DNA from: Terriglobia bacterium
Lineage (GTDB): Bacteria; Acidobacteriota; Terriglobia; Bryobacterales; Bryobacteraceae
Reading direction: 5' to 3'
Assembly (NCBI GenBank): GCA_020073445.1
Contig: JAIQFE010000044.1
Coordinates: 1-58,945, forward strand
Length of the DNA: 58,945 nucleotides
Part shown: positions 1 to 58,945 of the stretch, in pieces
Layout of the letters: each line of letters begins with the position of its first letter
Position numbering within the stretch: the stretch's first letter is position 1
Notes under the pieces: generated by a model
Told to the model about the DNA's origin: nothing
Seen by the model: only the letters and a program-made list of their open reading frames with translations
Databases searched by the model: none
Position numbers and translations under genes: made by a program

Positions 1-256
1 ATCCTCGCGTCTCTGGAGCCGATTCAGGTTCCTGAAACAGCGATGGCTGGGTCCAAGAACCCGGTAAGAATTTAATAACAGGAGATCCGGCGCTTCAGGC
101 GTGCGTTTCGGCCCGAGGCGCCGGAATCCCCTAACTCTGAGGGGGTCAGAGTCATAGGGCTGGAAGCAGTATAGGGGCGGACGCAAAGATAGTCGATGGA
201 TTTGCGTTGATACCCGGTATTATCGTGCTTGATAACAGTCGGATAATGGAACCTCA
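1..256. other. Left-edge non-coding stretch upstream of the GntR gene
   Basis: I see no convincing gene here. Near its right end, ATTATC (219-224), GATAAC (231-236) and GATAAT (242-247) form a loosely inverted or repeated set just before the GntR start. They could be a promoter -10 or an autoregulatory operator, but no good -35 accompanies them. Confidence 0.3.
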
Positions 257-1069
257 ATGACCCGTCGAAAAGTCGACGCCATGCCGAAAACTGCGCCGGC
301 CCGAATCCCTTTAGGGCAGAAAGATCCCGGTGGATCTCAGACGGGCCGGGCCACCCTGGCTCTGCGCGAGATGTTGCTGGAAGGACATTTTCAGCCGGGC
401 GAGCGCATCCGGGAGGTGCCCCTCGCTGCGGAACTCGGCGTGTCTCGAATCCCGCTTCGGCTGGTACTCGAGCGCTTAGCGCACGAAGGCCTGCTGGCCG
501 TATTACCCACCCGTGGATTTGTCGTTCAACATTTCTCCACCGCCGATATCTATGAGGCAATCGAGTTACGCGGCTTGCTGGAAGGCATGGCAGCGCGGCT
601 CGCGGCTGAGAGATTGGTGGATTCGGGAGAAGCCGCCAAACTGCAAGCGATTAACAAAGAATTGCTGCTCCTGGTGCAGAGGCGAAAGCTGACGCTGGAA
701 TGCCTGGAGCAATACATCGATTTGAACGCTAAATTCCATGCCGAAATCCTGCGTTTGTCTCAATGCCGGATGCTCCATCGGGCCATGGAACACGTCTGTT
801 CGCTGCCCTTCGCGTCTCCCAGCGCGTTTGTAAGGCGGCAATACATCGCGCCGGAATCCTGGGAACTGTTTCACATCGCCATAGACCAGCACCGCGGGAT
901 AGTCGATGCGATCGTCAATCGCGAAGTCGCCCGGGCCGAGACGCTGTCCCAAGAACACGCTCGCGTCGCACGCCGGAATTTGGAGAGCGCGGTCAAGAAC
1001 GGCGAAATCGGCAGATTCGTCCCCGGAATGAAACTCGTCAAGCTGGAGGGGTACCATCATCCCGATTGA
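257..1069 (+). CDS. GntR-family transcriptional regulator, FCD subfamily
   Basis: Cytoplasmic DNA-binding regulator of 270 residues. A winged helix-turn-helix covers about residues 30-95, with the recognition region around SRIPLRLVLERLAHEGLL. It is followed by an all-helical FCD ligand domain starting at YEAIELRGLLEGMAARLA. The FCD metal/ligand residues are visible in order: a D/N-x-x-FH segment (LNAKFH), DQH (AIDQH) and a late EHARVARR histidine. FCD regulators usually sense small organic acids or sugars; the ligand here is unknown. ATG 257 is used; ATG 281 would only shorten an unstructured N-terminus. The gene reads toward a secreted PDLSGNW protein, but nothing shows that it controls it. 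Confidence 0.88.
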   Translation: MTRRKVDAMPKTAPARIPLGQKDPGGSQTGRATLALREMLLEGHFQPGERIREVPLAAELGVSRIPLRLVLERLAHEGLLAVLPTRGFVVQHFSTADIYEAIELRGLLEGMAARLAAERLVDSGEAAKLQAINKELLLLVQRRKLTLECLEQYIDLNAKFHAEILRLSQCRMLHRAMEHVCSLPFASPSAFVRRQYIAPESWELFHIAIDQHRGIVDAIVNREVARAETLSQEHARVARRNLESAVKNGEIGRFVPGMKLVKLEGYHHPD

Positions 1070-1075
1070 TATAAT
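1070..1075 (+). promoter_or_regulatory. Candidate -10 box (TATAAT) for the 1175 gene
   Basis: A perfect TATAAT lies just after the GntR stop, about 100 bases before the next start codon. No recognisable -35 sits 17 bases upstream, so it is tentative. Confidence 0.3.
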
Positions 1076-1174
1076 GTATCAGGATGTCTCCATCGACTCT
1101 CCGTTCGACTGAGGCTATCCTAAATCCGGCGGGCGTATTGTGCCTCCGCACCTTCCAAACGCTCAAGGGGGCTT

Positions 1175-1990
1175 ATGAATATGATAGATTTCCACTTCCG
1201 AAAGGCACCGGTGATCGGGCTGGCTGCGCTTTTGCTCGGCGGCTCGAGTTTAGTTCTGGCGCAGGCCGGTGGCGCTTCCGCTGCCGCCTCAACGCCTCAG
1301 CCTGCCGCTGCTAAGCCAAAGCCCAACTGGCCGCCGGAAGGTCCCACGCCGCGAACCGCGGACGGGAAGCCGGACCTGTCCGGCAACTGGACCCCCAATG
1401 CTATTCGTGAGAACGTCGATCTGGCAGCCGTATTAGCCGCGGCAGGAACGCCTATCCCGATGCTGCCTGAAGCCGCCAAGATTCACCAGGAGCGCCACGA
1501 TAATTTGAGCAAGGGCGATCCGGAGTCCTACTGCTTACCGCCCGGCGTGCCGCGCATGAGCACGACGCCGTATCCCTGGACCATCGTTCAGACGCCGCAG
1601 CTCATCGTGATTGTCTACGAAGGCGGGGCGCACATTTGGCGCAAAATCTTCATGGACGGACGTCCGCACGATCCGAAAGTCGAGTACACCTGGCTGGGCG
1701 ACTCCATCGGACATTGGGAAGGCGATACGCTGGTCGTCGAGACGGTCGGGCAGAACGACATCAGCTGGCTGGATGAGGGCGGCACCCCGCACTCCGCCGA
1801 CATGAAGGTGACGGAGCGCATCCGGCGCCCCGATCTCGGCCATCTGGAAATCGAGCACACGATCGACGATCCGAAGACCTTCTCGAAGCCCTGGAAGTTT
1901 ACGACGCACCCGAGCCTGCTGCGCGGTGAGCTGATCGAGTACATCTGCCAGGAAAACAACAAAGACATCCAGCACATGGTCGGGAAGTAA
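1175..1990 (+). CDS. Secreted PDLSGNW-family protein of unknown function
   Basis: 271 residues with a Sec signal (hydrophobic about 12-29, LAQ/A cleavage) and then an Ala/Pro-rich linker. The mature part opens with RTADGKPDLSGNW (about 60-72) and continues with the signatures of a family seen repeatedly in this window: QTPQLIVIVYE, FMDGRP, GHWEGDTLVVET, a WLDxxGxPHS stretch, TERIRRPDLGHLEIE and DDPKTFSKPW. No catalytic site is evident. A strong Shine-Dalgarno (AAGGGGG) precedes ATG 1175. Such genes recur beside quinoprotein dehydrogenases in acidobacteria, and one lies 1.1 kb downstream. The function is unknown; an extracytoplasmic carbohydrate-related role would be a guess. Confidence 0.8.
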   Translation: MNMIDFHFRKAPVIGLAALLLGGSSLVLAQAGGASAAASTPQPAAAKPKPNWPPEGPTPRTADGKPDLSGNWTPNAIRENVDLAAVLAAAGTPIPMLPEAAKIHQERHDNLSKGDPESYCLPPGVPRMSTTPYPWTIVQTPQLIVIVYEGGAHIWRKIFMDGRPHDPKVEYTWLGDSIGHWEGDTLVVETVGQNDISWLDEGGTPHSADMKVTERIRRPDLGHLEIEHTIDDPKTFSKPWKFTTHPSLLRGELIEYICQENNKDIQHMVGK

Positions 1991-2023
1991 TCCCGCCCGC
2001 GCTGCGTAATCACTTCAGTTGAA

Positions 2024-2053
2024 CCGCTGTCAGCGCTGAGCCGCTGACAGCGG
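2024..2053 (+). terminator. Perfect 11-bp inverted repeat after the 1175 gene
   Basis: Arms CCGCTGTCAGC (2024-2034) and GCTGACAGCGG (2043-2053) are perfectly complementary around an 8-base loop, 33 bases after the stop at 1990. No T-run follows, so it may be an unusual terminator, an mRNA 3' stabiliser, or an operator for the 2125 gene, whose likely -10 (TATACT, 2076-2081) lies just downstream. Confidence 0.4.
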
Positions 2054-2124
2054 ACGTCATTAGCTCGCCCCGAGTTATACTCTCTTTTCCACCTGGGACA
2101 CGACTCCGGGAAACGAGGAGGCTT

Positions 2125-3126
2125 ATGAGGATCGCTCTTGGCTTGCTGGCGGCCGCTTTCACTCTCGCGGCTCAGAATGCAAACGATATTCCCGATGCGC
2201 ACTTCGCGGCCGCGAAAGCCGCGGCTGGCGAGGATTTTCAGAATCTGTTGAACTTCCAATGCTACGGGCCGGGCCCGGGAGGCCAGCGAACACCGCCTGG
2301 TGCGGCGTCCGCAGCGCAACCTGGTCAAGGCGCGGGTCGAGGTGCCGGCCGTGGTGGCGGGCGCGCCGCCGGGCCGCCCGACCGGTCAACCTGGTATGCC
2401 GAACCCGTGAAGGTTTTCGACAACCTGTACTTCTTCGGCCAGTCCGAGTACGCCGTGTGGGCCATCACGACGTCGCAGGGCATCATCGTGCTCGACACCA
2501 TCTTTGACTATTCGGTCGAAGAGGAAGTGGTGAACGGGATGAAGAAGCTGGGTTTGGATCCGGCCAATATCAAGTACGCCATCGTCAGCCACGCTCATCC
2601 CGATCATGACGGGGGCGCGAAGTTTCTTCAGGATCATTATGGTACGCGAGTCATCATGTCGCCGGCGGACTGGGACGTGCTCGATAAGAGAACCAACGGC
2701 ACGAAGCCCAAGCGCGACATGGAAGCGACCGACGGCCAAAAACTGACTCTCGGCGACACCACCGTGACGCTTTACATCACGCCGGGTCATACGCCGGGCA
2801 CCATCTCCAGTGTCTTCCCGGTGAAGGACAACGGGACGACGCACGTTGCGGCTCTCTGGGGCGGAGTAGGACTCAACTCGGACCGGCCATCGCTGCAGAA
2901 CTACATCCGGTCGGATCAGCGATTCGCCGGCATCGTGAAGGAGGCGGAAGCGGACATCATCCTTGCCAACCACACGGATTGGGACGGGTCTAAGATCAAC
3001 TTGCCGATGCTGGCTCATCGCGCGCCCGGCAGTCGGAATCCCTACATCGTGGGCAATGCCAAGGTCCTGAACTTCCTGAAGGTCGCCGAAGAATGCGCCA
3101 CGGCGCGCATGCCCGCGGCGAACTAG
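2125..3126 (+). CDS. Secreted metallo-beta-lactamase-fold hydrolase
   Basis: 333 residues with a short Sec signal (about 1-17, LAAQ). A Gly/Pro/Arg-rich low-complexity stretch (about 50-90) precedes the MBL domain. The metal site is intact: HAHPDHDGG at about residues 155-163, ITPGHTPG near 220 with the third histidine, and a C-terminal NHTD. The HxHxDH arrangement with GHTPG resembles subclass B3 beta-lactamases, but most acidobacterial members of this superfamily have no proven antibiotic substrate. A strong ribosome site (GAGGAGG) precedes ATG 2125. It converges tail to tail (9 bases) with a PQQ dehydrogenase. Confidence 0.85.
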   Translation: MRIALGLLAAAFTLAAQNANDIPDAHFAAAKAAAGEDFQNLLNFQCYGPGPGGQRTPPGAASAAQPGQGAGRGAGRGGGRAAGPPDRSTWYAEPVKVFDNLYFFGQSEYAVWAITTSQGIIVLDTIFDYSVEEEVVNGMKKLGLDPANIKYAIVSHAHPDHDGGAKFLQDHYGTRVIMSPADWDVLDKRTNGTKPKRDMEATDGQKLTLGDTTVTLYITPGHTPGTISSVFPVKDNGTTHVAALWGGVGLNSDRPSLQNYIRSDQRFAGIVKEAEADIILANHTDWDGSKINLPMLAHRAPGSRNPYIVGNAKVLNFLKVAEECATARMPAAN

Positions 3127-3135
3127 CGAAACAGC

Positions 3136-5085
3136 CTAGGGCAGGGAATACACGACGAGCGACTGGCTGTCTTTAGGAGCGCCATTCTGGGGGGCTCCGC
3201 TTGCCGCGATAATCGCGACGTATTGTTTGCCGTTCTTACCCTGATAGGTGATGGGCACCGCTGTCGAAGTGTAGGGCAGTTTGGTGACCCACAATTCCTT
3301 GCCGGTTTTGGAGTCAAACGCCCGGAGCCGGGCGTCTCTGGTTGCTCCGACAAATACCAGGCCTCCCGCCGTGACGATGGGTCCGGCGCTGTTTGCCGAT
3401 CCCGCCAGTTGCTTGCCCTCAGGCAAGCTCTCGACGAGTCCCAGGGGAACCTGCCACGCGAAGTCGCCTGTATTCGCGTTGACCGCGATCAGGCGGCCCC
3501 AGGGCGGCCGGAAGCAGGGCAGGTTGGCCACCGTGCGGCCGCTCGCATCTTTGACCGGCGCGTTGAAACCGAAACCTCGCGGTCCGCCCCGCACGTACTC
3601 TACCAGGCCCTCCGTGTTTCCGGGCGTGTACTTGGGATTCTTCTCCATCCAGCCTGTCCCCGGACTGTCTTTCGTCGCGAGAAAGACGTAGCCCAGTTTC
3701 GGATCCGTGGCCGTGCCGCCCCAGTTCACACCTCCATCCAAACCAGGAAAGTTGATGGCGGGCTTCGTGTCGGCGCCTTCGGCGTGATAGGGCCATGGAG
3801 TGTAAGGACCCGCGTTGTAAGGCTGCCACTTGTCGTACCATTCCTGGCAAGCCTGGGCGTGCTCCGGAGTGGTGTCCGCCGCTCTCACTAGGTCATCCTT
3901 GGTGAAGCTGACGCGCGCGATGGGAGGAGGCTTCACGGGAATGGGCTGCGTGGGCGAATAGTGCTCGCCGGGTACGTCGCCTTGAGCGACCGGACGCTCC
4001 TCGACACCGAACACCGGCTTACCGGTGGTGCGGTCGAGGATGAACATGTAGCCGATCTTGCCGACTTGCGCCAACGCCGGGATCTTCTTGCCATCCTTCA
4101 CGATATCGACCAGTCCGGGGGCCGGAGGCAGGTTGTAATCCCAGAGCTCATGATGGACGGTCTGAAAGAACCACTTCATCCTTCCGGTTTCGGCGTCCAG
4201 GGCAACCACGGAATCGCCGAACAGATTATTGCCGGGGCGATCGCCGCCATAAAAGTTCGCGCCCGGTTCGCTGACCGGCAAATAGAGGATGCCGCGCTGT
4301 TCATCTACGGTCAGAGCGAACGACCAGACGTTGTTGCCGGTGCGATTTTTCCAGCTGTCGTTTCCCCATGTATCGTTGCCCAGTTCACCCGGGCGAGGTA
4401 TCGTGTGGAACTCCCAAAGCTGTTTGCCTGTTCGAGCGTCGTATGCGTGGGTATCGCCGCGCTGACCACCGGCCTGATCCAGCGCCGGATTGATGTGGCG
4501 CTCGCCCGGCCCATAGAAGTTGGTCCCGAGCAGAATGAGGTTCTTGTAAATGGTGGGAGCGCCCGCGTAGGCGACCTCCAGATCAACCTCGCCTTCCCGT
4601 CCGAAGCCCGGATCGATTTTCCCGGTGTTCGCATTCAGGCCCACCATCTTGTGGCCGGTGGTGAAGATCACGCGGGGCGGATTGTTGCGATCTCCGGGCC
4701 AGTAAGCCAACCCGCGCTGAGAGGCGAGGCCCGTCTTCAGCTCGTAGCGCCAGAGCTCTTTTCCCGTTTCTGGATCCAGCGCGACCACGCGGTTTCCAGC
4801 CGGCGTGTACAGCACACCGTTGACCACGATGGGGGTTATTTCTTGAAAGATTTCCGCAGGACTGGACGACGTTAGGGCCTTGTCTTCCGGCTGCAGCCGG
4901 TACGCCCAGGCTTGCGTCAGCTTCGTTACGTTGGCGGTGTTGATCTGCGTCAATGGCGAGTAGCGGGTACTGGCCAGGTCGCGGTTGTACATCGGCCAAT
5001 CGGCTGCCGGCGCGGCTTTTGACTGTGCGAAAAGCGCGGGCACTCCGGCGCAACAAAATCCAATAACGATCCACTTCGAGAGCAT
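3136..5085 (-). CDS. Exported PQQ-dependent dehydrogenase (quinoprotein beta-propeller)
   Basis: 649 residues: a Sec signal, then an eight-bladed propeller. It starts with the typical DWPMYNRDLASTRYSPL followed by INTANVTKLTQAW, and the blades show repeated GxxLYxP...ALDxxTGKxLW docking motifs. HHELWDYNLPPAP carries the Asp expected to act as base at the PQQ site. No haem motif is fused, so electrons must go to a separate cytochrome. The type resembles quinoprotein glucose/alcohol dehydrogenases; the substrate cannot be read from sequence. ATG 5085 has GAGGA upstream, and a TATAGT -10 lies on the minus strand at 5116-5121. It is transcribed separately from the TetR gene behind it. Confidence 0.85.
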   Translation of the reverse strand: MLSKWIVIGFCCAGVPALFAQSKAAPAADWPMYNRDLASTRYSPLTQINTANVTKLTQAWAYRLQPEDKALTSSSPAEIFQEITPIVVNGVLYTPAGNRVVALDPETGKELWRYELKTGLASQRGLAYWPGDRNNPPRVIFTTGHKMVGLNANTGKIDPGFGREGEVDLEVAYAGAPTIYKNLILLGTNFYGPGERHINPALDQAGGQRGDTHAYDARTGKQLWEFHTIPRPGELGNDTWGNDSWKNRTGNNVWSFALTVDEQRGILYLPVSEPGANFYGGDRPGNNLFGDSVVALDAETGRMKWFFQTVHHELWDYNLPPAPGLVDIVKDGKKIPALAQVGKIGYMFILDRTTGKPVFGVEERPVAQGDVPGEHYSPTQPIPVKPPPIARVSFTKDDLVRAADTTPEHAQACQEWYDKWQPYNAGPYTPWPYHAEGADTKPAINFPGLDGGVNWGGTATDPKLGYVFLATKDSPGTGWMEKNPKYTPGNTEGLVEYVRGGPRGFGFNAPVKDASGRTVANLPCFRPPWGRLIAVNANTGDFAWQVPLGLVESLPEGKQLAGSANSAGPIVTAGGLVFVGATRDARLRAFDSKTGKELWVTKLPYTSTAVPITYQGKNGKQYVAIIAASGAPQNGAPKDSQSLVVYSLP

Positions 5086-5137
5086 GGTTGAAATCCTCGG
5101 CGGTTCTCAGAGTCCACTATAACAATGCGTGAGCCGC

Positions 5138-5812
5138 TCAATGGACATTTTCCCGCTTGAGATACGCCAAAGAGAACTCGGTGATGTGGTTTACAATCAG
5201 CTCCCGGTGTGCCGGGCTCATCTTCATCATCTCCGGCCATAGCAGCCCCAGTACCGGTTTGGCGTGAGCGAAATGCGCCACCTGCCCGAGGATGCTGTGG
5301 ACACACAACCGTGTCCGCTGGTGACTTGCAGGCAGTCCTAGAATTGCGCCGACGATCTCGCGCAGGCGGTCATACACGGGCCGCATCACCACATCCACCA
5401 CGCGAGAGGTTGCCTCACTGGGCCGTATGAATTCGTTCAGCATCAATCGGAATCGAAGATCGGCCTGTTCGCCGGTTTCAAACGCTCGCTCCATCATCGC
5501 GCCGATCATAAAACGGAGGGCGTCGGCGGGCTGGGCCGTTGCGGGCGGAAGACCTAATCGGACGCCGCCGCGGCCGGGCTGCAGCGAAAATCGAAGCACT
5601 TCCGTGTACAACTCCAGTTTGTCGCCGAAGTGGTAGTTGACCAGCGCGATATTAGCTCCGGCTCGTTCGCAAATCTGGCGGACCGTCGCGTCCTGGTAGC
5701 CATGCTCGGCAAACACTCTTGCGGCGGCCTTCAGCAAGCGGATTCGCGTGCCGTCGGCGCCTCCGGCCGGACGTCCCGGCGGGGTGCGCTTGGTGGACAG
5801 CCGCGCGATCAA
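5138..5812 (-). CDS. TetR-family repressor, last gene of the ABC exporter operon
   Basis: 224 residues. The N-terminal helix-turn-helix is classic: RLLKAAARVFAEHGYQDATV, then ICERAGANIALVNYHFGDK. The C-terminal ligand domain resembles the CecR/DUF1956 type (FRLMLNEFIRPSE, then a long helical tail). It appears to start at TTG 5812, two bases after the stop of the ABC subunit at 5815, and no ATG is available before the HTH. Position and a palindrome at the operon promoter (9355-9372) indicate that it represses its own exporter operon until a drug-like ligand binds. Confidence 0.87.
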   Translation of the reverse strand: MIARLSTKRTPPGRPAGGADGTRIRLLKAAARVFAEHGYQDATVRQICERAGANIALVNYHFGDKLELYTEVLRFSLQPGRGGVRLGLPPATAQPADALRFMIGAMMERAFETGEQADLRFRLMLNEFIRPSEATSRVVDVVMRPVYDRLREIVGAILGLPASHQRTRLCVHSILGQVAHFAHAKPVLGLLWPEMMKMSPAHRELIVNHITEFSLAYLKRENVH

Positions 5813-5814
5813 AT

Positions 5815-7572
5815 TTAGCTCGCTCTCTTCTCGTGGAGCAGCATATCTAACGCGTGCTCCATGGAACCAGCCAAAGCAACCTCTCCGGAGTTGACGAAAA
5901 AGATCTGGTCCACGTTGTCGATGGTGTTCAGGCGGTGCGCGATGATCACCTTCGTGGTTTCTGGAGGCAGCTTCTTTAGGATTTCTTCCAGCAGTTGTTC
6001 GGTTACGGTGTCGATGTTGGCGGTGGCTTCGTCCAGAATCAGCAACTCCGGTTTTCGCAAGGCCGCGCGCATGAACGCGATGAGCTGTTTCTGCCCAAGA
6101 CTGATGCTGTTGCCGCTGCTCGCCACCTTCGTGTCCAGACCCTCGGGGAACCGGGACAGCAGGGTTGAAAGACCGGACTTCTCGAGGTCCGCGGCTAATT
6201 CCGGAGTCGAGTGGTTGGCGTATTCCTCGTTTCCGTACACGATGTTCTCCCGCACGGAGCCGGTAAAGAGGAACGGCTCTTGCGGAATGACGCCTACCTT
6301 GCGCGCGCGCTCCACCGGAGCAATCGATCGGATATCTTGTCCGTTCAGAAATACTGATCCCTCGGTTGGGTCGTACAGACGGGCCATCAAAGACGCAGTG
6401 GTGGTCTTGCCTCCTCCGGTCGGCCCGACGAGGGCGTAGGATCTTCCTCTTTCCAACTGAAGATTCACGCCTCGGAGAACTTCCTTGCCGCCGGAATATG
6501 TGAAATGCACATTCCGGAATTCCAGGACGGATTCCGAATCAGCTGGCGCGGCACTAACCACCGGAAGATTCGATTCCAGCGAAAGCATCTCCGAGATGCG
6601 ATCCAGAGCGGCCAGGGCGAGCTGGAAGGATGACCAGACCGTCGCAAGCTGGCGCATGGGGCCATAGAAGCTGTTGACGTAGAGCAGGAATCCGACCAGA
6701 AGGCCAACCGTCAGCTGGCCCGAGCCGATGAGAATAATCCCGTAGGCCACCACCAAGAGCTGCGCGAGGTGATTCGAGAAACCGTACATCGGCATGAAGA
6801 TGTTGTTCGCGAATCCCGCCGATACGGAAGCCCCATAGTTGGCGTCGTTGGCGGTCTTAAACTTCTGCTGGAAGTAATCCATCCGGTGGAAGGCCACGAT
6901 CACTTTGAAGTTATGCAGGCTCTCCTGAACCTCCGAACTCAGTCCACCGAGGCTTTGCAGGCTCTTGAGATTCTTGCGTTTCACCCATCCCGACGAGAAT
7001 TTCGTGACAACAAACACACCGAAGGCGGGCAACAGAGCCGCGATTCCCATTCGAATGTTGAGCGACAGGACGAAGACCGCCGCACCGGTCATCAGGAACA
7101 GGCTCCCGACGAACTGCATGAGCGCCTGGCCCACGAACTGGTTCAGCTTGTCCGTATCGTTGTTCACCCGCGAGATCAGATCTCCGGCCTTGTTCTCGGT
7201 AAAGAAGGCCAGCGGCAGTTCCTGAAGCTTCGTGAACAGAGTGTTTCGCAGACCGTACAGGATCCGGCGTCCGACGCCGCCCATGGTCCGGATCTGCGTA
7301 TAACTGCCCACAATCCCGACCAGATACACGGCAAGCAGAACCAAGGAAGAACGCAGCAAGCCCTGCGTGTCTTTCAAGCGCACATAGGTATCGATCGCCC
7401 GCCCGATGATCACCGGAGCCACCAGGGTCGCGCCCGAACTGGTCAGCATCGCGATGACGGCCACGATGATATAAGGCCGTTCTTCGGCGATTAGCGGAAG
7501 AAAGCGCTTGACTGCGGTTCGCAGCGAACTTTTGGAGCCGAAGGGTTTTGTGTTCTCAAGCTTGTACTTCAT
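5815..7572 (-). CDS. ABC exporter half-transporter B (heterodimer subunit)
   Basis: 585 residues: six transmembrane helices (about 30-320) of the type-1 exporter fold, then an ATPase domain with Walker A GPTGGGKTT near residue 382, Q-loop, signature near 490, Walker B LLILDEATANID near 508 and H-loop IIAHRL. Walker B keeps the catalytic Glu and the H-loop its His. The signature reads ISLGQKQ instead of LSGGQ, the usual deviation in the partner of a degenerate site. It overlaps the upstream subunit by 17 bases, implying coupled translation. Together they should form an inner-membrane multidrug/lipid exporter of the BmrCD or TM287/288 kind. Confidence 0.9.
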   Translation of the reverse strand: MKYKLENTKPFGSKSSLRTAVKRFLPLIAEERPYIIVAVIAMLTSSGATLVAPVIIGRAIDTYVRLKDTQGLLRSSLVLLAVYLVGIVGSYTQIRTMGGVGRRILYGLRNTLFTKLQELPLAFFTENKAGDLISRVNNDTDKLNQFVGQALMQFVGSLFLMTGAAVFVLSLNIRMGIAALLPAFGVFVVTKFSSGWVKRKNLKSLQSLGGLSSEVQESLHNFKVIVAFHRMDYFQQKFKTANDANYGASVSAGFANNIFMPMYGFSNHLAQLLVVAYGIILIGSGQLTVGLLVGFLLYVNSFYGPMRQLATVWSSFQLALAALDRISEMLSLESNLPVVSAAPADSESVLEFRNVHFTYSGGKEVLRGVNLQLERGRSYALVGPTGGGKTTTASLMARLYDPTEGSVFLNGQDIRSIAPVERARKVGVIPQEPFLFTGSVRENIVYGNEEYANHSTPELAADLEKSGLSTLLSRFPEGLDTKVASSGNSISLGQKQLIAFMRAALRKPELLILDEATANIDTVTEQLLEEILKKLPPETTKVIIAHRLNTIDNVDQIFFVNSGEVALAGSMEHALDMLLHEKRAS

Positions 7573-9310
7573 AGTGACTCGTGCTCCGCTGCGAATCGTA
7601 GATCTGTACGTATTCCGGGGAAGTCTCCATCAGTGTGGCGTGCGTTCCTGTGGCCAAGACCTCTCCTTCCATCAAAAGGACAATCTGATCGTAGTTCTCA
7701 ACCGACGCGATCTTCTGCGTCACGGAGATCAGGGTGATGCCCGGGTATTGTTCTTGAATGTTCTTGAGGATCGCGCTTTCCGTTGTGGCGTCGACCCGGG
7801 CGGTGAAGTCGTCGAGCAATAGCACTTTGGGGTTAAGCGCCAGCGCCCGCGCCAGCATCACGCGCTGCTTCTGCCCGCCGGACAAACTGCTGCCCCGCTC
7901 CGAGACCACTGTGTCGAGCCCCTGCGGCAGCGTACCGATAAAATCGTGGAGCTCGGCCGCGTCGATCGCGCGCTTCAAATCCTCGTCCGTGGCCGTCTCG
8001 CTGAACGCAAGGTTCTCCCGCAGCGTCATATTGAACAGGATGCTGTCTTGAAAAACGAATCCGACTTGCCGGTGCAGGGCCTCCTTGTCGTAGGATTCGA
8101 GCGGTTCCCCGTCGTAGGTCACGTTTCCCGACGAGGGCTGAAGCAGGCCGATCAAGACATACAGCATCTGCGTCTTGCCGGCCGCCGTAGGCCCGATGAT
8201 CGCGGTTTTGGTGCCGGCTTTGGCCGAAAAAGAGACGTTCTTGAGCGCCTGCTTGTCGCCGAACGCGACGGACACGTTGTTCATCGCGATCTCGCCGCGT
8301 ATGGGATGCCGAAGGGTCCCGGTCTTTGGCTCTTCCTGCGCCAACAGTACTGCGCTCAAGCGCATGTAGGATGCGCTGGCCTGGGCGATGACGTTGCTCA
8401 TGAATCCCAGCAGAATGATCGGGAAAATCAGGATCGCGAGGTACGTGTTGAAGGCGGTGAAATCGCCCAGGGTCATGCTGCCGGATATCACGAAGCGCCC
8501 GCCCAACAAGAGGATGATGATCGTGGCCAGATTGACGGCCAGCGTAATGGCGGGGATCATGCCGGACATGATGCGCAGGATGCTGAGACCGACCTCTTTT
8601 GCCTCCGTGTTCGCCGTTTTGAACTTCTGATATTCGAGATCCTGGGAGGTCAGGATACGAATCAGCATGGCCCCGAGGATGCTCTCGTTAATCACGCGGT
8701 TTAACCAGTCGATGGCTTCCTGGCCCTTCCGGAAGAGCACCCGCACCTGTTTCAAGGCGAAATAGAAGGTCCCGCCGACCACGGGGACGACGCCGAGCAC
8801 GCTCAGTCCTAAGCGCCAGTCGATCGTCAGCAGCATGATGCTGGAGCCGATAATCAGGAAAATCGACGCAATGATGGAGGCCACGGCCTGGGACACGAAC
8901 AGCTTGACACCGTCTACGTCGGACGTGAGATTGGTCAGGAGTTTTGCCGGTGTGAGTTTTTCGACCGCGCTATAGGATTGCAGCGCGATTTTGCCCGCGA
9001 GCCGCGTCCGCAGGTCTTTCGCGACGCGCTCTGAGGCATAGGTCTGCGCGACACTCTGGAGATAGCTAAACGCGAAGACGAAGAATGCCACGACGAAAAA
9101 CTGCAGTACGAACGTTGAGAGGACGAATGCCTGCTGCGTGTAGGCATCGATCGCGTGGGAGATCAGCTTGGGCACAACCAGATTGAGCGCATTGCCCGCG
9201 ATGGTCAAACCCACCAGAGTCGCGATCAGCGGCCGGTAGGGCGTCAAAAGGGCGAACATTCCTGCCCCGGGCGGAGGTTTCCTGTGTGTTCCGGCTACTT
9301 GCGGATTCAT
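7556..9310 (-). CDS. ABC exporter half-transporter A with degenerate ATP site
   Basis: 584 residues with six transmembrane helices and an ATPase domain: Walker A GPTAAGKTQ near residue 370, canonical signature LSGGQKQR near 475, Walker B VLLLDDFTARVD near 497. The catalytic Glu is replaced by Asp (LLLDD-F) and the switch His by Gln (SVTQKIAS instead of IAHRL). These two changes mark the non-hydrolysing site of heterodimeric exporters, matching the altered signature of subunit B. It is the first gene of the three-gene operon; ATG 9310 has GGGGA upstream. The substrate is unknown. Confidence 0.9.
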   Translation of the reverse strand: MNPQVAGTHRKPPPGAGMFALLTPYRPLIATLVGLTIAGNALNLVVPKLISHAIDAYTQQAFVLSTFVLQFFVVAFFVFAFSYLQSVAQTYASERVAKDLRTRLAGKIALQSYSAVEKLTPAKLLTNLTSDVDGVKLFVSQAVASIIASIFLIIGSSIMLLTIDWRLGLSVLGVVPVVGGTFYFALKQVRVLFRKGQEAIDWLNRVINESILGAMLIRILTSQDLEYQKFKTANTEAKEVGLSILRIMSGMIPAITLAVNLATIIILLLGGRFVISGSMTLGDFTAFNTYLAILIFPIILLGFMSNVIAQASASYMRLSAVLLAQEEPKTGTLRHPIRGEIAMNNVSVAFGDKQALKNVSFSAKAGTKTAIIGPTAAGKTQMLYVLIGLLQPSSGNVTYDGEPLESYDKEALHRQVGFVFQDSILFNMTLRENLAFSETATDEDLKRAIDAAELHDFIGTLPQGLDTVVSERGSSLSGGQKQRVMLARALALNPKVLLLDDFTARVDATTESAILKNIQEQYPGITLISVTQKIASVENYDQIVLLMEGEVLATGTHATLMETSPEYVQIYDSQRSTSHYEVQA

Positions 9311-9354
9311 GGATTGTCCCCGATTCTCAGTTGCGGCTAAGGAGTTCTACTAGA

Positions 9355-9381
9355 ATTAAACACTTGTTTAATCCATGTCAA
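9355..9381 (-). promoter_or_regulatory. Promoter and TetR-type operator of the exporter operon
   Basis: The palindrome ATTAAACACTTGTTTAAT (9355-9372) has perfect 8-base arms and a 2-base centre, the size and AAACA/TGTTT character of TetR-family operators. On the minus strand a perfect TTGACA -35 lies at 9381-9376, so the palindrome fills the -35/-10 spacer (possible -10 TAATTC at 9358-9353), about 45 bases upstream of ATG 9310. The arrangement fits repression by the TetR protein encoded at the end of the same operon. Confidence 0.7.
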
Positions 9382-9463
9382 GCAGCGTCCCTCGCCGGAT
9401 GTGGGACTTGAGCGCGATGTTTTGGAAGTGACAGAATAAAGGCCGGTTGCAGGGGCATCCTCC

Positions 9464-10756
9464 ATGCTGATTCTGAACCCGATGAATGAGTATCGTTCCG
9501 CATTTCCGATCCTGGAGATTGTTCATATCGCCGGGATCGCTTGCGGCGTCGGGACTGCCGTTCTTGTCAACCTTCGCCTGCTCGGCATAGGGCTGACTCA
9601 GAACAGCGGTAAACAGCTTTGGAAGAACGCGATGCCCTGGACTCTGAGCGGCCTTGCGCTCGCGATTCTGGCCGGGCTTCTGTTGTTTTCCATCGATCCT
9701 GAGATGTACTACGTGAACCCAGCGTTCCGTTTCAAGATGTTGGTCCTCCTGCTGGCGATCGCTTTTTATTTCACGATGGTTCGCAAGGCAGTGGCAGCGG
9801 ATTCGCGTGGAGGCAGCGCATCCCTCGTTGCCTGCATCTCGCTCGGGTTGTGGACGCTGGTGCCGTTCGGCGGGGTGTTCATCGGATTCATCGGCTCGAC
9901 GGCATACACTTATCCGGTCCTGCTGTCGGTCCACGTCCTGGCGCTCGTGCTCCTGGGCGGCATGGTTGTGTTGACCGATCTTCGCTGGCTCGGTCTGGGG
10001 ATGCGGAGCTATTCCGCGAAGGATGTCGTGGAGGGACTGCGCGTGCTCAAGCGGATCGCTTTCGGCCTTGCCGCGGCCTCCGGTGTCGTGCTGTTTGCCG
10101 CCAACGCCGGGCAATATGCGAACAACCCGTGGTTCTGGCTCAAAATCGCGCTGCTCGCCTTGATCGGCGCGAGCTACCTCCTTTTCCGGCGAACTGCGTA
10201 CGAAGATCCAGGCAGGCAGAAGCTCGCATCCGGGCTTTCGCTGATTCTGTGGACCGGCGTTGTTATAGCGGCTCGCGGACCCGCGACCGTTAAGGACATC
10301 ATGCACTCCATGGTCGACCCCAGTGGAGACTTCTTGTTCCACTCGGTCCAGACGATCGCGGATGATAGCGGAGTCAGGGAAATCGCGCCGCACACCGACG
10401 CGGAATGGGATAACGTGCGGGAGCGTCTCATCATCCTGCAAGAGGCGCCGGATCTCCTAGAGGGCCGCAGGGCCGCAAGGATCAGGGACCGGTCGAAAAA
10501 CCCCGAGGTCGAAAGCCAGCCGGAGGAGATTCAGAAATTGCTGGATTCTGACCGTGCGACCTTCATCCTCCGGGCTCAGAGGCTCCGGGATGCGGCCTCG
10601 GTGGCGATGAAGGCAGTCGACGCAAAGGATAAGGACGCTTTGCTGGTCGGGCTCGACGGCATCGACAAGGCTTGCGAAAGCTGCCATCTGCGCTACTGGT
10701 ATCCCAAGGACAAAAGGGCTCACGAGGCGGCGAAGCAGGACGGGGTTGTTGAATAG
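9464..10756 (+). CDS. Tandem DUF6644-like membrane protein fused to a C-terminal c-type haem domain
   Basis: 430 residues in three parts. Residues about 1-150 and 150-290 are two copies of one four-helix membrane module. Each carries a helix-1 histidine ([26 protein letters not shown]) and an N-P-x-F/W-x-x-K motif ([16 protein letters not shown]). The soluble C-terminus ends in a single CESCH haem site (404-408) in a cytochrome c'-like helical context. The single-module versions at 37.8-39.2 kb are separate genes, so this is a fusion of two plus a cytochrome. The membrane histidines suggest haem b or metal binding (inference), making it a plausible membrane electron carrier. The start could also be ATG 9482. 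Confidence 0.72.
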
Positions 10757-10816
10757 CCCTGCGGCGTTCGCAAGGGCCGTGCCCCGATGTATCATGAAAC
10801 GATCGTTAAGAGCGCG

Positions 10817-10836
10817 CAGGACGCTGCGGCGTCCTG
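10817..10836 (+). terminator. Perfect 8-bp hairpin between the 9464 and 10899 genes
   Basis: CAGGACGC (10817-10824) and GCGTCCTG (10829-10836) pair perfectly across a TGCG loop, 60 bases after the stop at 10756. The following bases are T-poor, so strong intrinsic termination is uncertain. Confidence 0.4.
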
Positions 10837-10898
10837 GCCGAGGTTGTAATGCTGCCGCGGCGTTCCGTTGCGCGCGAGCTAAGAAGGAGCGAGGCTAC

Positions 10899-12185
10899 AT
10901 GAAACCTAGATTATCCGTGCTTCTGTTCACGTTCGCCATGCTAATCGCCTTCGCATGGGTTTCTTTCATGCCGTCCACAACGTTTGCTCAACAGCCGCCT
11001 ACACAGCCGGAGCAAGGCAAGCAAGGTAAGCAAGGCGGGCGCAGGCCTCCACCGGTGATTCTGGGACCGCCGGCCGGAGTCGAGCCGCTACCGATCGATC
11101 TGTTCACCTCGAAGAACTTCTACAAGGACAAGGACCATTGGCTCGATAAGCGCTACTACCGCTGCAATGTGCCCCAGCGGCTTACTGAGATGTGGAATGA
11201 GCAGCGCATCGGCCCCAATCCGCCTGGATCGGCTTCCTGGGGGGACTGTAACGTCGACCTCAAGCGCGAGAGCATCCTGAGCCCCTATCCTTACAAGACC
11301 GCGAAGGAACACTACGACGCCTTAATGGCCGCGGCAAAGGCCAAGGGCGGCCCCACGGTCTACACCAAAGCAACAGTGCCCGATTGGGACGGATACTATG
11401 CGCGCGACTACCAGGCCGATCATGGCTCGGAATGGATCTGGGGCGTGAGCCAGGCCCCTACGGTTCTCTCTTTACTCACGCCGGAGTATCAGAAGCGCAT
11501 GGTGCAGTTGATCTATCACGAATCGGTGACCAATGCGCCGCAGTGGAACGCGTCCTTCTGTTATCCCGAAGGATTCATCCGGTGGTGGGCGCAGCCTTCG
11601 CAGGCCGGAAACTTCCAGCTCACCATGACCCCCTGGAATGTCCAGTTTCTCTCCGGGATCGCGGACAATTTCCTTCGCCAGGTCATGGTCGGCAAGGAAC
11701 AGCATGTGCAGAAGGTCCCGCAGTGGTATGGCGAGACCATCGGATTCTGGGACGGAACCACTCTGGTAACCTGGACGGCGAATATTCAGCCGTGGACGCT
11801 GACTCACGGAATGTTTGAGACCAGCGACAAGATGCAGACCGTGGAAACTTTCAAGCCGGCTTATGACGCCCAGGGCAAGTTCGTGGGCCTGGATCACGAA
11901 GCTATCTTCTACGATTCTGATGCGTTTGTCGCGCCGGTCCGCGCCAGCTATCGCTTCGCCCGGCGAGCAACCCCGGACGATCCCAATCGCCGGTACAACT
12001 TCATCGAGTGTCTGAGCAATATCCAGAACACCAACGGCAGGCCGACACAACTGACGGCTGCGGATCCGCGCTACGTCGACTTCTACGGGCGGCCGTGGGC
12101 CAAGAATTGGGAGAAGTATTTCGAAGTCGGCTGGGACAAGCCGCAGGACGAACTGCCCAAGGACATCCTCGACCTCTTTAAATAA
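10899..12185 (+). CDS. Large secreted protein of unknown function, distant PDxSGxW relative
   Basis: 428 residues from ATG 10899, which has AAGGAG nine bases upstream and opens a clean signal peptide (KPRLSVLL...TFAQQ); an upstream in-frame extension looks non-coding. After a Pro/Gln/Gly-rich linker the protein is rich in Trp and Tyr. The segment [18 protein letters not shown] parallels the GHWDGDTLVVET core of the PDxSGxW family, and a later YNFIECLSN echoes their EYICQEN end, but the PDLSGNW opening is missing. I infer a distant, enlarged relative. No catalytic motif is recognised. Ends 17 bases from the convergent ankyrin gene. Confidence 0.7.
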
Positions 12186-12202
12186 GAGTAGCCAATACGG
12201 TA

Positions 12203-13879
12203 TTACTTTTTGGAGGCCGCGTTCTCCAGAAGAGCGCGAATCTCGGCGGCGGCTGCCGGGTTGCCGGCTCCGCCTCCAGGAGCGTTGCGAGGCGCGCCGG
12301 CTCCAGGGCGTTCCTCTGTAGCCGGAGCCGGTCTTCCCGTAGCGGGCGCAGCGCCGGCCGGGGCGCCGCCTAGCAAATCGATCGGCTTGCGGCCTTCGCT
12401 ATCGACGATCGCAGGATTAGCGCCTTTGCTGAGCAGATAGCGCACCAGATCCACGCGGCCGGTCTGAGCCGCCACGTGGAGAGCCGACAGGCTTTCGTTC
12501 GCGGATGGAGCGCGGGAAACACGCATGGAGTAAGTCTTGGTGCCGGTGACCTGAGCGTTCACATCGGCGCCGTGCTCCAGCAACAAGTCCATGAGCGCCG
12601 TATTGGCAGTGCCTCCAGCGGCGCCTTGTGCCGCAAGTCCCGTGCCGCCGCGGCTGCCGGGGCCGACGCCGGCCGCAAGTAGAAACGGCGTCAAACCCAT
12701 GTCGTTGATGTTGGGATTGGCGCCCTTAGCCAGCAGGAGGCGCGCTACTTCGACATCGCCGCCCTCGGCCGCGCGCGACAAGGGTGTGGCGCCCGTGCTT
12801 CGAAGGTTCTCGATGAAACGCCCGCTATTGCCTCCGCGGCTGGGACGATGCATATTGAGCTGAGGGTTGGGATCCACGTTCGCGGCCAGCAGGGCGTTGA
12901 TGATGTCCAGGGGCGAAACTTGTCCCGCTTCGCGAGCGACTGCGCGAGCCCCGCCGCGTGCTCCGCGGCCTCCAGCGCCTGCCGCTCCACCTCTCCCGCC
13001 GCCGCCGGCGCCGGCGGATTCTTTTCTATCGACAGCGATGTACAGGGCAGTGCGTCCCCACCAGTCCCAGACGTTGGGATTGGCTCCACGATCGAGCAGG
13101 AGTTTGGCGACATCGTAATGATCGTTATCCAGGGCGATTATCAACGGCGTCACCCCTTCCGGAGTCGGCGTATTCACATTGGCGCCGGCCTCGATCATGG
13201 ATTGGACGCAGTCAAGGCAGCCGCTGCGCGCCGCATACAGCAATGCGGTCAGTCCTCCCACGGGGCGATACTGCGCGCGCGGCTCTGACGTGATCTGGCT
13301 CGGCCAGTCGTTAAACAGCGCCCGGGGCGTGACGCTGGCATCTTTGGAAAGCAGCAGCTTTACCATCTGGCCCGCGTTTTTCGGCGCATCGGCGGCGTAC
13401 ATCAAGGGCGTCTGATTGTGAAACTTCTCGACGACGTTTACATTGGCGCCGGCTTTGATCAGCATGTCGACGATGGGGAATTCTCCGGTCTTAATCGCCA
13501 CCATCAAGGCCGTCTCGCCATCCAGATTGGGGCTCTCGGGCGAGGCTCCCGCGGCCAGCAGGGATTTCACCATCCTGGCGTCGGCTACTTTGACGGCTTC
13601 CGCAAGCGGTGTGGACCCGAACTCGTTAGCAACGTCCACTTTCGCCTTCTTGGCGATCAGCGCGTCGAGCAGGTCATAGTCCACGCGGTAAACCGCCCAG
13701 TGCACCGGGCGGGTACCATCGGGCTGCGGCGCATTTACGTCCGCGCCGGCACGAATCTGATCGAGGGCAGCTTTGCGGTTCCCGGCTTGAATGAGATCGG
13801 CAAGATTCTTGGGCGCCTGCGCCAGCACCACTAGAGCGGCGGGTATCAAGCAGAAACTGGCAAGAAAGATGCGTTTCAT
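12203..13879 (-). CDS. Exported ankyrin-repeat protein of module 1
   Basis: 558 residues: Sec signal (FLASFCLIPAALVVLAQA), then roughly ten ankyrin repeats carrying the usual TPLxxA...LLxxGAxxN pattern (examples: GETALMVAIKTGEFPIVDML; VARLLLAKGANPN; LLLEHGADVNAQ). Gly/Ala/Arg-rich inserts interrupt repeats at about 290-315 and 415-430, and the tail is Pro/Ala/Gly-rich. Ankyrin repeats bind partner proteins; an exported one next to DUF1592/DUF1552 genes suggests a scaffold for them (inference). It is the last gene of the minus-strand run from 18674. Its ribosome site (AGGAGTC) is part of a heptad repeat at 13878-13903. Confidence 0.85.
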   Translation of the reverse strand: MKRIFLASFCLIPAALVVLAQAPKNLADLIQAGNRKAALDQIRAGADVNAPQPDGTRPVHWAVYRVDYDLLDALIAKKAKVDVANEFGSTPLAEAVKVADARMVKSLLAAGASPESPNLDGETALMVAIKTGEFPIVDMLIKAGANVNVVEKFHNQTPLMYAADAPKNAGQMVKLLLSKDASVTPRALFNDWPSQITSEPRAQYRPVGGLTALLYAARSGCLDCVQSMIEAGANVNTPTPEGVTPLIIALDNDHYDVAKLLLDRGANPNVWDWWGRTALYIAVDRKESAGAGGGGRGGAAGAGGRGARGGARAVAREAGQVSPLDIINALLAANVDPNPQLNMHRPSRGGNSGRFIENLRSTGATPLSRAAEGGDVEVARLLLAKGANPNINDMGLTPFLLAAGVGPGSRGGTGLAAQGAAGGTANTALMDLLLEHGADVNAQVTGTKTYSMRVSRAPSANESLSALHVAAQTGRVDLVRYLLSKGANPAIVDSEGRKPIDLLGGAPAGAAPATGRPAPATEERPGAGAPRNAPGGGAGNPAAAAEIRALLENAASKK

Positions 13880-13903
13880 TCTGACTCCTGACTCCTGTCT
13901 TCT
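13878..13903. repeat. Heptanucleotide tandem repeat, copy 1
   Basis: On the minus strand this reads as 7-base units AGAAGAC, AGGAGTC, AGGAGTC, then AGAAT, placed exactly over the Shine-Dalgarno and start of the ankyrin gene. A 26-base copy with one mismatch lies at 40391-40416. The unit resembles the heptad STRR repeats known from filamentous cyanobacteria. Confidence 0.6.
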
Positions 13904-13910
13904 GACTGCT

Positions 13911-14828
13911 TCATACGACGTTGGGGTCCATCTTGTCGTGGTGCGCCCAGCAGCCCTTAGCCGCGTCGTACAGGAACTGGTACGGGTCTTTCCACGTTCG
14001 GGCGAGGCCCTTCATGACGCCGCCTTCCAGCATGTCCTTGGGACCGTCGCCTTCCCGAACCTGTTTGAATAGGCGCGCCCGAACCTCTTCCATCATGTCG
14101 CGCTCGGCTTTAAATTCGGCCTTGGTCATGACGGGACCGTACGCCGGCACGATCCTGGTCTGTTCATTACTCAGTGCGAGCAGGGTATCCATCGCGTCCA
14201 CGCGTCCGCCGATCCAGGCTCCGGTGAACCAATCGAGCGCCGGATCGCGCAGCGGCGATGCGACGTCGCCCACCGCAAGAACATTCGAGGTCTTGAAGAA
14301 GACGTAGATGTCGCCGCTGGTGTGAGCCAGAGTCAGATAGCCGTAGTCGATCTGTTCCGCGCCGGCTTTCATGGAACCGGTGGTGAGAAACGTCTCCGTG
14401 GGGCGGGCGGCTTTCGGACGGGCTTTCTCGTAGCGGTCTTCAGCCGGAACCCAGTAATCGCTCGCCATCCATGCACGGGTGCGCTCGTGCGCGATGATTT
14501 TTGCTCCCGCTGCCGCGAACAGGTCGTTGTTGCCGGTCTGATCGACGTGATAGTGGGTGTTGAAAAGCGTCTGCACCTTCGCGCCCGCGGAAAGAGTCTT
14601 CAGTGCAGCTATCACCTGGTCGCCCGATTTAGGGGCGCCGCCATCCACCAGCACCAGGCCTTCGCCAGCGGAAAGAGCCAGCACATTACTGCCGCCGCCG
14701 TCGATCACCGCCAGGTTGTCGGTCAGGCGCCGGGCGCCAGCGGCCTGCTGCGCGGTGAGTATCCGGGGAGACGCCCAGACAGTGAGCGCACCCGCAGCCG
14801 CGCCTTTTAAGAATTTCCTGCGATCCAC
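13911..14828 (-). CDS. Tat-exported metallo-beta-lactamase-fold hydrolase inside module 1
   Basis: 305 residues beginning with a twin-arginine signal (DRRKFLKGAAAG), from GTG 14828 with CAGGAG upstream. The zinc motif is HYHVDQTGN (about 91-99), a variant of HxHxD, followed by AHERTRAWM and AVGDVAS. The overall form resembles quinoprotein-relay/SoxH-type MBL proteins, with a long helical C-terminus. It sits between the DUF1552 gene (18 bases upstream) and the ankyrin gene, so it is probably cotranscribed; modules 2 and 3 lack it. The substrate is unknown. Confidence 0.82.
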   Translation of the reverse strand: MDRRKFLKGAAAGALTVWASPRILTAQQAAGARRLTDNLAVIDGGGSNVLALSAGEGLVLVDGGAPKSGDQVIAALKTLSAGAKVQTLFNTHYHVDQTGNNDLFAAAGAKIIAHERTRAWMASDYWVPAEDRYEKARPKAARPTETFLTTGSMKAGAEQIDYGYLTLAHTSGDIYVFFKTSNVLAVGDVASPLRDPALDWFTGAWIGGRVDAMDTLLALSNEQTRIVPAYGPVMTKAEFKAERDMMEEVRARLFKQVREGDGPKDMLEGGVMKGLARTWKDPYQFLYDAAKGCWAHHDKMDPNVV

Positions 14829-14846
14829 CAGTTACGCTCCTGTTGT

Positions 14847-16184
14847 CTATAAAGCCGAAATCGTGCCAGTGCTGTCGCCGAACTTATCGCGCTCGATGCC
14901 GGCCTTCTGCAGCAGCGTCAGGTGGAGATTCGCGATCGGCGTGCGCTCCGGCAGCAGGATGTGCTGGCCGCCCAGCTTCATCTTGCCGTTGCCGCCGCCC
15001 ACCACGATGTTCGGCTCGGGATAGTTGTTGTGCAGGTCGCTGTTGCTCATGTTCGACCCGTACATGAAGATGGAGTGATCGAGCAACGATCCCTGGCCAT
15101 CCGGCGTCGCCGCCATCTTGGCGATGAATTCCGCGAACTTCGTAACGTGCCAGGTCTGAATCTTGACCAGCTTGTTGATTCGCTCGATATCGTTGGCGTG
15201 ATGGGAGACGGGATGGAAGGCATCGGGGACGCCGATATGGTTGTAGGTCCGGTTGGTGCCTTCGGCGACCATGATGTAGGAAGCCACGCGGGTCAGATCG
15301 GCCTGATAGGCGAGGGCGAGCAGGTCGAACATCAACTTCACCTGCTCGGCGAAATCTTCCAGTTCCCCGATGGGAGCTTCGGGAATCTTGAACGCCGAAA
15401 GGTCCTTTCCGCCGGCCTTTTGCGCGCGCCGCTCGATTTCGCGAACGCTTTCGAGGTATCCATCGAGAGTGGCGCGGTCGCTGCTTCCCAGTTCGCCCTG
15501 GAGCTTCTTGGTGCGGTCGAGGATCAGGTCCAGAATGCTACTGGTTTGATGTGAAATCGACGCGCGTTCCTGCGGCGTGTCGCCTTCACCGAACAACTGC
15601 AAGAAGACTTTCCGCGGATTGGATTCCATCGGCAGCGGCGATTCTGCGTCGCGGAACGAAAGCGTTGTGTAGCTACCGCCGCCGCCCGCCGCCTGCTGCG
15701 CGATGGTCTCCGAGGAGACTTCGAGCGAGGGAAGTGGTGTGTCCTGGCTGATGACTTTCGCCATCACCTGGTCGAGCGTGGTGGCCATATGCGCCTTGGG
15801 CCCGCCGGTATCCGGGCGGGTGGCGCTGAGCCACGTGGCGGGTGTGAAGGTGTGCACCGAGCCCGCGGTGGCGGCGTTCTCCAGATTGCCGAAAGAGGAA
15901 ACGTACTTCTTATGTGGTTCGAGGGAGGCGAGAATCTGGCTGAGCTTAAAGTCGGCGCCGGAACCGCTGGGCGTCCACTTATCCATGGACGGGCCATGCG
16001 AGGTGTTGCCCATGATCGCGCCGTGAGGCAGGTAGAAGAAGCCAGTCCGGAGTTTGGGCGCAGCGGCGGTTTGGGCGAGAGCTGTACCGGCCGGCACCAT
16101 GGCATCCAGAAACGGCAACGCCAGGCTTACTCCAGCGCCCTTGAGCACCTTTCGGCGTGAAATGTGTTTCTTGGTGATGAACAT
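14847..16184 (-). CDS. Tat-exported DUF1552 protein (module 1)
   Basis: 445 residues from the second of two adjacent ATGs, giving six bases to AAGGAG and matching the MFITK start of the two paralogues here. Twin-arginine signal SRRKVLKG...ALPFLDAMVPAG. The DUF1552 body includes FFYLPHGAIMGN, HANDIERINKLVKIQTWHVTKFAEF, GSLLDHSIFMYGSNMSN and IVVGGGNGKMKLGGQH, related in shape to the alkaline-phosphatase/sulfatase-like DUF1501 group. The family's activity is unproven. It follows the DUF1592 gene by 27 bases, the invariant order in all three modules of this window. Confidence 0.88.
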   Translation of the reverse strand: MFITKKHISRRKVLKGAGVSLALPFLDAMVPAGTALAQTAAAPKLRTGFFYLPHGAIMGNTSHGPSMDKWTPSGSGADFKLSQILASLEPHKKYVSSFGNLENAATAGSVHTFTPATWLSATRPDTGGPKAHMATTLDQVMAKVISQDTPLPSLEVSSETIAQQAAGGGGSYTTLSFRDAESPLPMESNPRKVFLQLFGEGDTPQERASISHQTSSILDLILDRTKKLQGELGSSDRATLDGYLESVREIERRAQKAGGKDLSAFKIPEAPIGELEDFAEQVKLMFDLLALAYQADLTRVASYIMVAEGTNRTYNHIGVPDAFHPVSHHANDIERINKLVKIQTWHVTKFAEFIAKMAATPDGQGSLLDHSIFMYGSNMSNSDLHNNYPEPNIVVGGGNGKMKLGGQHILLPERTPIANLHLTLLQKAGIERDKFGDSTGTISAL

Positions 16185-16211
16185 CATAGTCTCCTTCGCT
16201 GCCTCGATCGG

Positions 16212-18674
16212 TTAATTTGCCGCCCCAGACTTTGCCTCGCCTGTCTTTGGAGGGGGCGCTGCACCCTGCTTACGAAACGCATCCGTATTGACGATTCCCA
16301 AAACGATGGAAGAAAACTTGAAGTTGTCCTTCGCGGCTCCGCGGACCACCGCACGAACCTGAGGCATATCGAAATACTCCAGCTCCCGGTTGAGCGCGTA
16401 CATCATCAGCTTCTCGGTGAAAGCCTTGGTGAACATTTCGGGGCGCTGCGCCAGCTGCGCCTCCAGGTCCACGGGGCCACTGATCGGAATGCCGCTCGGC
16501 AGCACCGTGCTGGCATCGATGGGGGCGTTGTTCGCCTGGCGGTCCGTGGTCCGGAACTGCCCGATCGCATCAAAGGATTCGAGCGGCAAACCGACCGGAT
16601 CGATCACGCCATGGCACTGCCTGCAGACGGCCTTGTCGCGATGTTGCTCCAGGCGCGCGCGGACCGTCTTCGGCTGCTCTCCCGCCTTTTGCGAAAGGTC
16701 GGTTGCGGTGTCCGGAGGCGGAGGCGAGGGCGGCGTGCCCATGATCTTGTCGAGGACCCACGCTCCGCGGAGGACCGGAGACGTACGATCGCCGTAAGAC
16801 GTCCGCAGCTGCACCGCGGCCTTGCCCAGGAGGCCCCAGCGCTCTTTCTCCGCCAGCGTGACCCGGCGGAACTGCGAGCCGAGGACTCCGGAAATGCCGT
16901 AGTGGCGAGCCAGACGTTCGTTCAAGAAGGTGTGGTCGGCCGTCAGAAGATCCACCACATTCCGATCTTCGAGCAGGATGCTGCTGACGAAATCCTCGGC
17001 TTCGGTCGAAAAATCACGCCGCAGCTGATCGCTGAATCCGGGGAACAACGCCGGGTCGGGCTTCACCTGGTCGAGGGTGGTGAGGTTCAGCCACTTCATG
17101 GCGAAACTTGTGACCAGGCTGGAGGCCTTGGGATCGCCCATCATCCGCCGCACCTGCTTTTCCATTGCTCCGGGCTTAGTCAAGCCGCCCGCTGCGGCGA
17201 GCTTCAGCAATTCATCGTCCGGACCCGTGTTCCACAGGAAGAACGAAAGGCGCGAAGCCAGCTCCAGATCGGTCAGAGGGAATTCGGTGTTGGGAGGAGT
17301 GCCTTTGGGCCCGCGAATCGCCCGATATAAGAACTCGGGGCTAGCCAGCACCGCCGCGACAACCTGCTCGACTCCTTGATCGAAGCTTCCGCCACCCTGA
17401 CGTCCAGCTTCATAAAACGGCATGAGGCGGGAGACGTCTTCTGTAGTCACAGGTCGTCGAAAACCCCGGCGGGCCAGGTTTTCCGTGATCTGGCGGGCGC
17501 ACGAAAGTTCTTCGGCCGGTTTGGGATCGCAGACAAAGATCAGGGCGCGGCTGGCGGTTTTCGAAACACCTTTCGGATTATACGGTCCGACGATCTCGAC
17601 GCCGTCCCTGAGAACGGGCAGGCGCCCGTTGGCTTGCGCGATGCTGCCAGTCAGGCCGGCGAAGGGGGCGGGGTTGGCGACATTCTCATCGGTCTCCACA
17701 TGGGAGCGTTCGATGAAAGCGATCACGACGTCGCGCACGCCCGCCTGCACCTGCACGGGGATTTTCTGGAAGCGGTCCATGATCAGGGCGCGTCCATCGG
17801 CTCCTTTGCGATCTGCCAGTGCCTGGTCTGCCGGACCTCCAATGGTTTTGCGGAACACGATCTTGCCGTCAATCATGCCCACCAGCGTGCTTTCGTTCTC
17901 TAACGGACCGGTATACAGGCCCGCTCCAAGATCGGTCATGGTGATGCGATACTCGCCGTCCGCGGGGAAATTGTGTTTGAATCGGATGCCGCCGCGCGTG
18001 CCCAAGGGCAGGGGCTCGTCCGGATTCTGGTTGGCTGCGATGGAGTACTTGACGTTCGAAACACGGGGATTGGGACTGCTGACCGCGAGTTTCGCTATCT
18101 GCCGGGCGCCGGTAATGTACTGATCCAGGAACGCAGGCGACACGCTCAAGGCGACGGCAATGTTGTCAAACCCGCCGACTTGGATATCCTGCGGCAGGAT
18201 CTCCGTCGCTTTCACTTCCACACCCACCAACGCTTTCACCGTCGCAGCGTACTCCGTACGGTTCAGGCGCTGAACCGGAACATAGCCCGCCTTGGGACCC
18301 TTTGCATGGGAGTCGAGGTTGTTTTCCATCCAGGCGGTGAACGAATCGATATCCTTCTGCGAGGGTTGGGGAGTGCCCGGCGGAGGCATCAATCGTCCGC
18401 GCAGCTTGCGCAAGGCCTTCTCCCAGACCTGCGCGTCATCCGCCGCGGATTGAAGATCCAGGCCATCGAACGCAATGCCGCCCGTCTTCACGCGAGAGTT
18501 GTGGCAGCCGACGCAGTAGGTGTTCAACATGGCGCGATATTGATCCGCTCCGTTCGCTGCAGGAGCGCTCCTTGCTGGAGTCTGCGCGGGAGTTTGCCCC
18601 ACGGCCCGGTTTTGCACGACCGCCAGGGAAGCGATCAGAACCACCAGAGCGCTTGCATAAATGAAACGCTTCAT
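16212..18674 (-). CDS. Exported diheme DUF1592-family (Planctomycete-cytochrome-type) protein, module 1
   Basis: 820 residues from ATG 18674. Sec signal, then a cytochrome-like domain with CVGCH (about 54-58) and WEKALRKLRGRLMPPPG. These are followed in order by DUF1587 (RLNRTEYAATVKALVG), a beta-rich region, DUF1595 (FRRPVTTEDV...SPEFLYRAI), DUF1592 (ELASRLSFFLWNTGPDDELL), DUF1588 (DRTSPVLRGAWVLDKIMG...VCRQCHGVIDPVG) and DUF1585 (EKLMMYALNRELEYFDMPQVRAVVR). Two CxxCH sites imply two covalent haems, so it is a periplasmic redox protein. The substrate is unknown; family members are abundant in planctomycetes and acidobacteria. Confidence 0.9.
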   Translation of the reverse strand: MKRFIYASALVVLIASLAVVQNRAVGQTPAQTPARSAPAANGADQYRAMLNTYCVGCHNSRVKTGGIAFDGLDLQSAADDAQVWEKALRKLRGRLMPPPGTPQPSQKDIDSFTAWMENNLDSHAKGPKAGYVPVQRLNRTEYAATVKALVGVEVKATEILPQDIQVGGFDNIAVALSVSPAFLDQYITGARQIAKLAVSSPNPRVSNVKYSIAANQNPDEPLPLGTRGGIRFKHNFPADGEYRITMTDLGAGLYTGPLENESTLVGMIDGKIVFRKTIGGPADQALADRKGADGRALIMDRFQKIPVQVQAGVRDVVIAFIERSHVETDENVANPAPFAGLTGSIAQANGRLPVLRDGVEIVGPYNPKGVSKTASRALIFVCDPKPAEELSCARQITENLARRGFRRPVTTEDVSRLMPFYEAGRQGGGSFDQGVEQVVAAVLASPEFLYRAIRGPKGTPPNTEFPLTDLELASRLSFFLWNTGPDDELLKLAAAGGLTKPGAMEKQVRRMMGDPKASSLVTSFAMKWLNLTTLDQVKPDPALFPGFSDQLRRDFSTEAEDFVSSILLEDRNVVDLLTADHTFLNERLARHYGISGVLGSQFRRVTLAEKERWGLLGKAAVQLRTSYGDRTSPVLRGAWVLDKIMGTPPSPPPPDTATDLSQKAGEQPKTVRARLEQHRDKAVCRQCHGVIDPVGLPLESFDAIGQFRTTDRQANNAPIDASTVLPSGIPISGPVDLEAQLAQRPEMFTKAFTEKLMMYALNRELEYFDMPQVRAVVRGAAKDNFKFSSIVLGIVNTDAFRKQGAAPPPKTGEAKSGAAN

Positions 18675-18783
18675 ATCTTGCAACCTATTGCGTTATCAGG
18701 GATTTGCAGTCGCATGTCCATCCTAGGGAGCCATACTCTTTTAGCACAAAAAAACGTCGGCAGCCAGGGGCTGAAGCGGCCGC

Positions 18784-18827
18784 TTGACGATTGTCGATGA
18801 TCTAGGCATAATTGTCGATGTTCTAGG
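18784..18827 (+). promoter_or_regulatory. Promoter with tandem 21-bp-spaced operator upstream of the TIGR03435 gene
   Basis: TTGACG (18784-18789), 17 bases, CATAAT (18807-18812) form a good sigma-70 promoter. Two copies of a 17-base element, attgtcgatgatctagg at 18790-18806 and a copy with one change at 18811-18827, are spaced 21 bases, two helical turns. The first fills the spacer and the second covers -10 and the start site, as expected for a tandem repressor site. The next gene starts at 18854 with AAAGGAG upstream. Confidence 0.65.
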
Positions 18828-18853
18828 TGTCATCGCAAAAAAAGGAGATCTCG

Positions 18854-19672
18854 ATGCACTCCAGCCTCGTAGTCCTCTTAGTGTTATCAGCTACGGCACT
18901 CCTGGGCCAAGCTCCGCCGGTGTTTGAAGTCGCTTCCGTCAAAGTGAACAAGTCCGGGACGACGCAAGCGAACGTCGGCATGCCGCCGAACGGCGTCAAT
19001 TTCGTCAACCTTCCGTTGCGCGGCATCATCCAACTGGCTTACGGCATCAACCAGCCGACCAAGCTCGCCGGTGTCCCCGAGTGGGCGGTCACCGAGCGGT
19101 ACGATATCACCGCACGGGCGGGTGGACCAATCACCCAGGAGGAGCGTCGTTTGATGCTGCAGGCGTTGCTTGCGGACCGACTCAAGCTGGTGGCGCGCGT
19201 GGAAAAACGCGAAGTCTCCATCCTCGCGCTCATGCTCGCTCGAGGCGACGGAAAGCTAGGCAAGAATCTGGTGGAATCGAAGGGCTGCATTGCGCCGAGT
19301 AAGGCGGCCGCTCAGGAGGCGGCGCCCACGGGCGTCGAAACACGCATCTGTGGACCGAAAACCGGCGGTGCCGGCAGACTCATTCTCACCGGGATCCCGA
19401 TCCAGCAACTCACGGCCCTGCTTGGCACGATGCTCAGTCGTACGGTCATCGACAAGACGGGCCTGACCGGCGCTTACGATATCGACATCACCTACACTCC
19501 GGAGCAGCCGCTCCCGGCAGGAGTAAACATCCCAGGCCCCGCCGCCGATCCGAACGGACCGTCCATCTACACAGCCCTGCGGGAGCAACTCGGCCTCAAG
19601 CTGGAGTCGCAGAAAGATCAGGAGGAAGTCTTGGTGATCGATCACGTCGAACGGCAGCCCAGCGAGAACTGA
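18854..19672 (+). CDS. TIGR03435-family secreted protein
   Basis: 272 residues. The start chosen is ATG 18854, placed correctly behind AAAGGAG and beginning a signal peptide (HSSLVVLLVLSATALLGQA); the upstream in-frame ATG 18827 adds a charged stretch and overlaps the operator. The mature protein shows the family hallmarks: FEVASVKVNKSG, LRGIIQLAYG, YDITARA, EERRLMLQALLADRLKL, and near the end VIDKTGLTGAYDIDITYTP and LREQLGLKLESQK. The family is strongly expanded in Solibacter-like acidobacteria, exported and of unknown function, often near BlaI/PadR-type regulators; none is adjacent here. Divergent from module 1. Confidence 0.85.
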   Translation: MHSSLVVLLVLSATALLGQAPPVFEVASVKVNKSGTTQANVGMPPNGVNFVNLPLRGIIQLAYGINQPTKLAGVPEWAVTERYDITARAGGPITQEERRLMLQALLADRLKLVARVEKREVSILALMLARGDGKLGKNLVESKGCIAPSKAAAQEAAPTGVETRICGPKTGGAGRLILTGIPIQQLTALLGTMLSRTVIDKTGLTGAYDIDITYTPEQPLPAGVNIPGPAADPNGPSIYTALREQLGLKLESQKDQEEVLVIDHVERQPSEN

Positions 19673-19785
19673 ATTCCTAGCGGTTCACCCGAGTGAGAAC
19701 GAACCTCGATGCGTTTCACGCCGTATTGATTTTGTATTATCATTTTTGCCGGTCGGGATTTAACACTAGACTTCAGGAGGAGTCA

Positions 19786-20847
19786 ATGCGACGAGCCGTA
19801 TTTGTTGTTATCTTCGGCCTGATTGGTACCTGTCTCCAGGATCGTCTTCAAGCGCAGTGGATTGACCACAAAGCCCCTGGAATCCCGCGCACTGCGGACG
19901 GCAAGCCGGACCTGAAGGCCGCCGCGCCGAAAACCCAAGATGCCAAAGCGGACCTCTCCGGCCTGTGGCTACTCGCTCCCGGCGCCGGAGGTCTGAGCCA
20001 GCTTAAGCCAGCGGAAATACCAGCTCCAGCAACGGCTCTTTACAAGCAGCGCGAAGAGAACCTGGGCAGCGACAGTCCGGGCACGCAGTGCCTGCCGTTT
20101 GGCTTCATCACCGCGGGCGGTGCGATGGTGAAGATCGTCCAGACGCCGGGACTGATTGTGATGCTCACCGAAGACCTCGAGTACCGCCAAATCTTTCTGG
20201 ACGGGCGCGAGCTGCCGAAAGATCCGAACCCCGCATGGATGGGATACTCGGTGGGGCATTGGGACGGCGACACCCTGGTGGTGGAGAGCACAGGTTATAA
20301 CGACCGGACCTGGTTGGACAACGGCTATCCTCACTCGGAAAGCCTGCATCTCACGGAGCGAATCCGGCGCTCCGATTTCGGGCACCTCATCATTGAAGCC
20401 ACGTGGAGCGATCCCAAGATCTACCCCACGCCCTGGACCAGCAAAGTCCAGGGCGTGATAGCGCCGGACACGGAGCTTCTCGAATACGTCTGCGCGGAGA
20501 ATGAAAAGGATCGAGTTCATTTGGTGGGTAAGAACTCCGACGACACCAAGAATGCAGTCAAGCTCAGCGCGGATGTCCTGAGCAAGTATGTCGGCGGTTA
20601 CGAAGTTAATGCCAAAGATTTCGGAATTCCCGGCGTCGAAAAACTACTGTTGCAGGTCGCGCTGGAAGACGGCGTCCTGAAGTTCGGAATGGGAGACGGC
20701 CCCAAGCAGCCAATGACGCCGATCTCGGAGACGATTTTCACAGGTTTCGGAGGCCGCGTCGAGTTCGGCAAAGACGATAAGGGCGAGGTGACCCACCTCA
20801 CCATCAGGGCGGCCGAAGGAGACTTTCGGGCCAATCGGAAGAACTAG
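19786..20847 (+). CDS. Secreted PDxSGxW-family protein with an added C-terminal beta domain
   Basis: 353 residues from ATG 19786, five bases after AGGAGG. Signal peptide, then RTADGKPDL and a second copy, AKADLSGLW. The core is QTPGLIVMLTEDLEYRQIFLDGRE, SVGHWDGDTLVVESTGYN, TERIRRSDFGHLIIEATW, SDPKIYPTPW, LEYVCAENEKD. After about residue 260 it has an extra domain (LSKYVGGYEV...GDGPKQPMTPISETIF...RVEFGKDDKGEVTHLTIR) resembling the small beta domain appended to some exported beta-lactamase-like proteins. No catalytic motif seen. A quinone-oxidoreductase-like gene follows after 50 bases. Confidence 0.8.
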   Translation: MRRAVFVVIFGLIGTCLQDRLQAQWIDHKAPGIPRTADGKPDLKAAAPKTQDAKADLSGLWLLAPGAGGLSQLKPAEIPAPATALYKQREENLGSDSPGTQCLPFGFITAGGAMVKIVQTPGLIVMLTEDLEYRQIFLDGRELPKDPNPAWMGYSVGHWDGDTLVVESTGYNDRTWLDNGYPHSESLHLTERIRRSDFGHLIIEATWSDPKIYPTPWTSKVQGVIAPDTELLEYVCAENEKDRVHLVGKNSDDTKNAVKLSADVLSKYVGGYEVNAKDFGIPGVEKLLLQVALEDGVLKFGMGDGPKQPMTPISETIFTGFGGRVEFGKDDKGEVTHLTIRAAEGDFRANRKN

Positions 20848-20897
20848 GTTGAGCAGGCATACTCGCCGGGGCAGGAAACTGGGCCGATATTATACCG

Positions 20898-21857
20898 ATG
20901 AAAGCCGCCGTCTATACCGGCAAAGGGGCTGTCCAAGTCCAGGACGTTGAGAAGCCTGTCCCCGCCGACAATGAAGTCCTGGTCCGGATACATGCTACAA
21001 CCATCTGCGCCGCGGACTACAGGGTCAAGAGCTTTCCGCCAGTCGTGGGATGGCTCATCGGCCTACGGAAGGGCAAGATTCTCGGGATGGAGTTGTCCGG
21101 AACGGTGGAGTCCGTCGGCCCAGCCGTGACCCGCTTCCGCCCCGGCGACCAGGTATTCGGGGGGACTGGATTCAAGCTCGGCACGCACGCGGAATACGCA
21201 TGCACGCTCGAAAGCCGGCTGGAGATGAAGCCGGTCAATATGACGCTTGAGGAAGCCTCCGCGGTCATGTTTGGCGGCCTTACCGCGTTGTGCTTTCTCC
21301 GGCAGGGAAGGATACAGTCTGGACAGAACGTGCTGGTCTACGGCGCGTCCGGGAGTGTCGGTGTCTTCGCGGTTCAACTGGCGAAGCACTTCGGTGCGCG
21401 CGTCACAGGCGTGTGCAGCACAGCGAATCTGGACCTGGTAAAGTCGCTCGGCGCCGACGAGGTGATCGACTACACCAAGGAAGATTTTTCGAAAGCAGGC
21501 CGCGTCTATGACATGGTGGTTGAGACGGTCGGCAAGGCCGGCTACTCCCGCTGCGTGAAAACCTTGAAGCGAGGCGGTCCCTTGGTTCTGATCGCGATTT
21601 CCGGCGGACTGCTGTCGATATTCGGCGACATCGTTCGACAGCAGTGGATTTCGATCACCGGCGCCGCGAAAATCGTCGGCGGCCTGCCGCGCATCGCCCC
21701 TGGGGACCTGAGTTTCCTCAAAGGTCTTATCGAGGCCGGCGAGCTGAAGACGACGATCGATAGACGCTATTCACTCGACGACATTGCCGAGGCGTTCCGC
21801 TATGCGGAGGCCGGGCACAAGAAGGGCCACGTCGTTATAAATGTCACGTCCGCTTAG
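20898..21857 (+). CDS. NAD(P)-dependent quinone oxidoreductase-like enzyme (MDR superfamily, zinc-free)
   Basis: 319 residues, cytoplasmic. N-terminal GroES-like domain (MKAAVYTGKGAVQVQDVEKP; GMELSGTVESVG) and a Rossmann domain with the NADPH-binding motif VYGASGSVGVFAVQLAK at about 149-165, then GADEVIDYTKEDF. The zinc-ligand cysteines of true alcohol dehydrogenases are absent, so it probably reduces quinones or enones. ATG 20898 has no Shine-Dalgarno; an AT-rich TATTAT lies only 4 bases before it, suggesting a leaderless transcript. It overlaps the convergent PQQ gene by 4 bases. Confidence 0.88.
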   Translation: MKAAVYTGKGAVQVQDVEKPVPADNEVLVRIHATTICAADYRVKSFPPVVGWLIGLRKGKILGMELSGTVESVGPAVTRFRPGDQVFGGTGFKLGTHAEYACTLESRLEMKPVNMTLEEASAVMFGGLTALCFLRQGRIQSGQNVLVYGASGSVGVFAVQLAKHFGARVTGVCSTANLDLVKSLGADEVIDYTKEDFSKAGRVYDMVVETVGKAGYSRCVKTLKRGGPLVLIAISGGLLSIFGDIVRQQWISITGAAKIVGGLPRIAPGDLSFLKGLIEAGELKTTIDRRYSLDDIAEAFRYAEAGHKKGHVVINVTSA

Positions 21858-23716
21858 TTCGTATGCGGCGCTTCGACCGGTGGCGGCGGGGGCGGACCCT
21901 TGGGGGCGCCCTTACCAGCGCCTCGGCCAAACTGAGGTGGCGGCGGGGCCGGAGGCATTTGAGCTGTGCCGCCTACCTTCATCGCCATGAACTGGGTGCC
22001 GGTCGCGAACCCGATGTACTGCGTGTTGTCGACCATGTAGGTGATCGGGGGAGCCCCACCAGGGACGTTGAACGGCAGCGCCAATAGTTCGTCGCCCGTA
22101 TCCGCCTTGTAGACGTACAGCGTGTTGCCGGCAGTCTGAAACACGAGGTTGCTGGCCGTGGTCATGGTGCCGCCGGTCGACCCGCTACCCCGGCCCGGCT
22201 TCACCCACTTGATCTGGTTGGTCTTGGGATCGCGGGCCTGCAAACCGCCTCGGCCCACAGTAGCTGCGTCGGGACCCCAGATGGGCATGGGGGTGGTCCT
22301 CTTGTCTTGACCGCCGCGACCCAGCCCATGCGCTCCGCCGCCCGCCTTAGGATCGGGTTCCTTTGCGGCGTTGAAGGTGTAACTGCCCGCGGAGTAGGGA
22401 AGGTAGACTAATCCGGCGTTCGGGTTGTAAGACATCGGTGCCCAGTTGTGCGCGCCGCCGCCGCCCGGATACATCACCACCGAATTTGTCTGATCGTAGT
22501 AGGCGGTCTGGTTGATGATCGGCTTGCCGTTGTTCTTCTTGTCGAAGCCTGTTACCCAGTTCACGGGGACGAAGGGCTCGGCCGAGATGAACTGGCCATT
22601 AGTGCGGTCCAGGATGTAGAACACGCCGCTCTTGGGAGCCTGCATGATGACCTTGCGTGTCTTGCCTTCGATCTGGATATCGGCCATGATGAAGCCGCCC
22701 ACCGAGTCCAAGTCCCAGGCGTCGCCCGGAACCGTCTGGTAATACCACTTTAGCTTGCCGGTCTTCGCATCCACGGCGACGATCGAGCAGGTATAGAGGT
22801 TATCCCACTTACCCCACTCCGATTTCGGGATGCCGCGCATTTCCTCCGGCCACGGCTCGGGGTTACCCGTGCCGGCAAATACCAGGTCCGTATCGGGGTC
22901 ATACACCAGGCCGTCCCATACCGAGCCGCCGCCGCCGTACTTCGCCCAGTCGCCGACCCAGGTCTTGGATGCCCTTTCCTGATCCTTGTCCTCCATGGGC
23001 TGGCCGGGGGCAGGCGGAACCGTGTGGAACTTCCACGCTAGCGACCCATCCTTTAGGTTGTACGCCGCGAAGAAGCCGCGAATGAAGTACTCGCCGCCGC
23101 CCACGCCTACGATCACCTTGTCGCCCGCGATGCGCGGCGCGATGGTGAATGAGTAGTACTGGTTAATGTCCGCGACCTTACTCTGCCACAGCTCCTTGCC
23201 GCTGATGGCGTCGAGCGCGATCAGACGGGCGTCGTTGGCCGCCAGGATGATCTTTCCCTCGTAGATCGCGAGTCCGCGGTTGTGCGTGCCGCAGCACATG
23301 TGGCTCTGCGTGGCGGGATCGATCTTGGCGTCGTACATCCATTTCTGCTGGCCGGTGCGCGCATCCAGCGCGTACACGATGCTATTGTCCATGGACTGGT
23401 AGATCGTGTTGTTCCACATCAGAGGCGTGCCTTCGGTGCCCCCGCGGCCGCCCGCCGCGGCGATCGGCGCCGACCAGGCCAATCCCAGCTTGCCGACGTT
23501 GGTCTCGTCGATTTGCTTCAGCTGGCTGTAGCGCTGTTCCGTTTGGGTCAGGCCGTAGGTGAGCCATGTGCCGGGCATGGCGTCCTTGGCGGTACCGGCG
23601 GTCTTGAGAATCTTAGCGTCCACCTCGCGCGGCTGCTGGGCTGTGAGAGTGGATATCAGAGCGACTGTGGCAATGACGCCAGCGGCCAACATGGCCTTGA
23701 TGGTAGACGTGGTCAA
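21854..23716 (-). CDS. Exported PQQ alcohol-dehydrogenase-like quinoprotein
   Basis: 620 residues from TTG 23716 (AAGGGA 8 bases upstream); ATG 23692 is the alternative. Sec signal ending TLTAQQ. An eight-bladed propeller with the hallmarks of methanol/ethanol dehydrogenases: adjacent cysteines in SHMCCGTHNRG (the vicinal disulphide over PQQ), WVGDWAKYGGGG, and PGDAWDLDSVGG. The first Asp there is the expected base, and a second Asp two residues on is the arrangement typical of lanthanide-using enzymes (inference). The Pro/Gly-rich tail is unusual. It has no haem motif; the divergent DUF1592 diheme protein 54 bases away is a possible partner. Confidence 0.86.
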   Translation of the reverse strand: MTTSTIKAMLAAGVIATVALISTLTAQQPREVDAKILKTAGTAKDAMPGTWLTYGLTQTEQRYSQLKQIDETNVGKLGLAWSAPIAAAGGRGGTEGTPLMWNNTIYQSMDNSIVYALDARTGQQKWMYDAKIDPATQSHMCCGTHNRGLAIYEGKIILAANDARLIALDAISGKELWQSKVADINQYYSFTIAPRIAGDKVIVGVGGGEYFIRGFFAAYNLKDGSLAWKFHTVPPAPGQPMEDKDQERASKTWVGDWAKYGGGGSVWDGLVYDPDTDLVFAGTGNPEPWPEEMRGIPKSEWGKWDNLYTCSIVAVDAKTGKLKWYYQTVPGDAWDLDSVGGFIMADIQIEGKTRKVIMQAPKSGVFYILDRTNGQFISAEPFVPVNWVTGFDKKNNGKPIINQTAYYDQTNSVVMYPGGGGAHNWAPMSYNPNAGLVYLPYSAGSYTFNAAKEPDPKAGGGAHGLGRGGQDKRTTPMPIWGPDAATVGRGGLQARDPKTNQIKWVKPGRGSGSTGGTMTTASNLVFQTAGNTLYVYKADTGDELLALPFNVPGGAPPITYMVDNTQYIGFATGTQFMAMKVGGTAQMPPAPPPPQFGRGAGKGAPKGPPPPPPVEAPHTN

Positions 23717-23770
23717 GCGGTGATCCCTTCAATGGCAAGTATGACCGATTTTAAAGCTTAAGACACGTAT

Positions 23771-26056
23771 GTGCCTACCCCCTCGCTTGGCAGCAAGAGC
23801 CACGGCGATTCCGGATATCATGACGATGTGGCGTCAACGCCCAAAATCGCGCTGACAGCGGCCAGCGGCCTGATGCTGTTCATGGGTGTGTTCATAGGCG
23901 GCGTGTTAACGGGCATAGACGCTCAGCAGCCCGCGCGCGTCCAGCCCGAAGAAACCATCAACAAGTACTGCACCGGTTGTCATAACCAGCGCGCTCGCGT
24001 GGCTGGGCTGGTTCTGAACACCGCGACCGTCAGTTCCGACCCCGCCACCTGGGAAAAAGTCGTTCGCAAGCTGCGGATGCGTACCATGCCGCCCGCTGGT
24101 GTGCCCCGGCCGGACGACGCTACGTATAGCCAGACCGCCGCATGGCTCGAAACCCGGCTCGACCAGGCCGCGGCGGCGAATCCCAATCCGGGCCAGCCGC
24201 TGCTCCATCGTCTGAATCGCACCGAGTACGCGAACGCCATCCACGATCTTCTCGACCTGAACGTCTATGCCACCGCGTTGTTGCCGCCTGACGATTCCGC
24301 CTTCGGATTCGACAATATCGCCGACGTGCTGGGCGTTTCGCCGGTGCTTCTGGAGCGCTATCTCTCGGCTGCCGACCGCATCAGCAGCCTGGCGGTCGGG
24401 GACCCGGAAACCGAGCCGGGCTCCGACACTTACCGGGCCCGCCAGGATCTTTCGCAGGATCAGCACATCGAGGGCTTGCCGCTGGGGACGGTCGGCGGTC
24501 TGGCGGTCGAGCACACGTTCCCGCTGGACGCCGAATACGAGTTCCGGCTGAGCCTTTTTCGCAACAACCTCGAAATCATGCGCGGCATCGAGCGCCCGCA
24601 TCAAATCGAATTGTCGATCGACGGGGAGCGCGTCTTCCTGCGCCCCGTGGGCGGCCCCGAAGATCTGGCGCGCATGCGTAATCCGACCGACGGCTCAGAT
24701 GCCATCACAATAATGGGTCCGTACCAGGCCACCGGAGCCGGCGACACGCCGTCCCGCAAGCGCATCTTTACGTGCCGGCCGGCGGCCGTTTCGCATGAAG
24801 CCGCGGAAGAAACGCGCTGCGCCCGCCAGATCCTGGAGCCGTTGGCGCGCAGGGCTTATCGCAGGCCAGTGAACGATGCCGACATGCGGCCTCTGTTCGA
24901 TTTCTTCCAGCAAGGCCGTGCAAAGCGCGATTTCGAGAGCGGCATTCAGTTCGGCCTGCGCCGCATGCTGGCGAGCCCTGCTTTCGTCTTCCGTGCCGAG
25001 ACGAGTCCGGACAGCGTCAAGCCCGGAGCGCTGCACCCTATCGAGCCCATCGAGCTGGCCTCGCGCCTTTCGTTCTTCTTGTGGTCGAGCATCCCCGACG
25101 AGGAATTGATCGCCGTCGCTGCCAGCGGCCAACTTGGGCACCCGGATGTGCTCGAAAAGCAAGTCCGCCGCATGCTGGCCGACCCGCGTGCGGAACGGTT
25201 CGTCAGCAACTTCGCGGGCCAGTGGCTGCAGCTGCGTAATCTGCGCAACGCGCGTCCGAACTCGGCCGACTTTCCCGATTTTGACGACAACCTTCGCCAG
25301 GGATTCCGGCGCGAAACCGAGCTCTTCTTCGCCAGCATTCTTCAAGAGGATCGCAGTGTGCTGGACCTGCTGCGTGCCGACTACACATTCCTGAACGAAC
25401 GCCTGGCGAGGCATTACGGAGTGCCAGGAATTTACGGCAGTAACTTCCGGCGGGTCGCGGTGACCGAGGATGCGCGCCGGGGCTTCCTGGGGCAGGGAAG
25501 CATCCTGACGGTTACGTCGCATGCCGACCGCACCTCGCCTGTGGTGCGCGGCAAGTGGATCCTCGAGAACCTCCTGGGTGCCCCGCCGCCGCCTCCTCCT
25601 CCGGAAGTGCCGCCTCTGCCCGAGAACACCGAAGATGCTCCTCCGCGGACCTTGCGAGCCCGCCTGGAATTGCATCGCGAGAATGCCGTCTGCGCCAGCT
25701 GCCACAAGGTGATGGATCCCATTGGTTTCGCGCTCGAAAACTTCGACGCGACCGGCGCGTGGCGCGCGGAGGAGTTCGGCGCGCCGATCAATGCCACCGG
25801 CCAGCTCGCCGACGGCACGAATGTGGATGGGGTGGTCAGCCTGCGCAACGCGATCCTGGCGCGGCCCGAGGTATTCGCCGGCACGGTGACGGAAAAGCTC
25901 ATGATCTATGCGCTGGGGCGAGGCTTGAACTCGTACGACATGCCCGCTGTGCGCGCGATCGTGCGCGACGCAGCCTCCCACAATTTTCGTCTTTCGTCGA
26001 TCATAATGGGAGTGACCCGTAGCGTGCCGTTCCAGATGCGAAAGAAGCCGGAATAG
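23771..26056 (+). CDS. Exported diheme DUF1592-family protein, module 2
   Basis: Up to 761 residues. The start is uncertain: GTG 23771 or GTG 23828, the latter closer to the signal anchor (ALTAASGLMLFMGVFIGGVL). The domain order matches module 1: CTGCH (67-71), WEKVVRKLRMRTMPPAG, DUF1587 (RLNRTEYANAIHDLLD), DUF1595 (YRRPVNDADM...SPAFVFRAE), DUF1592 (ELASRLSFFLWSSIPDEELI), DUF1588 (DRTSPVVRGKWILENLLG...VCASCHKVMDPIG) and DUF1585 (EKLMIYALGRGLNSYDMPAVRAIVR). Two c-haem sites. It leads a three-gene operon with the DUF1552 and ankyrin genes. Confidence 0.9.
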   Translation: MPTPSLGSKSHGDSGYHDDVASTPKIALTAASGLMLFMGVFIGGVLTGIDAQQPARVQPEETINKYCTGCHNQRARVAGLVLNTATVSSDPATWEKVVRKLRMRTMPPAGVPRPDDATYSQTAAWLETRLDQAAAANPNPGQPLLHRLNRTEYANAIHDLLDLNVYATALLPPDDSAFGFDNIADVLGVSPVLLERYLSAADRISSLAVGDPETEPGSDTYRARQDLSQDQHIEGLPLGTVGGLAVEHTFPLDAEYEFRLSLFRNNLEIMRGIERPHQIELSIDGERVFLRPVGGPEDLARMRNPTDGSDAITIMGPYQATGAGDTPSRKRIFTCRPAAVSHEAAEETRCARQILEPLARRAYRRPVNDADMRPLFDFFQQGRAKRDFESGIQFGLRRMLASPAFVFRAETSPDSVKPGALHPIEPIELASRLSFFLWSSIPDEELIAVAASGQLGHPDVLEKQVRRMLADPRAERFVSNFAGQWLQLRNLRNARPNSADFPDFDDNLRQGFRRETELFFASILQEDRSVLDLLRADYTFLNERLARHYGVPGIYGSNFRRVAVTEDARRGFLGQGSILTVTSHADRTSPVVRGKWILENLLGAPPPPPPPEVPPLPENTEDAPPRTLRARLELHRENAVCASCHKVMDPIGFALENFDATGAWRAEEFGAPINATGQLADGTNVDGVVSLRNAILARPEVFAGTVTEKLMIYALGRGLNSYDMPAVRAIVRDAASHNFRLSSIIMGVTRSVPFQMRKKPE

Positions 26057-26062
26057 AGACGG

Positions 26063-27367
26063 ATGTTTATCACCAAGCGATCGCTCGCCCGCAGAACGTT
26101 CCTGCGCGGCCTCTCGGCTACGGTCGCCCTGCCGTTTCTCGACGCGATGGCTCCCGCGCTCACCGCGGCACCGGTCGCCCCCAAGCGCCTTGGTTTCGTT
26201 TACTTTCCGAACGGCGCCATCATGGATAGCTGGATCCCCAAAACGGCGGGCTCGGGATTCGAGTTTACTCCGACCTTGGCGCCGCTCGCGCCCTATCGCG
26301 ATCATTTGACGGTGATCGGCAACCTGGCTCGCGCGGGAACCACCATCGGCGATCATGCCGTGGCGGCCGCCGGCTGGCTCACCGGCGTTTACGCCAAGAA
26401 GACGGAAGCCGAAGATGTACTGGCCGGGCCCACCATCGACCAGATCATCGCCCGCCAGATCGGACAGGACACAGTCTTCCCATCGCTCGAACTGGCTACG
26501 GAGGATTTCACCGGCTACATCGGCGGCTGCACTCCCGGCTTCAGTTGCACCTACATGAACACGCTCTGCTGGGCCGGGCCGACCAGTCCTCTGCCCATGG
26601 AGATCAACCCGCGCGTGGCCTTCGAGCGCATGTTCGGTCGCGCCGGATCGATCGCACAACGGCAGGCCCGACAGAGCGAAGACCGCAGCATTCTCGATTC
26701 GGTGGTGGAGGATGCCGCTCGCCTGCGGATCGGGCTGGGCGCCCGGGACCGCAACCGCTTGAGCGAGTATCTCGACCAGATTCGCGAAATCGAACGCCGT
26801 ATCGAGCGTGTCCAGACACACAGCAACTCGGCTGAACTGGCGATCGACACGCCCCAGGGCATCCCGGAGTCTTTCGAGGAGCACGCCGCATTGATGTTCG
26901 AGCTCCAGGCGATCGCCTATCAGGCGGACATCACTCGCGTAGTGACGTTCATGCTATCGCGCGAAGCCAGCCAGCGCACGTATCCGCAGATCGAGGTCAG
27001 CGAGCCGCATCATACGATCTCGCACCACGGGAACGATCCGCAGAAGAAGGCGATGAACGCGCGGATCAACCTGTATCACATGCAGCAATTCGCGAAGTTC
27101 GTCGAGAAGCTGCGCACGACTCCCGACGGCGATGGAAGTCTGCTGGACCATTCGCTGATTTTCTACGGCGGCGGCATGGGCGACGGCAACGCGCATGCGA
27201 CCGATCCGTTGCCGCTGGTTGCCGTAGGCGGGCTGGCGGGCGCGGGGCAACGCCATCTGCTGCAGCCTCCTAAGACCCCAGTGGCGAATCTGTGGATCGG
27301 CATCGCGGACAAGTTCGGCGTCAACGTGGATCACCTCGGAAACAGCAATGGCGTGGTCAGTATCTAG
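26063..27367 (+). CDS. Tat-exported DUF1552 protein (module 2)
   Basis: 434 residues with twin-arginine signal ARRTFLRGL...ALPFLDAMAPA. The body carries the family landmarks LGFVYFPNGAIMDSW, QIREIERRIERV, ELQAIAYQADITRVVTFMLSREAS, ISHHGNDPQKK, GSLLDHSLIFYGGGMGDGNAHA and VANLWIGIADKFGV. It starts 6 bases after the DUF1592 stop and its last 20 bases overlap the ankyrin gene, so translation is likely coupled along the operon. Its biochemical activity is unknown. Confidence 0.88.
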   Translation: MFITKRSLARRTFLRGLSATVALPFLDAMAPALTAAPVAPKRLGFVYFPNGAIMDSWIPKTAGSGFEFTPTLAPLAPYRDHLTVIGNLARAGTTIGDHAVAAAGWLTGVYAKKTEAEDVLAGPTIDQIIARQIGQDTVFPSLELATEDFTGYIGGCTPGFSCTYMNTLCWAGPTSPLPMEINPRVAFERMFGRAGSIAQRQARQSEDRSILDSVVEDAARLRIGLGARDRNRLSEYLDQIREIERRIERVQTHSNSAELAIDTPQGIPESFEEHAALMFELQAIAYQADITRVVTFMLSREASQRTYPQIEVSEPHHTISHHGNDPQKKAMNARINLYHMQQFAKFVEKLRTTPDGDGSLLDHSLIFYGGGMGDGNAHATDPLPLVAVGGLAGAGQRHLLQPPKTPVANLWIGIADKFGVNVDHLGNSNGVVSI

Positions 27368-28721
27368 ATTCGCGCCGCTCCTTTTCGCCGCCGCTGTACT
27401 CTTTGCCAACGAGCTCGTTGCTAACGATCTGGATGGCACCACGCCTTTGCACTATGCCGCCCGCACCGGAGATCTCGCCACGGTCCAATCGTTGCTGCGC
27501 TCAGGAGCCAAAGCCGACGCGGAGAATCGATATGGCGTCACGCCGCTTTCGCTGGCAGTGGAGGCGGGCGATCTCAATGTTGTGAGCGCTCTGATCGCCG
27601 CCGGAGCGAACGTGAGTCACGCGCTGCCGGAAGGCGAAACCATCCTGATGACGGCGGCACGCACTGGCAATGTCGAGGTCCTGCGCGCTCTGCTGAAGCG
27701 CGACGCGCGCGTCGAAGCCCGCGACGGATTCTACGGTGAGACGGCGCTGATCTGGGCCACGGCGGCCGATCATGCGGACGCGGTTCGTACACTGCTGGAT
27801 GCCGGCGCCGATGTAAACACGCGCTCCGCATCGGCCGAGTTCGCACGCCGCAATGCCGGCTTGACGCGTCTGTCGCTCGGCGAGTGGACGCCTTTGATGT
27901 ACGCCGCCCGCGAAGGCGCCATGAACGCCGCGCGCGTGCTGCTGGACCGCGGCGCCGGCGTCAATCTCACCGATCCCGACGGCACCACCGCGCTGGTGCT
28001 GGCGATTATCAACTACCACTACGACTTCGCCGCGATGCTGCTCGAACACGGCGCCGATCCCAATATTGCAGACAGCATCGGCATGGGCGCGCTCTACGCC
28101 GCGGTGGATATCAATACGCTGCCGTGGATGTTTGGACGCCCGGAGATCGCCGCCCCATCGAAAATCACCGCCGTCCGGTTGATCGAGATGCTGCTGGAGC
28201 ACGGCGCGGATCCAAACGCCAGGCTCACTGCCGTGCAGACGCAGCGCGCGCACACCGACGGCGATCCTTCGCTGGGAGTGGGTTCGACCGCGTTCATGCG
28301 CGCGGCGAAGGCCGGCGACACTGCCGTAATGAAGTTACTGCTGGCGCATGGCGCGGACCCGAATCTGGTCCAGAAGAATGGCAATACCGCGCTGATGCTC
28401 GCGGCCGGCCTGGGATATCGCGACGGAAATATGGCGGTGCCCACCCGCGATCGCGGCACCACGCGGGAAATCATCGCCGCTCTGCAGCTGTGCCTCGATC
28501 ATGGCGCGGATATAAAAGCCCAGGGCGCGAACGGCGATACGGCGCTGCACGACGCCGTCACGGGCCGCGGCGACGTGGAAATCATCCGTTACCTGATCGA
28601 ACACGGGGCGCCGCCCGACGCCAAGAATGCTCGCGGACAAACGGCGCTCGACGCCGCCCGCTCCAGCCGCCGCGACCGTGCCGACGCGGTGAAGTTCCTC
28701 GCCGGCCTCGAAGCCCGCTAA
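27348..28721 (+). CDS. Exported ankyrin-repeat protein (module 2)
   Basis: 457 residues; the start overlaps the end of DUF1552 by 20 bases. A short signal (FAPLLFAAAVLFANELVA) leads directly into ankyrin repeats: DGTTPLHYAARTGDLATVQSLL, then about nine more with TALxxAxxxGxxxxxxxLLxxGADxN periodicity up to GQTALDAARSSRR. The longest insert is around 265-300. Its compact end lacks the Gly/Pro tails of modules 1 and 3. It is presumed to be a periplasmic protein-binding scaffold acting with the two upstream products (inference from three-fold co-occurrence). Confidence 0.86.
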   Translation: MAWSVSRFAPLLFAAAVLFANELVANDLDGTTPLHYAARTGDLATVQSLLRSGAKADAENRYGVTPLSLAVEAGDLNVVSALIAAGANVSHALPEGETILMTAARTGNVEVLRALLKRDARVEARDGFYGETALIWATAADHADAVRTLLDAGADVNTRSASAEFARRNAGLTRLSLGEWTPLMYAAREGAMNAARVLLDRGAGVNLTDPDGTTALVLAIINYHYDFAAMLLEHGADPNIADSIGMGALYAAVDINTLPWMFGRPEIAAPSKITAVRLIEMLLEHGADPNARLTAVQTQRAHTDGDPSLGVGSTAFMRAAKAGDTAVMKLLLAHGADPNLVQKNGNTALMLAAGLGYRDGNMAVPTRDRGTTREIIAALQLCLDHGADIKAQGANGDTALHDAVTGRGDVEIIRYLIEHGAPPDAKNARGQTALDAARSSRRDRADAVKFLAGLEAR

Positions 28722-28772
28722 TTCGCATATACTATCCCTGCTACACGTTGCCCATCGAAGGGAGAGACTAAT

Positions 28773-29192
28773 ATGAGTTCGATTGCGGTTTCGGTACGGG
28801 AAGCTTCGCCGAAGCGTTGGATGCTATGGATTGGCTGGGTTGTTTCGCTCTGGCCGGCATTTGTCGTGGTGTCGAGCGCTACTTGGAAGCTGACGCGAAA
28901 CCAGTGGTACGTCACGGAGTTCACAAGAATCGGTTGGCCGGACAGCGCCTTGCCGCTCCTCGCCTACCTGCAACTCGGCAGCCTGCTGTTGTTCTTGATT
29001 CCCCGAACGGCGGTTTTGGGTGCGATCCTGCTTACCGGCTACCTGGGCGGTGCGATCGCTACTTATGTCCGTATCGGCGAGCCTTATCCGGTTCTGGTCC
29101 CGCTGTCGACGAGCATCATCGCGTGGGCGGGAATTTACCTACGCGACGAGCGCCTTCGATCGCTGATCCCGCTCCGGAAAATCACCAGCTAG
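28773..29192 (+). CDS. DoxX-like inner-membrane protein
   Basis: 139 residues with four predicted membrane helices: WMLWIGWVVSLWPAFVVVSS, LPLLAYLQLGSLLLFLI, AVLGAILLTGYLGGAIATYV and VLVPLSTSIIAWAGIYL. The helix 2 PRTAVLGAILLTGYLGGAIATYVR stretch is characteristic of DoxX_2-type proteins, small membrane proteins of mostly unknown role. A good ribosome site (AAGGGAGAG) precedes ATG 28773, and TATACT (28728-28733) is a likely -10, so it has its own promoter after module 2. It converges with the next gene, leaving 12 bases. Confidence 0.8.
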   Translation: MSSIAVSVREASPKRWMLWIGWVVSLWPAFVVVSSATWKLTRNQWYVTEFTRIGWPDSALPLLAYLQLGSLLLFLIPRTAVLGAILLTGYLGGAIATYVRIGEPYPVLVPLSTSIIAWAGIYLRDERLRSLIPLRKITS

Positions 29193-29204
29193 TCCGCCGC
29201 CAGC

Positions 29205-30098
29205 TTATTCAGCGGATGGCCAGCCGCGCTGCGTGTCCTTCGGCAGGATGCGGAAGAATGCGTTGATGGCGTGAATCTCGCCGCCCCAGACCTTGAACGC
29301 CTCAAACGTCACCAGAGCGTTGCCCGGACCATACGAGTTCGTATCGCCGAAATTCATCCACAGCAGTACGGCGCCTTCTTCTTCGTCCACCGCGGCAACA
29401 CTCGCCTTCACGTCCGGATGCAGCATGATCTTCTGCGTAAACAGTCCGGGAGCGTTCGGGCGAGGTCCGCCTTCGCCGGCAATGAAGGTCCCGTTCTCCA
29501 CGCGGTACGCTTCTTTCGCGAACGGGGTCTTGGCCTCCGTGAAGTTTCCGATCCGCAGTCCTTCGGGATAGAGCAGCGCGGCGCGGATCATATCAGCACG
29601 TGGCATGCGCTTACCCGCAGGCACCGGTGCGCTCATCCCTGGCAGCGGCTTTTCCAACGAATCCGGCTTGAAGCGCGAAGTCGGGGTGATGCGATCCACC
29701 AGCGTCTCGATCCCGGTGATCTTTTGATCGACAACGCGAAGCACCACCGAGTACAAGACCTGCGCGTTGTCCTCGAACAGCATCACGTGCGAGGCCGCGA
29801 TTTGCTTCTTCAGGTCGATGTAGTCCTGCCGGAAGTCACCCTTCTTGGTCACCGTCTTCCACAGTCCATCGCTGAGCTTGAGTTCCTGTGAATCTTCGGT
29901 GAACCGCACCGACTTGGCCAAGGGCAGCCGCGCGGGATCGTGCGCGACCATCGCGTCGACGTACTTCGTGATCATGCCTTTGAGGCACGCGCGGTCGCAG
30001 TCAGCGGCCTGGGCCGAGACCGTTGTCATCGCCGCGAGAACCAGCACACCCGCCGCGGGCGCGAGACTTCGCTGAAATGCTTGAAGTAATCGATTCAT
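29205..30098 (-). CDS. Secreted DUF8021-like protein of unknown function
   Basis: 297 residues from ATG 30098, which directly follows AGAGGAG and begins a clear signal (RLLQAFQRSLAPAAGVLVLA...AQA); an upstream in-frame extension to 30323 is not supported. The mature protein starts with two cysteines (ADCDRACLKG) and the segment MVAHDPARLPLAKSVRFTEDSQELKLSDGLW, a pattern I associate with DUF8021/SnoaL-like proteins. The second half contains VEAFKVWGGEIHAINAFFR-like strand and helix elements ending in a secreted globular fold. No catalytic residues identified. The promoter overlaps a 30-base palindrome (30101-30130). Confidence 0.72.
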   Translation of the reverse strand: MNRLLQAFQRSLAPAAGVLVLAAMTTVSAQAADCDRACLKGMITKYVDAMVAHDPARLPLAKSVRFTEDSQELKLSDGLWKTVTKKGDFRQDYIDLKKQIAASHVMLFEDNAQVLYSVVLRVVDQKITGIETLVDRITPTSRFKPDSLEKPLPGMSAPVPAGKRMPRADMIRAALLYPEGLRIGNFTEAKTPFAKEAYRVENGTFIAGEGGPRPNAPGLFTQKIMLHPDVKASVAAVDEEEGAVLLWMNFGDTNSYGPGNALVTFEAFKVWGGEIHAINAFFRILPKDTQRGWPSAE

Positions 30099-30100
30099 GC

Positions 30101-30130
30101 CGAACTGCTCCTCTTTAGGAGTATAGTTCG
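30101..30130 (-). promoter_or_regulatory. Nested palindrome covering -10 and Shine-Dalgarno of the 29205 gene
   Basis: Outer arms CGAACT (30101-30106) and AGTTCG (30125-30130), inner arms CTCCT (30108-30112) and AGGAG (30117-30121). On the minus strand it contains the TATACT -10 (30125-30120) and the AGAGGAG ribosome site. It could be an operator, or an RNA hairpin masking the ribosome site if transcription starts further upstream. Confidence 0.45.
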
Positions 30131-30201
30131 TGACCAGCCGGGCACGGAAAGACGGAGACCGGCAGGAACCCGCACTTTGGGAGGAGTTGGTGGACTGAGC
30201 T

Positions 30202-31014
30202 TTACGTAAGTGAAACGCGGGCGAAATCGTCACTTTCGATTTCAAGGGCCCGCTGTAGCCTGACGACCTGTGGCAGAGTAGGGTGCTGCATACGCTTCGG
30301 GAAGCCATCGTAGGTTTGCCCACGCAGTAGTCTGCCGGCTGCCTTTTTTCGGACCCCGCCCCACTGCTTGAAGAAGAATGGGACTTTCGCAGCCTCGCAT
30401 TGTTCCCAAATCGAAAGAACCCAATCCTCCTTCATAGGGCGAGCTTTGGGACCACTTTCCCCGCCGACGATCACCCATGAGATCCCCGCTAGGGGCAGCT
30501 CGCCGATATCTTCCAAAAGCGGCTCGATAGAGAGGAACCGGACCGTCGCAGGCGCTGCTTGCAGGTCGGCGATCCGCGGCAAGCCGTACTTGCGGTCTTC
30601 TACCGATACTCCCCACCAGATATGAGCCTCGCTCGCTGCGTCCCTTAAAGGACCGGCCAGCAGTTCCCGGAGGCGCTCCGAGCGTTTAGTCAACACCTGG
30701 TACGTGTGCCAGCGCCCGACCCGCATCGTGGCGGCGACGCGCAAGATGAACGATTCCGGCACTTCGTTATGGAATAGGTCGCTCATCGAATTCACGAAAA
30801 TCATCCGTGGCTCGCTCCATCGAAGCGGTTCGCCCAGTTTGTGCGGCACGAGCTTTAGATCGAAGCCATGCTCGAACGGGTGCCCCTTCACCCCCCTGAA
30901 ACGCTCGGCAAACCTTTCGGCGTAGCAATGCTTGCACCCGGGACTGATCTTCGTGCAGCCGCGCACAGGGTTCCATGTTGCATCAGTCCACTCGATTTTT
31001 GAAAGCAGTGACAT
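30202..31014 (-). CDS. DUF5131 (phage Gp37/Gp68) three-Cys-motif protein
   Basis: 270 residues from ATG 31014 (an in-frame extension runs into tcmP and is not needed). The N-terminus KIEWTDATWNPVRGC is diagnostic, with a cysteine triad C20-x6-C27-x2-C30 (RGCTKISPGCKHCYAE) like a radical-SAM iron-sulphur site. Then MIFVNSMSDLFH, WHTYQVLTKRSERL, ADLQAAPATVRFLSIEPLLEDIG, WVIVGGESGPKARPM and VPFFFKQWGG follow the family in order. Found in phages and genomic islands; the reaction is unknown. It follows tcmP by 4 bases, its regular partner, so the two form one operon. G+C is visibly lower than in the surroundings, suggesting transfer. Confidence 0.88.
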   Translation of the reverse strand: MSLLSKIEWTDATWNPVRGCTKISPGCKHCYAERFAERFRGVKGHPFEHGFDLKLVPHKLGEPLRWSEPRMIFVNSMSDLFHNEVPESFILRVAATMRVGRWHTYQVLTKRSERLRELLAGPLRDAASEAHIWWGVSVEDRKYGLPRIADLQAAPATVRFLSIEPLLEDIGELPLAGISWVIVGGESGPKARPMKEDWVLSIWEQCEAAKVPFFFKQWGGVRKKAAGRLLRGQTYDGFPKRMQHPTLPQVVRLQRALEIESDDFARVSLT

Positions 31015-31018
31015 TGAC

Positions 31019-31867
31019 TTAGTCCCAGAATGCTGTTTGATCCGTACTGTACTTGAGTACGTCGTCCCAAAATTTGTAGGCCGTCTCGCTACGCGAGAAT
31101 AGCGCAAGGTAATAGAGTGGCAAGTTCTTATCGTCTGATCGGACCAGTTTCATTCGGTCCAGAGGTTTTCTGAGATAGCCGAGCGATTCCATGCTTTTGG
31201 AGAATTCGTCGGCGAGAAAGGGCCGGAAGTCTCTTCTCCTAACGCCCACAGCCTTCCATCGTTCGCGCCATTGCGTGTTGCCGAGGGCCTCATCAATTTT
31301 GGTAGAGTTCCCGTCGACGTAACGGTCGTAGTTTCGGTTGGCATCCATACCGATCGCCAAAAGCACAACGAAGTCGACGAACACTGCGGATAGTCGCCGA
31401 AGTGTTTCGAACTTTATGCCGAAATCGAACGGGTCCACAAGACACAGGCTTAGGACCTTGTTGTTTGACGAATGCTGGGGGATTTCGGCGCAAATCCTCT
31501 CGATCTCGGAATCGCAACGTCCTGACACAAAAGAGACGCTCACTCCTGGAGCGATCCGCTTTACCCGAGCCTTCAGCGCAGTAAGAAGATCTGGGTTTTC
31601 TTCGCAGAAAATGTACTTATCGAAGGGGCTAGGCACTGTCAGGGCGATGATCGGCGATCCTTTGAGGATTGTCTTCGTCCCGCGAATGCGGCTATAGCCT
31701 GAGCCAGCGTACAAATCTATGTAGACGCGCTGATCCCATTTGTTCTTCATGCCGGTCGAGAAGAGCTCGTCGTACAGGGCCAGGAGGCGGTGTTTCGTTT
31801 CCGCCCAAGCGCCCACCTCTGGGCATGCCAAGCCGTCATCCTCGGCGTGGAAAGCGTGGGATGCCAC
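31019..31867 (-). CDS. tcmP: Three-Cys-motif partner protein TcmP
   Basis: 282 residues from GTG 31867. The family pattern is clear: ETKHRLLALYDELFSTGMKNKW, VYIDLYAGSGYSRI (47-60, a Rossmann/methyltransferase-like motif I), KGSPIIAL, YIFCEENPDLLTALKAR, LCLVDPFDFGIKFETLRRL, and a C-terminal helical region. TcmP genes are named for their constant neighbour, the three-Cys-motif DUF5131 protein, present 4 bases downstream. The DLYAGSG and DPFDFG motifs suggest nucleotide or SAM binding, but no activity is proven. Three hand-counted 60-base lines of this gene gave 43, 45 and 52 percent G+C against 60 percent in a flanking line, supporting horizontal acquisition. Confidence 0.86.
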   Translation of the reverse strand: MASHAFHAEDDGLACPEVGAWAETKHRLLALYDELFSTGMKNKWDQRVYIDLYAGSGYSRIRGTKTILKGSPIIALTVPSPFDKYIFCEENPDLLTALKARVKRIAPGVSVSFVSGRCDSEIERICAEIPQHSSNNKVLSLCLVDPFDFGIKFETLRRLSAVFVDFVVLLAIGMDANRNYDRYVDGNSTKIDEALGNTQWRERWKAVGVRRRDFRPFLADEFSKSMESLGYLRKPLDRMKLVRSDDKNLPLYYLALFSRSETAYKFWDDVLKYSTDQTAFWD

Positions 31868-31883
31868 AACTATATTCTATAAA

Positions 31884-31903
31884 ACATTTGCCGTAGGAAA
31901 TGT
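31884..31903 (-). promoter_or_regulatory. Inverted repeat at the tcmP promoter
   Basis: ACATTT (31884-31889) and AAATGT (31898-31903) flank an 8-base centre, 17 bases upstream of the tcmP start. AT-rich TATAGA/TATAGT sequences lie between it and GTG 31867 on the minus strand. A candidate operator; the regulator is unknown. Confidence 0.35.
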
Positions 31904-31939
31904 CATGTGGTTCACGCACTTCCCGAGCGCGAAGCGAAC

Positions 31940-32815
31940 TCACTTCAGGTGCTGGAGGGACTGCTCATTCTCCAAACAGATCTCGTCGATCAAGTCCGAG
32001 TCGACAACAATCTTCTGGTTCAATGTGACCGTCCACGGCTTGGTATAAGCCTTGGGATCGTCGACGGTGACCTGAACTTCGAGGTGTCCGAAGTCCGGGC
32101 GCCGGATCTGCTCTCGCACCTTGGCCGCCTGGGTCACCACACTGCCGTTCCAATCGATCCAAGTATCGTCCCGCAGTCCGATGGTGTCGATCACCAGCGT
32201 GTCGCCAGACCATTTCCCCGACGAATACCCTTGCCACGAAGGGTTCGGATCCTCGGGCAATGGCCGTCCGTCCGTGAATACCTGGCGGTATCCGGCGTTC
32301 ACTTCGTTGAGCACCACCAAAAGATTCGGCGTGTGGACGAACTTCAGTAAGTGCGGCAGCCCGTACGCGCGAAGAAAGTTATCCGGCAAGCAGCGAATAT
32401 GGGGATCGTCGATCGCCAGGTTGTCAGTGCGCTTCTTCACGATAGGCACGAGCCAGGGTTGGTACGGCAATCCTCCCGGAAGATCGACACCGATATTCGC
32501 CATCTGGCGCGAGGCCCGGATGTTACTCGCGTCGCCAGCATTGTCATTGAGATTTTGCGGCTGCCTGGGACTCGCCGTCTCTTTTGGACTCGACAGGCCT
32601 CCTGTTCGGGGCAAGTTCGGTTCTCCGGTCATCCAGACTCCGGAAAAATCGGGCTTGCCATCCGCCAACCGGGGCGCGGGGGCCGACATGTTCACCTTGC
32701 CATCGGCCTTCCGTGGCACGCCTGCGGTCGGATACTTCACCCACTGCGCAGCCAAATGACTGGATGCCGAAATTACGAGGACGGCGGTCAGTAGCGAATC
32801 GTTGCGTGGCGGCAT
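31940..32815 (-). CDS. Secreted PDxSGxW-family protein, last gene of the quinohaemoprotein operon
   Basis: 291 residues from ATG 32815 (the longer open frame to 33292 only overlaps the next gene). Signal LLTAVLVISASSHLAAQ, then two PDxSGxW-type openings: KADGKVNMSAPAP and RLADGKPDFSGVW. The core follows: RCLPDNFLRAYG, HTPNLLVVLNEVNAGYRQVFTDGRPLP, SSGKWSGDTLVIDTIGL, VREQIRRPDFGHLEVQVTV, DDPKAYTKPW and DEICLENEQS. 26 bases downstream of the substrate-binding protein, same strand, so probably the end of the 36573-31940 operon. Function unknown. Confidence 0.8.
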   Translation of the reverse strand: MPPRNDSLLTAVLVISASSHLAAQWVKYPTAGVPRKADGKVNMSAPAPRLADGKPDFSGVWMTGEPNLPRTGGLSSPKETASPRQPQNLNDNAGDASNIRASRQMANIGVDLPGGLPYQPWLVPIVKKRTDNLAIDDPHIRCLPDNFLRAYGLPHLLKFVHTPNLLVVLNEVNAGYRQVFTDGRPLPEDPNPSWQGYSSGKWSGDTLVIDTIGLRDDTWIDWNGSVVTQAAKVREQIRRPDFGHLEVQVTVDDPKAYTKPWTVTLNQKIVVDSDLIDEICLENEQSLQHLK

Positions 32816-32841
32816 TCGGCTAAAGCATACACCAATGCTGA

Positions 32842-33807
32842 CTAATGTGTCTTCGTTGCTGGTGCGAGCGGCTTGCGCAGGGCTTCGTCGAGGAGGGATC
32901 GGTCGATCAACGAAGCCAGTTGAGAACGAGTGCGGGGCGTCCGATTTCGTTCCTTGGCAACCCACACTTCCTCTTCCGTCATCACGTCCAGAAGATCGGG
33001 CACCAAGCCACCCGCGTACCGCAGGTCCGGCCAACTCCTGGAGACAGTCTCGACCGTGTAATTCAGCTTGGAGGCGATCAAGGGCCAATATTGGCGAGGC
33101 TGCTGCCGAATCCGTTGCGAAGACGCGATGAGGGACCGCAGCAGTTCGACAACGGCGTGCCTCTTGGCCGGATCGGCTAGCACCTTGGCCGACGTGTTGA
33201 GGTTGAAAAGTTCGCGATAGACGCGACGGTCCTGCAATACGATCGCGTCCGAGCCAACGGCGGCGATGGCCCGTTCGGCTTCCGGCTCCCACATCGCGAC
33301 CGCATCGACGCGGCCGTCCTTTAGCGCCGTCGACATTTCCGTAACCGGGTTGATGTTCACCAGGGTGACATCGGTCTCGGCAAGATGTGCTGTCGCCAGC
33401 ATCTTCACGAGATAGTAATGAGCCGAAGTGTTGCGCGGCGTGGTGATGCGCTTTCCCTTCAAATCCGCGATGCGGCGAATTCCCGCGGATTTCCGCGCCA
33501 CGATGCGATAGAAGCTTTCCGCGACGGTGAAGATAACCCGTAAATCGGGATCGTCGACCGATTGGCGCAATAGTTGCGTCTCGGCGTTGGTTGCTACGTC
33601 GACCATGCCGCTCATGATCGCCGGAATCCCGCCATTGATGATGCTGATCTGACCCGGGTAGATTTTGTCAGCGGCTACCAGCAGCGGGGATAACTCGATC
33701 GTCGTCAGACTGCCGGCGGCACGCAACGGAACCGGCGCTTGTCCGTGCGTTTCGAGACTAAAACATGCGGCGCACAGCAGGCAAGCGGTCGCCAGGGATC
33801 GAAGCAT
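32842..33807 (-). CDS. Periplasmic substrate-binding protein, SsuA/NrtA (NMT1-like) type
   Basis: About 321 residues from ATG 33807; GTG 33810 directly before it is the alternative. Signal LRSLATACLLCAACFSLETHGQA. The two-lobed fold of nitrate/sulfonate/thiamine-precursor binding proteins is recognisable: ISIINGGIPAIMSGMVDVA, RIADLKGKRITTPRNTSAHYYLVKML, VTLVNINPVTEMSTALKDGRVDAVAMWEPEAERA. No permease or ATPase gene is nearby; instead it sits in an operon between an SMP-30-like propeller and a PDxSGxW protein. It may serve a distant transporter or have been recruited as a stand-alone ligand sensor. The ligand is unknown. Confidence 0.82.
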   Translation of the reverse strand: MLRSLATACLLCAACFSLETHGQAPVPLRAAGSLTTIELSPLLVAADKIYPGQISIINGGIPAIMSGMVDVATNAETQLLRQSVDDPDLRVIFTVAESFYRIVARKSAGIRRIADLKGKRITTPRNTSAHYYLVKMLATAHLAETDVTLVNINPVTEMSTALKDGRVDAVAMWEPEAERAIAAVGSDAIVLQDRRVYRELFNLNTSAKVLADPAKRHAVVELLRSLIASSQRIRQQPRQYWPLIASKLNYTVETVSRSWPDLRYAGGLVPDLLDVMTEEEVWVAKERNRTPRTRSQLASLIDRSLLDEALRKPLAPATKTH

Positions 33808-33824
33808 CACTCCACTTGTCTCTT

Positions 33825-34772
33825 TTACTGGGGCAGCGGGACGGGGAACAGACGGAACGGACCCTTGTCCGCGTCGGGATTCTTGGCATCGCGCTGGCGG
33901 AGTTTGCCTTCCATGGTCCAGCCCATGCCTTTAGTCACAGTGACGGCGGGAGTGCCGCCTTCCATGCCGCCTTCCTTGAGCGTCGTGATCGCGATGCTGT
34001 CGCCGTCAGGTACACCCATGGCCGTGCGGCCGTTTCCTTCGGCGATGATGAGGCGCTTGCCGTCGATGGGGCGCATGCCGTCGGGACCCTGGAGCGGGCG
34101 CGACTGTTTGAGCTCGGTGATCTTGGTGACCTTGCCGTCTTTGGCTAGATCGAGGCGGAGGATTTTGCTGGTGGTGACCGTGTTGACGTAGAGCTTGTCG
34201 GGATCGCTCAAGAAGGCGAGACCGTCGGCCCCGGCGAGCAGCGGGTCGGAGGCGACTTCCACGGCCGTCGTTTCAAAAGGAGTGGTCTTGCCTTTGGGGA
34301 ACATGAAGATCTTGGCGCCGGTAGTGTCGGTTACGTAAAGCGTCCCGTCGTCGCGCACAGCGAGGTCATTGCAGAAAGGATTGGCGGTGGGGATGGTGAG
34401 AACTTCCTTGGCTGCTCCCGTCTTGAGGTCGAAGGTTTTGACGCCTGCCTGACAAACGAGCAAGAGGCCGGACTTCTCGTCGGCGAGCACGCCGAGCAAG
34501 GCGCCCTTAGCGCTGCTGGCATCGATCCACTTGGCAGCGTTGTTTTCTCCCGGTGGGATGCGCCAGACGCTGCTGGTGCCGTAGCTGCCAATGATGATGG
34601 CTCCGTCGGCGGTGGAGGTGATGCTTTCCGGGAAGAGGTTCGGACTGGCGATAGAAATGATGGCCGGATCGGCGGCGTAGAGCGCGCAGGCTGCGGCGAC
34701 GACGTTCGCGGCAGCTGCCCATTTCATCCATCGCTTGATTGAAGGTTTGGTGAGGGGTTTGCTGAGCTGCAT
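33825..34772 (-). CDS. Exported SMP-30/NHL-type six-bladed propeller protein
   Basis: 315 residues with an N-terminal hydrophobic segment (WAAAANVVAAACALYAADP). Repeats of a sugar-lactonase/NHL propeller follow: FPESITSTADGAIIIGSYGTS, KSGLLLVCQ, NPFCNDLAVRDDGTLYVTDTT, LLAGADGLAFLSDPDKLYVN, GPDGMRPIDGKRLIIAEGNGR. The Asn/Asp residues in NDLAVRDDG and GPDG sit where SMP-30 gluconolactonases place metal ligands, so a lactonase role is possible but unproven. 10 bases after the upstream quinohaemoprotein and 17 before the binding protein, so it lies within one operon. Confidence 0.75.
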   Translation of the reverse strand: MQLSKPLTKPSIKRWMKWAAAANVVAAACALYAADPAIISIASPNLFPESITSTADGAIIIGSYGTSSVWRIPPGENNAAKWIDASSAKGALLGVLADEKSGLLLVCQAGVKTFDLKTGAAKEVLTIPTANPFCNDLAVRDDGTLYVTDTTGAKIFMFPKGKTTPFETTAVEVASDPLLAGADGLAFLSDPDKLYVNTVTTSKILRLDLAKDGKVTKITELKQSRPLQGPDGMRPIDGKRLIIAEGNGRTAMGVPDGDSIAITTLKEGGMEGGTPAVTVTKGMGWTMEGKLRQRDAKNPDADKGPFRLFPVPLPQ

Positions 34773-34782
34773 GATTTCTATG

Positions 34783-36573
34783 CTATTCCACCCCGAACGC
34801 CAGCACCACGTTCCCTTGCGAACCTTGCTGGATTCCGACGTAGCCCGACGCCACGTACACCATCCCGCCAGTGACCACCGCTCCGGCAGGGCCGAAGGAG
34901 CCGCCGTTCGCGATCACGCCGTTCACGGTCTGAAAATCCTGCTTGGCATCGAAGCTCCAGATCACTTTGCCCGCTGTATCCACTGCGCGCAAAATGCCGT
35001 CCCAGCCGCCGGTGAAAACGACGCCCGGAATCGAGGTCGCGGGGCCAGCCTGGCCGCGACGGTCCGCATTGATCGGGGCGTTCCAATCGACCTTACCTGT
35101 TGTCAGCTGGAGCGCCTTCAATCCGCCGCCAGGTTGCTGCAGCGGATAGTAAACGCGTTGACCGTCCGATGCGCCGCCCCAGACCACCAGACCCGAGGCC
35201 GATGGCGCCTGCGTTTCCCACAGCTGGGTGCGCCATACCAGCTTTCCGTCGGCATCCGGGTCGAGGCCAATCGCCACGCCGCCCTTGCCCGCCGCGACCA
35301 GAATGTCTTTGCCGTTCACGGTTTGCAGAATCGCCGAGGAGCCGCCGAAATCGTAGTCCGGACCCAGTTTCTCGGGACAATTCGTATCCGCCGCATTGGC
35401 CGGGCGGCAGCCGTTCATGAACGAATCGCCCGCAAACTCCTGGTGGTGCCACATCATCTTCCCGTCTTCCATGCGCAGAGCCAGGATCGAATCGCTGGTC
35501 GACGCGGCGATGCGGCCGAAGCTGTTCCCGGTGCCCACGTAGATGAGCTTTCGCTTGGCGTCCACGGTGGGCGTGTTCCACACCGATGCCCCCGCTGGGC
35601 CCCACGTCTGTTTTCCATGCGAATTCTCGCCAAGTGAACGTAGCGGCTCCTGAATGCTCTGGGCGCGCCAGATAACCTTCCCCGTATTGGCGTTCAGTGC
35701 CACGACCGTGCCGCGCGACTTGCAACATTCATAATCGAGATTCGCGCCCGTCAACGTCTCGGTACCCGATAGGGGCACATACAGCCGGCCGTCGTAATAG
35801 GCGGCGGTCGCACTCAGGTTGTTCAGGCTGTCCTTCACTTCTGCGTTCTTCCACAGCAGTTTCCCGTCGTGCGCATCAATCGCATAGGCGGTCGAAGAGC
35901 GAGTGACGAAGAAGACCGCATAGCGCGTGCCCGGATATCCGGAAATCGGCGCGATGATAGGCGCGAACCGGCCGAACATATCGGAGCGGTAGGCCCAGTA
36001 AGCGCATCCCGACTTCGTGTCCATCGAATACACCACTCCGTCATCGTTGCCGACGAACACGCGGCCGAAAGCGATCGCGGGCTGAGAGTAAAGGCTCGAC
36101 CCACCAGGCAATCCGAAGGCCCATTTGAGCTTCAGCCGAGGCACATCGGCTGCGGTCAGCCCCGCGGCGCGTGCAGTCTGGAACCGGGAATTCGTAGTGC
36201 CGCCCCAACCCGACCATGACGGCGTCGCATTGATATCGCCCAGATCGGGATTCGACGCGCAGCGGTTGGTCATCTTGGTCACATCGCCCGCGGCCGGATC
36301 GTTGAGCGGACGCTTGCCCAGAAACTCGGCGACGATGCGGCGCTCGCGGCTGGTCATCGAGGCAGCTTGCTCCTTCATCTTGCCCTTCATCAACGAATCG
36401 AAGATGCTCTCGGTAGGCATCGCATTGAGCGCGGCCATCGCGGGTGCACCGCCTTCCGCCGAATGGCAGCTCGCGCATTTGCTCTGAAACATCGCCTGTC
36501 CCGGCGGCTGCGGCTGCGCCAGGAGCAGGCCGGCAAAGAAGGTGATTGCGATGGAAAGTGTGATTTGTCGCAC
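34783..36573 (-). CDS. Exported PQQ quinohaemoprotein, polyvinyl-alcohol-dehydrogenase-like, with N-terminal cytochrome c
   Basis: 596 residues from GTG 36573 (GGGGA upstream). Signal LSIAITFFAGLLLAQP, then a class-I cytochrome with KCASCHSAEGG (haem at 33-37). A PQQ propeller follows: SRFQTARAAGLTAADVPRLKLKWAFG, SGCAYW, DYECCKSRG (adjacent cysteines), WGPAGASVWNTPTVDA, GDSFMNGC, FTGGWDGILRAVDTAGKVIW. The layout of haem then propeller and the SLYSQPAIAFGRVFVG start match polyvinyl-alcohol/secondary-alcohol dehydrogenases; the natural substrate is unknown. First gene of the operon running to 31940, divergent from a sugar dehydrogenase with only 28 bases between starts. Confidence 0.85.
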   Translation of the reverse strand: MRQITLSIAITFFAGLLLAQPQPPGQAMFQSKCASCHSAEGGAPAMAALNAMPTESIFDSLMKGKMKEQAASMTSRERRIVAEFLGKRPLNDPAAGDVTKMTNRCASNPDLGDINATPSWSGWGGTTNSRFQTARAAGLTAADVPRLKLKWAFGLPGGSSLYSQPAIAFGRVFVGNDDGVVYSMDTKSGCAYWAYRSDMFGRFAPIIAPISGYPGTRYAVFFVTRSSTAYAIDAHDGKLLWKNAEVKDSLNNLSATAAYYDGRLYVPLSGTETLTGANLDYECCKSRGTVVALNANTGKVIWRAQSIQEPLRSLGENSHGKQTWGPAGASVWNTPTVDAKRKLIYVGTGNSFGRIAASTSDSILALRMEDGKMMWHHQEFAGDSFMNGCRPANAADTNCPEKLGPDYDFGGSSAILQTVNGKDILVAAGKGGVAIGLDPDADGKLVWRTQLWETQAPSASGLVVWGGASDGQRVYYPLQQPGGGLKALQLTTGKVDWNAPINADRRGQAGPATSIPGVVFTGGWDGILRAVDTAGKVIWSFDAKQDFQTVNGVIANGGSFGPAGAVVTGGMVYVASGYVGIQQGSQGNVVLAFGVE

Positions 36574-36601
36574 GATGTCGTCCCCGGCGTATAGTATAAC
36601 G
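36574..36601. promoter_or_regulatory. 28-base divergent gap with a -10 box close to the plus-strand start
   Basis: TATAGT (36590-36595) lies six bases before ATG 36602, the distance expected for a leaderless mRNA. A weak -35 TTGTCG (36565-36570) falls inside the divergent gene, 19 bases away. The minus-strand promoter must overlap the plus-strand gene. Confidence 0.4.
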
Positions 36602-37780
36602 ATGAAGCACCTGCTTTTCAGCGCCACGATTTTTGCCGCCGTGATCTTTGCCGCCAAGCTGCACGGCCAGGCCAACGTGATCGATCTGCCACGCGGTCCG
36701 TTGGGCGACGGTCCCTTCATTTTCGATACGGCCGAGCAGCACAAGATCAAAGTCACCGTGATCACGAAGGCTCTCGACCGGCCCTTCGGAATCGCCTTTC
36801 TCCCCGGCGGCAATATTTTGGTGAGCGAACGCGGGCCCGGCAGGCTTCGAATTGTTCGCGATGGCGTGCTCGATCCGCAACCCATCGGCGGAGTCCCCAA
36901 GGTCAACGCCCGCGCGAACGCCGGCCTGTACGATTTCGTTCTTCATCCCAACTACGCCCAGAATCAATGGATCTACTTCGCCTTCAGCAAGCCCGGCGAA
37001 GGCAATCTGTCGGCGACTGTTCTCGCCCGCGCGAAGCTGCAAGGCAACTCGCTCACGCAGGTCCAGGAACTCTACAGCACGGAGCAGGGAACTAACGTGG
37101 GCGGATCGCGCCTCGCTTTCGCCCTCGACGGCAAAATTCTCATGACGACGCCTGCCGCCGGCGAAATCGACAAGGCGCAAGACCCGATGAGCGCCTATGG
37201 AAAGATTCTTCGCCTGAATGACGACGGCACCATTCCGCGCGACAATCCGTTTGTCGGCAAACCGGGCTATCGTCCTGAGATCTACACGCTCGGCCATCGC
37301 GATCATCTGGGTCTGACCGTTCATCCCTCCGGCACTATCTTCAACGCCGAACACGGACCCAACGGTGGCGATGAAGTGAACCTGATCAAGCCCGGCGCCA
37401 ACTACGGCTGGCCGGTCATCAGTTTCGGCCGCCAGTATGACGGCAGCCGGATTCTTCCTTTCAAGGAAGGCATGGAGATTCCGCAGATCGTGTGGGTACC
37501 ATCGATCGGACCCTCGGGAATCATGTTTTACACCGGAGATAAGTTTCCGGCGTGGAAGAACAACCTGTTCGTTGGCAGCGCGCGCTATGGCGAAATCCGT
37601 GGTTTTGGCCACCTGGAGCGCGTGGTGTTGAACGACAAGTTCGAAGACATCCGCCGGGAGAGGCTGCTCGACGACCTGCATCAACGCTTCCGCGATGTCC
37701 GGCAAGGCCCGGATGGAAACATCTACGCGCTGACAGACCAGGAAGTGGGTGCGCTGCTGAAGATCGAGCCGGCGCAATAG
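36602..37780 (+). CDS. Exported PQQ-dependent sugar dehydrogenase (glucose/sorbosone dehydrogenase family)
   Basis: 392 residues from ATG 36602; the signal HLLFSATIFAAVIFAAKLHGQ begins there. Family landmarks of soluble aldose dehydrogenases appear in order: LDRPFGIAFLPGGNILVSER, GLYDFVLHPNYAQNQWIYFAFS, ALDGKILMTT, GYRPEIYTLGHRDHLGLTVHP (His candidate base), TIFNAEHGPNGGDEVNLIKPGANYGWP, PSIGPSGIMFYTGDKFPAWKNNLFVG and FRDVRQGPDGNIYALTD. A periplasmic six-bladed propeller oxidising aldoses with PQQ. Two small membrane-protein genes follow on the same strand, the first after 23 bases. Confidence 0.87.
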   Translation: MKHLLFSATIFAAVIFAAKLHGQANVIDLPRGPLGDGPFIFDTAEQHKIKVTVITKALDRPFGIAFLPGGNILVSERGPGRLRIVRDGVLDPQPIGGVPKVNARANAGLYDFVLHPNYAQNQWIYFAFSKPGEGNLSATVLARAKLQGNSLTQVQELYSTEQGTNVGGSRLAFALDGKILMTTPAAGEIDKAQDPMSAYGKILRLNDDGTIPRDNPFVGKPGYRPEIYTLGHRDHLGLTVHPSGTIFNAEHGPNGGDEVNLIKPGANYGWPVISFGRQYDGSRILPFKEGMEIPQIVWVPSIGPSGIMFYTGDKFPAWKNNLFVGSARYGEIRGFGHLERVVLNDKFEDIRRERLLDDLHQRFRDVRQGPDGNIYALTDQEVGALLKIEPAQ

Positions 37781-37803
37781 CTGTTGACGAAGAGGAGGAT
37801 CCT

Positions 37804-38247
37804 ATTCAGAACGCGATCGCGGATGCGCTGAACAACGCCGAATGGGCGTTTGCGCTGGCGGAGTGTGTTCACATCGGCGGGTTTGCCGTAGCCATCGGAT
37901 CGATCGCACTCGTGGACTTTCGAATGTTGAACCTCGGGCTGCGCAAGGAGACCGCCGCGCGGATTCTGAGGTACACGGAACTGTGGACGCTGATCGCGCT
38001 GATATTCGTCCTGTTTTCGGGCATCGCGCTGTTCATGTCGCAAACCGAAATCTATCTAGTGAACCTGATTTTTCCGCTGAAGATGTACGCGTTGGCCGCC
38101 GCGCTCATCTACAATTTCACCGTCCACAGAAAAGTGGCGAAGATGGAGAATCCGCCTCCGGTCTTGAGCAAGCTGGTGGCAATCGTGTCTTTGCTGCTGT
38201 GGGTGTCCGTCGTGTTCGGCGGGATTTTCACCGGGTTTCTTGTGTAG
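37804..38247 (+). CDS. DUF6644-like four-helix membrane protein, probable ATT start
   Basis: 147 residues with four membrane helices. Family motifs: AECVHIGGFAVAIGSIALVD in helix 1 (His), NLIFPLKM in helix 3, LLLWVSVVFGGIFTGF at the end. The strong GAGGAGG at 37792-37798 is followed after five bases by ATT 37804, and the protein from that codon (QNAIADALNNAEW) lines up with the usual N-terminus of such proteins. No ATG, GTG or TTG in frame fits, so initiation at ATT, or a base error, is likely. Probably cotranscribed with the sugar dehydrogenase upstream and the sister gene downstream; a role in quinone or haem electron transfer is conjecture. Confidence 0.65.
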   Translation: MQNAIADALNNAEWAFALAECVHIGGFAVAIGSIALVDFRMLNLGLRKETAARILRYTELWTLIALIFVLFSGIALFMSQTEIYLVNLIFPLKMYALAAALIYNFTVHRKVAKMENPPPVLSKLVAIVSLLLWVSVVFGGIFTGFLV

Positions 38248-38273
38248 AGGGTTTCGGCTAGAGGCTATCCTGC

Positions 38274-38756
38274 ATGCCCACCGCTCATTCCATCCAGAGT
38301 ATTGATTTTCTCGTCTCGTTCAGCGAATCGGTGCTGGCTTATCCGATCGTCCTGTCGATTCACCTGACATGCATCGCGCTGTTCGGCGGCATGATCCTCA
38401 TGACAAACCTGCGCCTGCTGGGGCTCAACTTCATGGGCCTGACAATCACGGAGATGGTGACCAGCTTTCGTCCGTGGAAGCGTGTGGGAGTTATCGTCAT
38501 GATCGTTACGGGCTTACTGCTGGCAACCTCCGAGGCTGAAAAGTATGCGCTCAATCCCATCTTCTGGACCAAAATGGTCATTCTGGGCTTGATTGGCGTG
38601 CATGCCCTGATCTTCCGCCCGATCGTCTACAAACGGACGGAAGAGCTGGATCGATCCGCAGTCATCCTAACCAAAGTGAAGATCGCCGCGATTCTCTCGC
38701 TGGTTCTTTGGACCGCCATGTTTACGATGGGAAGACTCATCGCGTACTGGGATTAG
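38274..38756 (+). CDS. DUF6644-like four-helix membrane protein
   Basis: 160 residues: an N-terminal amphipathic stretch (DFLVSFSESVLAYPI) and four membrane helices with the family motifs VLSIHLTCIALFGGM (His in helix 1), TNLRLLGLNF, YALNPIFWTKMVILGL, and a final LSLVLWTAMFTMGRLIAYWD. Together with the preceding gene it equals the tandem module of the fused 9464 protein. ATG 38274 has no good ribosome site. The last 4 bases overlap the convergent gene. Likely a subunit of a membrane complex; function unknown. Confidence 0.72.
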   Translation: MPTAHSIQSIDFLVSFSESVLAYPIVLSIHLTCIALFGGMILMTNLRLLGLNFMGLTITEMVTSFRPWKRVGVIVMIVTGLLLATSEAEKYALNPIFWTKMVILGLIGVHALIFRPIVYKRTEELDRSAVILTKVKIAAILSLVLWTAMFTMGRLIAYWD

Positions 38757-39238
38757 ATGTACGCCAGCAAGCGACCTGCTGTGATCGCTCCCAACCAGCA
38801 GATCAGCCCCGCCCATGCCAGAGCCCTGGCGTTGTCAGGCAACGCGCCGTCCGGACCCAACCCATCTGGACCGATTTTCCGGAACACCTTGTTCCTGGTC
38901 AGCTGGAGCACGGCAATCCCGGCAAAGATGAAAACCATCTTGATGTAGAACACGGGATCGACCAGCCTTTTGGACGCACTCGCCAGCAGCAGAGCTGTGC
39001 CCGTGATCGCATTCACCCAGAATCCCCACCAAATCAGCGGATACAGGCGCTCCAGCGGTTGTATCGGGGTTTTGCTCGAAACACCCAGGAGCCGCAGGCT
39101 GATCATGGCGCCGAGGCCCGCCACCACGCCCATGCCCATGACGTGCAGCCACAGAATCGTGGGATACGCCAGTTTAGAGGGGGATTCGCGCACCCAGGTG
39201 CTCAAGCCCAGGTTCTCGAGCGTATCCAGAAAATTCAC
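38753..39238 (-). CDS. DUF6644-like four-helix membrane protein, translationally coupled
   Basis: 161 residues from GTG 39238, whose GTGA overlaps the stop of the preceding small gene. Motifs: STWVRESPSKLAYPTILWLHVMGMGVVAGLG (His in helix 1), SLRLLG, WWGFWVNAITGTALLL, RLVDPVFYIKMVFI, and final LICWLGAITAGRLLAYI. Last of a three-gene minus-strand operon. Same fold as the genes on its convergent side, 4 bases overlapping, so two related clusters meet tail to tail. Confidence 0.72.
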   Translation of the reverse strand: MNFLDTLENLGLSTWVRESPSKLAYPTILWLHVMGMGVVAGLGAMISLRLLGVSSKTPIQPLERLYPLIWWGFWVNAITGTALLLASASKRLVDPVFYIKMVFIFAGIAVLQLTRNKVFRKIGPDGLGPDGALPDNARALAWAGLICWLGAITAGRLLAYI

Positions 39239-39381
39239 CGTCTGTCCTCCTGTGGTTTATCATCCACGGGCTCGCCGCTCGCCGCACTGCTCTTGTCGAT
39301 GAGGTATCCCAGGACCCCTATTAGCACGACGGAGCCAAGTGCGATGAGGCTCACAATTGCGACATCTGTCCATCCGACCAT
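39235..39381 (-). CDS. 48-residue single-span membrane protein
   Basis: ATG 39381 shares its A with the TAA stop of the upstream gene (TAATG), and its own TGA overlaps the next GTG. The product has one membrane helix (VAIVSLIALGSVVLIGVLGYLI) and a short, acidic hydrophilic tail (DKSSAASGEPVDDKPQEDRR). Size and position resemble small accessory subunits of membrane redox complexes such as CcoQ; this is analogy only. An in-frame upstream extension overlaps the preceding gene and is not supported. Confidence 0.6.
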   Translation of the reverse strand: MVGWTDVAIVSLIALGSVVLIGVLGYLIDKSSAASGEPVDDKPQEDRR

Positions 39382-40319
39382 TAGAATGAGTGTCCAAAAA
39401 ACGGCAGCATCTGGCCGCAGAAGATCACGCCCACCCACAGTACGATTCCGGAGGCCGCCGCAACTCTGGCCGCTATCGGCGGAGCGTCGCCAGCTCTTAG
39501 CGTCCAGGGCTGCTCGAACACGGTGAAGTATAGGGTGTTGGCTCCCGCCACCAGGATCAAGGCCAGTTTCCAGATGAAGACCGGGTTATTGACGTAGAAA
39601 TCCGGAGGAGCGCCGATGAAGAACAGCATGCCCGTCACTACGTTGATGCCGAACCCCAATACTCCCCAGGGCAAAAGCCGGTGCAGTGTCGAATACGGGA
39701 TGCCCTTCAGAAAACCCAGCATCCGCAGGTCTACCAGCAGCACCACCCCAAACAGGAGGCACAGCCCGATGAAATGAACCGTCTCACTGGCGGGCCAGCC
39801 CCACTTGAGGTTCACCATGGCGTCTCCGATCACTCTTGCCAGTGGCGGATTCGCGGCCTCTGATTCGACTGGTGTTGGCGCAGTGCGAATCTCCGGATGC
39901 CGGATGTCTCCGCCGATGCTTGCGGCCCGGCCCATCAGCCCGAAACTCACTAGTCCGGCGAGCAGGACCGCCACCAGTGTCGCTTGTGGGAAGCGCGAGA
40001 GCCGCCGACGCTGCCACAGTCCCAGCCATGCCAGGGCTCCCGTCAGTTCCATGACCCCGAGGGCCTCGAACGCCGCAGTCTCGTGCGCGTCGATCATGGG
40101 CTTGGAGACCTCGGGCGTCTTCTGCAAGGCCAACTCCGCGGCGGTGCCTGAGGCAAACGTCGGAATCGACAGCAGGGCGATGCCAAAAAAGATGACCAGG
40201 CTGGCGCTCTTCAGATGGTCGCTCTTGGTCATGAGGGCCACGATGAACAGGCCGATCCCGAAGATCATGCCGATGGTCGGAAAGTGATTTAGTAAGAGAT
40301 GTACGTGTGCCAGATTCAT
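39381..40319 (-). CDS. Membrane protein: DUF2231-like half fused to a DUF6644-like half
   Basis: 312 residues, about eight membrane helices. The N-terminal half opens HVHLLLNHFPTIGMIFGIGLF, typical of DUF2231-type proteins with paired histidines, and continues to about residue 130. A periplasmic linker (GGDIRHPEIRTAPTPVESEA) leads to a second half with the DUF6644-like motifs: ETVHFIGLCLLFGVVLLVDLRMLGF, YVNNPVFIWKLALILV, GIVLWVGVIFCGQML. First gene of the coupled operon 40319-38753. The conserved histidines suggest a b-haem or copper site (inference). Confidence 0.72.
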   Translation of the reverse strand: MNLAHVHLLLNHFPTIGMIFGIGLFIVALMTKSDHLKSASLVIFFGIALLSIPTFASGTAAELALQKTPEVSKPMIDAHETAAFEALGVMELTGALAWLGLWQRRRLSRFPQATLVAVLLAGLVSFGLMGRAASIGGDIRHPEIRTAPTPVESEAANPPLARVIGDAMVNLKWGWPASETVHFIGLCLLFGVVLLVDLRMLGFLKGIPYSTLHRLLPWGVLGFGINVVTGMLFFIGAPPDFYVNNPVFIWKLALILVAGANTLYFTVFEQPWTLRAGDAPPIAARVAAASGIVLWVGVIFCGQMLPFFGHSF

Positions 40320-40390
40320 AACAGGCCGGGAGAGGCCGCCGGGGCGGCAGTCCGCCTCAGCCCATCACGTGAGCGACGGGCAAGGTCCTT

Positions 40391-40416
40391 ATTCTGACTC
40401 CTGACTTCTGTCTTCT
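40391..40416. repeat. Heptanucleotide tandem repeat, copy 2
   Basis: A 26-base copy, with one mismatch, of the element at 13878-13903. On the minus strand it reads AGAAGAC, AGAAGTC, AGGAGTC, AGAAT. It lies just beyond the stop of the 597-residue gene and upstream of the 39381-40319 gene, so it is intergenic here. Confidence 0.6.
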
Positions 40417-40418
40417 TG

Positions 40419-42212
40419 CTAGTGCCGAAGCTGGGTGGATATGTTCCCCTGTTCGTACACCTCGCAAAACGCGCGCTCATGGATTACTTGTGGCGCGCCA
40501 GCGCGTACCCGAAGGATTTTGTCCGGCATCACCCACGGCTCGATCAGGTACTCCGGGTCCTCAATGGTCATCTGGTAAAGAATCTCATCGCCCTTCCGCG
40601 TCAGCTTCTCGATCATGTGCATGTCGGCGGAATGGATCAGGCCGCCGCGTCCGAACCAGGTTGTATCGACGAAGTTGGTGGAATCGATCACCAGCGTGTC
40701 GCCCTCCCATTTACCGATAGAAAGCCCGTAGTAATAGGCTTCGACCGTGTCGGGGCGCTTTCGGCCGTCGGTCGGGATGTCGCGGTATTCGTAATTTCCG
40801 CCGCCGTAATCGCTGTTATTTCCATAGAAGAAGATGATGTCAGTCGGGGTCTGGATAATGCGGTTCGGGGTACCCTGCCGCGGGAGCCCCAGGGGCTGAC
40901 AGGTCATGACTGGATCTTCCTTGTTCGTCCACGCGTCCAGATACTGGATCTTGTCCCAAAACTCGGGTTTGTAATTGGGACGACTCGGCCCAAACCGCGA
41001 GGGCGAGATCCACTCATAATCCACCCAGAAGTTGTCTTGTCCGGTTTTGCAGCCGATCTCGGGGTTGATTCCCGTACCCGGTAGCTGCGTTGGACCACAT
41101 CGGCGGGTCCCGCTACCCGTGATTACAAGCGGAGGGCCAGCCCAGTTTCCTGTCATGTCCGGATGTCCGTCGGCCAGCCGCGGGGTTACCACGGCTGCAG
41201 TCTGCGTCGCGGGTGCGTTGGAAGCCAGAGTCCAGTTGGGAGGCTGATTCGTTGGCTTGATCGCCGCCTTGACGCTCGCCGGAACCGGCATCACGACATA
41301 CATCTGTGCCGTTTCCGTCAGCGTCGTCGTAATGTCACGGACGACGGTGCCGTTCTGTTTCTCGATCATCCGGCCCGCGTAGAACGCCTCCGCCGGATTC
41401 AGCGGATTGTTCCAGTCCTTATAGTTGCTGTAGGTGAACTCGTAAGTCTTCGCTCCTTGCTTCACGACCACGCGTTCGGCCATGAACTTCGCGTCGAGCG
41501 TGGCGGTCGCTGTGGCGTTGGGGACGCTCGGAATTGGGAACGTCAACACCGGCTTGCCGCCTTCCCACACGACGGACGTTTTGCCTACCGTCATCACATC
41601 GGCTGGTAAACGTTGCGGCCTGGGCGTCATCGGAGGTGGGTCCGTAGTCCCAGCGAATGCGGCCTTGAACGCACCCTGCGGGCTTGCCCAAAGGCGAATC
41701 ATCCGTTCCTCTACAGTTGCGGGCATCGGCGTCGCCTTGCCTTTGCCAGCGACGAGTTCGGCACCAGGAATATCTTCGTTCCAGGCATACGCTCCACTGA
41801 GGACTTCGACATTGGAGCACGCCTGGCCATTGGGCCGGGTACCCGTATACTGAATCCGCTCGCCTGAGGTCTGGTAGCTGATGCTGGTTCGATACTTCGT
41901 TACATTGCAGGGCTGTCCGTCCACTTGGATGGTGCCCTTGCCCTGATATTCGAGCGACATGATCAGATCGTATTCCTCGCTGCTTCGGAGCATGCCCATA
42001 TACCAGGCCCAGTTGAAAAGGACTGATTTCAGGTCCTTCGCACCGGCTGCAGGGGTGTACAGCGGCGCGCCGCCCCCGCGGCCCCCGCCGCCCTTCGCTT
42101 GCCCTCCGCCCTTACCTTGGCCGCCGGCAGGCGCCTGCGCGCTGGCCATCGTCAGTGCGCCGATCGCGAAAACCAGCCCAATCGCGAAAAGAATGCCTCG
42201 TCGATAGGTCAT
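40419..42212 (-). CDS. Two-domain secreted protein with a C-terminal PDxSGxW domain
   Basis: 597 residues. Signal FAIGLVFAIGALTMASAQ, then a Gly/Lys-rich linker. The N-terminal domain (about 60-330) is mostly beta (YQGKGTIQVDGQPCNVTKYRTSISYQTSGERIQYTG; KTYEFTYSNYKDWNNPLNPAEAFYAGRMI), perhaps lipoprotein-carrier-like. The C-terminal domain starts at RLADGHPDMTGNW and keeps QTPTDIIFFYG, LSIGKWEGDTLVIDSTNFVDTTW, HSADMHMIEKLTRKGDEILYQMTI, EDPEYLIEPW. AAGGAGAA precedes ATG 42212. It follows a DUF6152 gene by 16 bases, a pairing seen elsewhere in this window. Function unknown. Confidence 0.8.
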   Translation of the reverse strand: MTYRRGILFAIGLVFAIGALTMASAQAPAGGQGKGGGQAKGGGGRGGGAPLYTPAAGAKDLKSVLFNWAWYMGMLRSSEEYDLIMSLEYQGKGTIQVDGQPCNVTKYRTSISYQTSGERIQYTGTRPNGQACSNVEVLSGAYAWNEDIPGAELVAGKGKATPMPATVEERMIRLWASPQGAFKAAFAGTTDPPPMTPRPQRLPADVMTVGKTSVVWEGGKPVLTFPIPSVPNATATATLDAKFMAERVVVKQGAKTYEFTYSNYKDWNNPLNPAEAFYAGRMIEKQNGTVVRDITTTLTETAQMYVVMPVPASVKAAIKPTNQPPNWTLASNAPATQTAAVVTPRLADGHPDMTGNWAGPPLVITGSGTRRCGPTQLPGTGINPEIGCKTGQDNFWVDYEWISPSRFGPSRPNYKPEFWDKIQYLDAWTNKEDPVMTCQPLGLPRQGTPNRIIQTPTDIIFFYGNNSDYGGGNYEYRDIPTDGRKRPDTVEAYYYGLSIGKWEGDTLVIDSTNFVDTTWFGRGGLIHSADMHMIEKLTRKGDEILYQMTIEDPEYLIEPWVMPDKILRVRAGAPQVIHERAFCEVYEQGNISTQLRH

Positions 42213-42228
42213 AGGATTCTCCTTGTGC

Positions 42229-42636
42229 CTAATCGTTGGGACCGCCGCCGGAGACGACCACAGTGTGCCCGTCAGCGTAGGTTACCGACTTGAGGAATCC
42301 CAGGGGATGGCCGTCCTTCGCCGGGATGCACTTCACGGTAATCGTGTCCCCGTTATGGAGGGCATTCGGCCCAGTTTTACCGACTCCCCGCTGCGCGAGG
42401 GCGGTGGCGGAGCCGAGTGTGAACACCCATTCGGTCGGCGTGCCGTCCGCGCCCTTGACCGAGATCGTCAGCGACCCGTGGGGGTTCACAAACTGTACTT
42501 TCTCGACCGTCCCGGTGAGCTCTTTTTCGGCTTTCATGTCGTAGACGCCGGCCAGGGAATGGTGAGCCCACAACGAGCCGCTGGCCATCAACCATCCGCA
42601 CGATAAAGCCGCATATCCTAGAGTTCGCTTAAGCAT
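42229..42636 (-). CDS. DUF6152-family exported small protein
   Basis: 135 residues from ATG 42636 (GGGAGG four bases upstream; an upstream TTG is in frame but less likely). Signal GYAALSCGWLMASGSLWA, then the family's AHHSLAGVYDMKAE, ELTGTVEKVQFVNPHGSLTISV, EWVFTLGSATALAQRG, GDTITVKCIPAKDGHPLGFLKSVTYADGH. The adjacent histidines at the mature N-terminus and the VNPH motif suggest metal binding. DUF6152 proteins are small periplasmic OB-like beta proteins of unknown role. First gene of an operon with the 40419-42212 protein. Confidence 0.84.
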   Translation of the reverse strand: MLKRTLGYAALSCGWLMASGSLWAHHSLAGVYDMKAEKELTGTVEKVQFVNPHGSLTISVKGADGTPTEWVFTLGSATALAQRGVGKTGPNALHNGDTITVKCIPAKDGHPLGFLKSVTYADGHTVVVSGGGPND

Positions 42637-42762
42637 TCCGCCTCCCAAAAATTGGCATGAGCATGAGAATTTAGCACGGTCGTCCAGCCACTGCAGGAAA
42701 CCAACTAGCTGTCGAGTGTAGCACCGCGAGAGCCCGGTGAAAAGCGCCCTAGGATCACGGCG

Positions 42763-44004
42763 TTACTTCCGGTTCAGCTGGACCACCCGCCAGGCCGGCT
42801 GATCCTTTTCCGCCGGATCCTGGAGGAACTCCTGCGATGTCTTCGCCGGATCGTAATCGCGCCACAGCCACGTAAGCGCCTCGGGAAGTTCCGTGGCGCC
42901 GTGCGCGTTGTTGTGCTCGCCTACGCCGAACGAGAAGTGATAGTCGTAACCCTTGAACTTCAGGGCGTTCGCCATGCCGATGTTCGCCGCCGGCCAATTG
43001 CCGGCCGCATTGTCCAGATCCGCGGATCCATCCTGGAGCCAAACGCGAATGTTTCGTTTCGTTTCGCGGCGAACCATGGTCGGGTACTCACCGCCGCCTT
43101 CGGGGTGTGCAGCCGATCTTTGGAGAGCCGTGTAGCTGCCGATCCAACTCAGGACCCGCGAAAACTCGTTTGGCTTATCGAATGCCGCGTTAAACGCCAT
43201 GATTCCGCCCGAACTGAGGCCCTGAATGGCCCGGCTATATCCGTCGGTGCGCATTCTTACGGTCTTGGCCACTACTGGAAGAATCTCATCGAGCAGCCGG
43301 TGCGCGTAAGCGTCGCTGACGACGTCGTATTCGATGGATCGCTGGTTGCGCTCGGGGCCGGTGCCGGGTTGGACGAATATGTTGACCATCAGCGGGATCC
43401 TTTTCTGAGCGGTCAGATTATCGAGCGTTTCCAGCACCCTCCATTGGGCTGGCCTCGGGCCGGTGAAGTTCTGGCCGTCGCCCCATATCTGCACAGCCAG
43501 CGGGGTCACGCTATCCCACTGTGCGGGTACATAGAACCATACGTTGGCCTTCACATCGGGATAGATTTTGCTGGGAACCTCGATGGGTCCCGTAAGCTTG
43601 CCCTGCGGCACGCCCGGCTTAGCATAGCTGTCCGGACCGAACGCAGGGAGATTGTTAGCACCCCCGATCGGCTTCCCATCGGCGATCCATGTGTACTTAT
43701 ACGCAGCGCCCGTCCTTAAACGGCTTTGGACGACCCAGATGGATCCGGACTTGAAGGCCGGGATCGGGGCCTCGTCGTTAATCTGCAACGAAGGACCTTT
43801 CTCTGAAGCCACCGCCCACACGAACTCGCCCATTTCACCCGCCGCGGCGGTGCCTTTTTGAATATTGTCGGAACCCAATGTATCGCGCAGAGCCTGTTCT
43901 AACCCGGCCGTTCTGGAGCGCGCCATCTGTATCAGTTCCTGAGTGGGAACCTTCTGGGCCGAACAAACTCCGGCCAGCATTACCAGAATCGGAAGAGTTC
44001 TCAT
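42763..44004 (-). CDS. Secreted esterase, enterochelin-esterase-like alpha/beta hydrolase
   Basis: 413 residues with a short signal ([14 protein letters not shown]). An N-terminal beta domain (about 60-130, [20 protein letters not shown]) precedes the hydrolase, as in Fes/IroE-type esterases. The nucleophile motif is [16 protein letters not shown], and the C-terminal histidine lies in [21 protein letters not shown]. It may act on carbohydrate esters or siderophores; such genes in acidobacteria are often linked to polysaccharide use. It has its own promoter region (TAGAAT on the minus strand at 44045-44040) with direct repeats at 44047-44071, divergent from a PQQ dehydrogenase. Confidence 0.83.
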
Positions 44005-44133
44005 ATCGGATTTACCCCGGGGTGCGTTGGCACCGAATCATTCTATCGGAGTGTGATGGGCGGAGTATGATCGGCGATGAATAGCCGCCGCCTCCCTGGC
44101 GCGCTTGTGCGGGTTGGTGATATTCTTTCGACC
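44005..44133. promoter_or_regulatory. Divergent intergenic region with 11-base direct repeats
   Basis: CGGAGTGTGAT (44047-44057) and CGGAGTATGAT (44061-44071) differ by one base and are 14 apart; a weaker third version follows at 44072. They sit upstream of the esterase -10. Toward the plus-strand gene, TATTCT (44121-44126) lies seven bases before ATG 44134. Confidence 0.35.
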
Positions 44134-45975
44134 ATGCCGAGACGAGTGTCGAGTGGCGCGTTGCTTTGCTCCCTGGTACTTCTAATTCAGTCCGCATGGG
44201 GCCAAACCGATTGGCCGATGTACGCGCACGATGCCGGAGCAACGCGGTATTCGCCGCTTACGCAAATCAACACAGGCAATGTTTCCAAGCTGACTCAGAT
44301 CTGGACCTACAACACCAAGCCCACGCCCGACGCGATGCCTCGGGATGCCCGAACCACGCCCCTGGTGATCAACGGCGTTATGTACTTTGTGACTGGATTC
44401 CAGAGTCTGGTGGCCGTCGAGCCTGAAACCGGCAAGAAGCTGTGGAGTTTCGAGCATCAGCGCAACGCACGGCCGGCTAAGGGAATCGCCTATTGGCCTG
44501 GCAACAAGAACGGTCCTCCGACTCTGTTCTTCGGCACCGATGACGGATTCCTGATCGCCCTGAATGCGAAAACCGGGAAGCCGGTTCCGGGCTTCGCCAA
44601 CGAAGGCGAACTTGAACTGAGAAAGGGAATGAAAGACAACCACCCGAACGCGACGTACGGACTAAACGGTACAGCGATAGTCTACAAAAACCTGGTCATC
44701 ACGGGTTCCCACGTTCAGGACAATGGCACCTTGGGCGGCAAGGGTGACGTGCGCGCCTGGGACGCATCCACCGGAAAGCTAGTATGGACGTTCCACACAG
44801 TCCCTCAGCCGGGCGAACTCGGCCACGAAACCTGGCTCGATGAAGGCTGGAAAGACCGCTCGGGAGTAAACGTGTGGAGCACCTTCACCCTCGACATGCA
44901 AACGGGAACTCTGCTGATGACGCTGGGCTCGCCTAGCGACGATCGCTACGGGGGCGATCGTCCAGGTGCGAATCTGTTCGGGAATTCGCTAGTAGCGTTG
45001 GACGCCGCGACCGGCAAACTGAAATGGTATTTCCAGACCGTGCATCACGACCTCTGGGATACCGATCTGCCTCCGCAGCCCACGCTCGTTGATGTGGTTC
45101 ACGACGGCAAGAAGATCCCCGCGCTGGTCCAGGCGGGCAAGACCGGGCTCATCTTTATCCTTGACCGCCGCGACGGGAAACCGATCTACGGCAAGGAAGA
45201 GCGTCCGGTTCCCAAAGGCGACGTTCCGGGCGAATGGTATTCACCCACGCAGCCATTTCCGCTGAAGCCTCCTCCGCTTGCGCGGATGACCTGGAAGCCA
45301 GATGAAATTGCCGGGTTCACGCCGGAGCATCGCAAATACTGCGAGGAACTCTTTAAGGACGCGCACAATGACGGTCCGTTCGCTCCCGTACGCATGACCA
45401 ATACGGTAGTGTTTCCGGGACCCGACGGCGGGTTCAATTGGGGCGGCGGCAGCTTCGATCCGAAGCTCGGCTACTTCTTTATCAATTCGCACGACCGTGG
45501 CGAAGTCACGCGGATGATCGCTCAGACTCCGGGAACATCCAAGCAGAAAGGCGCCGATCCGGCCACACAGCCGCCCTACGTTCGCAGGAATGCGGGAAAC
45601 ATCACGAATCCAGCCACTGGCTGGCCTTGCCAATCGCCGCCGTGGGGCGAACTTTTCGCGGTCAATGTGAACACCGGAGACGTTGCCTGGAGAATTCCGT
45701 TTGGCCGTGTCGAATCGCTGGAAGCCCTCGGATTCAAGGATACCGGCGCCTATAACATCGGTGGTTCTGTAACTACCGCGGGCGGATTGCTGTTCATCGG
45801 CGCCACCAGCGATCAGTACTTCCATGCGTATGAATCGAAATCCGGCACGCTCTTATGGGAAACCAAGCTGCCGGCCAATGGGTACGCGAATCCCATTACT
45901 TACCTTGGTAAGGACGGGAAGCAATACGTGGCGATTGTCGCTAACGAAACGCTGCTGGCGTTCCGCCTGCCCTAA
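44134..45975 (+). CDS. Exported PQQ-dependent dehydrogenase (quinoprotein beta-propeller)
   Basis: 613 residues from ATG 44134, where the signal (SSGALLCSLVLLIQSAWGQ) begins; the in-frame ATG 44077 adds 19 implausible residues. Closest by eye to the 3136-5085 protein: DWPMYAHDAGATRYSPLTQI, NTGNVSKLTQIW, SLVAVEPETGKKLW, ELGHETWLDEGWKDRSGVNVW, HHDLWDTDLPPQPTLVDVV with the candidate catalytic Asp, GLIFILDRRDGKP, GGFNWGGGSFDPKLGYFF and WETKLPANGYANPITY. No fused cytochrome. The start lacks a ribosome site and may be leaderless. The substrate is not evident. Confidence 0.85.
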   Translation: MPRRVSSGALLCSLVLLIQSAWGQTDWPMYAHDAGATRYSPLTQINTGNVSKLTQIWTYNTKPTPDAMPRDARTTPLVINGVMYFVTGFQSLVAVEPETGKKLWSFEHQRNARPAKGIAYWPGNKNGPPTLFFGTDDGFLIALNAKTGKPVPGFANEGELELRKGMKDNHPNATYGLNGTAIVYKNLVITGSHVQDNGTLGGKGDVRAWDASTGKLVWTFHTVPQPGELGHETWLDEGWKDRSGVNVWSTFTLDMQTGTLLMTLGSPSDDRYGGDRPGANLFGNSLVALDAATGKLKWYFQTVHHDLWDTDLPPQPTLVDVVHDGKKIPALVQAGKTGLIFILDRRDGKPIYGKEERPVPKGDVPGEWYSPTQPFPLKPPPLARMTWKPDEIAGFTPEHRKYCEELFKDAHNDGPFAPVRMTNTVVFPGPDGGFNWGGGSFDPKLGYFFINSHDRGEVTRMIAQTPGTSKQKGADPATQPPYVRRNAGNITNPATGWPCQSPPWGELFAVNVNTGDVAWRIPFGRVESLEALGFKDTGAYNIGGSVTTAGGLLFIGATSDQYFHAYESKSGTLLWETKLPANGYANPITYLGKDGKQYVAIVANETLLAFRLP

Positions 45976-46001
45976 CCGGCGCAGGCTGCGCAACCAGAAC
46001 G

Positions 46002-47222
46002 CTATTTATCGGCCGGCTCGATCTTCAGCACAGTGCCGTCAGCGGTGTTGCCTCCCGAGGCGCGTTCCGTCGCGACAAAAATATAGCCGTCCGGGCTCTG
46101 CTGGACGTCGCGAATACGCTGACGCAATGGCATCAGCAGTCCTTCGCGGGGCTCCGCCTGGGAGGGCTGATTGAATGCGATACGGACCAGCTGCTGTTGC
46201 GTGAGCGAGCCCACGAAAAGGTTGTTCTTCCAGCGCGGGAATTTGTCGCCGGTGTAGAACATGAGGCTGGACGGGCTGATCGACGGTACCCAGAAGATAC
46301 GCGGATTATCCATGCCGGGCCGGGCCCAGGGCTGATCGGATACCAGTGAACCGGTGTAATTCCGGCCCATCGAAACCAGTGGCCAGCCATAGTTGTGGCC
46401 CGCTTCGAGGATATTCACTTCGTCGCCCCCCATCGGACCGATCTCGGCCTGCCAGAGTGACCCCGTCTCGGGATGGAACGCCAGTCCATAGCCATTCCGA
46501 TGACCATATGTGAAGATCTCAGGCTTCGCTCCGGCGCGGGCGACGAACGGATTGTCGCCGGGCACTGTGCCGTCGTCGCGAATCCGCAGCGTTTTGCCGA
46601 CATGGTTGTCCAGACTCTGCGCCTTCATGCGGAGGCTGGTATCTTCGCTGCCGTTGCAGCAGATCCTGTCGCGGTCGCCGATGGTGACGTAGAGCATCGC
46701 GTCGGGACCGAAATAGATCCGGCCCGCGAGGTTGCCTCCGGTCTCCCATGCGTCGGCAACGAAAATTTCCTTTACGTCTTCCAGTGCGTTCCCGTTTAGA
46801 CGGCCTCGCGCGATGGCAAGGGTGAATCCGCGGTCGCCGCGCTTGGGATAGGAGACATACACGAGCCCGTTCTGCGCAAACCGCGGGTGGATGGCAACGA
46901 AATGGAGCGCATCGTTACCTTGGCCAGGATCCGTGGGCGAGACCCATACCGGATCGGGCAAGAGCGCACCGTCGCGGATCATCCGCAGCTTGCCGTTCCG
47001 CTCGGTGACGAGAATCGTATGCCCGTCCGGCGAGAACGCTAGGCTCCAGGGGTGGAAAAGGCCGGTCGCGATGGTGACTACGCGAATCTTCCCGCCCTGG
47101 ACATCGAGAATTTGAGGACTCGTGGTAGCCGGCAGCGGCTGCTGAGCGTGGCTTGGGGCGATCGACAGCGGGATCAGGACAGAGAGAAGCGCAAGCATCA
47201 AACGAGAGCGGCGGTTAGTCAT
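46002..47222 (-). CDS. Exported PQQ-dependent aldose dehydrogenase (YliI/GSDH type)
   Basis: 406 residues; GAGGAG precedes ATG 47222. Signal LMLALLSVLIPLSIAPSHA. Landmarks: LFHPWSLAFSPDGHTILVTERNGKL, ALHFVAIHPRFAQNGLVYVSYPK, GRIYFGPDAMLYVTIGD, EIFTYGHRNGYGLAFHPETGSLWQAE (candidate base His), MGGDEVNILEAGHNYGWPL, PSISPSSLMFYTGDKFPRWKNNLFVG and VQQSPDGYIFVATE. It is the same family as 36602-37780, though clearly divergent. The cysteines in RDRICCNGSED are adjacent and may form a disulphide. The PDxSGxW gene at 48165 precedes it by 40 bases on the same strand, so the two are probably cotranscribed. Confidence 0.86.
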   Translation of the reverse strand: MTNRRSRLMLALLSVLIPLSIAPSHAQQPLPATTSPQILDVQGGKIRVVTIATGLFHPWSLAFSPDGHTILVTERNGKLRMIRDGALLPDPVWVSPTDPGQGNDALHFVAIHPRFAQNGLVYVSYPKRGDRGFTLAIARGRLNGNALEDVKEIFVADAWETGGNLAGRIYFGPDAMLYVTIGDRDRICCNGSEDTSLRMKAQSLDNHVGKTLRIRDDGTVPGDNPFVARAGAKPEIFTYGHRNGYGLAFHPETGSLWQAEIGPMGGDEVNILEAGHNYGWPLVSMGRNYTGSLVSDQPWARPGMDNPRIFWVPSISPSSLMFYTGDKFPRWKNNLFVGSLTQQQLVRIAFNQPSQAEPREGLLMPLRQRIRDVQQSPDGYIFVATERASGGNTADGTVLKIEPADK

Positions 47223-47262
47223 CGGTCTCCTCGATCGTGGGCGACTCTGCTGAGAGTCTAGT

Positions 47263-48165
47263 TCACTTTTTTCCGGCGTAGTGTATGGCGTCCCGTTCCT
47301 CGCACACGAACTCCATCAGTTCGGTGTCTGGCATGAGGCGGTGATTGACGCGAATCGTGAAAGGCTTGGTGTAGGCCTTCGGGTCCTCAATGGTGACGTC
47401 GATCTGCATCGACCCGAAAGTCGGCCGGCGCCAGCGTTCCGTCATCTTTCCGGTGTTGGTCAGCGGACTGCCCTCGACATCCAGCCAGACGTCGTCACGG
47501 AAGCCAGTGGTTTCCACTACCAGTGTGTCGCCGTCCCAGTGACCGACCGAATAGCCATACCACCATGGGGATGGATCGTTCTTCGGCAGGGATCGCCCGT
47601 CCACGAGGATCTGCCGGGTGTTTCCGTTGGCCTCGTAGAGAACCACAATAGCCTGATTCGTCTGGAGGATTTTCCTCGGCTGGGGGTGCATGTGCAACTG
47701 GGTCAGACCGAGCGGCAGGCAGTGCGCGTCGGGATTGTCCTTATTGTCGTTACCTTTGCGCTCGGCTCGTACTTGTGCGGCCCACGGGGTCATGGGCGGG
47801 AGGCCTTCCTTGAAGCCGGCCCCGATGTTGAAGAATTGCCCCACCGGGGGCTCGTTGCCGTTAGTGGGAGGAGCAGGAGACACCGGCGGAGGAGGAGCAG
47901 GAGATGGAGAAACCGCAGGAGCTCCCTTGGCTTGCCCCTTGCCTTGTCCGGGACCACCACCACGAGCCGGTTCCCATAGACCGGTGAAATCGATCTTCCC
48001 ATCAGCGGTTCGCGGCGGCGGTGCCGCGACATCGATCTTGCCCTCTTTGGTGCGCGGGCCCGCCGTGGGATAGTCAGCCCATTGGCCAAACAGCCCGGCC
48101 GCGCAGGAAGCCAAAGCCGCCGCAATAACTGCTGAACTCATCAGAAAACTTGTTCGCTGTCTCAT
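47263..48165 (-). CDS. Secreted PDxSGxW-family protein
   Basis: 300 residues. Signal LMSSAVIAAALASCAAGLFGQ, then RTKEGKIDVAAPPP and RTADGKIDFTGLW, and a Pro/Gly/Lys-rich linker at about 70-110. Core: HCLPLGLTQLHMHPQPRKIL, QTNQAIVVLYEANGNTRQILVDGRSLP, SVGHWDGDTLVVETTGFRDDVWLD, TERWRRPTFGSMQIDVTI, EDPKAYTKPF and MEFVCEERDAIHY. It lies directly upstream of an aldose dehydrogenase and directly downstream of a 24-codon remnant that looks like the end of a DUF6152 gene. Function unknown. Confidence 0.8.
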   Translation of the reverse strand: MRQRTSFLMSSAVIAAALASCAAGLFGQWADYPTAGPRTKEGKIDVAAPPPRTADGKIDFTGLWEPARGGGPGQGKGQAKGAPAVSPSPAPPPPVSPAPPTNGNEPPVGQFFNIGAGFKEGLPPMTPWAAQVRAERKGNDNKDNPDAHCLPLGLTQLHMHPQPRKILQTNQAIVVLYEANGNTRQILVDGRSLPKNDPSPWWYGYSVGHWDGDTLVVETTGFRDDVWLDVEGSPLTNTGKMTERWRRPTFGSMQIDVTIEDPKAYTKPFTIRVNHRLMPDTELMEFVCEERDAIHYAGKK

Positions 48166-48176
48166 ATCGAATCCGA

Positions 48177-48251
48177 TTACTTTTCTCCGGCGGAATCCTT
48201 CGGCGATCCGAGAAACAGTTTACTTCCATCCGGGAGCGTGATGCTACTGCC
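48177..48251 (-). pseudogene. Possible 3' remnant of a DUF6152-like gene
   Basis: The minus strand encodes 24 residues containing SITLPDGSKLFLGSP and then TAA, 11 bases before the PDxSGxW start at 48165. This resembles the C-terminal ending of DUF6152 proteins (compare SVTYADGHTVVVSG at 42.2 kb). No start or upstream body remains; the VOC gene ends at 48265. It could also be chance coding. Confidence 0.35.
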
Positions 48252-48264
48252 GGATCCTCCTGCT

Positions 48265-49266
48265 TTACTTCGCCTGCTTATTTTTGCCCGCCCCACCCTG
48301 GGGCGCAGGACGCTCGAAAATTTCCAGATTCATGCCGTTGGGATCTTCGACGAAGATGGTGTGCGTGCCGCCGCCGAAATCCACGATCTCACCATCTTTA
48401 GAGATGATATTCACTCCTGCGGCCTTCATCTGGCCGATGGTGGCGGTCTCGTCGTTGACCTGGATGCACAGCGCGGGCGCGCCAGGATCGCGAACACGCA
48501 GGTGAAACTTGGTGCGCGGAACGCCGCGGAACTCGGTGAACTCTACCGAAGCCGGCGGGCCGGGAATCACGCCGGACAACTTGCGAAATTCGGTCCCCGC
48601 GGGCGCGCCGACCAATTGCAGCATCGCCGGGTCCTTGGAGTACGCGGCCGATCCCGTCAGCTCAATGCCCAGCTTTCCGGTGTAAAACGCGCGCGTCGCA
48701 TCGGCATTTTCCATGGTGTAGGCGAGCGAAACGCGATGAACGTTTCCCTCAGGCGCACCCGCCCCCGGCGTTTCCTGGATCAGTTGCAGGAAGAAGCCGT
48801 CGGGATCGCGCAGGATGATGGAGCGCGCCTTGCCCTTGGCGGTGGTGATCTCCACCGGCCCGCCGCCCGTAGTCACGATCGGTGCATTGGCTTTCTTGGC
48901 GTTGGCGACGGCTGTGTCAATATCGCGGACGTAGAACACCGCGCTAGCGGCGCCAGGATCGGTGTACTTCGCCTGGCCGGCTTTGCGTTCCAGCCCCTTG
49001 AAATGGGTCAGCTCCAGCCGCATCCCGCCGGGCAGCGCGAGCATGGAAAGTCGCAGCGTGACTCCCGGGGCATTCGTCAGCAGGGGCACGGCCGGGTTGG
49101 TGAAATCGGAGGGATTTCCTTTCAGTCCGAACACGTTGTTATAGAACGCGAGCGTGGTGTCGAGATCGTCCACTGCATGGATGAAATGCGAGAGAGCCTT
49201 GGTCGGAGACGCAGGCTGGGCAGTCGCGATCGCGGCTAGAAAAAGACCAATTGAGATTTTCTTCAT
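48265..49266 (-). CDS. Exported tandem VOC (glyoxalase/dioxygenase-fold) protein
   Basis: 333 residues from ATG 49266, where the signal (KKISIGLFLAAIATAQPA) begins. Two or more VOC units: ALSHFIHAVDDLDTTLAFYNNVFGL (about 22-130), VFYVRDIDTAVANAKKANAPI...SIILRDPDGFFLQLIQ, and VHRVSLAYTMENADATRAFYTGKLGIEL...HTIFVEDPNGMNLEIFE at the C-terminus. Metal-ligand positions (H at strand 1, E in LQLIQ or LEIFE) are partly kept. VOC enzymes are normally cytoplasmic; an exported one is less common. The substrate is unknown. It ends in a basic tail (GAGKNKQAK). Confidence 0.8.
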   Translation of the reverse strand: MKKISIGLFLAAIATAQPASPTKALSHFIHAVDDLDTTLAFYNNVFGLKGNPSDFTNPAVPLLTNAPGVTLRLSMLALPGGMRLELTHFKGLERKAGQAKYTDPGAASAVFYVRDIDTAVANAKKANAPIVTTGGGPVEITTAKGKARSIILRDPDGFFLQLIQETPGAGAPEGNVHRVSLAYTMENADATRAFYTGKLGIELTGSAAYSKDPAMLQLVGAPAGTEFRKLSGVIPGPPASVEFTEFRGVPRTKFHLRVRDPGAPALCIQVNDETATIGQMKAAGVNIISKDGEIVDFGGGTHTIFVEDPNGMNLEIFERPAPQGGAGKNKQAK

Positions 49267-49458
49267 GACGTTAATTGTTTCCCGAGGCGTTTTGCGTTTT
49301 TTTGCGCCCGACCCCATGATCAGGGCGCGAAACCAGTGCATTCAATTGGTTGGATCGTAACGAATCAGGTTATGGGAGTCAAGTTCGCACCGGGTTTTCG
49401 GGGAGAGCCGCGAGCACATTGGCTTGACATGGGTGCGGTTACTTGGCACGATCACGGA

Positions 49459-50202
49459 ATGCGGAATACGCCCCCGGTGCCGGTCTTGCCCCTGGTAGGC
49501 CTCTTGTTCCTCGCATTGGCGGCGGGTCTGGCGGTCGCTCAGACCGGCGGTTCTCAGACAAGCACCTCGCGCCGGACAGTTTGGGACGGCGTGTATACAG
49601 AGGCTCAAGCCGCTCGGGGCACAATGGCCTTCGGCCAGAGCTGCGCGGGTTGTCACGCGCTGGCCGCACAAGGCAAGGCACCGCTGGTGGGCGATGCATT
49701 CTGGAAGAGTTTCGCGCAAAAAAACGTCGGAGAGCTGCTCGAGTTCGTCAGTACCTACATGCCGAACGGCAAGCCCGGTTCGCTGACCGAGGCCACCTAT
49801 CGGGATATCGTCGCGCTCATGCTGAAATCGAATGGCTTTCCCGCAGGAGCTGCCGAGCTTGGGCCGGATACCATTGTTGGCGTCCAGATTGTTCCGAAGG
49901 ACGGAAGCACGGAGCTCCCCGCCAACGCTCTTGCCCGGGTGGTTGGCTGTCTAACGAAGAACGGCGCGGACTGGGTGGTCACGAATGCCACAACCCCCGA
50001 GAGGGCCGAGCGCGCTGCTGCGGGCGGGGAAGACGCCACCAGGCCCCTCGGCAGCCGCAAGATTCTGCTCAAGTTCGTCGTGACCAAGTTGGATGGTCTG
50101 GCCGGTTCACGCGTCGTGGTGAATGGACTTCTGATCGGCGAAGGCGGCGTGGACGGCATCAACGTGACGACGGTGAATCGCGTCGCCCCAAAGTGCCCTT
50201 AA
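49459..50202 (+). CDS. Exported class-I cytochrome c with a C-terminal beta domain
   Basis: 247 residues from ATG 49459. Signal VLPLVGLLFLALAAGLAVA. Cytochrome c domain: GVYTEAQAARGTMAFGQSCAGCHAL (haem at 62-66) with STYMPNGKPGSL providing the Met ligand. The second half (VVGCLTKNGADWVVTNAT...SRKILLKFVV...HINVTTVNRVAP-like end) is a small beta domain that I do not recognise, often seen after such cytochromes in acidobacteria. A perfect TTGACA (49424-49429) and weak CACGAT 17 bases on put the start site at the ATG itself, so the mRNA may be leaderless. A plausible electron acceptor for nearby quinoproteins. Confidence 0.82.
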   Translation: MRNTPPVPVLPLVGLLFLALAAGLAVAQTGGSQTSTSRRTVWDGVYTEAQAARGTMAFGQSCAGCHALAAQGKAPLVGDAFWKSFAQKNVGELLEFVSTYMPNGKPGSLTEATYRDIVALMLKSNGFPAGAAELGPDTIVGVQIVPKDGSTELPANALARVVGCLTKNGADWVVTNATTPERAERAAAGGEDATRPLGSRKILLKFVVTKLDGLAGSRVVVNGLLIGEGGVDGINVTTVNRVAPKCP

Positions 50203-50246
50203 CAATTTGGAGACAGCGGTAACTGACACGCCCTGCTTCTTCACTG

Positions 50247-51311
50247 CTACCGAAAATAATTCGGTGGGGGGGGCGCACTGCGAGCAAAGCCGATATCAAA
50301 ACACTTTCGTCCGGCCGGATGCGCCCAGAAGAGCGCGGGAGGGCCGGAAGCCGTGGGGCTAGCTGCCTTGAACTCCGCGCACACCTGATAACGATCGCCA
50401 TCCAGCCTTCGATATTCGTAAGGCTGGCCACTGAAGGGGTCGCGTGCCGTTAAGGCGACGTCCGCCAGACTTGCCGGAGGTCCCTGCAAACCTCCGCTGT
50501 ATCTTTTGTTCTCGATTTGCACCGTCAAGTCGTAGAGATCCCGCACTCGTCGGCTATCTTCATTCAATACGCGTGCGTTAGATGGCGATCCAGTTGACCA
50601 GAATCCGAACCCAAGCGTCAGCACCATAACCAGCCCGGCGCATCCCGCAAACACACGATGCCACATGACTGGTGGAAGTGTGCGCGACTTCCCTAGCCCT
50701 CGGCTGTAGTAGAGGAATACCGCTCCGGTAAGCACCACTACAACTAGGCACTTGAACGCGAAGCGAGCCGTAAGTTCGCCCTGCAACACGGAAGTCACGA
50801 AGGCGATCAAATCACCAAGGAAGACCAACGCCGTAAGGAGCAAACTGATGTTGCTCACCCAGCGACGTACAGCGGAGTCAGCTTTGTCGGGATTCTCTAT
50901 CTGATCTCTCAAAATCGACCGGGTCGCCCAGAGAAACGCGGGAAACGCGACGATGATAGACGCCAGTTGGCGACTGATGAGTCCAATCACGAACCCGTCA
51001 AAGCGGTCGATCGTCGGGTCCGGCACCCAGCCTTCAATCAGCTCAAACCAGATTGAGCCAATGGAAAAGATCCAGGTCGCCAGTGTTACAAACGCGAGCA
51101 GGTGAAAGAATGCTTCCCGCGCTGCCTCGATCCGCCCCGGCGGAGCGGGTAGCACGATACCGGTTTGCTCGGCGTACAGTTGAGCAAATACCTCGTAAAC
51201 ATCCTTCGCTGGCCAGCCTTTGTCCCGAAGAAGAGCCAGCAGAAATTCATCCGTCGCACCCTGCGCCTTTGCCGCTTTGACAAATGCCTGTAACTCCGCG
51301 GAATTTCTCAT
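50247..51311 (-). CDS. DUF5671-type multispan membrane protein with periplasmic C-terminus
   Basis: 354 residues. An N-terminal soluble helix pair (ELQAFVKAAKAQGATDEFLLALLRDKGW) precedes five or six membrane helices, the first being AREAFFHLLAFVTLATWIFSIGSIWFELIE with the following PDP, typical of DUF5671. The C-terminal about 100 residues after SPSNARVLNED form a soluble domain (RVRDLYDLTVQIENKRYS...RDPFSGQPYEYRRLDGDRYQVC), resembling type II secretion pseudopilin-like periplasmic segments common in predicted membrane proteins. Function unknown. Convergent with the cytochrome gene. Confidence 0.75.
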   Translation of the reverse strand: MRNSAELQAFVKAAKAQGATDEFLLALLRDKGWPAKDVYEVFAQLYAEQTGIVLPAPPGRIEAAREAFFHLLAFVTLATWIFSIGSIWFELIEGWVPDPTIDRFDGFVIGLISRQLASIIVAFPAFLWATRSILRDQIENPDKADSAVRRWVSNISLLLTALVFLGDLIAFVTSVLQGELTARFAFKCLVVVVLTGAVFLYYSRGLGKSRTLPPVMWHRVFAGCAGLVMVLTLGFGFWSTGSPSNARVLNEDSRRVRDLYDLTVQIENKRYSGGLQGPPASLADVALTARDPFSGQPYEYRRLDGDRYQVCAEFKAASPTASGPPALFWAHPAGRKCFDIGFARSAPPPPNYFR

Positions 51312-51444
51312 GGCCAGCTTCCCCTTCTCCGGTTATCGTCTGGCGGAAAAGCCTGCACCGACTTGCCCGCCAGCAATCGCGCGCTAGTCCGAAGCGGAAG
51401 CGTCCCAAGCCATCGAGCCAAACCTGCCGTCATTGAGTCCCATG

Positions 51445-51476
51445 AAAAAAGGCACGCCTCCTTCGAGGCATGCCTT
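51445..51476 (-). terminator. Rho-independent terminator of the module 3 operon
   Basis: On the minus strand a 12-base stem (51476-51465 with 51460-51449, one G-U pair) closes a GAAG loop and is followed by six T (51450-51445). The stem pairs fully only as minus-strand RNA; the plus-strand RNA has a C-A mismatch. It lies 94 bases after the DUF1552 stop at 51570. Confidence 0.8.
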
Positions 51477-51569
51477 CGTATCCTACTAAGGCTTACTTAG
51501 AGGGCACAGGACCGCCGCGCTCGCAGACCAAGAAAAATCTCGCGGCGGCGTCCGTTGTGCGCGATTTAA
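51477..51569 (-). other. Structured 3' region before the terminator, possible small RNA
   Basis: Between the DUF1552 stop and the terminator, the minus strand can form CCGCCGCG/CGCGGCGG (51548-51541 with 51519-51512) and a smaller CTAAG/CTTAG hairpin (around 51500-51486). This could be a 3'-UTR-derived RNA or just a structured trailer. The remaining stretch 51312-51444 shows no gene. Confidence 0.3.
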
Positions 51570-52892
51570 CTAGAGATCCACTCTGCCTGTACTCGCTCCG
51601 AGCTTATCGATCTCCGCGCCGCCCAGGTGGGCGATGGACAGCAGCAGGTTCGCCGTTGGCGTATCCTTCGCGACGATGTGGCGATTGCCTTTGAGCCGAC
51701 CCTGAGCGCCACCCACCAGGACAGCGGGCGGATTGTTCCGGTCGTGGGCGTTGCCGTTGCTCATGCCGCTGCCCCAATACAGAACCGAGTGATCCAGAAT
51801 GTTACCGTCGCCCTCTTTCGTGGCCTTCAGCTTGTCGAGGAAGTCCGCGAACTTTTGGATTTGGTACGTCGCGATCTTGGCGTACTTCGCGAGCTTTTCC
51901 GGATCGTTGCCGTGATGCGAGATGGTGTGGTGTTGCTCGGGAATTCCGATGTGCCCGTACGCCCGATCGCTAGCCTCATGACCGGTCATGAACGTGAACA
52001 CGCGGCTGATGTCGCCCTGATACGCCAGGTGCATCAGGTTATAGGTAATGTTCATGTGATCGTCGAACGCATCCGGCAAGCCGATGGGAGCTTCCGGATT
52101 CCCGGTGATGGTGTTGAGGCGGCTCTCCATGCGTTCCAGCTGCTTCTCTACGTCACGAATGTTGCCCATGTACTCGTCGAGGATGGCGCGATCGGACGCG
52201 CCCAGCGAGCCTTTGAGCTTCGCGGTTTCCTCAGTCACCGAGTCGAGGAGGCTCTGCTTTTCCTTCAGGCGGGCGAAGCGCCGTTCGGTCGAATCCGTTT
52301 CGCCGAACATGCGCTCGAAGGTCACGCGCGGATTGATCCCGACCGGCAGCGGACTTTCGTCATCGCGCCAGGAGAGCGTATTGAAGAACGTGCAGGCGAA
52401 ACCGTCGCAGGCGCCGACGGCGGTACCCATGTCCTCGGTGCCGACTTCGATCGACCGCAGCGGCGTATCGCCGGCTACCTGATCGGCGATGAACTGGTCG
52501 ACGGTTTTCTTGGATTCGATCTTGCCGAAGGAGTCGCCTCTGCCGTCGCGGCGGACGGCTGGCCCGACGCCGTTCAGGAACGCTGAGCTTGCCCCGAGGT
52601 GGACCGATTCGCCCCACGGCGCTTTCATCTTGCTGACGGTCACCAGTTGATTGCGGAACTGCTCCAGCGGCTGCATCACCGGCTTGAACGCGAAGTCGCT
52701 CCCTTCCTTCTCGGGATGCCAGGTGTCGGGCCACACGCCGCACGGGAAGTAGACCGCGCCGAAGCGGAACGGCGACGTCGGTGCCGCCGAGAGGGCAGGA
52801 ATCATGGCGTCCAGGAATGGCAATGCGACCGTGGCGCCCATAGTGCCTCGCACGAACGCGCGGCGAGAAAGGTGCTTCTTCGTAATGAACAT
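51570..52892 (-). CDS. Tat-exported DUF1552 protein (module 3)
   Basis: 440 residues; AAGGAG precedes ATG 52892. Twin-arginine signal SRRAFVRGTMGATVALPFLDAMIPA. Landmarks shared with the two paralogues: FGAVYFPCGVWPD, DACDGFACTFFNTLSWRDDESPLP-like loop, DEYMGNIRDVEKQLERME, NLMHLAYQGDISRVFTFMTGHEASDRAYGHIG, HTISHHGNDPEKLAKYAKI, GNILDHSVLYWGSGMSNGNAH, LLLSIAHLGGAEIDKLG. It follows the DUF1592 gene after 2 bases and ends the operon before a strong terminator. Activity unknown. Confidence 0.88.
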   Translation of the reverse strand: MFITKKHLSRRAFVRGTMGATVALPFLDAMIPALSAAPTSPFRFGAVYFPCGVWPDTWHPEKEGSDFAFKPVMQPLEQFRNQLVTVSKMKAPWGESVHLGASSAFLNGVGPAVRRDGRGDSFGKIESKKTVDQFIADQVAGDTPLRSIEVGTEDMGTAVGACDGFACTFFNTLSWRDDESPLPVGINPRVTFERMFGETDSTERRFARLKEKQSLLDSVTEETAKLKGSLGASDRAILDEYMGNIRDVEKQLERMESRLNTITGNPEAPIGLPDAFDDHMNITYNLMHLAYQGDISRVFTFMTGHEASDRAYGHIGIPEQHHTISHHGNDPEKLAKYAKIATYQIQKFADFLDKLKATKEGDGNILDHSVLYWGSGMSNGNAHDRNNPPAVLVGGAQGRLKGNRHIVAKDTPTANLLLSIAHLGGAEIDKLGASTGRVDL

Positions 52893-52894
52893 AG

Positions 52895-55459
52895 CTACTC
52901 CTTAGTTGATTTTGCCACTTTTACGGTCTCAGCCGGCCCCTTGACGGTTTCGGCCGATTCCGGCGCTGCTTCCAACTTGGTGCGCATCTGGAAAGGTGCG
53001 CTCTCAACAATTCCCATGACGATGGTGGAGAGCCGGTAATCGTTTTGCGCGGCTTTCTTCACGATCCGGCGAACCACCGGCATATCGCTTGGCTCGAGGC
53101 CCCGGCCCAGCGCGTAGGTCAGCATCTTTTCGGTGACAACGGTCACGAAGGCGTCAGGCCGACTCTGGATTGCCTCCCGCAGCGCCACGGGACCGTTGAC
53201 CGCTGTGCCGTCCGCCAACGTGCCCGCGACGTCGAGGGGCGCGCCATCGGCGTCTTTATCGCGCCACTGCCCCACCGAGTTAAAGTTCTCAAGAGCAAAT
53301 CCGGCCGGATCGATCACACGATGGCAGCCCGCACAGGGCTGGTTCTTGCGGTGCAATTCCAGCTGCGCGCGCACTGTTTTGGCAGTCGTCGGCGCGTTCT
53401 TGTTGCTTTCCTCGAGCGAGGGGACATCCGGCGGAGGAGGGGGCGGGGGAGTGTTCAGGAAGGTGTTCAGCACATACTTCCCGCGGAACACCGGCGAGGT
53501 CCGCGTGGCGACCGAAGTCATCGACAGGATGCTCCCTTGCCCCAGCAGACCGCGGCGGTTGGGATCGGTAAGCTTCACGCGCCGGAATTGCGGGCCGTAA
53601 ACGCCCTTGATACCGTAATTTCTGGCGAGCCGCTCGTCGATGAACGTATAGTCCGCGTTCAAAAGGTCAAGCGTACTGTGGTCTGCGCGCAAAATGTACC
53701 CGAAGAAGAGTTCGGTCTCCTTCCGGAATCCTTTACGCGTGTTGTCGTCGAAATCGGGGAACAGCAGGAGGTCGGGAACCACCTTCGCCTTCAGATTGCG
53801 AAGCTGCAGCCACTGTCCCGTGAAGTTTTCGACCAGGGCATCGGTGCGTTCGTCCCCGAGCATGCGGTGCACTTGTTCGGCGAACACTGCCGGCTCCCGC
53901 AGCCGGCCGGCCGCCGCCAGGTCCAGCAGTTTCTCATCGGGGATGCTGCTCCACAAGAAGAAGGACAGGCGCGAGGCGAGCTCGATATCGCTCACCGGGT
54001 GCGCTACGCCGGCGCGGGCAGTGGCCGGATCCTTTTCGATTCGATACAGGAAGTTCGGGCTCGACAGGACGCGCGCCACACCGGCGCGGATGCCATCGTC
54101 GAAATTGCCCTTGTTGTCCCGCGACCGCTTGTAAAACGACATCGGCGCTTCAATGTCCGCGGCAGTCACAGGACGCCGGTACGCGCGGCGTGCCAGATTC
54201 GAGAGGATCTTGGTCGCGCAGGCCGTTTCGTCCAGAGTCGCACTGGTTGCGCTCGGGCTTTTCGCAGCGGGATGGCAGACAAAGAGCCGTTCCCGGCTGG
54301 GCCCTTCGCCGACGCCGCGCACGTTGTACGGGCCGTCGATCGACACGGTTCGGAGCCTCGGCAGGCCGCCGATCATATGAACTTCCTGGCTATCTCGCCG
54401 CGCCGGCTCCCACACGTCCTGCAACTGGGATGGCCGCTCCTTCCACGTGAATCCGACATCGTGAGGACCGGCGGTGACCCGCACGCGTCCTGTCATCCTC
54501 TTATCGATAACGGGCTGCGCCGCGGCCAAATCGGCCGCCTGCATCTCGTGGTCCTTGGGGCCGCCAATCGGCGCCGTATACACCTCGGTGCCATCCACGG
54601 TGATCACGAAGGTGTTCGGCGTCTCATTACCTTCCACGCCGGCGTACCCTTCCTGCACACCGCGGACGAGCCGGCCCGACAATTTATACTCGGCGTCCGC
54701 CGGAAACACGTGGCGGATCACGGTGCCGCCCACGGTACCGAGCGGCAGGCCGTCGATATATCCGTTCTGGCTGAATTCGCGGCTGATGGAATGCTCGGTC
54801 GTCCCGGGCTTCACCTTTGGATCGCCCACGGCCATCGCGGCGACGCGCTGCGCGGCCGTTACGTAACCTTCTAATAGCAGCGGCGACGTTTTGAGCGACG
54901 TCGCAATGTTGTCGAACCCGAACTCCGCGCCGTCGGTCGGCAGCAGGTCGGACACGTCGAGGTCGACGGCGAGAAGATCGCGTATCGCGTTGGCATACTC
55001 GGCGCGATTCAGACGATGGACCACGAAGCGGCCCGGCGTGCTCTTGCCTTCCCAGGCACGGTCGAGCGACGCGGCAAGCCAGCCCGTAAAGCCCGCAAAT
55101 TCGGCCTCGGTCGGACGCGGCATACCTGGAGGCGGCATCGCCCGCACACTCAGCTTCCGGATGACTCGCTCCCACGTCCCGGCATGACCCAGAAGATCGT
55201 CGAAAGCCGCCCCTTCGAGATTGACCGGACCCTCCGCAGGATTCGCCGTGCGGGCATTGTGGCAAGACACGCAGTACTTATTGACTAACGCGCGATACTT
55301 GGCTGCATCCGCGCTCGCAGTTGCGGACACCGCGGCAGAGGTCACCGGGGAAGCAGCCGGTCGGGAAGCAGTCTGCGCCACCAGCGACGCACCGATGCCC
55401 GATACGGCTAGCGCTGCCGTGACGCCGATCTTGCGAGCTGTGCTCTTCGGAATCTTCAT
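52895..55459 (-). CDS. Exported diheme DUF1592-family protein, module 3
   Basis: 854 residues. Signal IGVTAALAVSGIGASLVAQ; CVSCH at 63-67, WERVIRKLSVRAMPPPG, DUF1587 (HRLNRAEYANAIRDLLAVD), a beta-rich region with the FVITVDGTEVYTAPIGG segment, DUF1595 (YRRPVTAADIEA...SPNFLYRIE), DUF1592 (ELASRLSFFLWSSIPDEKLL), DUF1588 (TRTSPVFRGKYVLNTFLN...PCAGCHRVIDPAG) and DUF1585 (EKMLTYALGRGLEPSDMPVVRRIV). Its ATGA start overlaps the stop of the upstream ankyrin gene, so the two are translationally coupled. A periplasmic redox protein with two predicted c-haems; the substrate is unknown. Confidence 0.9.
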   Translation of the reverse strand: MKIPKSTARKIGVTAALAVSGIGASLVAQTASRPAASPVTSAAVSATASADAAKYRALVNKYCVSCHNARTANPAEGPVNLEGAAFDDLLGHAGTWERVIRKLSVRAMPPPGMPRPTEAEFAGFTGWLAASLDRAWEGKSTPGRFVVHRLNRAEYANAIRDLLAVDLDVSDLLPTDGAEFGFDNIATSLKTSPLLLEGYVTAAQRVAAMAVGDPKVKPGTTEHSISREFSQNGYIDGLPLGTVGGTVIRHVFPADAEYKLSGRLVRGVQEGYAGVEGNETPNTFVITVDGTEVYTAPIGGPKDHEMQAADLAAAQPVIDKRMTGRVRVTAGPHDVGFTWKERPSQLQDVWEPARRDSQEVHMIGGLPRLRTVSIDGPYNVRGVGEGPSRERLFVCHPAAKSPSATSATLDETACATKILSNLARRAYRRPVTAADIEAPMSFYKRSRDNKGNFDDGIRAGVARVLSSPNFLYRIEKDPATARAGVAHPVSDIELASRLSFFLWSSIPDEKLLDLAAAGRLREPAVFAEQVHRMLGDERTDALVENFTGQWLQLRNLKAKVVPDLLLFPDFDDNTRKGFRKETELFFGYILRADHSTLDLLNADYTFIDERLARNYGIKGVYGPQFRRVKLTDPNRRGLLGQGSILSMTSVATRTSPVFRGKYVLNTFLNTPPPPPPPDVPSLEESNKNAPTTAKTVRAQLELHRKNQPCAGCHRVIDPAGFALENFNSVGQWRDKDADGAPLDVAGTLADGTAVNGPVALREAIQSRPDAFVTVVTEKMLTYALGRGLEPSDMPVVRRIVKKAAQNDYRLSTIVMGIVESAPFQMRTKLEAAPESAETVKGPAETVKVAKSTKE

Positions 55460-57183
55460 GGAGCGCTCGTCACCGCCGCCTTTGGAGTATCTTTCTTTTC
55501 CTTGTCGTCGGTTACTTTCTTATCGTCAGTAACTTTCTTGTCATCCTTGGCTGGGAGCGGCGGAGGCTGTGGCGCCGGATCGTTCGGACCAAGATGCATC
55601 AGCTCCCGCAAGGCCGCGACGATCTCCTCTTTCGAATTGCGCTTCGGCTTATAAACGTCCAAATCTCCCATGTCGGCGGGGTTCGGTTTTTTAGGTGCCT
55701 CGGCCAGAAGGAGGGGCGTAAGATTGTCCTTGTTGACGGCGTCCAGCTTTGCGCCGGCGGCTACAAGCGCGCGAATCATCCCTACGTGCTCCTCTTGCAC
55801 GGCCTGGTGGAGTGGCGTCGAGCCGTCGGACGCCTTGACGTTAGGATTGGCACCGGCGGCCAGGAGCAGCTGGAGAGCCTCGAGCGGATCGCGGCTGCCA
55901 GTCTCGCGGAAGACCGGAGGACCAATGCGGGTGAACCCGGGCCCCCCGGCGATCGGTGCGCCTTGGCCACCTTTTATAGCGGCCATAAGGGGCGTTCGGC
56001 CCACGTTCGGATTCGGCCGGCCAGGTTTGCCGTCCTTAGACTTGACGTCGCTGGGGCTCCACTCGATCTTCGCGCCGTGAGCTAGCATCAGCTTCAGGAC
56101 TTCGACATCGGCCGCGGTTGCCGCGCGATAGAACGGCGAGCTGTTGATCGCCGAGCCGCAGCATAGTGTGGTCGAGTGTAACGCGCCGATGAACGGCTTG
56201 TTCACGTCTGCGCCGACGTCGAGAAGCACCTTAACCAGACCCAACGCGGTCAGGTTGTTCGGATGGTTGGGCTGCAGCCGCGAGCCGTCGTGCGCGCGCA
56301 TGTCGATCGTGGCGTCGTGCATGTCCACGGCGAAGAACAAGGCTCCGTCGTTGGGGTCGGCGCCGAGGTCGAGCAATGTTTTGGCCAGATCGAAGCGGTC
56401 ATTGACGACGGCGATGACGGTCGCGGTGGCGCCATCGGCGTTGGTCAGCTTCGGATCGGCGCCGCCGGCGATCAGGGCCCGGGCGACATCCTCGTGTCCG
56501 TTGCGAACGGCAAACATCAGTGCCGTAAAGCCGCCGGAAGGATGGTCGGCGTTCTTGCGATCCGTGAGAGTGGAGACGTGCGCCTTTTGGTTCGGATCCG
56601 CGCCTGCGGCCAGCAGCGTCTTCACCACCTCCACATGGCCTTCGGCGGACGCCCACATCAAAGCGGTCTCTTCCTGGAACTGATCCGTGGCATTGACGAA
56701 CGAGCCTTTAGAAAGCAGTAACTTGACGGCGTCCACGCGGCCGGTGCGTGCCGCAGCCATAAGCGGCGTTTCGCCCTCAGCATGCCAACGCGTCGGCTCC
56801 GCTCCCGCATCGAGCAGTGCGCGCATGACCTCTACGTCGCCGTTGCGGCTCGCCTGCAGAAGAGGCGTGACGCCGTAATGGTTCGCGGTGTCAACCACTG
56901 CGTTGGCGGCCAGAAGCGCCTTCGTCATATCCACGTTCGAGTGGTAGGCAGCCCACAAAAGCGCGGTGGATCCGTCGTTGGCGGCTATGTTGACATCCGC
57001 GTGTTCTTTGATCAGCTTGCGCACCGCGGCCAGATCGTCACCCTTGGCGGCGTCCGCCACCGCGGCTATGTTGGAAGCTGCATGCAGGAGGACGTTGGGC
57101 GTGAAGACGAGCCCAAGCAGCATTGGCAGGCACCACCGTTTGCGCCAAACATGTTTTGCAGTCGCTCTTTTCGCCGATTGCAT
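55456..57183 (-). CDS. Exported ankyrin-repeat protein (module 3)
   Basis: 575 residues; GGGAGGAG precedes ATG 57183. Signal WCLPMLLGLVFTPNVLLHA. About eleven ankyrin repeats from DLAAVRKLIKEHADVNIAANDG to IRALVAAGAKLDAVNK, with typical TALMWASAEGHVEVVKTLLAAGAD units. An insert at about 360-430 contains SALHSTTLCCGSAINSS-like cysteines and a Gly/Pro-rich stretch. The C-terminal tail is highly charged and repetitive (KDDKKVTDDKKVTDDKEKK). It heads the operon and is coupled to DUF1592 by a 4-base overlap, whereas in modules 1 and 2 the ankyrin gene is last. Presumed periplasmic scaffold. Confidence 0.86.
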   Translation of the reverse strand: MQSAKRATAKHVWRKRWCLPMLLGLVFTPNVLLHAASNIAAVADAAKGDDLAAVRKLIKEHADVNIAANDGSTALLWAAYHSNVDMTKALLAANAVVDTANHYGVTPLLQASRNGDVEVMRALLDAGAEPTRWHAEGETPLMAAARTGRVDAVKLLLSKGSFVNATDQFQEETALMWASAEGHVEVVKTLLAAGADPNQKAHVSTLTDRKNADHPSGGFTALMFAVRNGHEDVARALIAGGADPKLTNADGATATVIAVVNDRFDLAKTLLDLGADPNDGALFFAVDMHDATIDMRAHDGSRLQPNHPNNLTALGLVKVLLDVGADVNKPFIGALHSTTLCCGSAINSSPFYRAATAADVEVLKLMLAHGAKIEWSPSDVKSKDGKPGRPNPNVGRTPLMAAIKGGQGAPIAGGPGFTRIGPPVFRETGSRDPLEALQLLLAAGANPNVKASDGSTPLHQAVQEEHVGMIRALVAAGAKLDAVNKDNLTPLLLAEAPKKPNPADMGDLDVYKPKRNSKEEIVAALRELMHLGPNDPAPQPPPLPAKDDKKVTDDKKVTDDKEKKDTPKAAVTSAP

Positions 57184-57262
57184 CGCTACTCCTCCCTATT
57201 CGCTTGCACAATAAAGATATATCGCGGAGACGAGCAGTGCAAGGCCCACCCGTCCTGGGCTT

Positions 57263-57293
57263 CCATCGGGTGGTTCGGGGGACTCCCCGATGG
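57263..57293. promoter_or_regulatory. Inverted repeat upstream of the module 3 operon
   Basis: Perfect 8-base arms CCATCGGG (57263-57270) and CCCGATGG (57286-57293) around a 15-base centre, between the DUF6152 stop and the ankyrin start. No T-run follows in either direction; it could be an operator for module 3 or a 3' hairpin of the DUF6152 transcript. Confidence 0.35.
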
Positions 57294-57334
57294 CTACAAA
57301 ACGGTAACAATGCGGGGCGGAGGCCCGCGGCGTC

Positions 57335-57742
57335 TTACTTGTCGGAAATCGGCGGGGTCATGCCCAGTACTTCCCCGTCCGGCCGCTGAGCGGACTGGAA
57401 GCTGCCGCCCTTGTCCCCATTCTTCAGAGGATGGATCGTAATGGAGAGCTTGTCGCCAACCTTTATAGTGTTTCTCGTCCAGCCGCGACGCTCCAGGTAA
57501 TTAGGGCTCATTCCCTCGATACCCCAGGTCTCCACGACGCCCTGCTCGTTCGCCACGTCGATCCAGATCCAAGTATGCGGGTTGGTCCAGTCCATCTTCT
57601 TTATAGTTCCGGTGATGACCCTCGTGCCGGCCATCTCGAACGCCGAGTAGGAATGGTGCGCCAGGGCCAGGCCGGTTCCGCCAACCACAACGAGCCCTGC
57701 CAGAATGATCGTCCGTCTGACTGCCGCTGTTATGTTTCTCAT
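57335..57742 (-). CDS. DUF6152-family exported small protein
   Basis: 135 residues; AAAGG precedes ATG 57742. Signal RTIILAGLVVVGGTGLALA, then AHHSYSAFEMAG, VITGTIKKMDWTNPHTWIWIDVAN, GIEGMSPNYLERRGWTRN, GDKLSITIHPLKNGDKGG. The double histidine at the mature N-terminus and WTNPH are the family hallmarks and may bind a metal. It follows a PDxSGxW gene by 38 bases on the same strand, the same two families as at 40.4-42.6 kb but in the opposite order. Confidence 0.85.
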   Translation of the reverse strand: MRNITAAVRRTIILAGLVVVGGTGLALAHHSYSAFEMAGTRVITGTIKKMDWTNPHTWIWIDVANEQGVVETWGIEGMSPNYLERRGWTRNTIKVGDKLSITIHPLKNGDKGGSFQSAQRPDGEVLGMTPPISDK

Positions 57743-57780
57743 AGTCGCCTTTCTCTAAGATGGATTCGACATTTGCCAGG

Positions 57781-58635
57781 CTATTTCGCCGACGAAAGAG
57801 GATTGCTCAGCTTGACGCCTGCGCTTCCTTTGTCGTCGACGAAGTTCCGATTGTTCTCCTCGCAGATGTATTCTGCAATGGTCCAAGTGCGATGCCTCGC
57901 CAGAGTTCGCGCGCCCATCGAGTAGGGCGCCGTAAATGCCTCGGGATCGATGAGGGTCGTCTCGACGGTCATGGTGTCGGGACCGGTAAGCCGAAAGCGC
58001 TCGACGACTTTCAGTTTGTCGCTATAGGGAAACGTAAGCCCGCGCGGAACCTGTGCCAGGCCGACGGTTTCCACGACCAGCGTGTCGTCCTCCCAGTGGC
58101 CGACAGAAGTGCCGTAAAAAAGCGGGTCGGGGTCCGCGGGCAATGGGCGCCCATCGGTATAGATGTGACGAACCTGAGTGTATGCCTCGATGACGATGGT
58201 CACCTTGCCCGGCGTGAGCAGGAATTCCATCGGGTACGGCTGATTCATAATCGCGGGAAGGCCGGGAGGCAGACAGTTGGCCGCCTGAGCGTCGTCCGCA
58301 GGGTTGGTTCCCCGCGCCTGGGCTTTGGCCGTGTATGCCGGCGTGAGAGACGGTCCACCGCCTCGACCACGTCCGCCGCCGGCCGGGGCTCCCGCGCGTC
58401 CACCTTTGGCAGCATCACCGCGTCCACCTGGGGCAGGAGTCGCGGCCGCCGCACGTCCTCCACCGCCACCGCCTAGGCCGACCTCCCATACGCCCGTGAA
58501 GTCAGGAAGTTTCGCCAGCGAAGCCCAGTCGGCGGCAGTCGGCGCCTTTCTGGTGACGCTTTGGGCGCTGCCGGTCGGACCGAAGATGAGCGAGGCGGTT
58601 ACAAATCCAAAGAGTGTATAGGTAGTCCGGTCCAT
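57781..58635 (-). CDS. Secreted PDxSGxW-family protein
   Basis: 284 residues; GAGGGAAG precedes ATG 58635. Signal TLFGFVTASLIFGPTGSAQS, then LAKLPDFTGVWEVG and a Gly/Ala/Arg-rich linker (about 55-95). Core: NCLPPGLPAIMNQPYPMEFLLTPGKV, YTQVRHIYTDGRPLP, TSVGHWEDDTLVVETVGLAQ, DKLKVVERFRLTGPDTMTVETTLI, DPEAFTAPY and EYICEENNRN. In this family the usual PHS stretch is replaced by a shorter loop here. Probably cotranscribed with the DUF6152 gene downstream. Function unknown. Confidence 0.8.
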   Translation of the reverse strand: MDRTTYTLFGFVTASLIFGPTGSAQSVTRKAPTAADWASLAKLPDFTGVWEVGLGGGGGGRAAAATPAPGGRGDAAKGGRAGAPAGGGRGRGGGPSLTPAYTAKAQARGTNPADDAQAANCLPPGLPAIMNQPYPMEFLLTPGKVTIVIEAYTQVRHIYTDGRPLPADPDPLFYGTSVGHWEDDTLVVETVGLAQVPRGLTFPYSDKLKVVERFRLTGPDTMTVETTLIDPEAFTAPYSMGARTLARHRTWTIAEYICEENNRNFVDDKGSAGVKLSNPLSSAK

Positions 58636-58945
58636 TTAACTTCCCTCACGAGCCAGCCAGTAAAACGTCGATTGATTCTATCCGAACTGCCTCGCGACCA
58701 CAACCCGTCGTGATGAGGGCTGTCGTCGTGAGGGCGTGTCGTTAGCTTTTGTAGTTGTCCGGTTTTATTGACACGTTAGTTGTCCGGTCTGGTAATCATG
58801 CTACCCTCTTCGCCTTTGACTGGGAGAGAGAGGATTCATCGTCGTCGAGGCGGTGGAAAAGTGGGTCCGCTTCGGATCCAAGCTGCGGTGGGAAACCGGT
58901 GCGTGGTTTTCCACGGCAGCGTCTTTTCCACGGCCCACCACGTGA
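58636..58945. mobile_element. Right-edge non-coding stretch with a possible insertion-sequence end
   Basis: No gene is evident. TAGTTGTCCGGT occurs twice, at 58752-58763 and 58777-58788, around a TTTATTGACA segment. Several GTGGAAAAG/TTTTCCAC inverted motifs follow (from about 58853). Repeated TGTCCGGT-type ends and such motifs are typical of termini of IS21/IS481-like elements, but no transposase is in the window, so this is tentative. Confidence 0.3.

What the first reader, a model, noticed from the sequence alone, without database searches (positions are those of the whole stretch)
51570..57183. Recurrent three-protein export module: diheme DUF1592, Tat DUF1552 and exported ankyrin protein
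Three separate loci in 45 kb (12203-18674, 23771-28721, 51570-57183) each hold one DUF1592-type diheme protein, one DUF1552 protein and one exported ankyrin protein. In module 3 the ankyrin and DUF1592 genes share ATGA and DUF1552 follows after 2 bases. Constant co-occurrence with divergent sequence implies a functional unit, possibly a scaffolded periplasmic oxidising complex. DUF1592/DUF1552 adjacency is known; the obligate exported ankyrin partner is, to my knowledge, not described as a system.
Basis: partly seen in the sequence, partly recalled or inferred. Interest (0 to 1): 0.75.

Follow-up and report, generated by a model that had tools for sequence, protein, structure and literature searches.

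The report
Exported ankyrin partner of diheme enzymes
Some soil and water bacteria carry many copies of a three-gene unit that makes an exported two-heme protein, an exported protein with a phosphatase-like fold, and a matching exported ankyrin-repeat protein that has stayed with them through repeated rearrangements, which suggests that the three work together outside the inner membrane, probably in oxidising an imported compound.

Summary
All three window loci carry a diheme DUF1592 protein, a Tat-type DUF1552 protein and an ankyrin protein with a signal peptide. In the window's genome 17 of 17 DUF1552 genes have an ankyrin gene within 3 kb, 17 different ones of 24 ankyrin loci. In five related-module genomes 81 of 91 DUF1552 genes have a full-length ankyrin of this family within 6 kb. 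"Obligate" holds at most for one DUF1552 clade, with losses: in an even phylum sample 4 of 13 loci from other genomes have it (one a fragment), and the Planctomyces locus and 3 of 4 sphingomonad loci read lack it. The three proteins' distances agree, and the ankyrin gene stayed beside its module through at least 14 changes of order or strand. DUF1552 is predicted to have the alkaline-phosphatase/sulfatase fold; DUF1592 is a diheme protein with a possible carbohydrate-binding-like domain. Best reading: a dedicated periplasmic partner (assembly factor or scaffold) of a two-protein redox enzyme, working like the reported AnkB-KatB pair, multiplied to as many as 40 DUF1552 matches per genome. Interaction, substrate and reaction are inferred, not shown. 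No paper found in the held library describes the trio.

The parts
55456..57183 (-). Module 3 ankyrin protein, 575 aa, signal peptide
   Evidence: overlaps the DUF1592 start by ATGA
52895..55459 (-). Module 3 DUF1592 diheme protein, 854 aa: cytochrome c (sub-cut-off Pfam match) - DUF1587 - beta sandwich (217-382) - DUF1595 - DUF1592 - DUF1588 (second CxxCH) - DUF1585
51570..52892 (-). Module 3 DUF1552 protein, 440 aa, twin-arginine signal, alkaline-phosphatase-superfamily fold in the model
12203..13879 (-). Module 1 ankyrin protein, 558 aa, signal peptide
13911..14828 (-). Module 1 metallo-beta-lactamase-fold protein between DUF1552 and ankyrin; it belongs to a neighbour cluster found in 11 of 94 loci
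14847..16187 (-). Module 1 DUF1552 protein, 446 aa
16212..18683 (-). Module 1 DUF1592 diheme protein (ATG start probably at 18674)
23771..26056 (+). Module 2 DUF1592 diheme protein
26063..27367 (+). Module 2 DUF1552 protein
27348..28721 (+). Module 2 ankyrin protein, 457 aa, signal peptide, overlaps the DUF1552 gene by 20 bases

Best explanation
The three genes make one exported functional unit. Shown here: tight operons, signal peptides or twin-arginine motifs, two heme sites in DUF1592, an alkaline-phosphatase-type fold for DUF1552 (model), near one-to-one gene numbers, agreeing distances, and linkage kept through repeated rearrangements. Inferred: the ankyrin solenoid binds the diheme DUF1592 protein (and possibly DUF1552) in the periplasm and is needed for its assembly, stability or protection, as AnkB is reported to be for catalase KatB; DUF1592 oxidises a small compound, perhaps a carbohydrate or glycoside, taken in by TonB-type receptors and passes the electrons to soluble cytochromes; DUF1552 supplies a metal site that prepares or cleaves the substrate. 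Each paralogous module would have its own substrate and its own matching ankyrin.
For: 17 of 17 DUF1552 genes with an ankyrin of their own. In five other genomes, chosen because they hold such modules, 81 of 91 DUF1552 genes have a full-length family ankyrin within 6 kb and 80 of 89 such ankyrins lie beside DUF1552; on the closed chromosome G064, 32 of 40 against a mean of 3.2 and a maximum of 9 in 5000 circular shifts. In 60 Acidobacteriota genomes the 20 matches of 434 bits or more are all beside DUF1552 and the next is 212 bits. Distance matrices agree: r 0.88 DUF1552-ankyrin in 16 own modules, 0.815 in 85; no permutation (of 2000, of 500) reached them. At least 14 order or strand changes while linked, with each ankyrin given to one module. 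Specific to this pair: in the own genome none of 3 DUF1553 genes, nor the one CCP/MauG place, lies near an ankyrin (against 13). The same genome has a signal-peptide ankyrin just downstream of a gene with two peroxidase domains, by size a catalase-peroxidase, and AnkB is reported as needed for full KatB activity. Neighbours include TonB-type receptors, PQQ dehydrogenase and cytochrome c.
Confidence: 0.45

Rival explanations
1. The ankyrin protein is a scaffold that ties DUF1552 to DUF1592 (and to receptors or cytochromes) rather than an assembly or protection factor.
For: Ankyrin genes lie at either end of the pair: downstream of DUF1552 in 71 of 100 assigned modules and upstream, beyond or on the DUF1592 side, in 29 (15 same strand, 14 opposite). 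Ankyrin distances keep a partial correlation with both partners.
Against: Ankyrin-free pairs exist. No complex could be modelled here.
Confidence: 0.25
2. The ankyrin protein is a regulator or specificity factor that selects or withholds substrate for each paralogous enzyme.
For: One ankyrin per module, varying more than the enzymes (mean identity 37% against 45 and 47% in 16 own modules).
Against: Solenoid repeats may simply evolve faster; no variable pocket was examined.
Confidence: 0.15
3. The ankyrin gene is a passenger of the operon without functional tie.
For: Operons can be inherited whole, and agreeing distances alone would follow from that.
Against: At least 14 order or strand changes with linkage kept; linked ankyrins in records labelled Acidobacteriota, Pseudomonadota and Actinomycetota; near equal gene numbers even where unlinked copies exist; absence from the sister genes looked at.
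Confidence: 0.07
4. The ankyrin protein is a secreted effector aimed at eukaryotic hosts or prey.
For: NCBIfam lists weak matches to injected ankyrin effectors.
Against: All those matches are far below the curated cut-offs (at most 120 bits against 450 to 1400) and reflect repeats; the proteins carry signal peptides and sit in redox operons.
Confidence: 0.02

Closest known systems
DUF1592 (PSD4/PSCyt3) - DUF1552 gene pairs of Planctomycetes, Verrucomicrobia and others
   Same: Same two families side by side. He et al. 2017 (PMC5615132; [quoted passage not shown] that the PSCyt3 neighbour is DUF1552 is my inference, as the main text does not name it. The Planctomyces plasmid locus here has the pair.
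   Different: No ankyrin in the Planctomyces locus; the ankyrin partner marks one clade.
AnkB - KatB of Pseudomonas aeruginosa
   Same: Exported ankyrin in an operon with a heme enzyme; its loss lowers enzyme activity (Howell et al. 2000, seen only as cited in PMC2830190, passages).
   Different: KatB is a catalase with non-covalent heme (recalled); here the partner is a diheme c-type protein plus an AlkP-fold protein, in many paralogous copies.
Cj1386 - KatA of Campylobacter jejuni
   Same: Ankyrin protein reported to serve heme trafficking to catalase (Flint et al. 2012, seen only as cited in PMC3349705, passages).
   Different: Different enzyme; cytoplasmic setting (recalled).
Alkaline phosphatase superfamily (NPP, sulfatases)
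   Different: About 10% identity; conserved histidines (98, 322, 326, 327, 383, 405) instead of an obvious Asp plus Ser/Thr/Cys set (residue mapping inferred, the usual set recalled).

Membership tests
DUF1592-DUF1552 (PSCyt3) gene pair | Both Pfam families over cut-off, adjacent, same strand | tested here: met
   Window modules 3 of 3; DUF1592 on the same strand as DUF1552 in 127 of 127 linked cases, gap 100 bases or less in 110 of 127
AnkB-type partner of a heme enzyme | Signal peptide on an ankyrin protein | tested here: met
   17 of 17 own and 72 of 77 other module ankyrins by a loose rule; 113 of 262 control ORFs pass too; sequences
AnkB-type partner of a heme enzyme | Encoded beside a heme enzyme | tested here: met
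   DUF1592 with two CxxCH in 103 of 108 long proteins; enzyme activity itself is not shown
AnkB-type partner of a heme enzyme | Partner is a catalase or peroxidase | tested here: not met
   Modules carry DUF1592/DUF1552; one other ankyrin locus in the genome sits beside a two-domain peroxidase, and it scores 216 bits against 540-666 for the module ankyrins that built the profile
AnkB-type partner of a heme enzyme | Needed for enzyme activity | not testable with these tools
   needs a knock-out
Alkaline phosphatase superfamily (DUF1552) | Fold | tested here: met
Alkaline phosphatase superfamily (DUF1552) | Asp and Ser/Thr/Cys nucleophile of the metal site | tested here: inconclusive
   Column after strand 1 is N in 30 and H in 19 of 56; H98 in 55 of 56; no residue-level structural alignment was available
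CBM35/36/6-like domain in DUF1592 | Fold of residues 217-382 | tested here: inconclusive
Type IV-injected ankyrin effectors | Score over the curated family cut-off | tested here: not met
   three window ankyrins

The most novel reading that the evidence does not exclude
A widespread exported redox system in which most of up to dozens of paralogous DUF1592-DUF1552 enzymes per genome have a dedicated periplasmic ankyrin protein for assembly or specificity: a modular repertoire, comparable in logic to SusCD gene clusters, for oxidising many imported compounds.
Probability: 0.35. Interest if true: 0.78.

Novelty: new variant of a known kind. Interest (0 to 1): 0.6.

Why it matters
DUF1592 and DUF1552 are families of unknown function that reach dozens of matches in some environmental genomes. 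A matched ankyrin partner gives a concrete handle: it predicts a three-protein complex, may supply the missing component for expressing the enzymes, and points to a wider role of exported ankyrin proteins as partners of heme enzymes, for which only the catalase cases AnkB and Cj1386 came up in the searches made here.

Tried and rejected
Chance or generic ankyrin abundance: rejected. Local duplication of the three window modules: rejected, as each has nearer relatives elsewhere (module 1 on another contig of the genome, 74% identity; module 2 in a gammaproteobacterial record, 73%; module 3 in a Bryobacterales record, 94%). Injected-effector reading: rejected. Deciding from partial correlations which enzyme the ankyrin follows: inconclusive, results disagree. 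Solved relatives by sequence: none credible for DUF1592 or DUF1552 (the ankyrins were not searched). A known fold for DUF1592 as a whole: none at E<=0.001 by Foldseek; that does not show a new fold. Promoter or terminator signals around module 3: no more than in shuffles. A first annotation missed DUF1552 in 8 of 80 loci because of over-long ORF starts; corrected. The local ankyrin profile overrated the peroxidase neighbour (396 bits), probably because it came to be included in the profile; the 17-module profile gives 216. A first count of order changes (16 of 102 rows) let some modules borrow a neighbour's ankyrin; giving each ankyrin to one module gives 14 of 100, and I use that.

Full report
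What is there. The window holds three tight co-directional gene groups, each with an ankyrin-repeat protein, a DUF1552 protein and a DUF1592 protein with two CxxCH heme motifs. Module 1 also has a metallo-beta-lactamase-fold gene between DUF1552 and ankyrin.

Own genome. The window lies in a 6.58 Mb draft genome with 17 DUF1552 matches, 18 DUF1592 matches and 99 Ank_2 matches, which I grouped by hand into 24 ankyrin loci. All 17 DUF1552 genes have an ankyrin locus within 2936 bases of the domain match, 17 different ones. Seven ankyrin loci are not module ankyrins; one of these (C6, 44-45 kb) lies about 6 kb from a module. With the 17-module profile the lowest module ankyrin scores 540 bits and the best of six others scored 216 (module members are favoured because they built the profile; the ankyrin locus on C64 was not scored). 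None of the three genes of the sister type DUF1553, and not the one CCP/MauG place, lies near an ankyrin locus (against 13). The one lone DUF1592 gene (C96:22615) is short and has no DUF1552 or ankyrin in the stretch read.

Other genomes. They hold 88 DUF1552 genes or pieces; of 36 with at least 6 kb on both sides, 35 have an ankyrin within 6 kb (34 if each ankyrin may serve only one module) and 35 a DUF1592; of the 52 others 40 have an ankyrin. In five genomes reached through these loci, and so chosen for holding the module, 81 of 91 DUF1552 genes have a full-length family ankyrin within 6 kb, and 80 of 89 such ankyrins have DUF1552. I entered 91 of 92 DUF1552 matches (one was a second piece of the same gene) and 89 of 106 ankyrin matches (those of 285 bits or more). 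A sixth genome, G065, was not searched for ankyrins. On the closed chromosome G064, 32 of 40 DUF1552 matches are near an ankyrin against a mean of 3.2 and a maximum of 9 in 5000 circular shifts; one of the 32 is a divergent gene beside another module's ankyrin.

Limits of the association. In 60 evenly drawn Acidobacteriota genomes, 7 have DUF1552, the window's included. Of the 13 loci outside the window's genome, 4 have an ankyrin (one a fragment at a contig end), 3 of 8 with full flanks. So the partner is not obligate for DUF1552. The converse is close to strict there: the 20 ankyrin matches of 434 bits or more in those 60 genomes are all beside DUF1552 (17 own, one each in G001, G023, G045), and the next best is 212 bits (at most 25 candidates per genome were scored). 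It is looser in the five genomes above, where 9 of 89 are unlinked. In 114 Gammaproteobacteria, 3 have DUF1552; outside G061 the best ankyrin match is 190 bits (at most 13 candidates per genome scored), so the DUF1552 genes of the other two genomes (G116, G139) appear to lack the partner; their loci were not read. Of 15 plasmid records with DUF1552 I read one place in each of 5: one Novosphingobium locus has the ankyrin; one Planctomyces, two Sphingobium and another Novosphingobium locus do not.

History. In a FastTree of 133 DUF1552 proteins, the loci with a linked ankyrin fall into one clade of 121 rows (support 99), apart from L146_4455, which borrows its neighbour's ankyrin; the other 11 rows outside are without or unknown. 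With each ankyrin given to one module, 100 rows have one, 18 with full flanks have none, 15 are unknown; the fewest changes of ankyrin state are 7, and order or strand of the ankyrin gene changed at least 14 times among the 100. Some outer branches are long and their places are unsure. Distances of the three proteins agree: 16 own modules, r 0.88 (DUF1552-ankyrin), 0.79 (DUF1552-DUF1592), 0.82 (ankyrin-DUF1592), no permutation of 2000 reaching them; 85 modules, r about 0.815, none of 500. One own module was left out because its DUF1592 was cut by the stretch. Shared inheritance explains this; what argues for a tie is that the linkage outlasted the rearrangements.

Copy number. DUF1552 matches reach 40 in G064 (a few are fragments or divergent), 35 in G065, 17 in G063 and in the window's genome, 15 in G061, 14 in G060 and 6 in G062. 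Family ankyrins of 285 bits or more number 36 in G064, 18 in G063, 17 in the window's genome, 15 in G061, 14 in G060 (fragments included) and 6 in G062.

Setting. Neighbour families found in at least 5 of 94 loci include a secreted family without Pfam match (17 loci), TonB/Oar-type outer membrane proteins (16), metallo-beta-lactamase-fold proteins (11, module 1's among them), PQQ dehydrogenases (10), NHL propellers (10) and cytochrome c (5); representatives were identified. No background control was run and no family reaches a fifth of the loci. This fits periplasmic oxidation of imported compounds but does not name one.

Mechanism. The nearest reported precedent is an ankyrin protein that supports a heme enzyme: AnkB with KatB, and Cj1386 with KatA, both seen here only as cited by other papers. 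The window's own genome shows a similar pair, an ankyrin with a signal peptide just downstream of a gene with two peroxidase domains. I therefore favour an assembly, protection or scaffold role for the ankyrin on the diheme protein, with DUF1552 as the second enzyme part. Physical contact, substrate and reaction are not shown.

Novelty. A search for DUF1552 with ankyrin found no paper, and a search for ankyrin with DUF1592, DUF1588, DUF1595, DUF1585 or HXXSHH found none that holds ankyrin with any of them; the library lacks most subscription papers. The enzyme pair as such is known (PMC5615132, passages and section 13 read; and annotated side by side in the Planctomyces and Sphingobium plasmid records).

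Noticed in passing
L022:8504-12713 (contig C9 of the window's genome): A gene with two peroxidase domains (by size a catalase-peroxidase) followed 115 bases later by a signal-peptide ankyrin gene on the same strand, like katB-ankB.
   Followed up: partly
G064 (record OY282382.1, locus L071) and G065 (VFZL01, locus L056): 40 and 35 DUF1552 matches in one genome each. The G065 record is titled Acidimicrobiia, but its DUF1552 proteins group among Acidobacteriota and Pseudomonadota ones, so the label may be wrong.
   Followed up: partly
L056: One ankyrin gene lies between two divergent DUF1592-DUF1552 modules and may serve both.
   Followed up: no
window 23771-28721: The nearest relative of the module 2 DUF1552 protein is in a record titled gammaproteobacterium (L066, 73% identity), which suggests transfer between phyla.
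   Followed up: no
L125 (Sphingobium herbicidovorans plasmid): A shorter DUF1592 with DUF1552, cytochrome c and cytochrome b genes, a few kb from oxygenase-type genes (VOC, flavin monooxygenase, Rieske), without ankyrin: a possible clue to the electron path and substrate type.
   Followed up: no
L040:5283-6005 and relatives in 17 loci: A secreted family with a PDLSGSW-like motif and no Pfam match recurs near the modules.
   Followed up: no
window 21854-23716: A PQQ-dependent dehydrogenase-like gene next to module 2.
   Followed up: no
L028:9283-10590: A short DUF1592 protein (435 aa) without DUF1552 or ankyrin in the stretch read.
   Followed up: no
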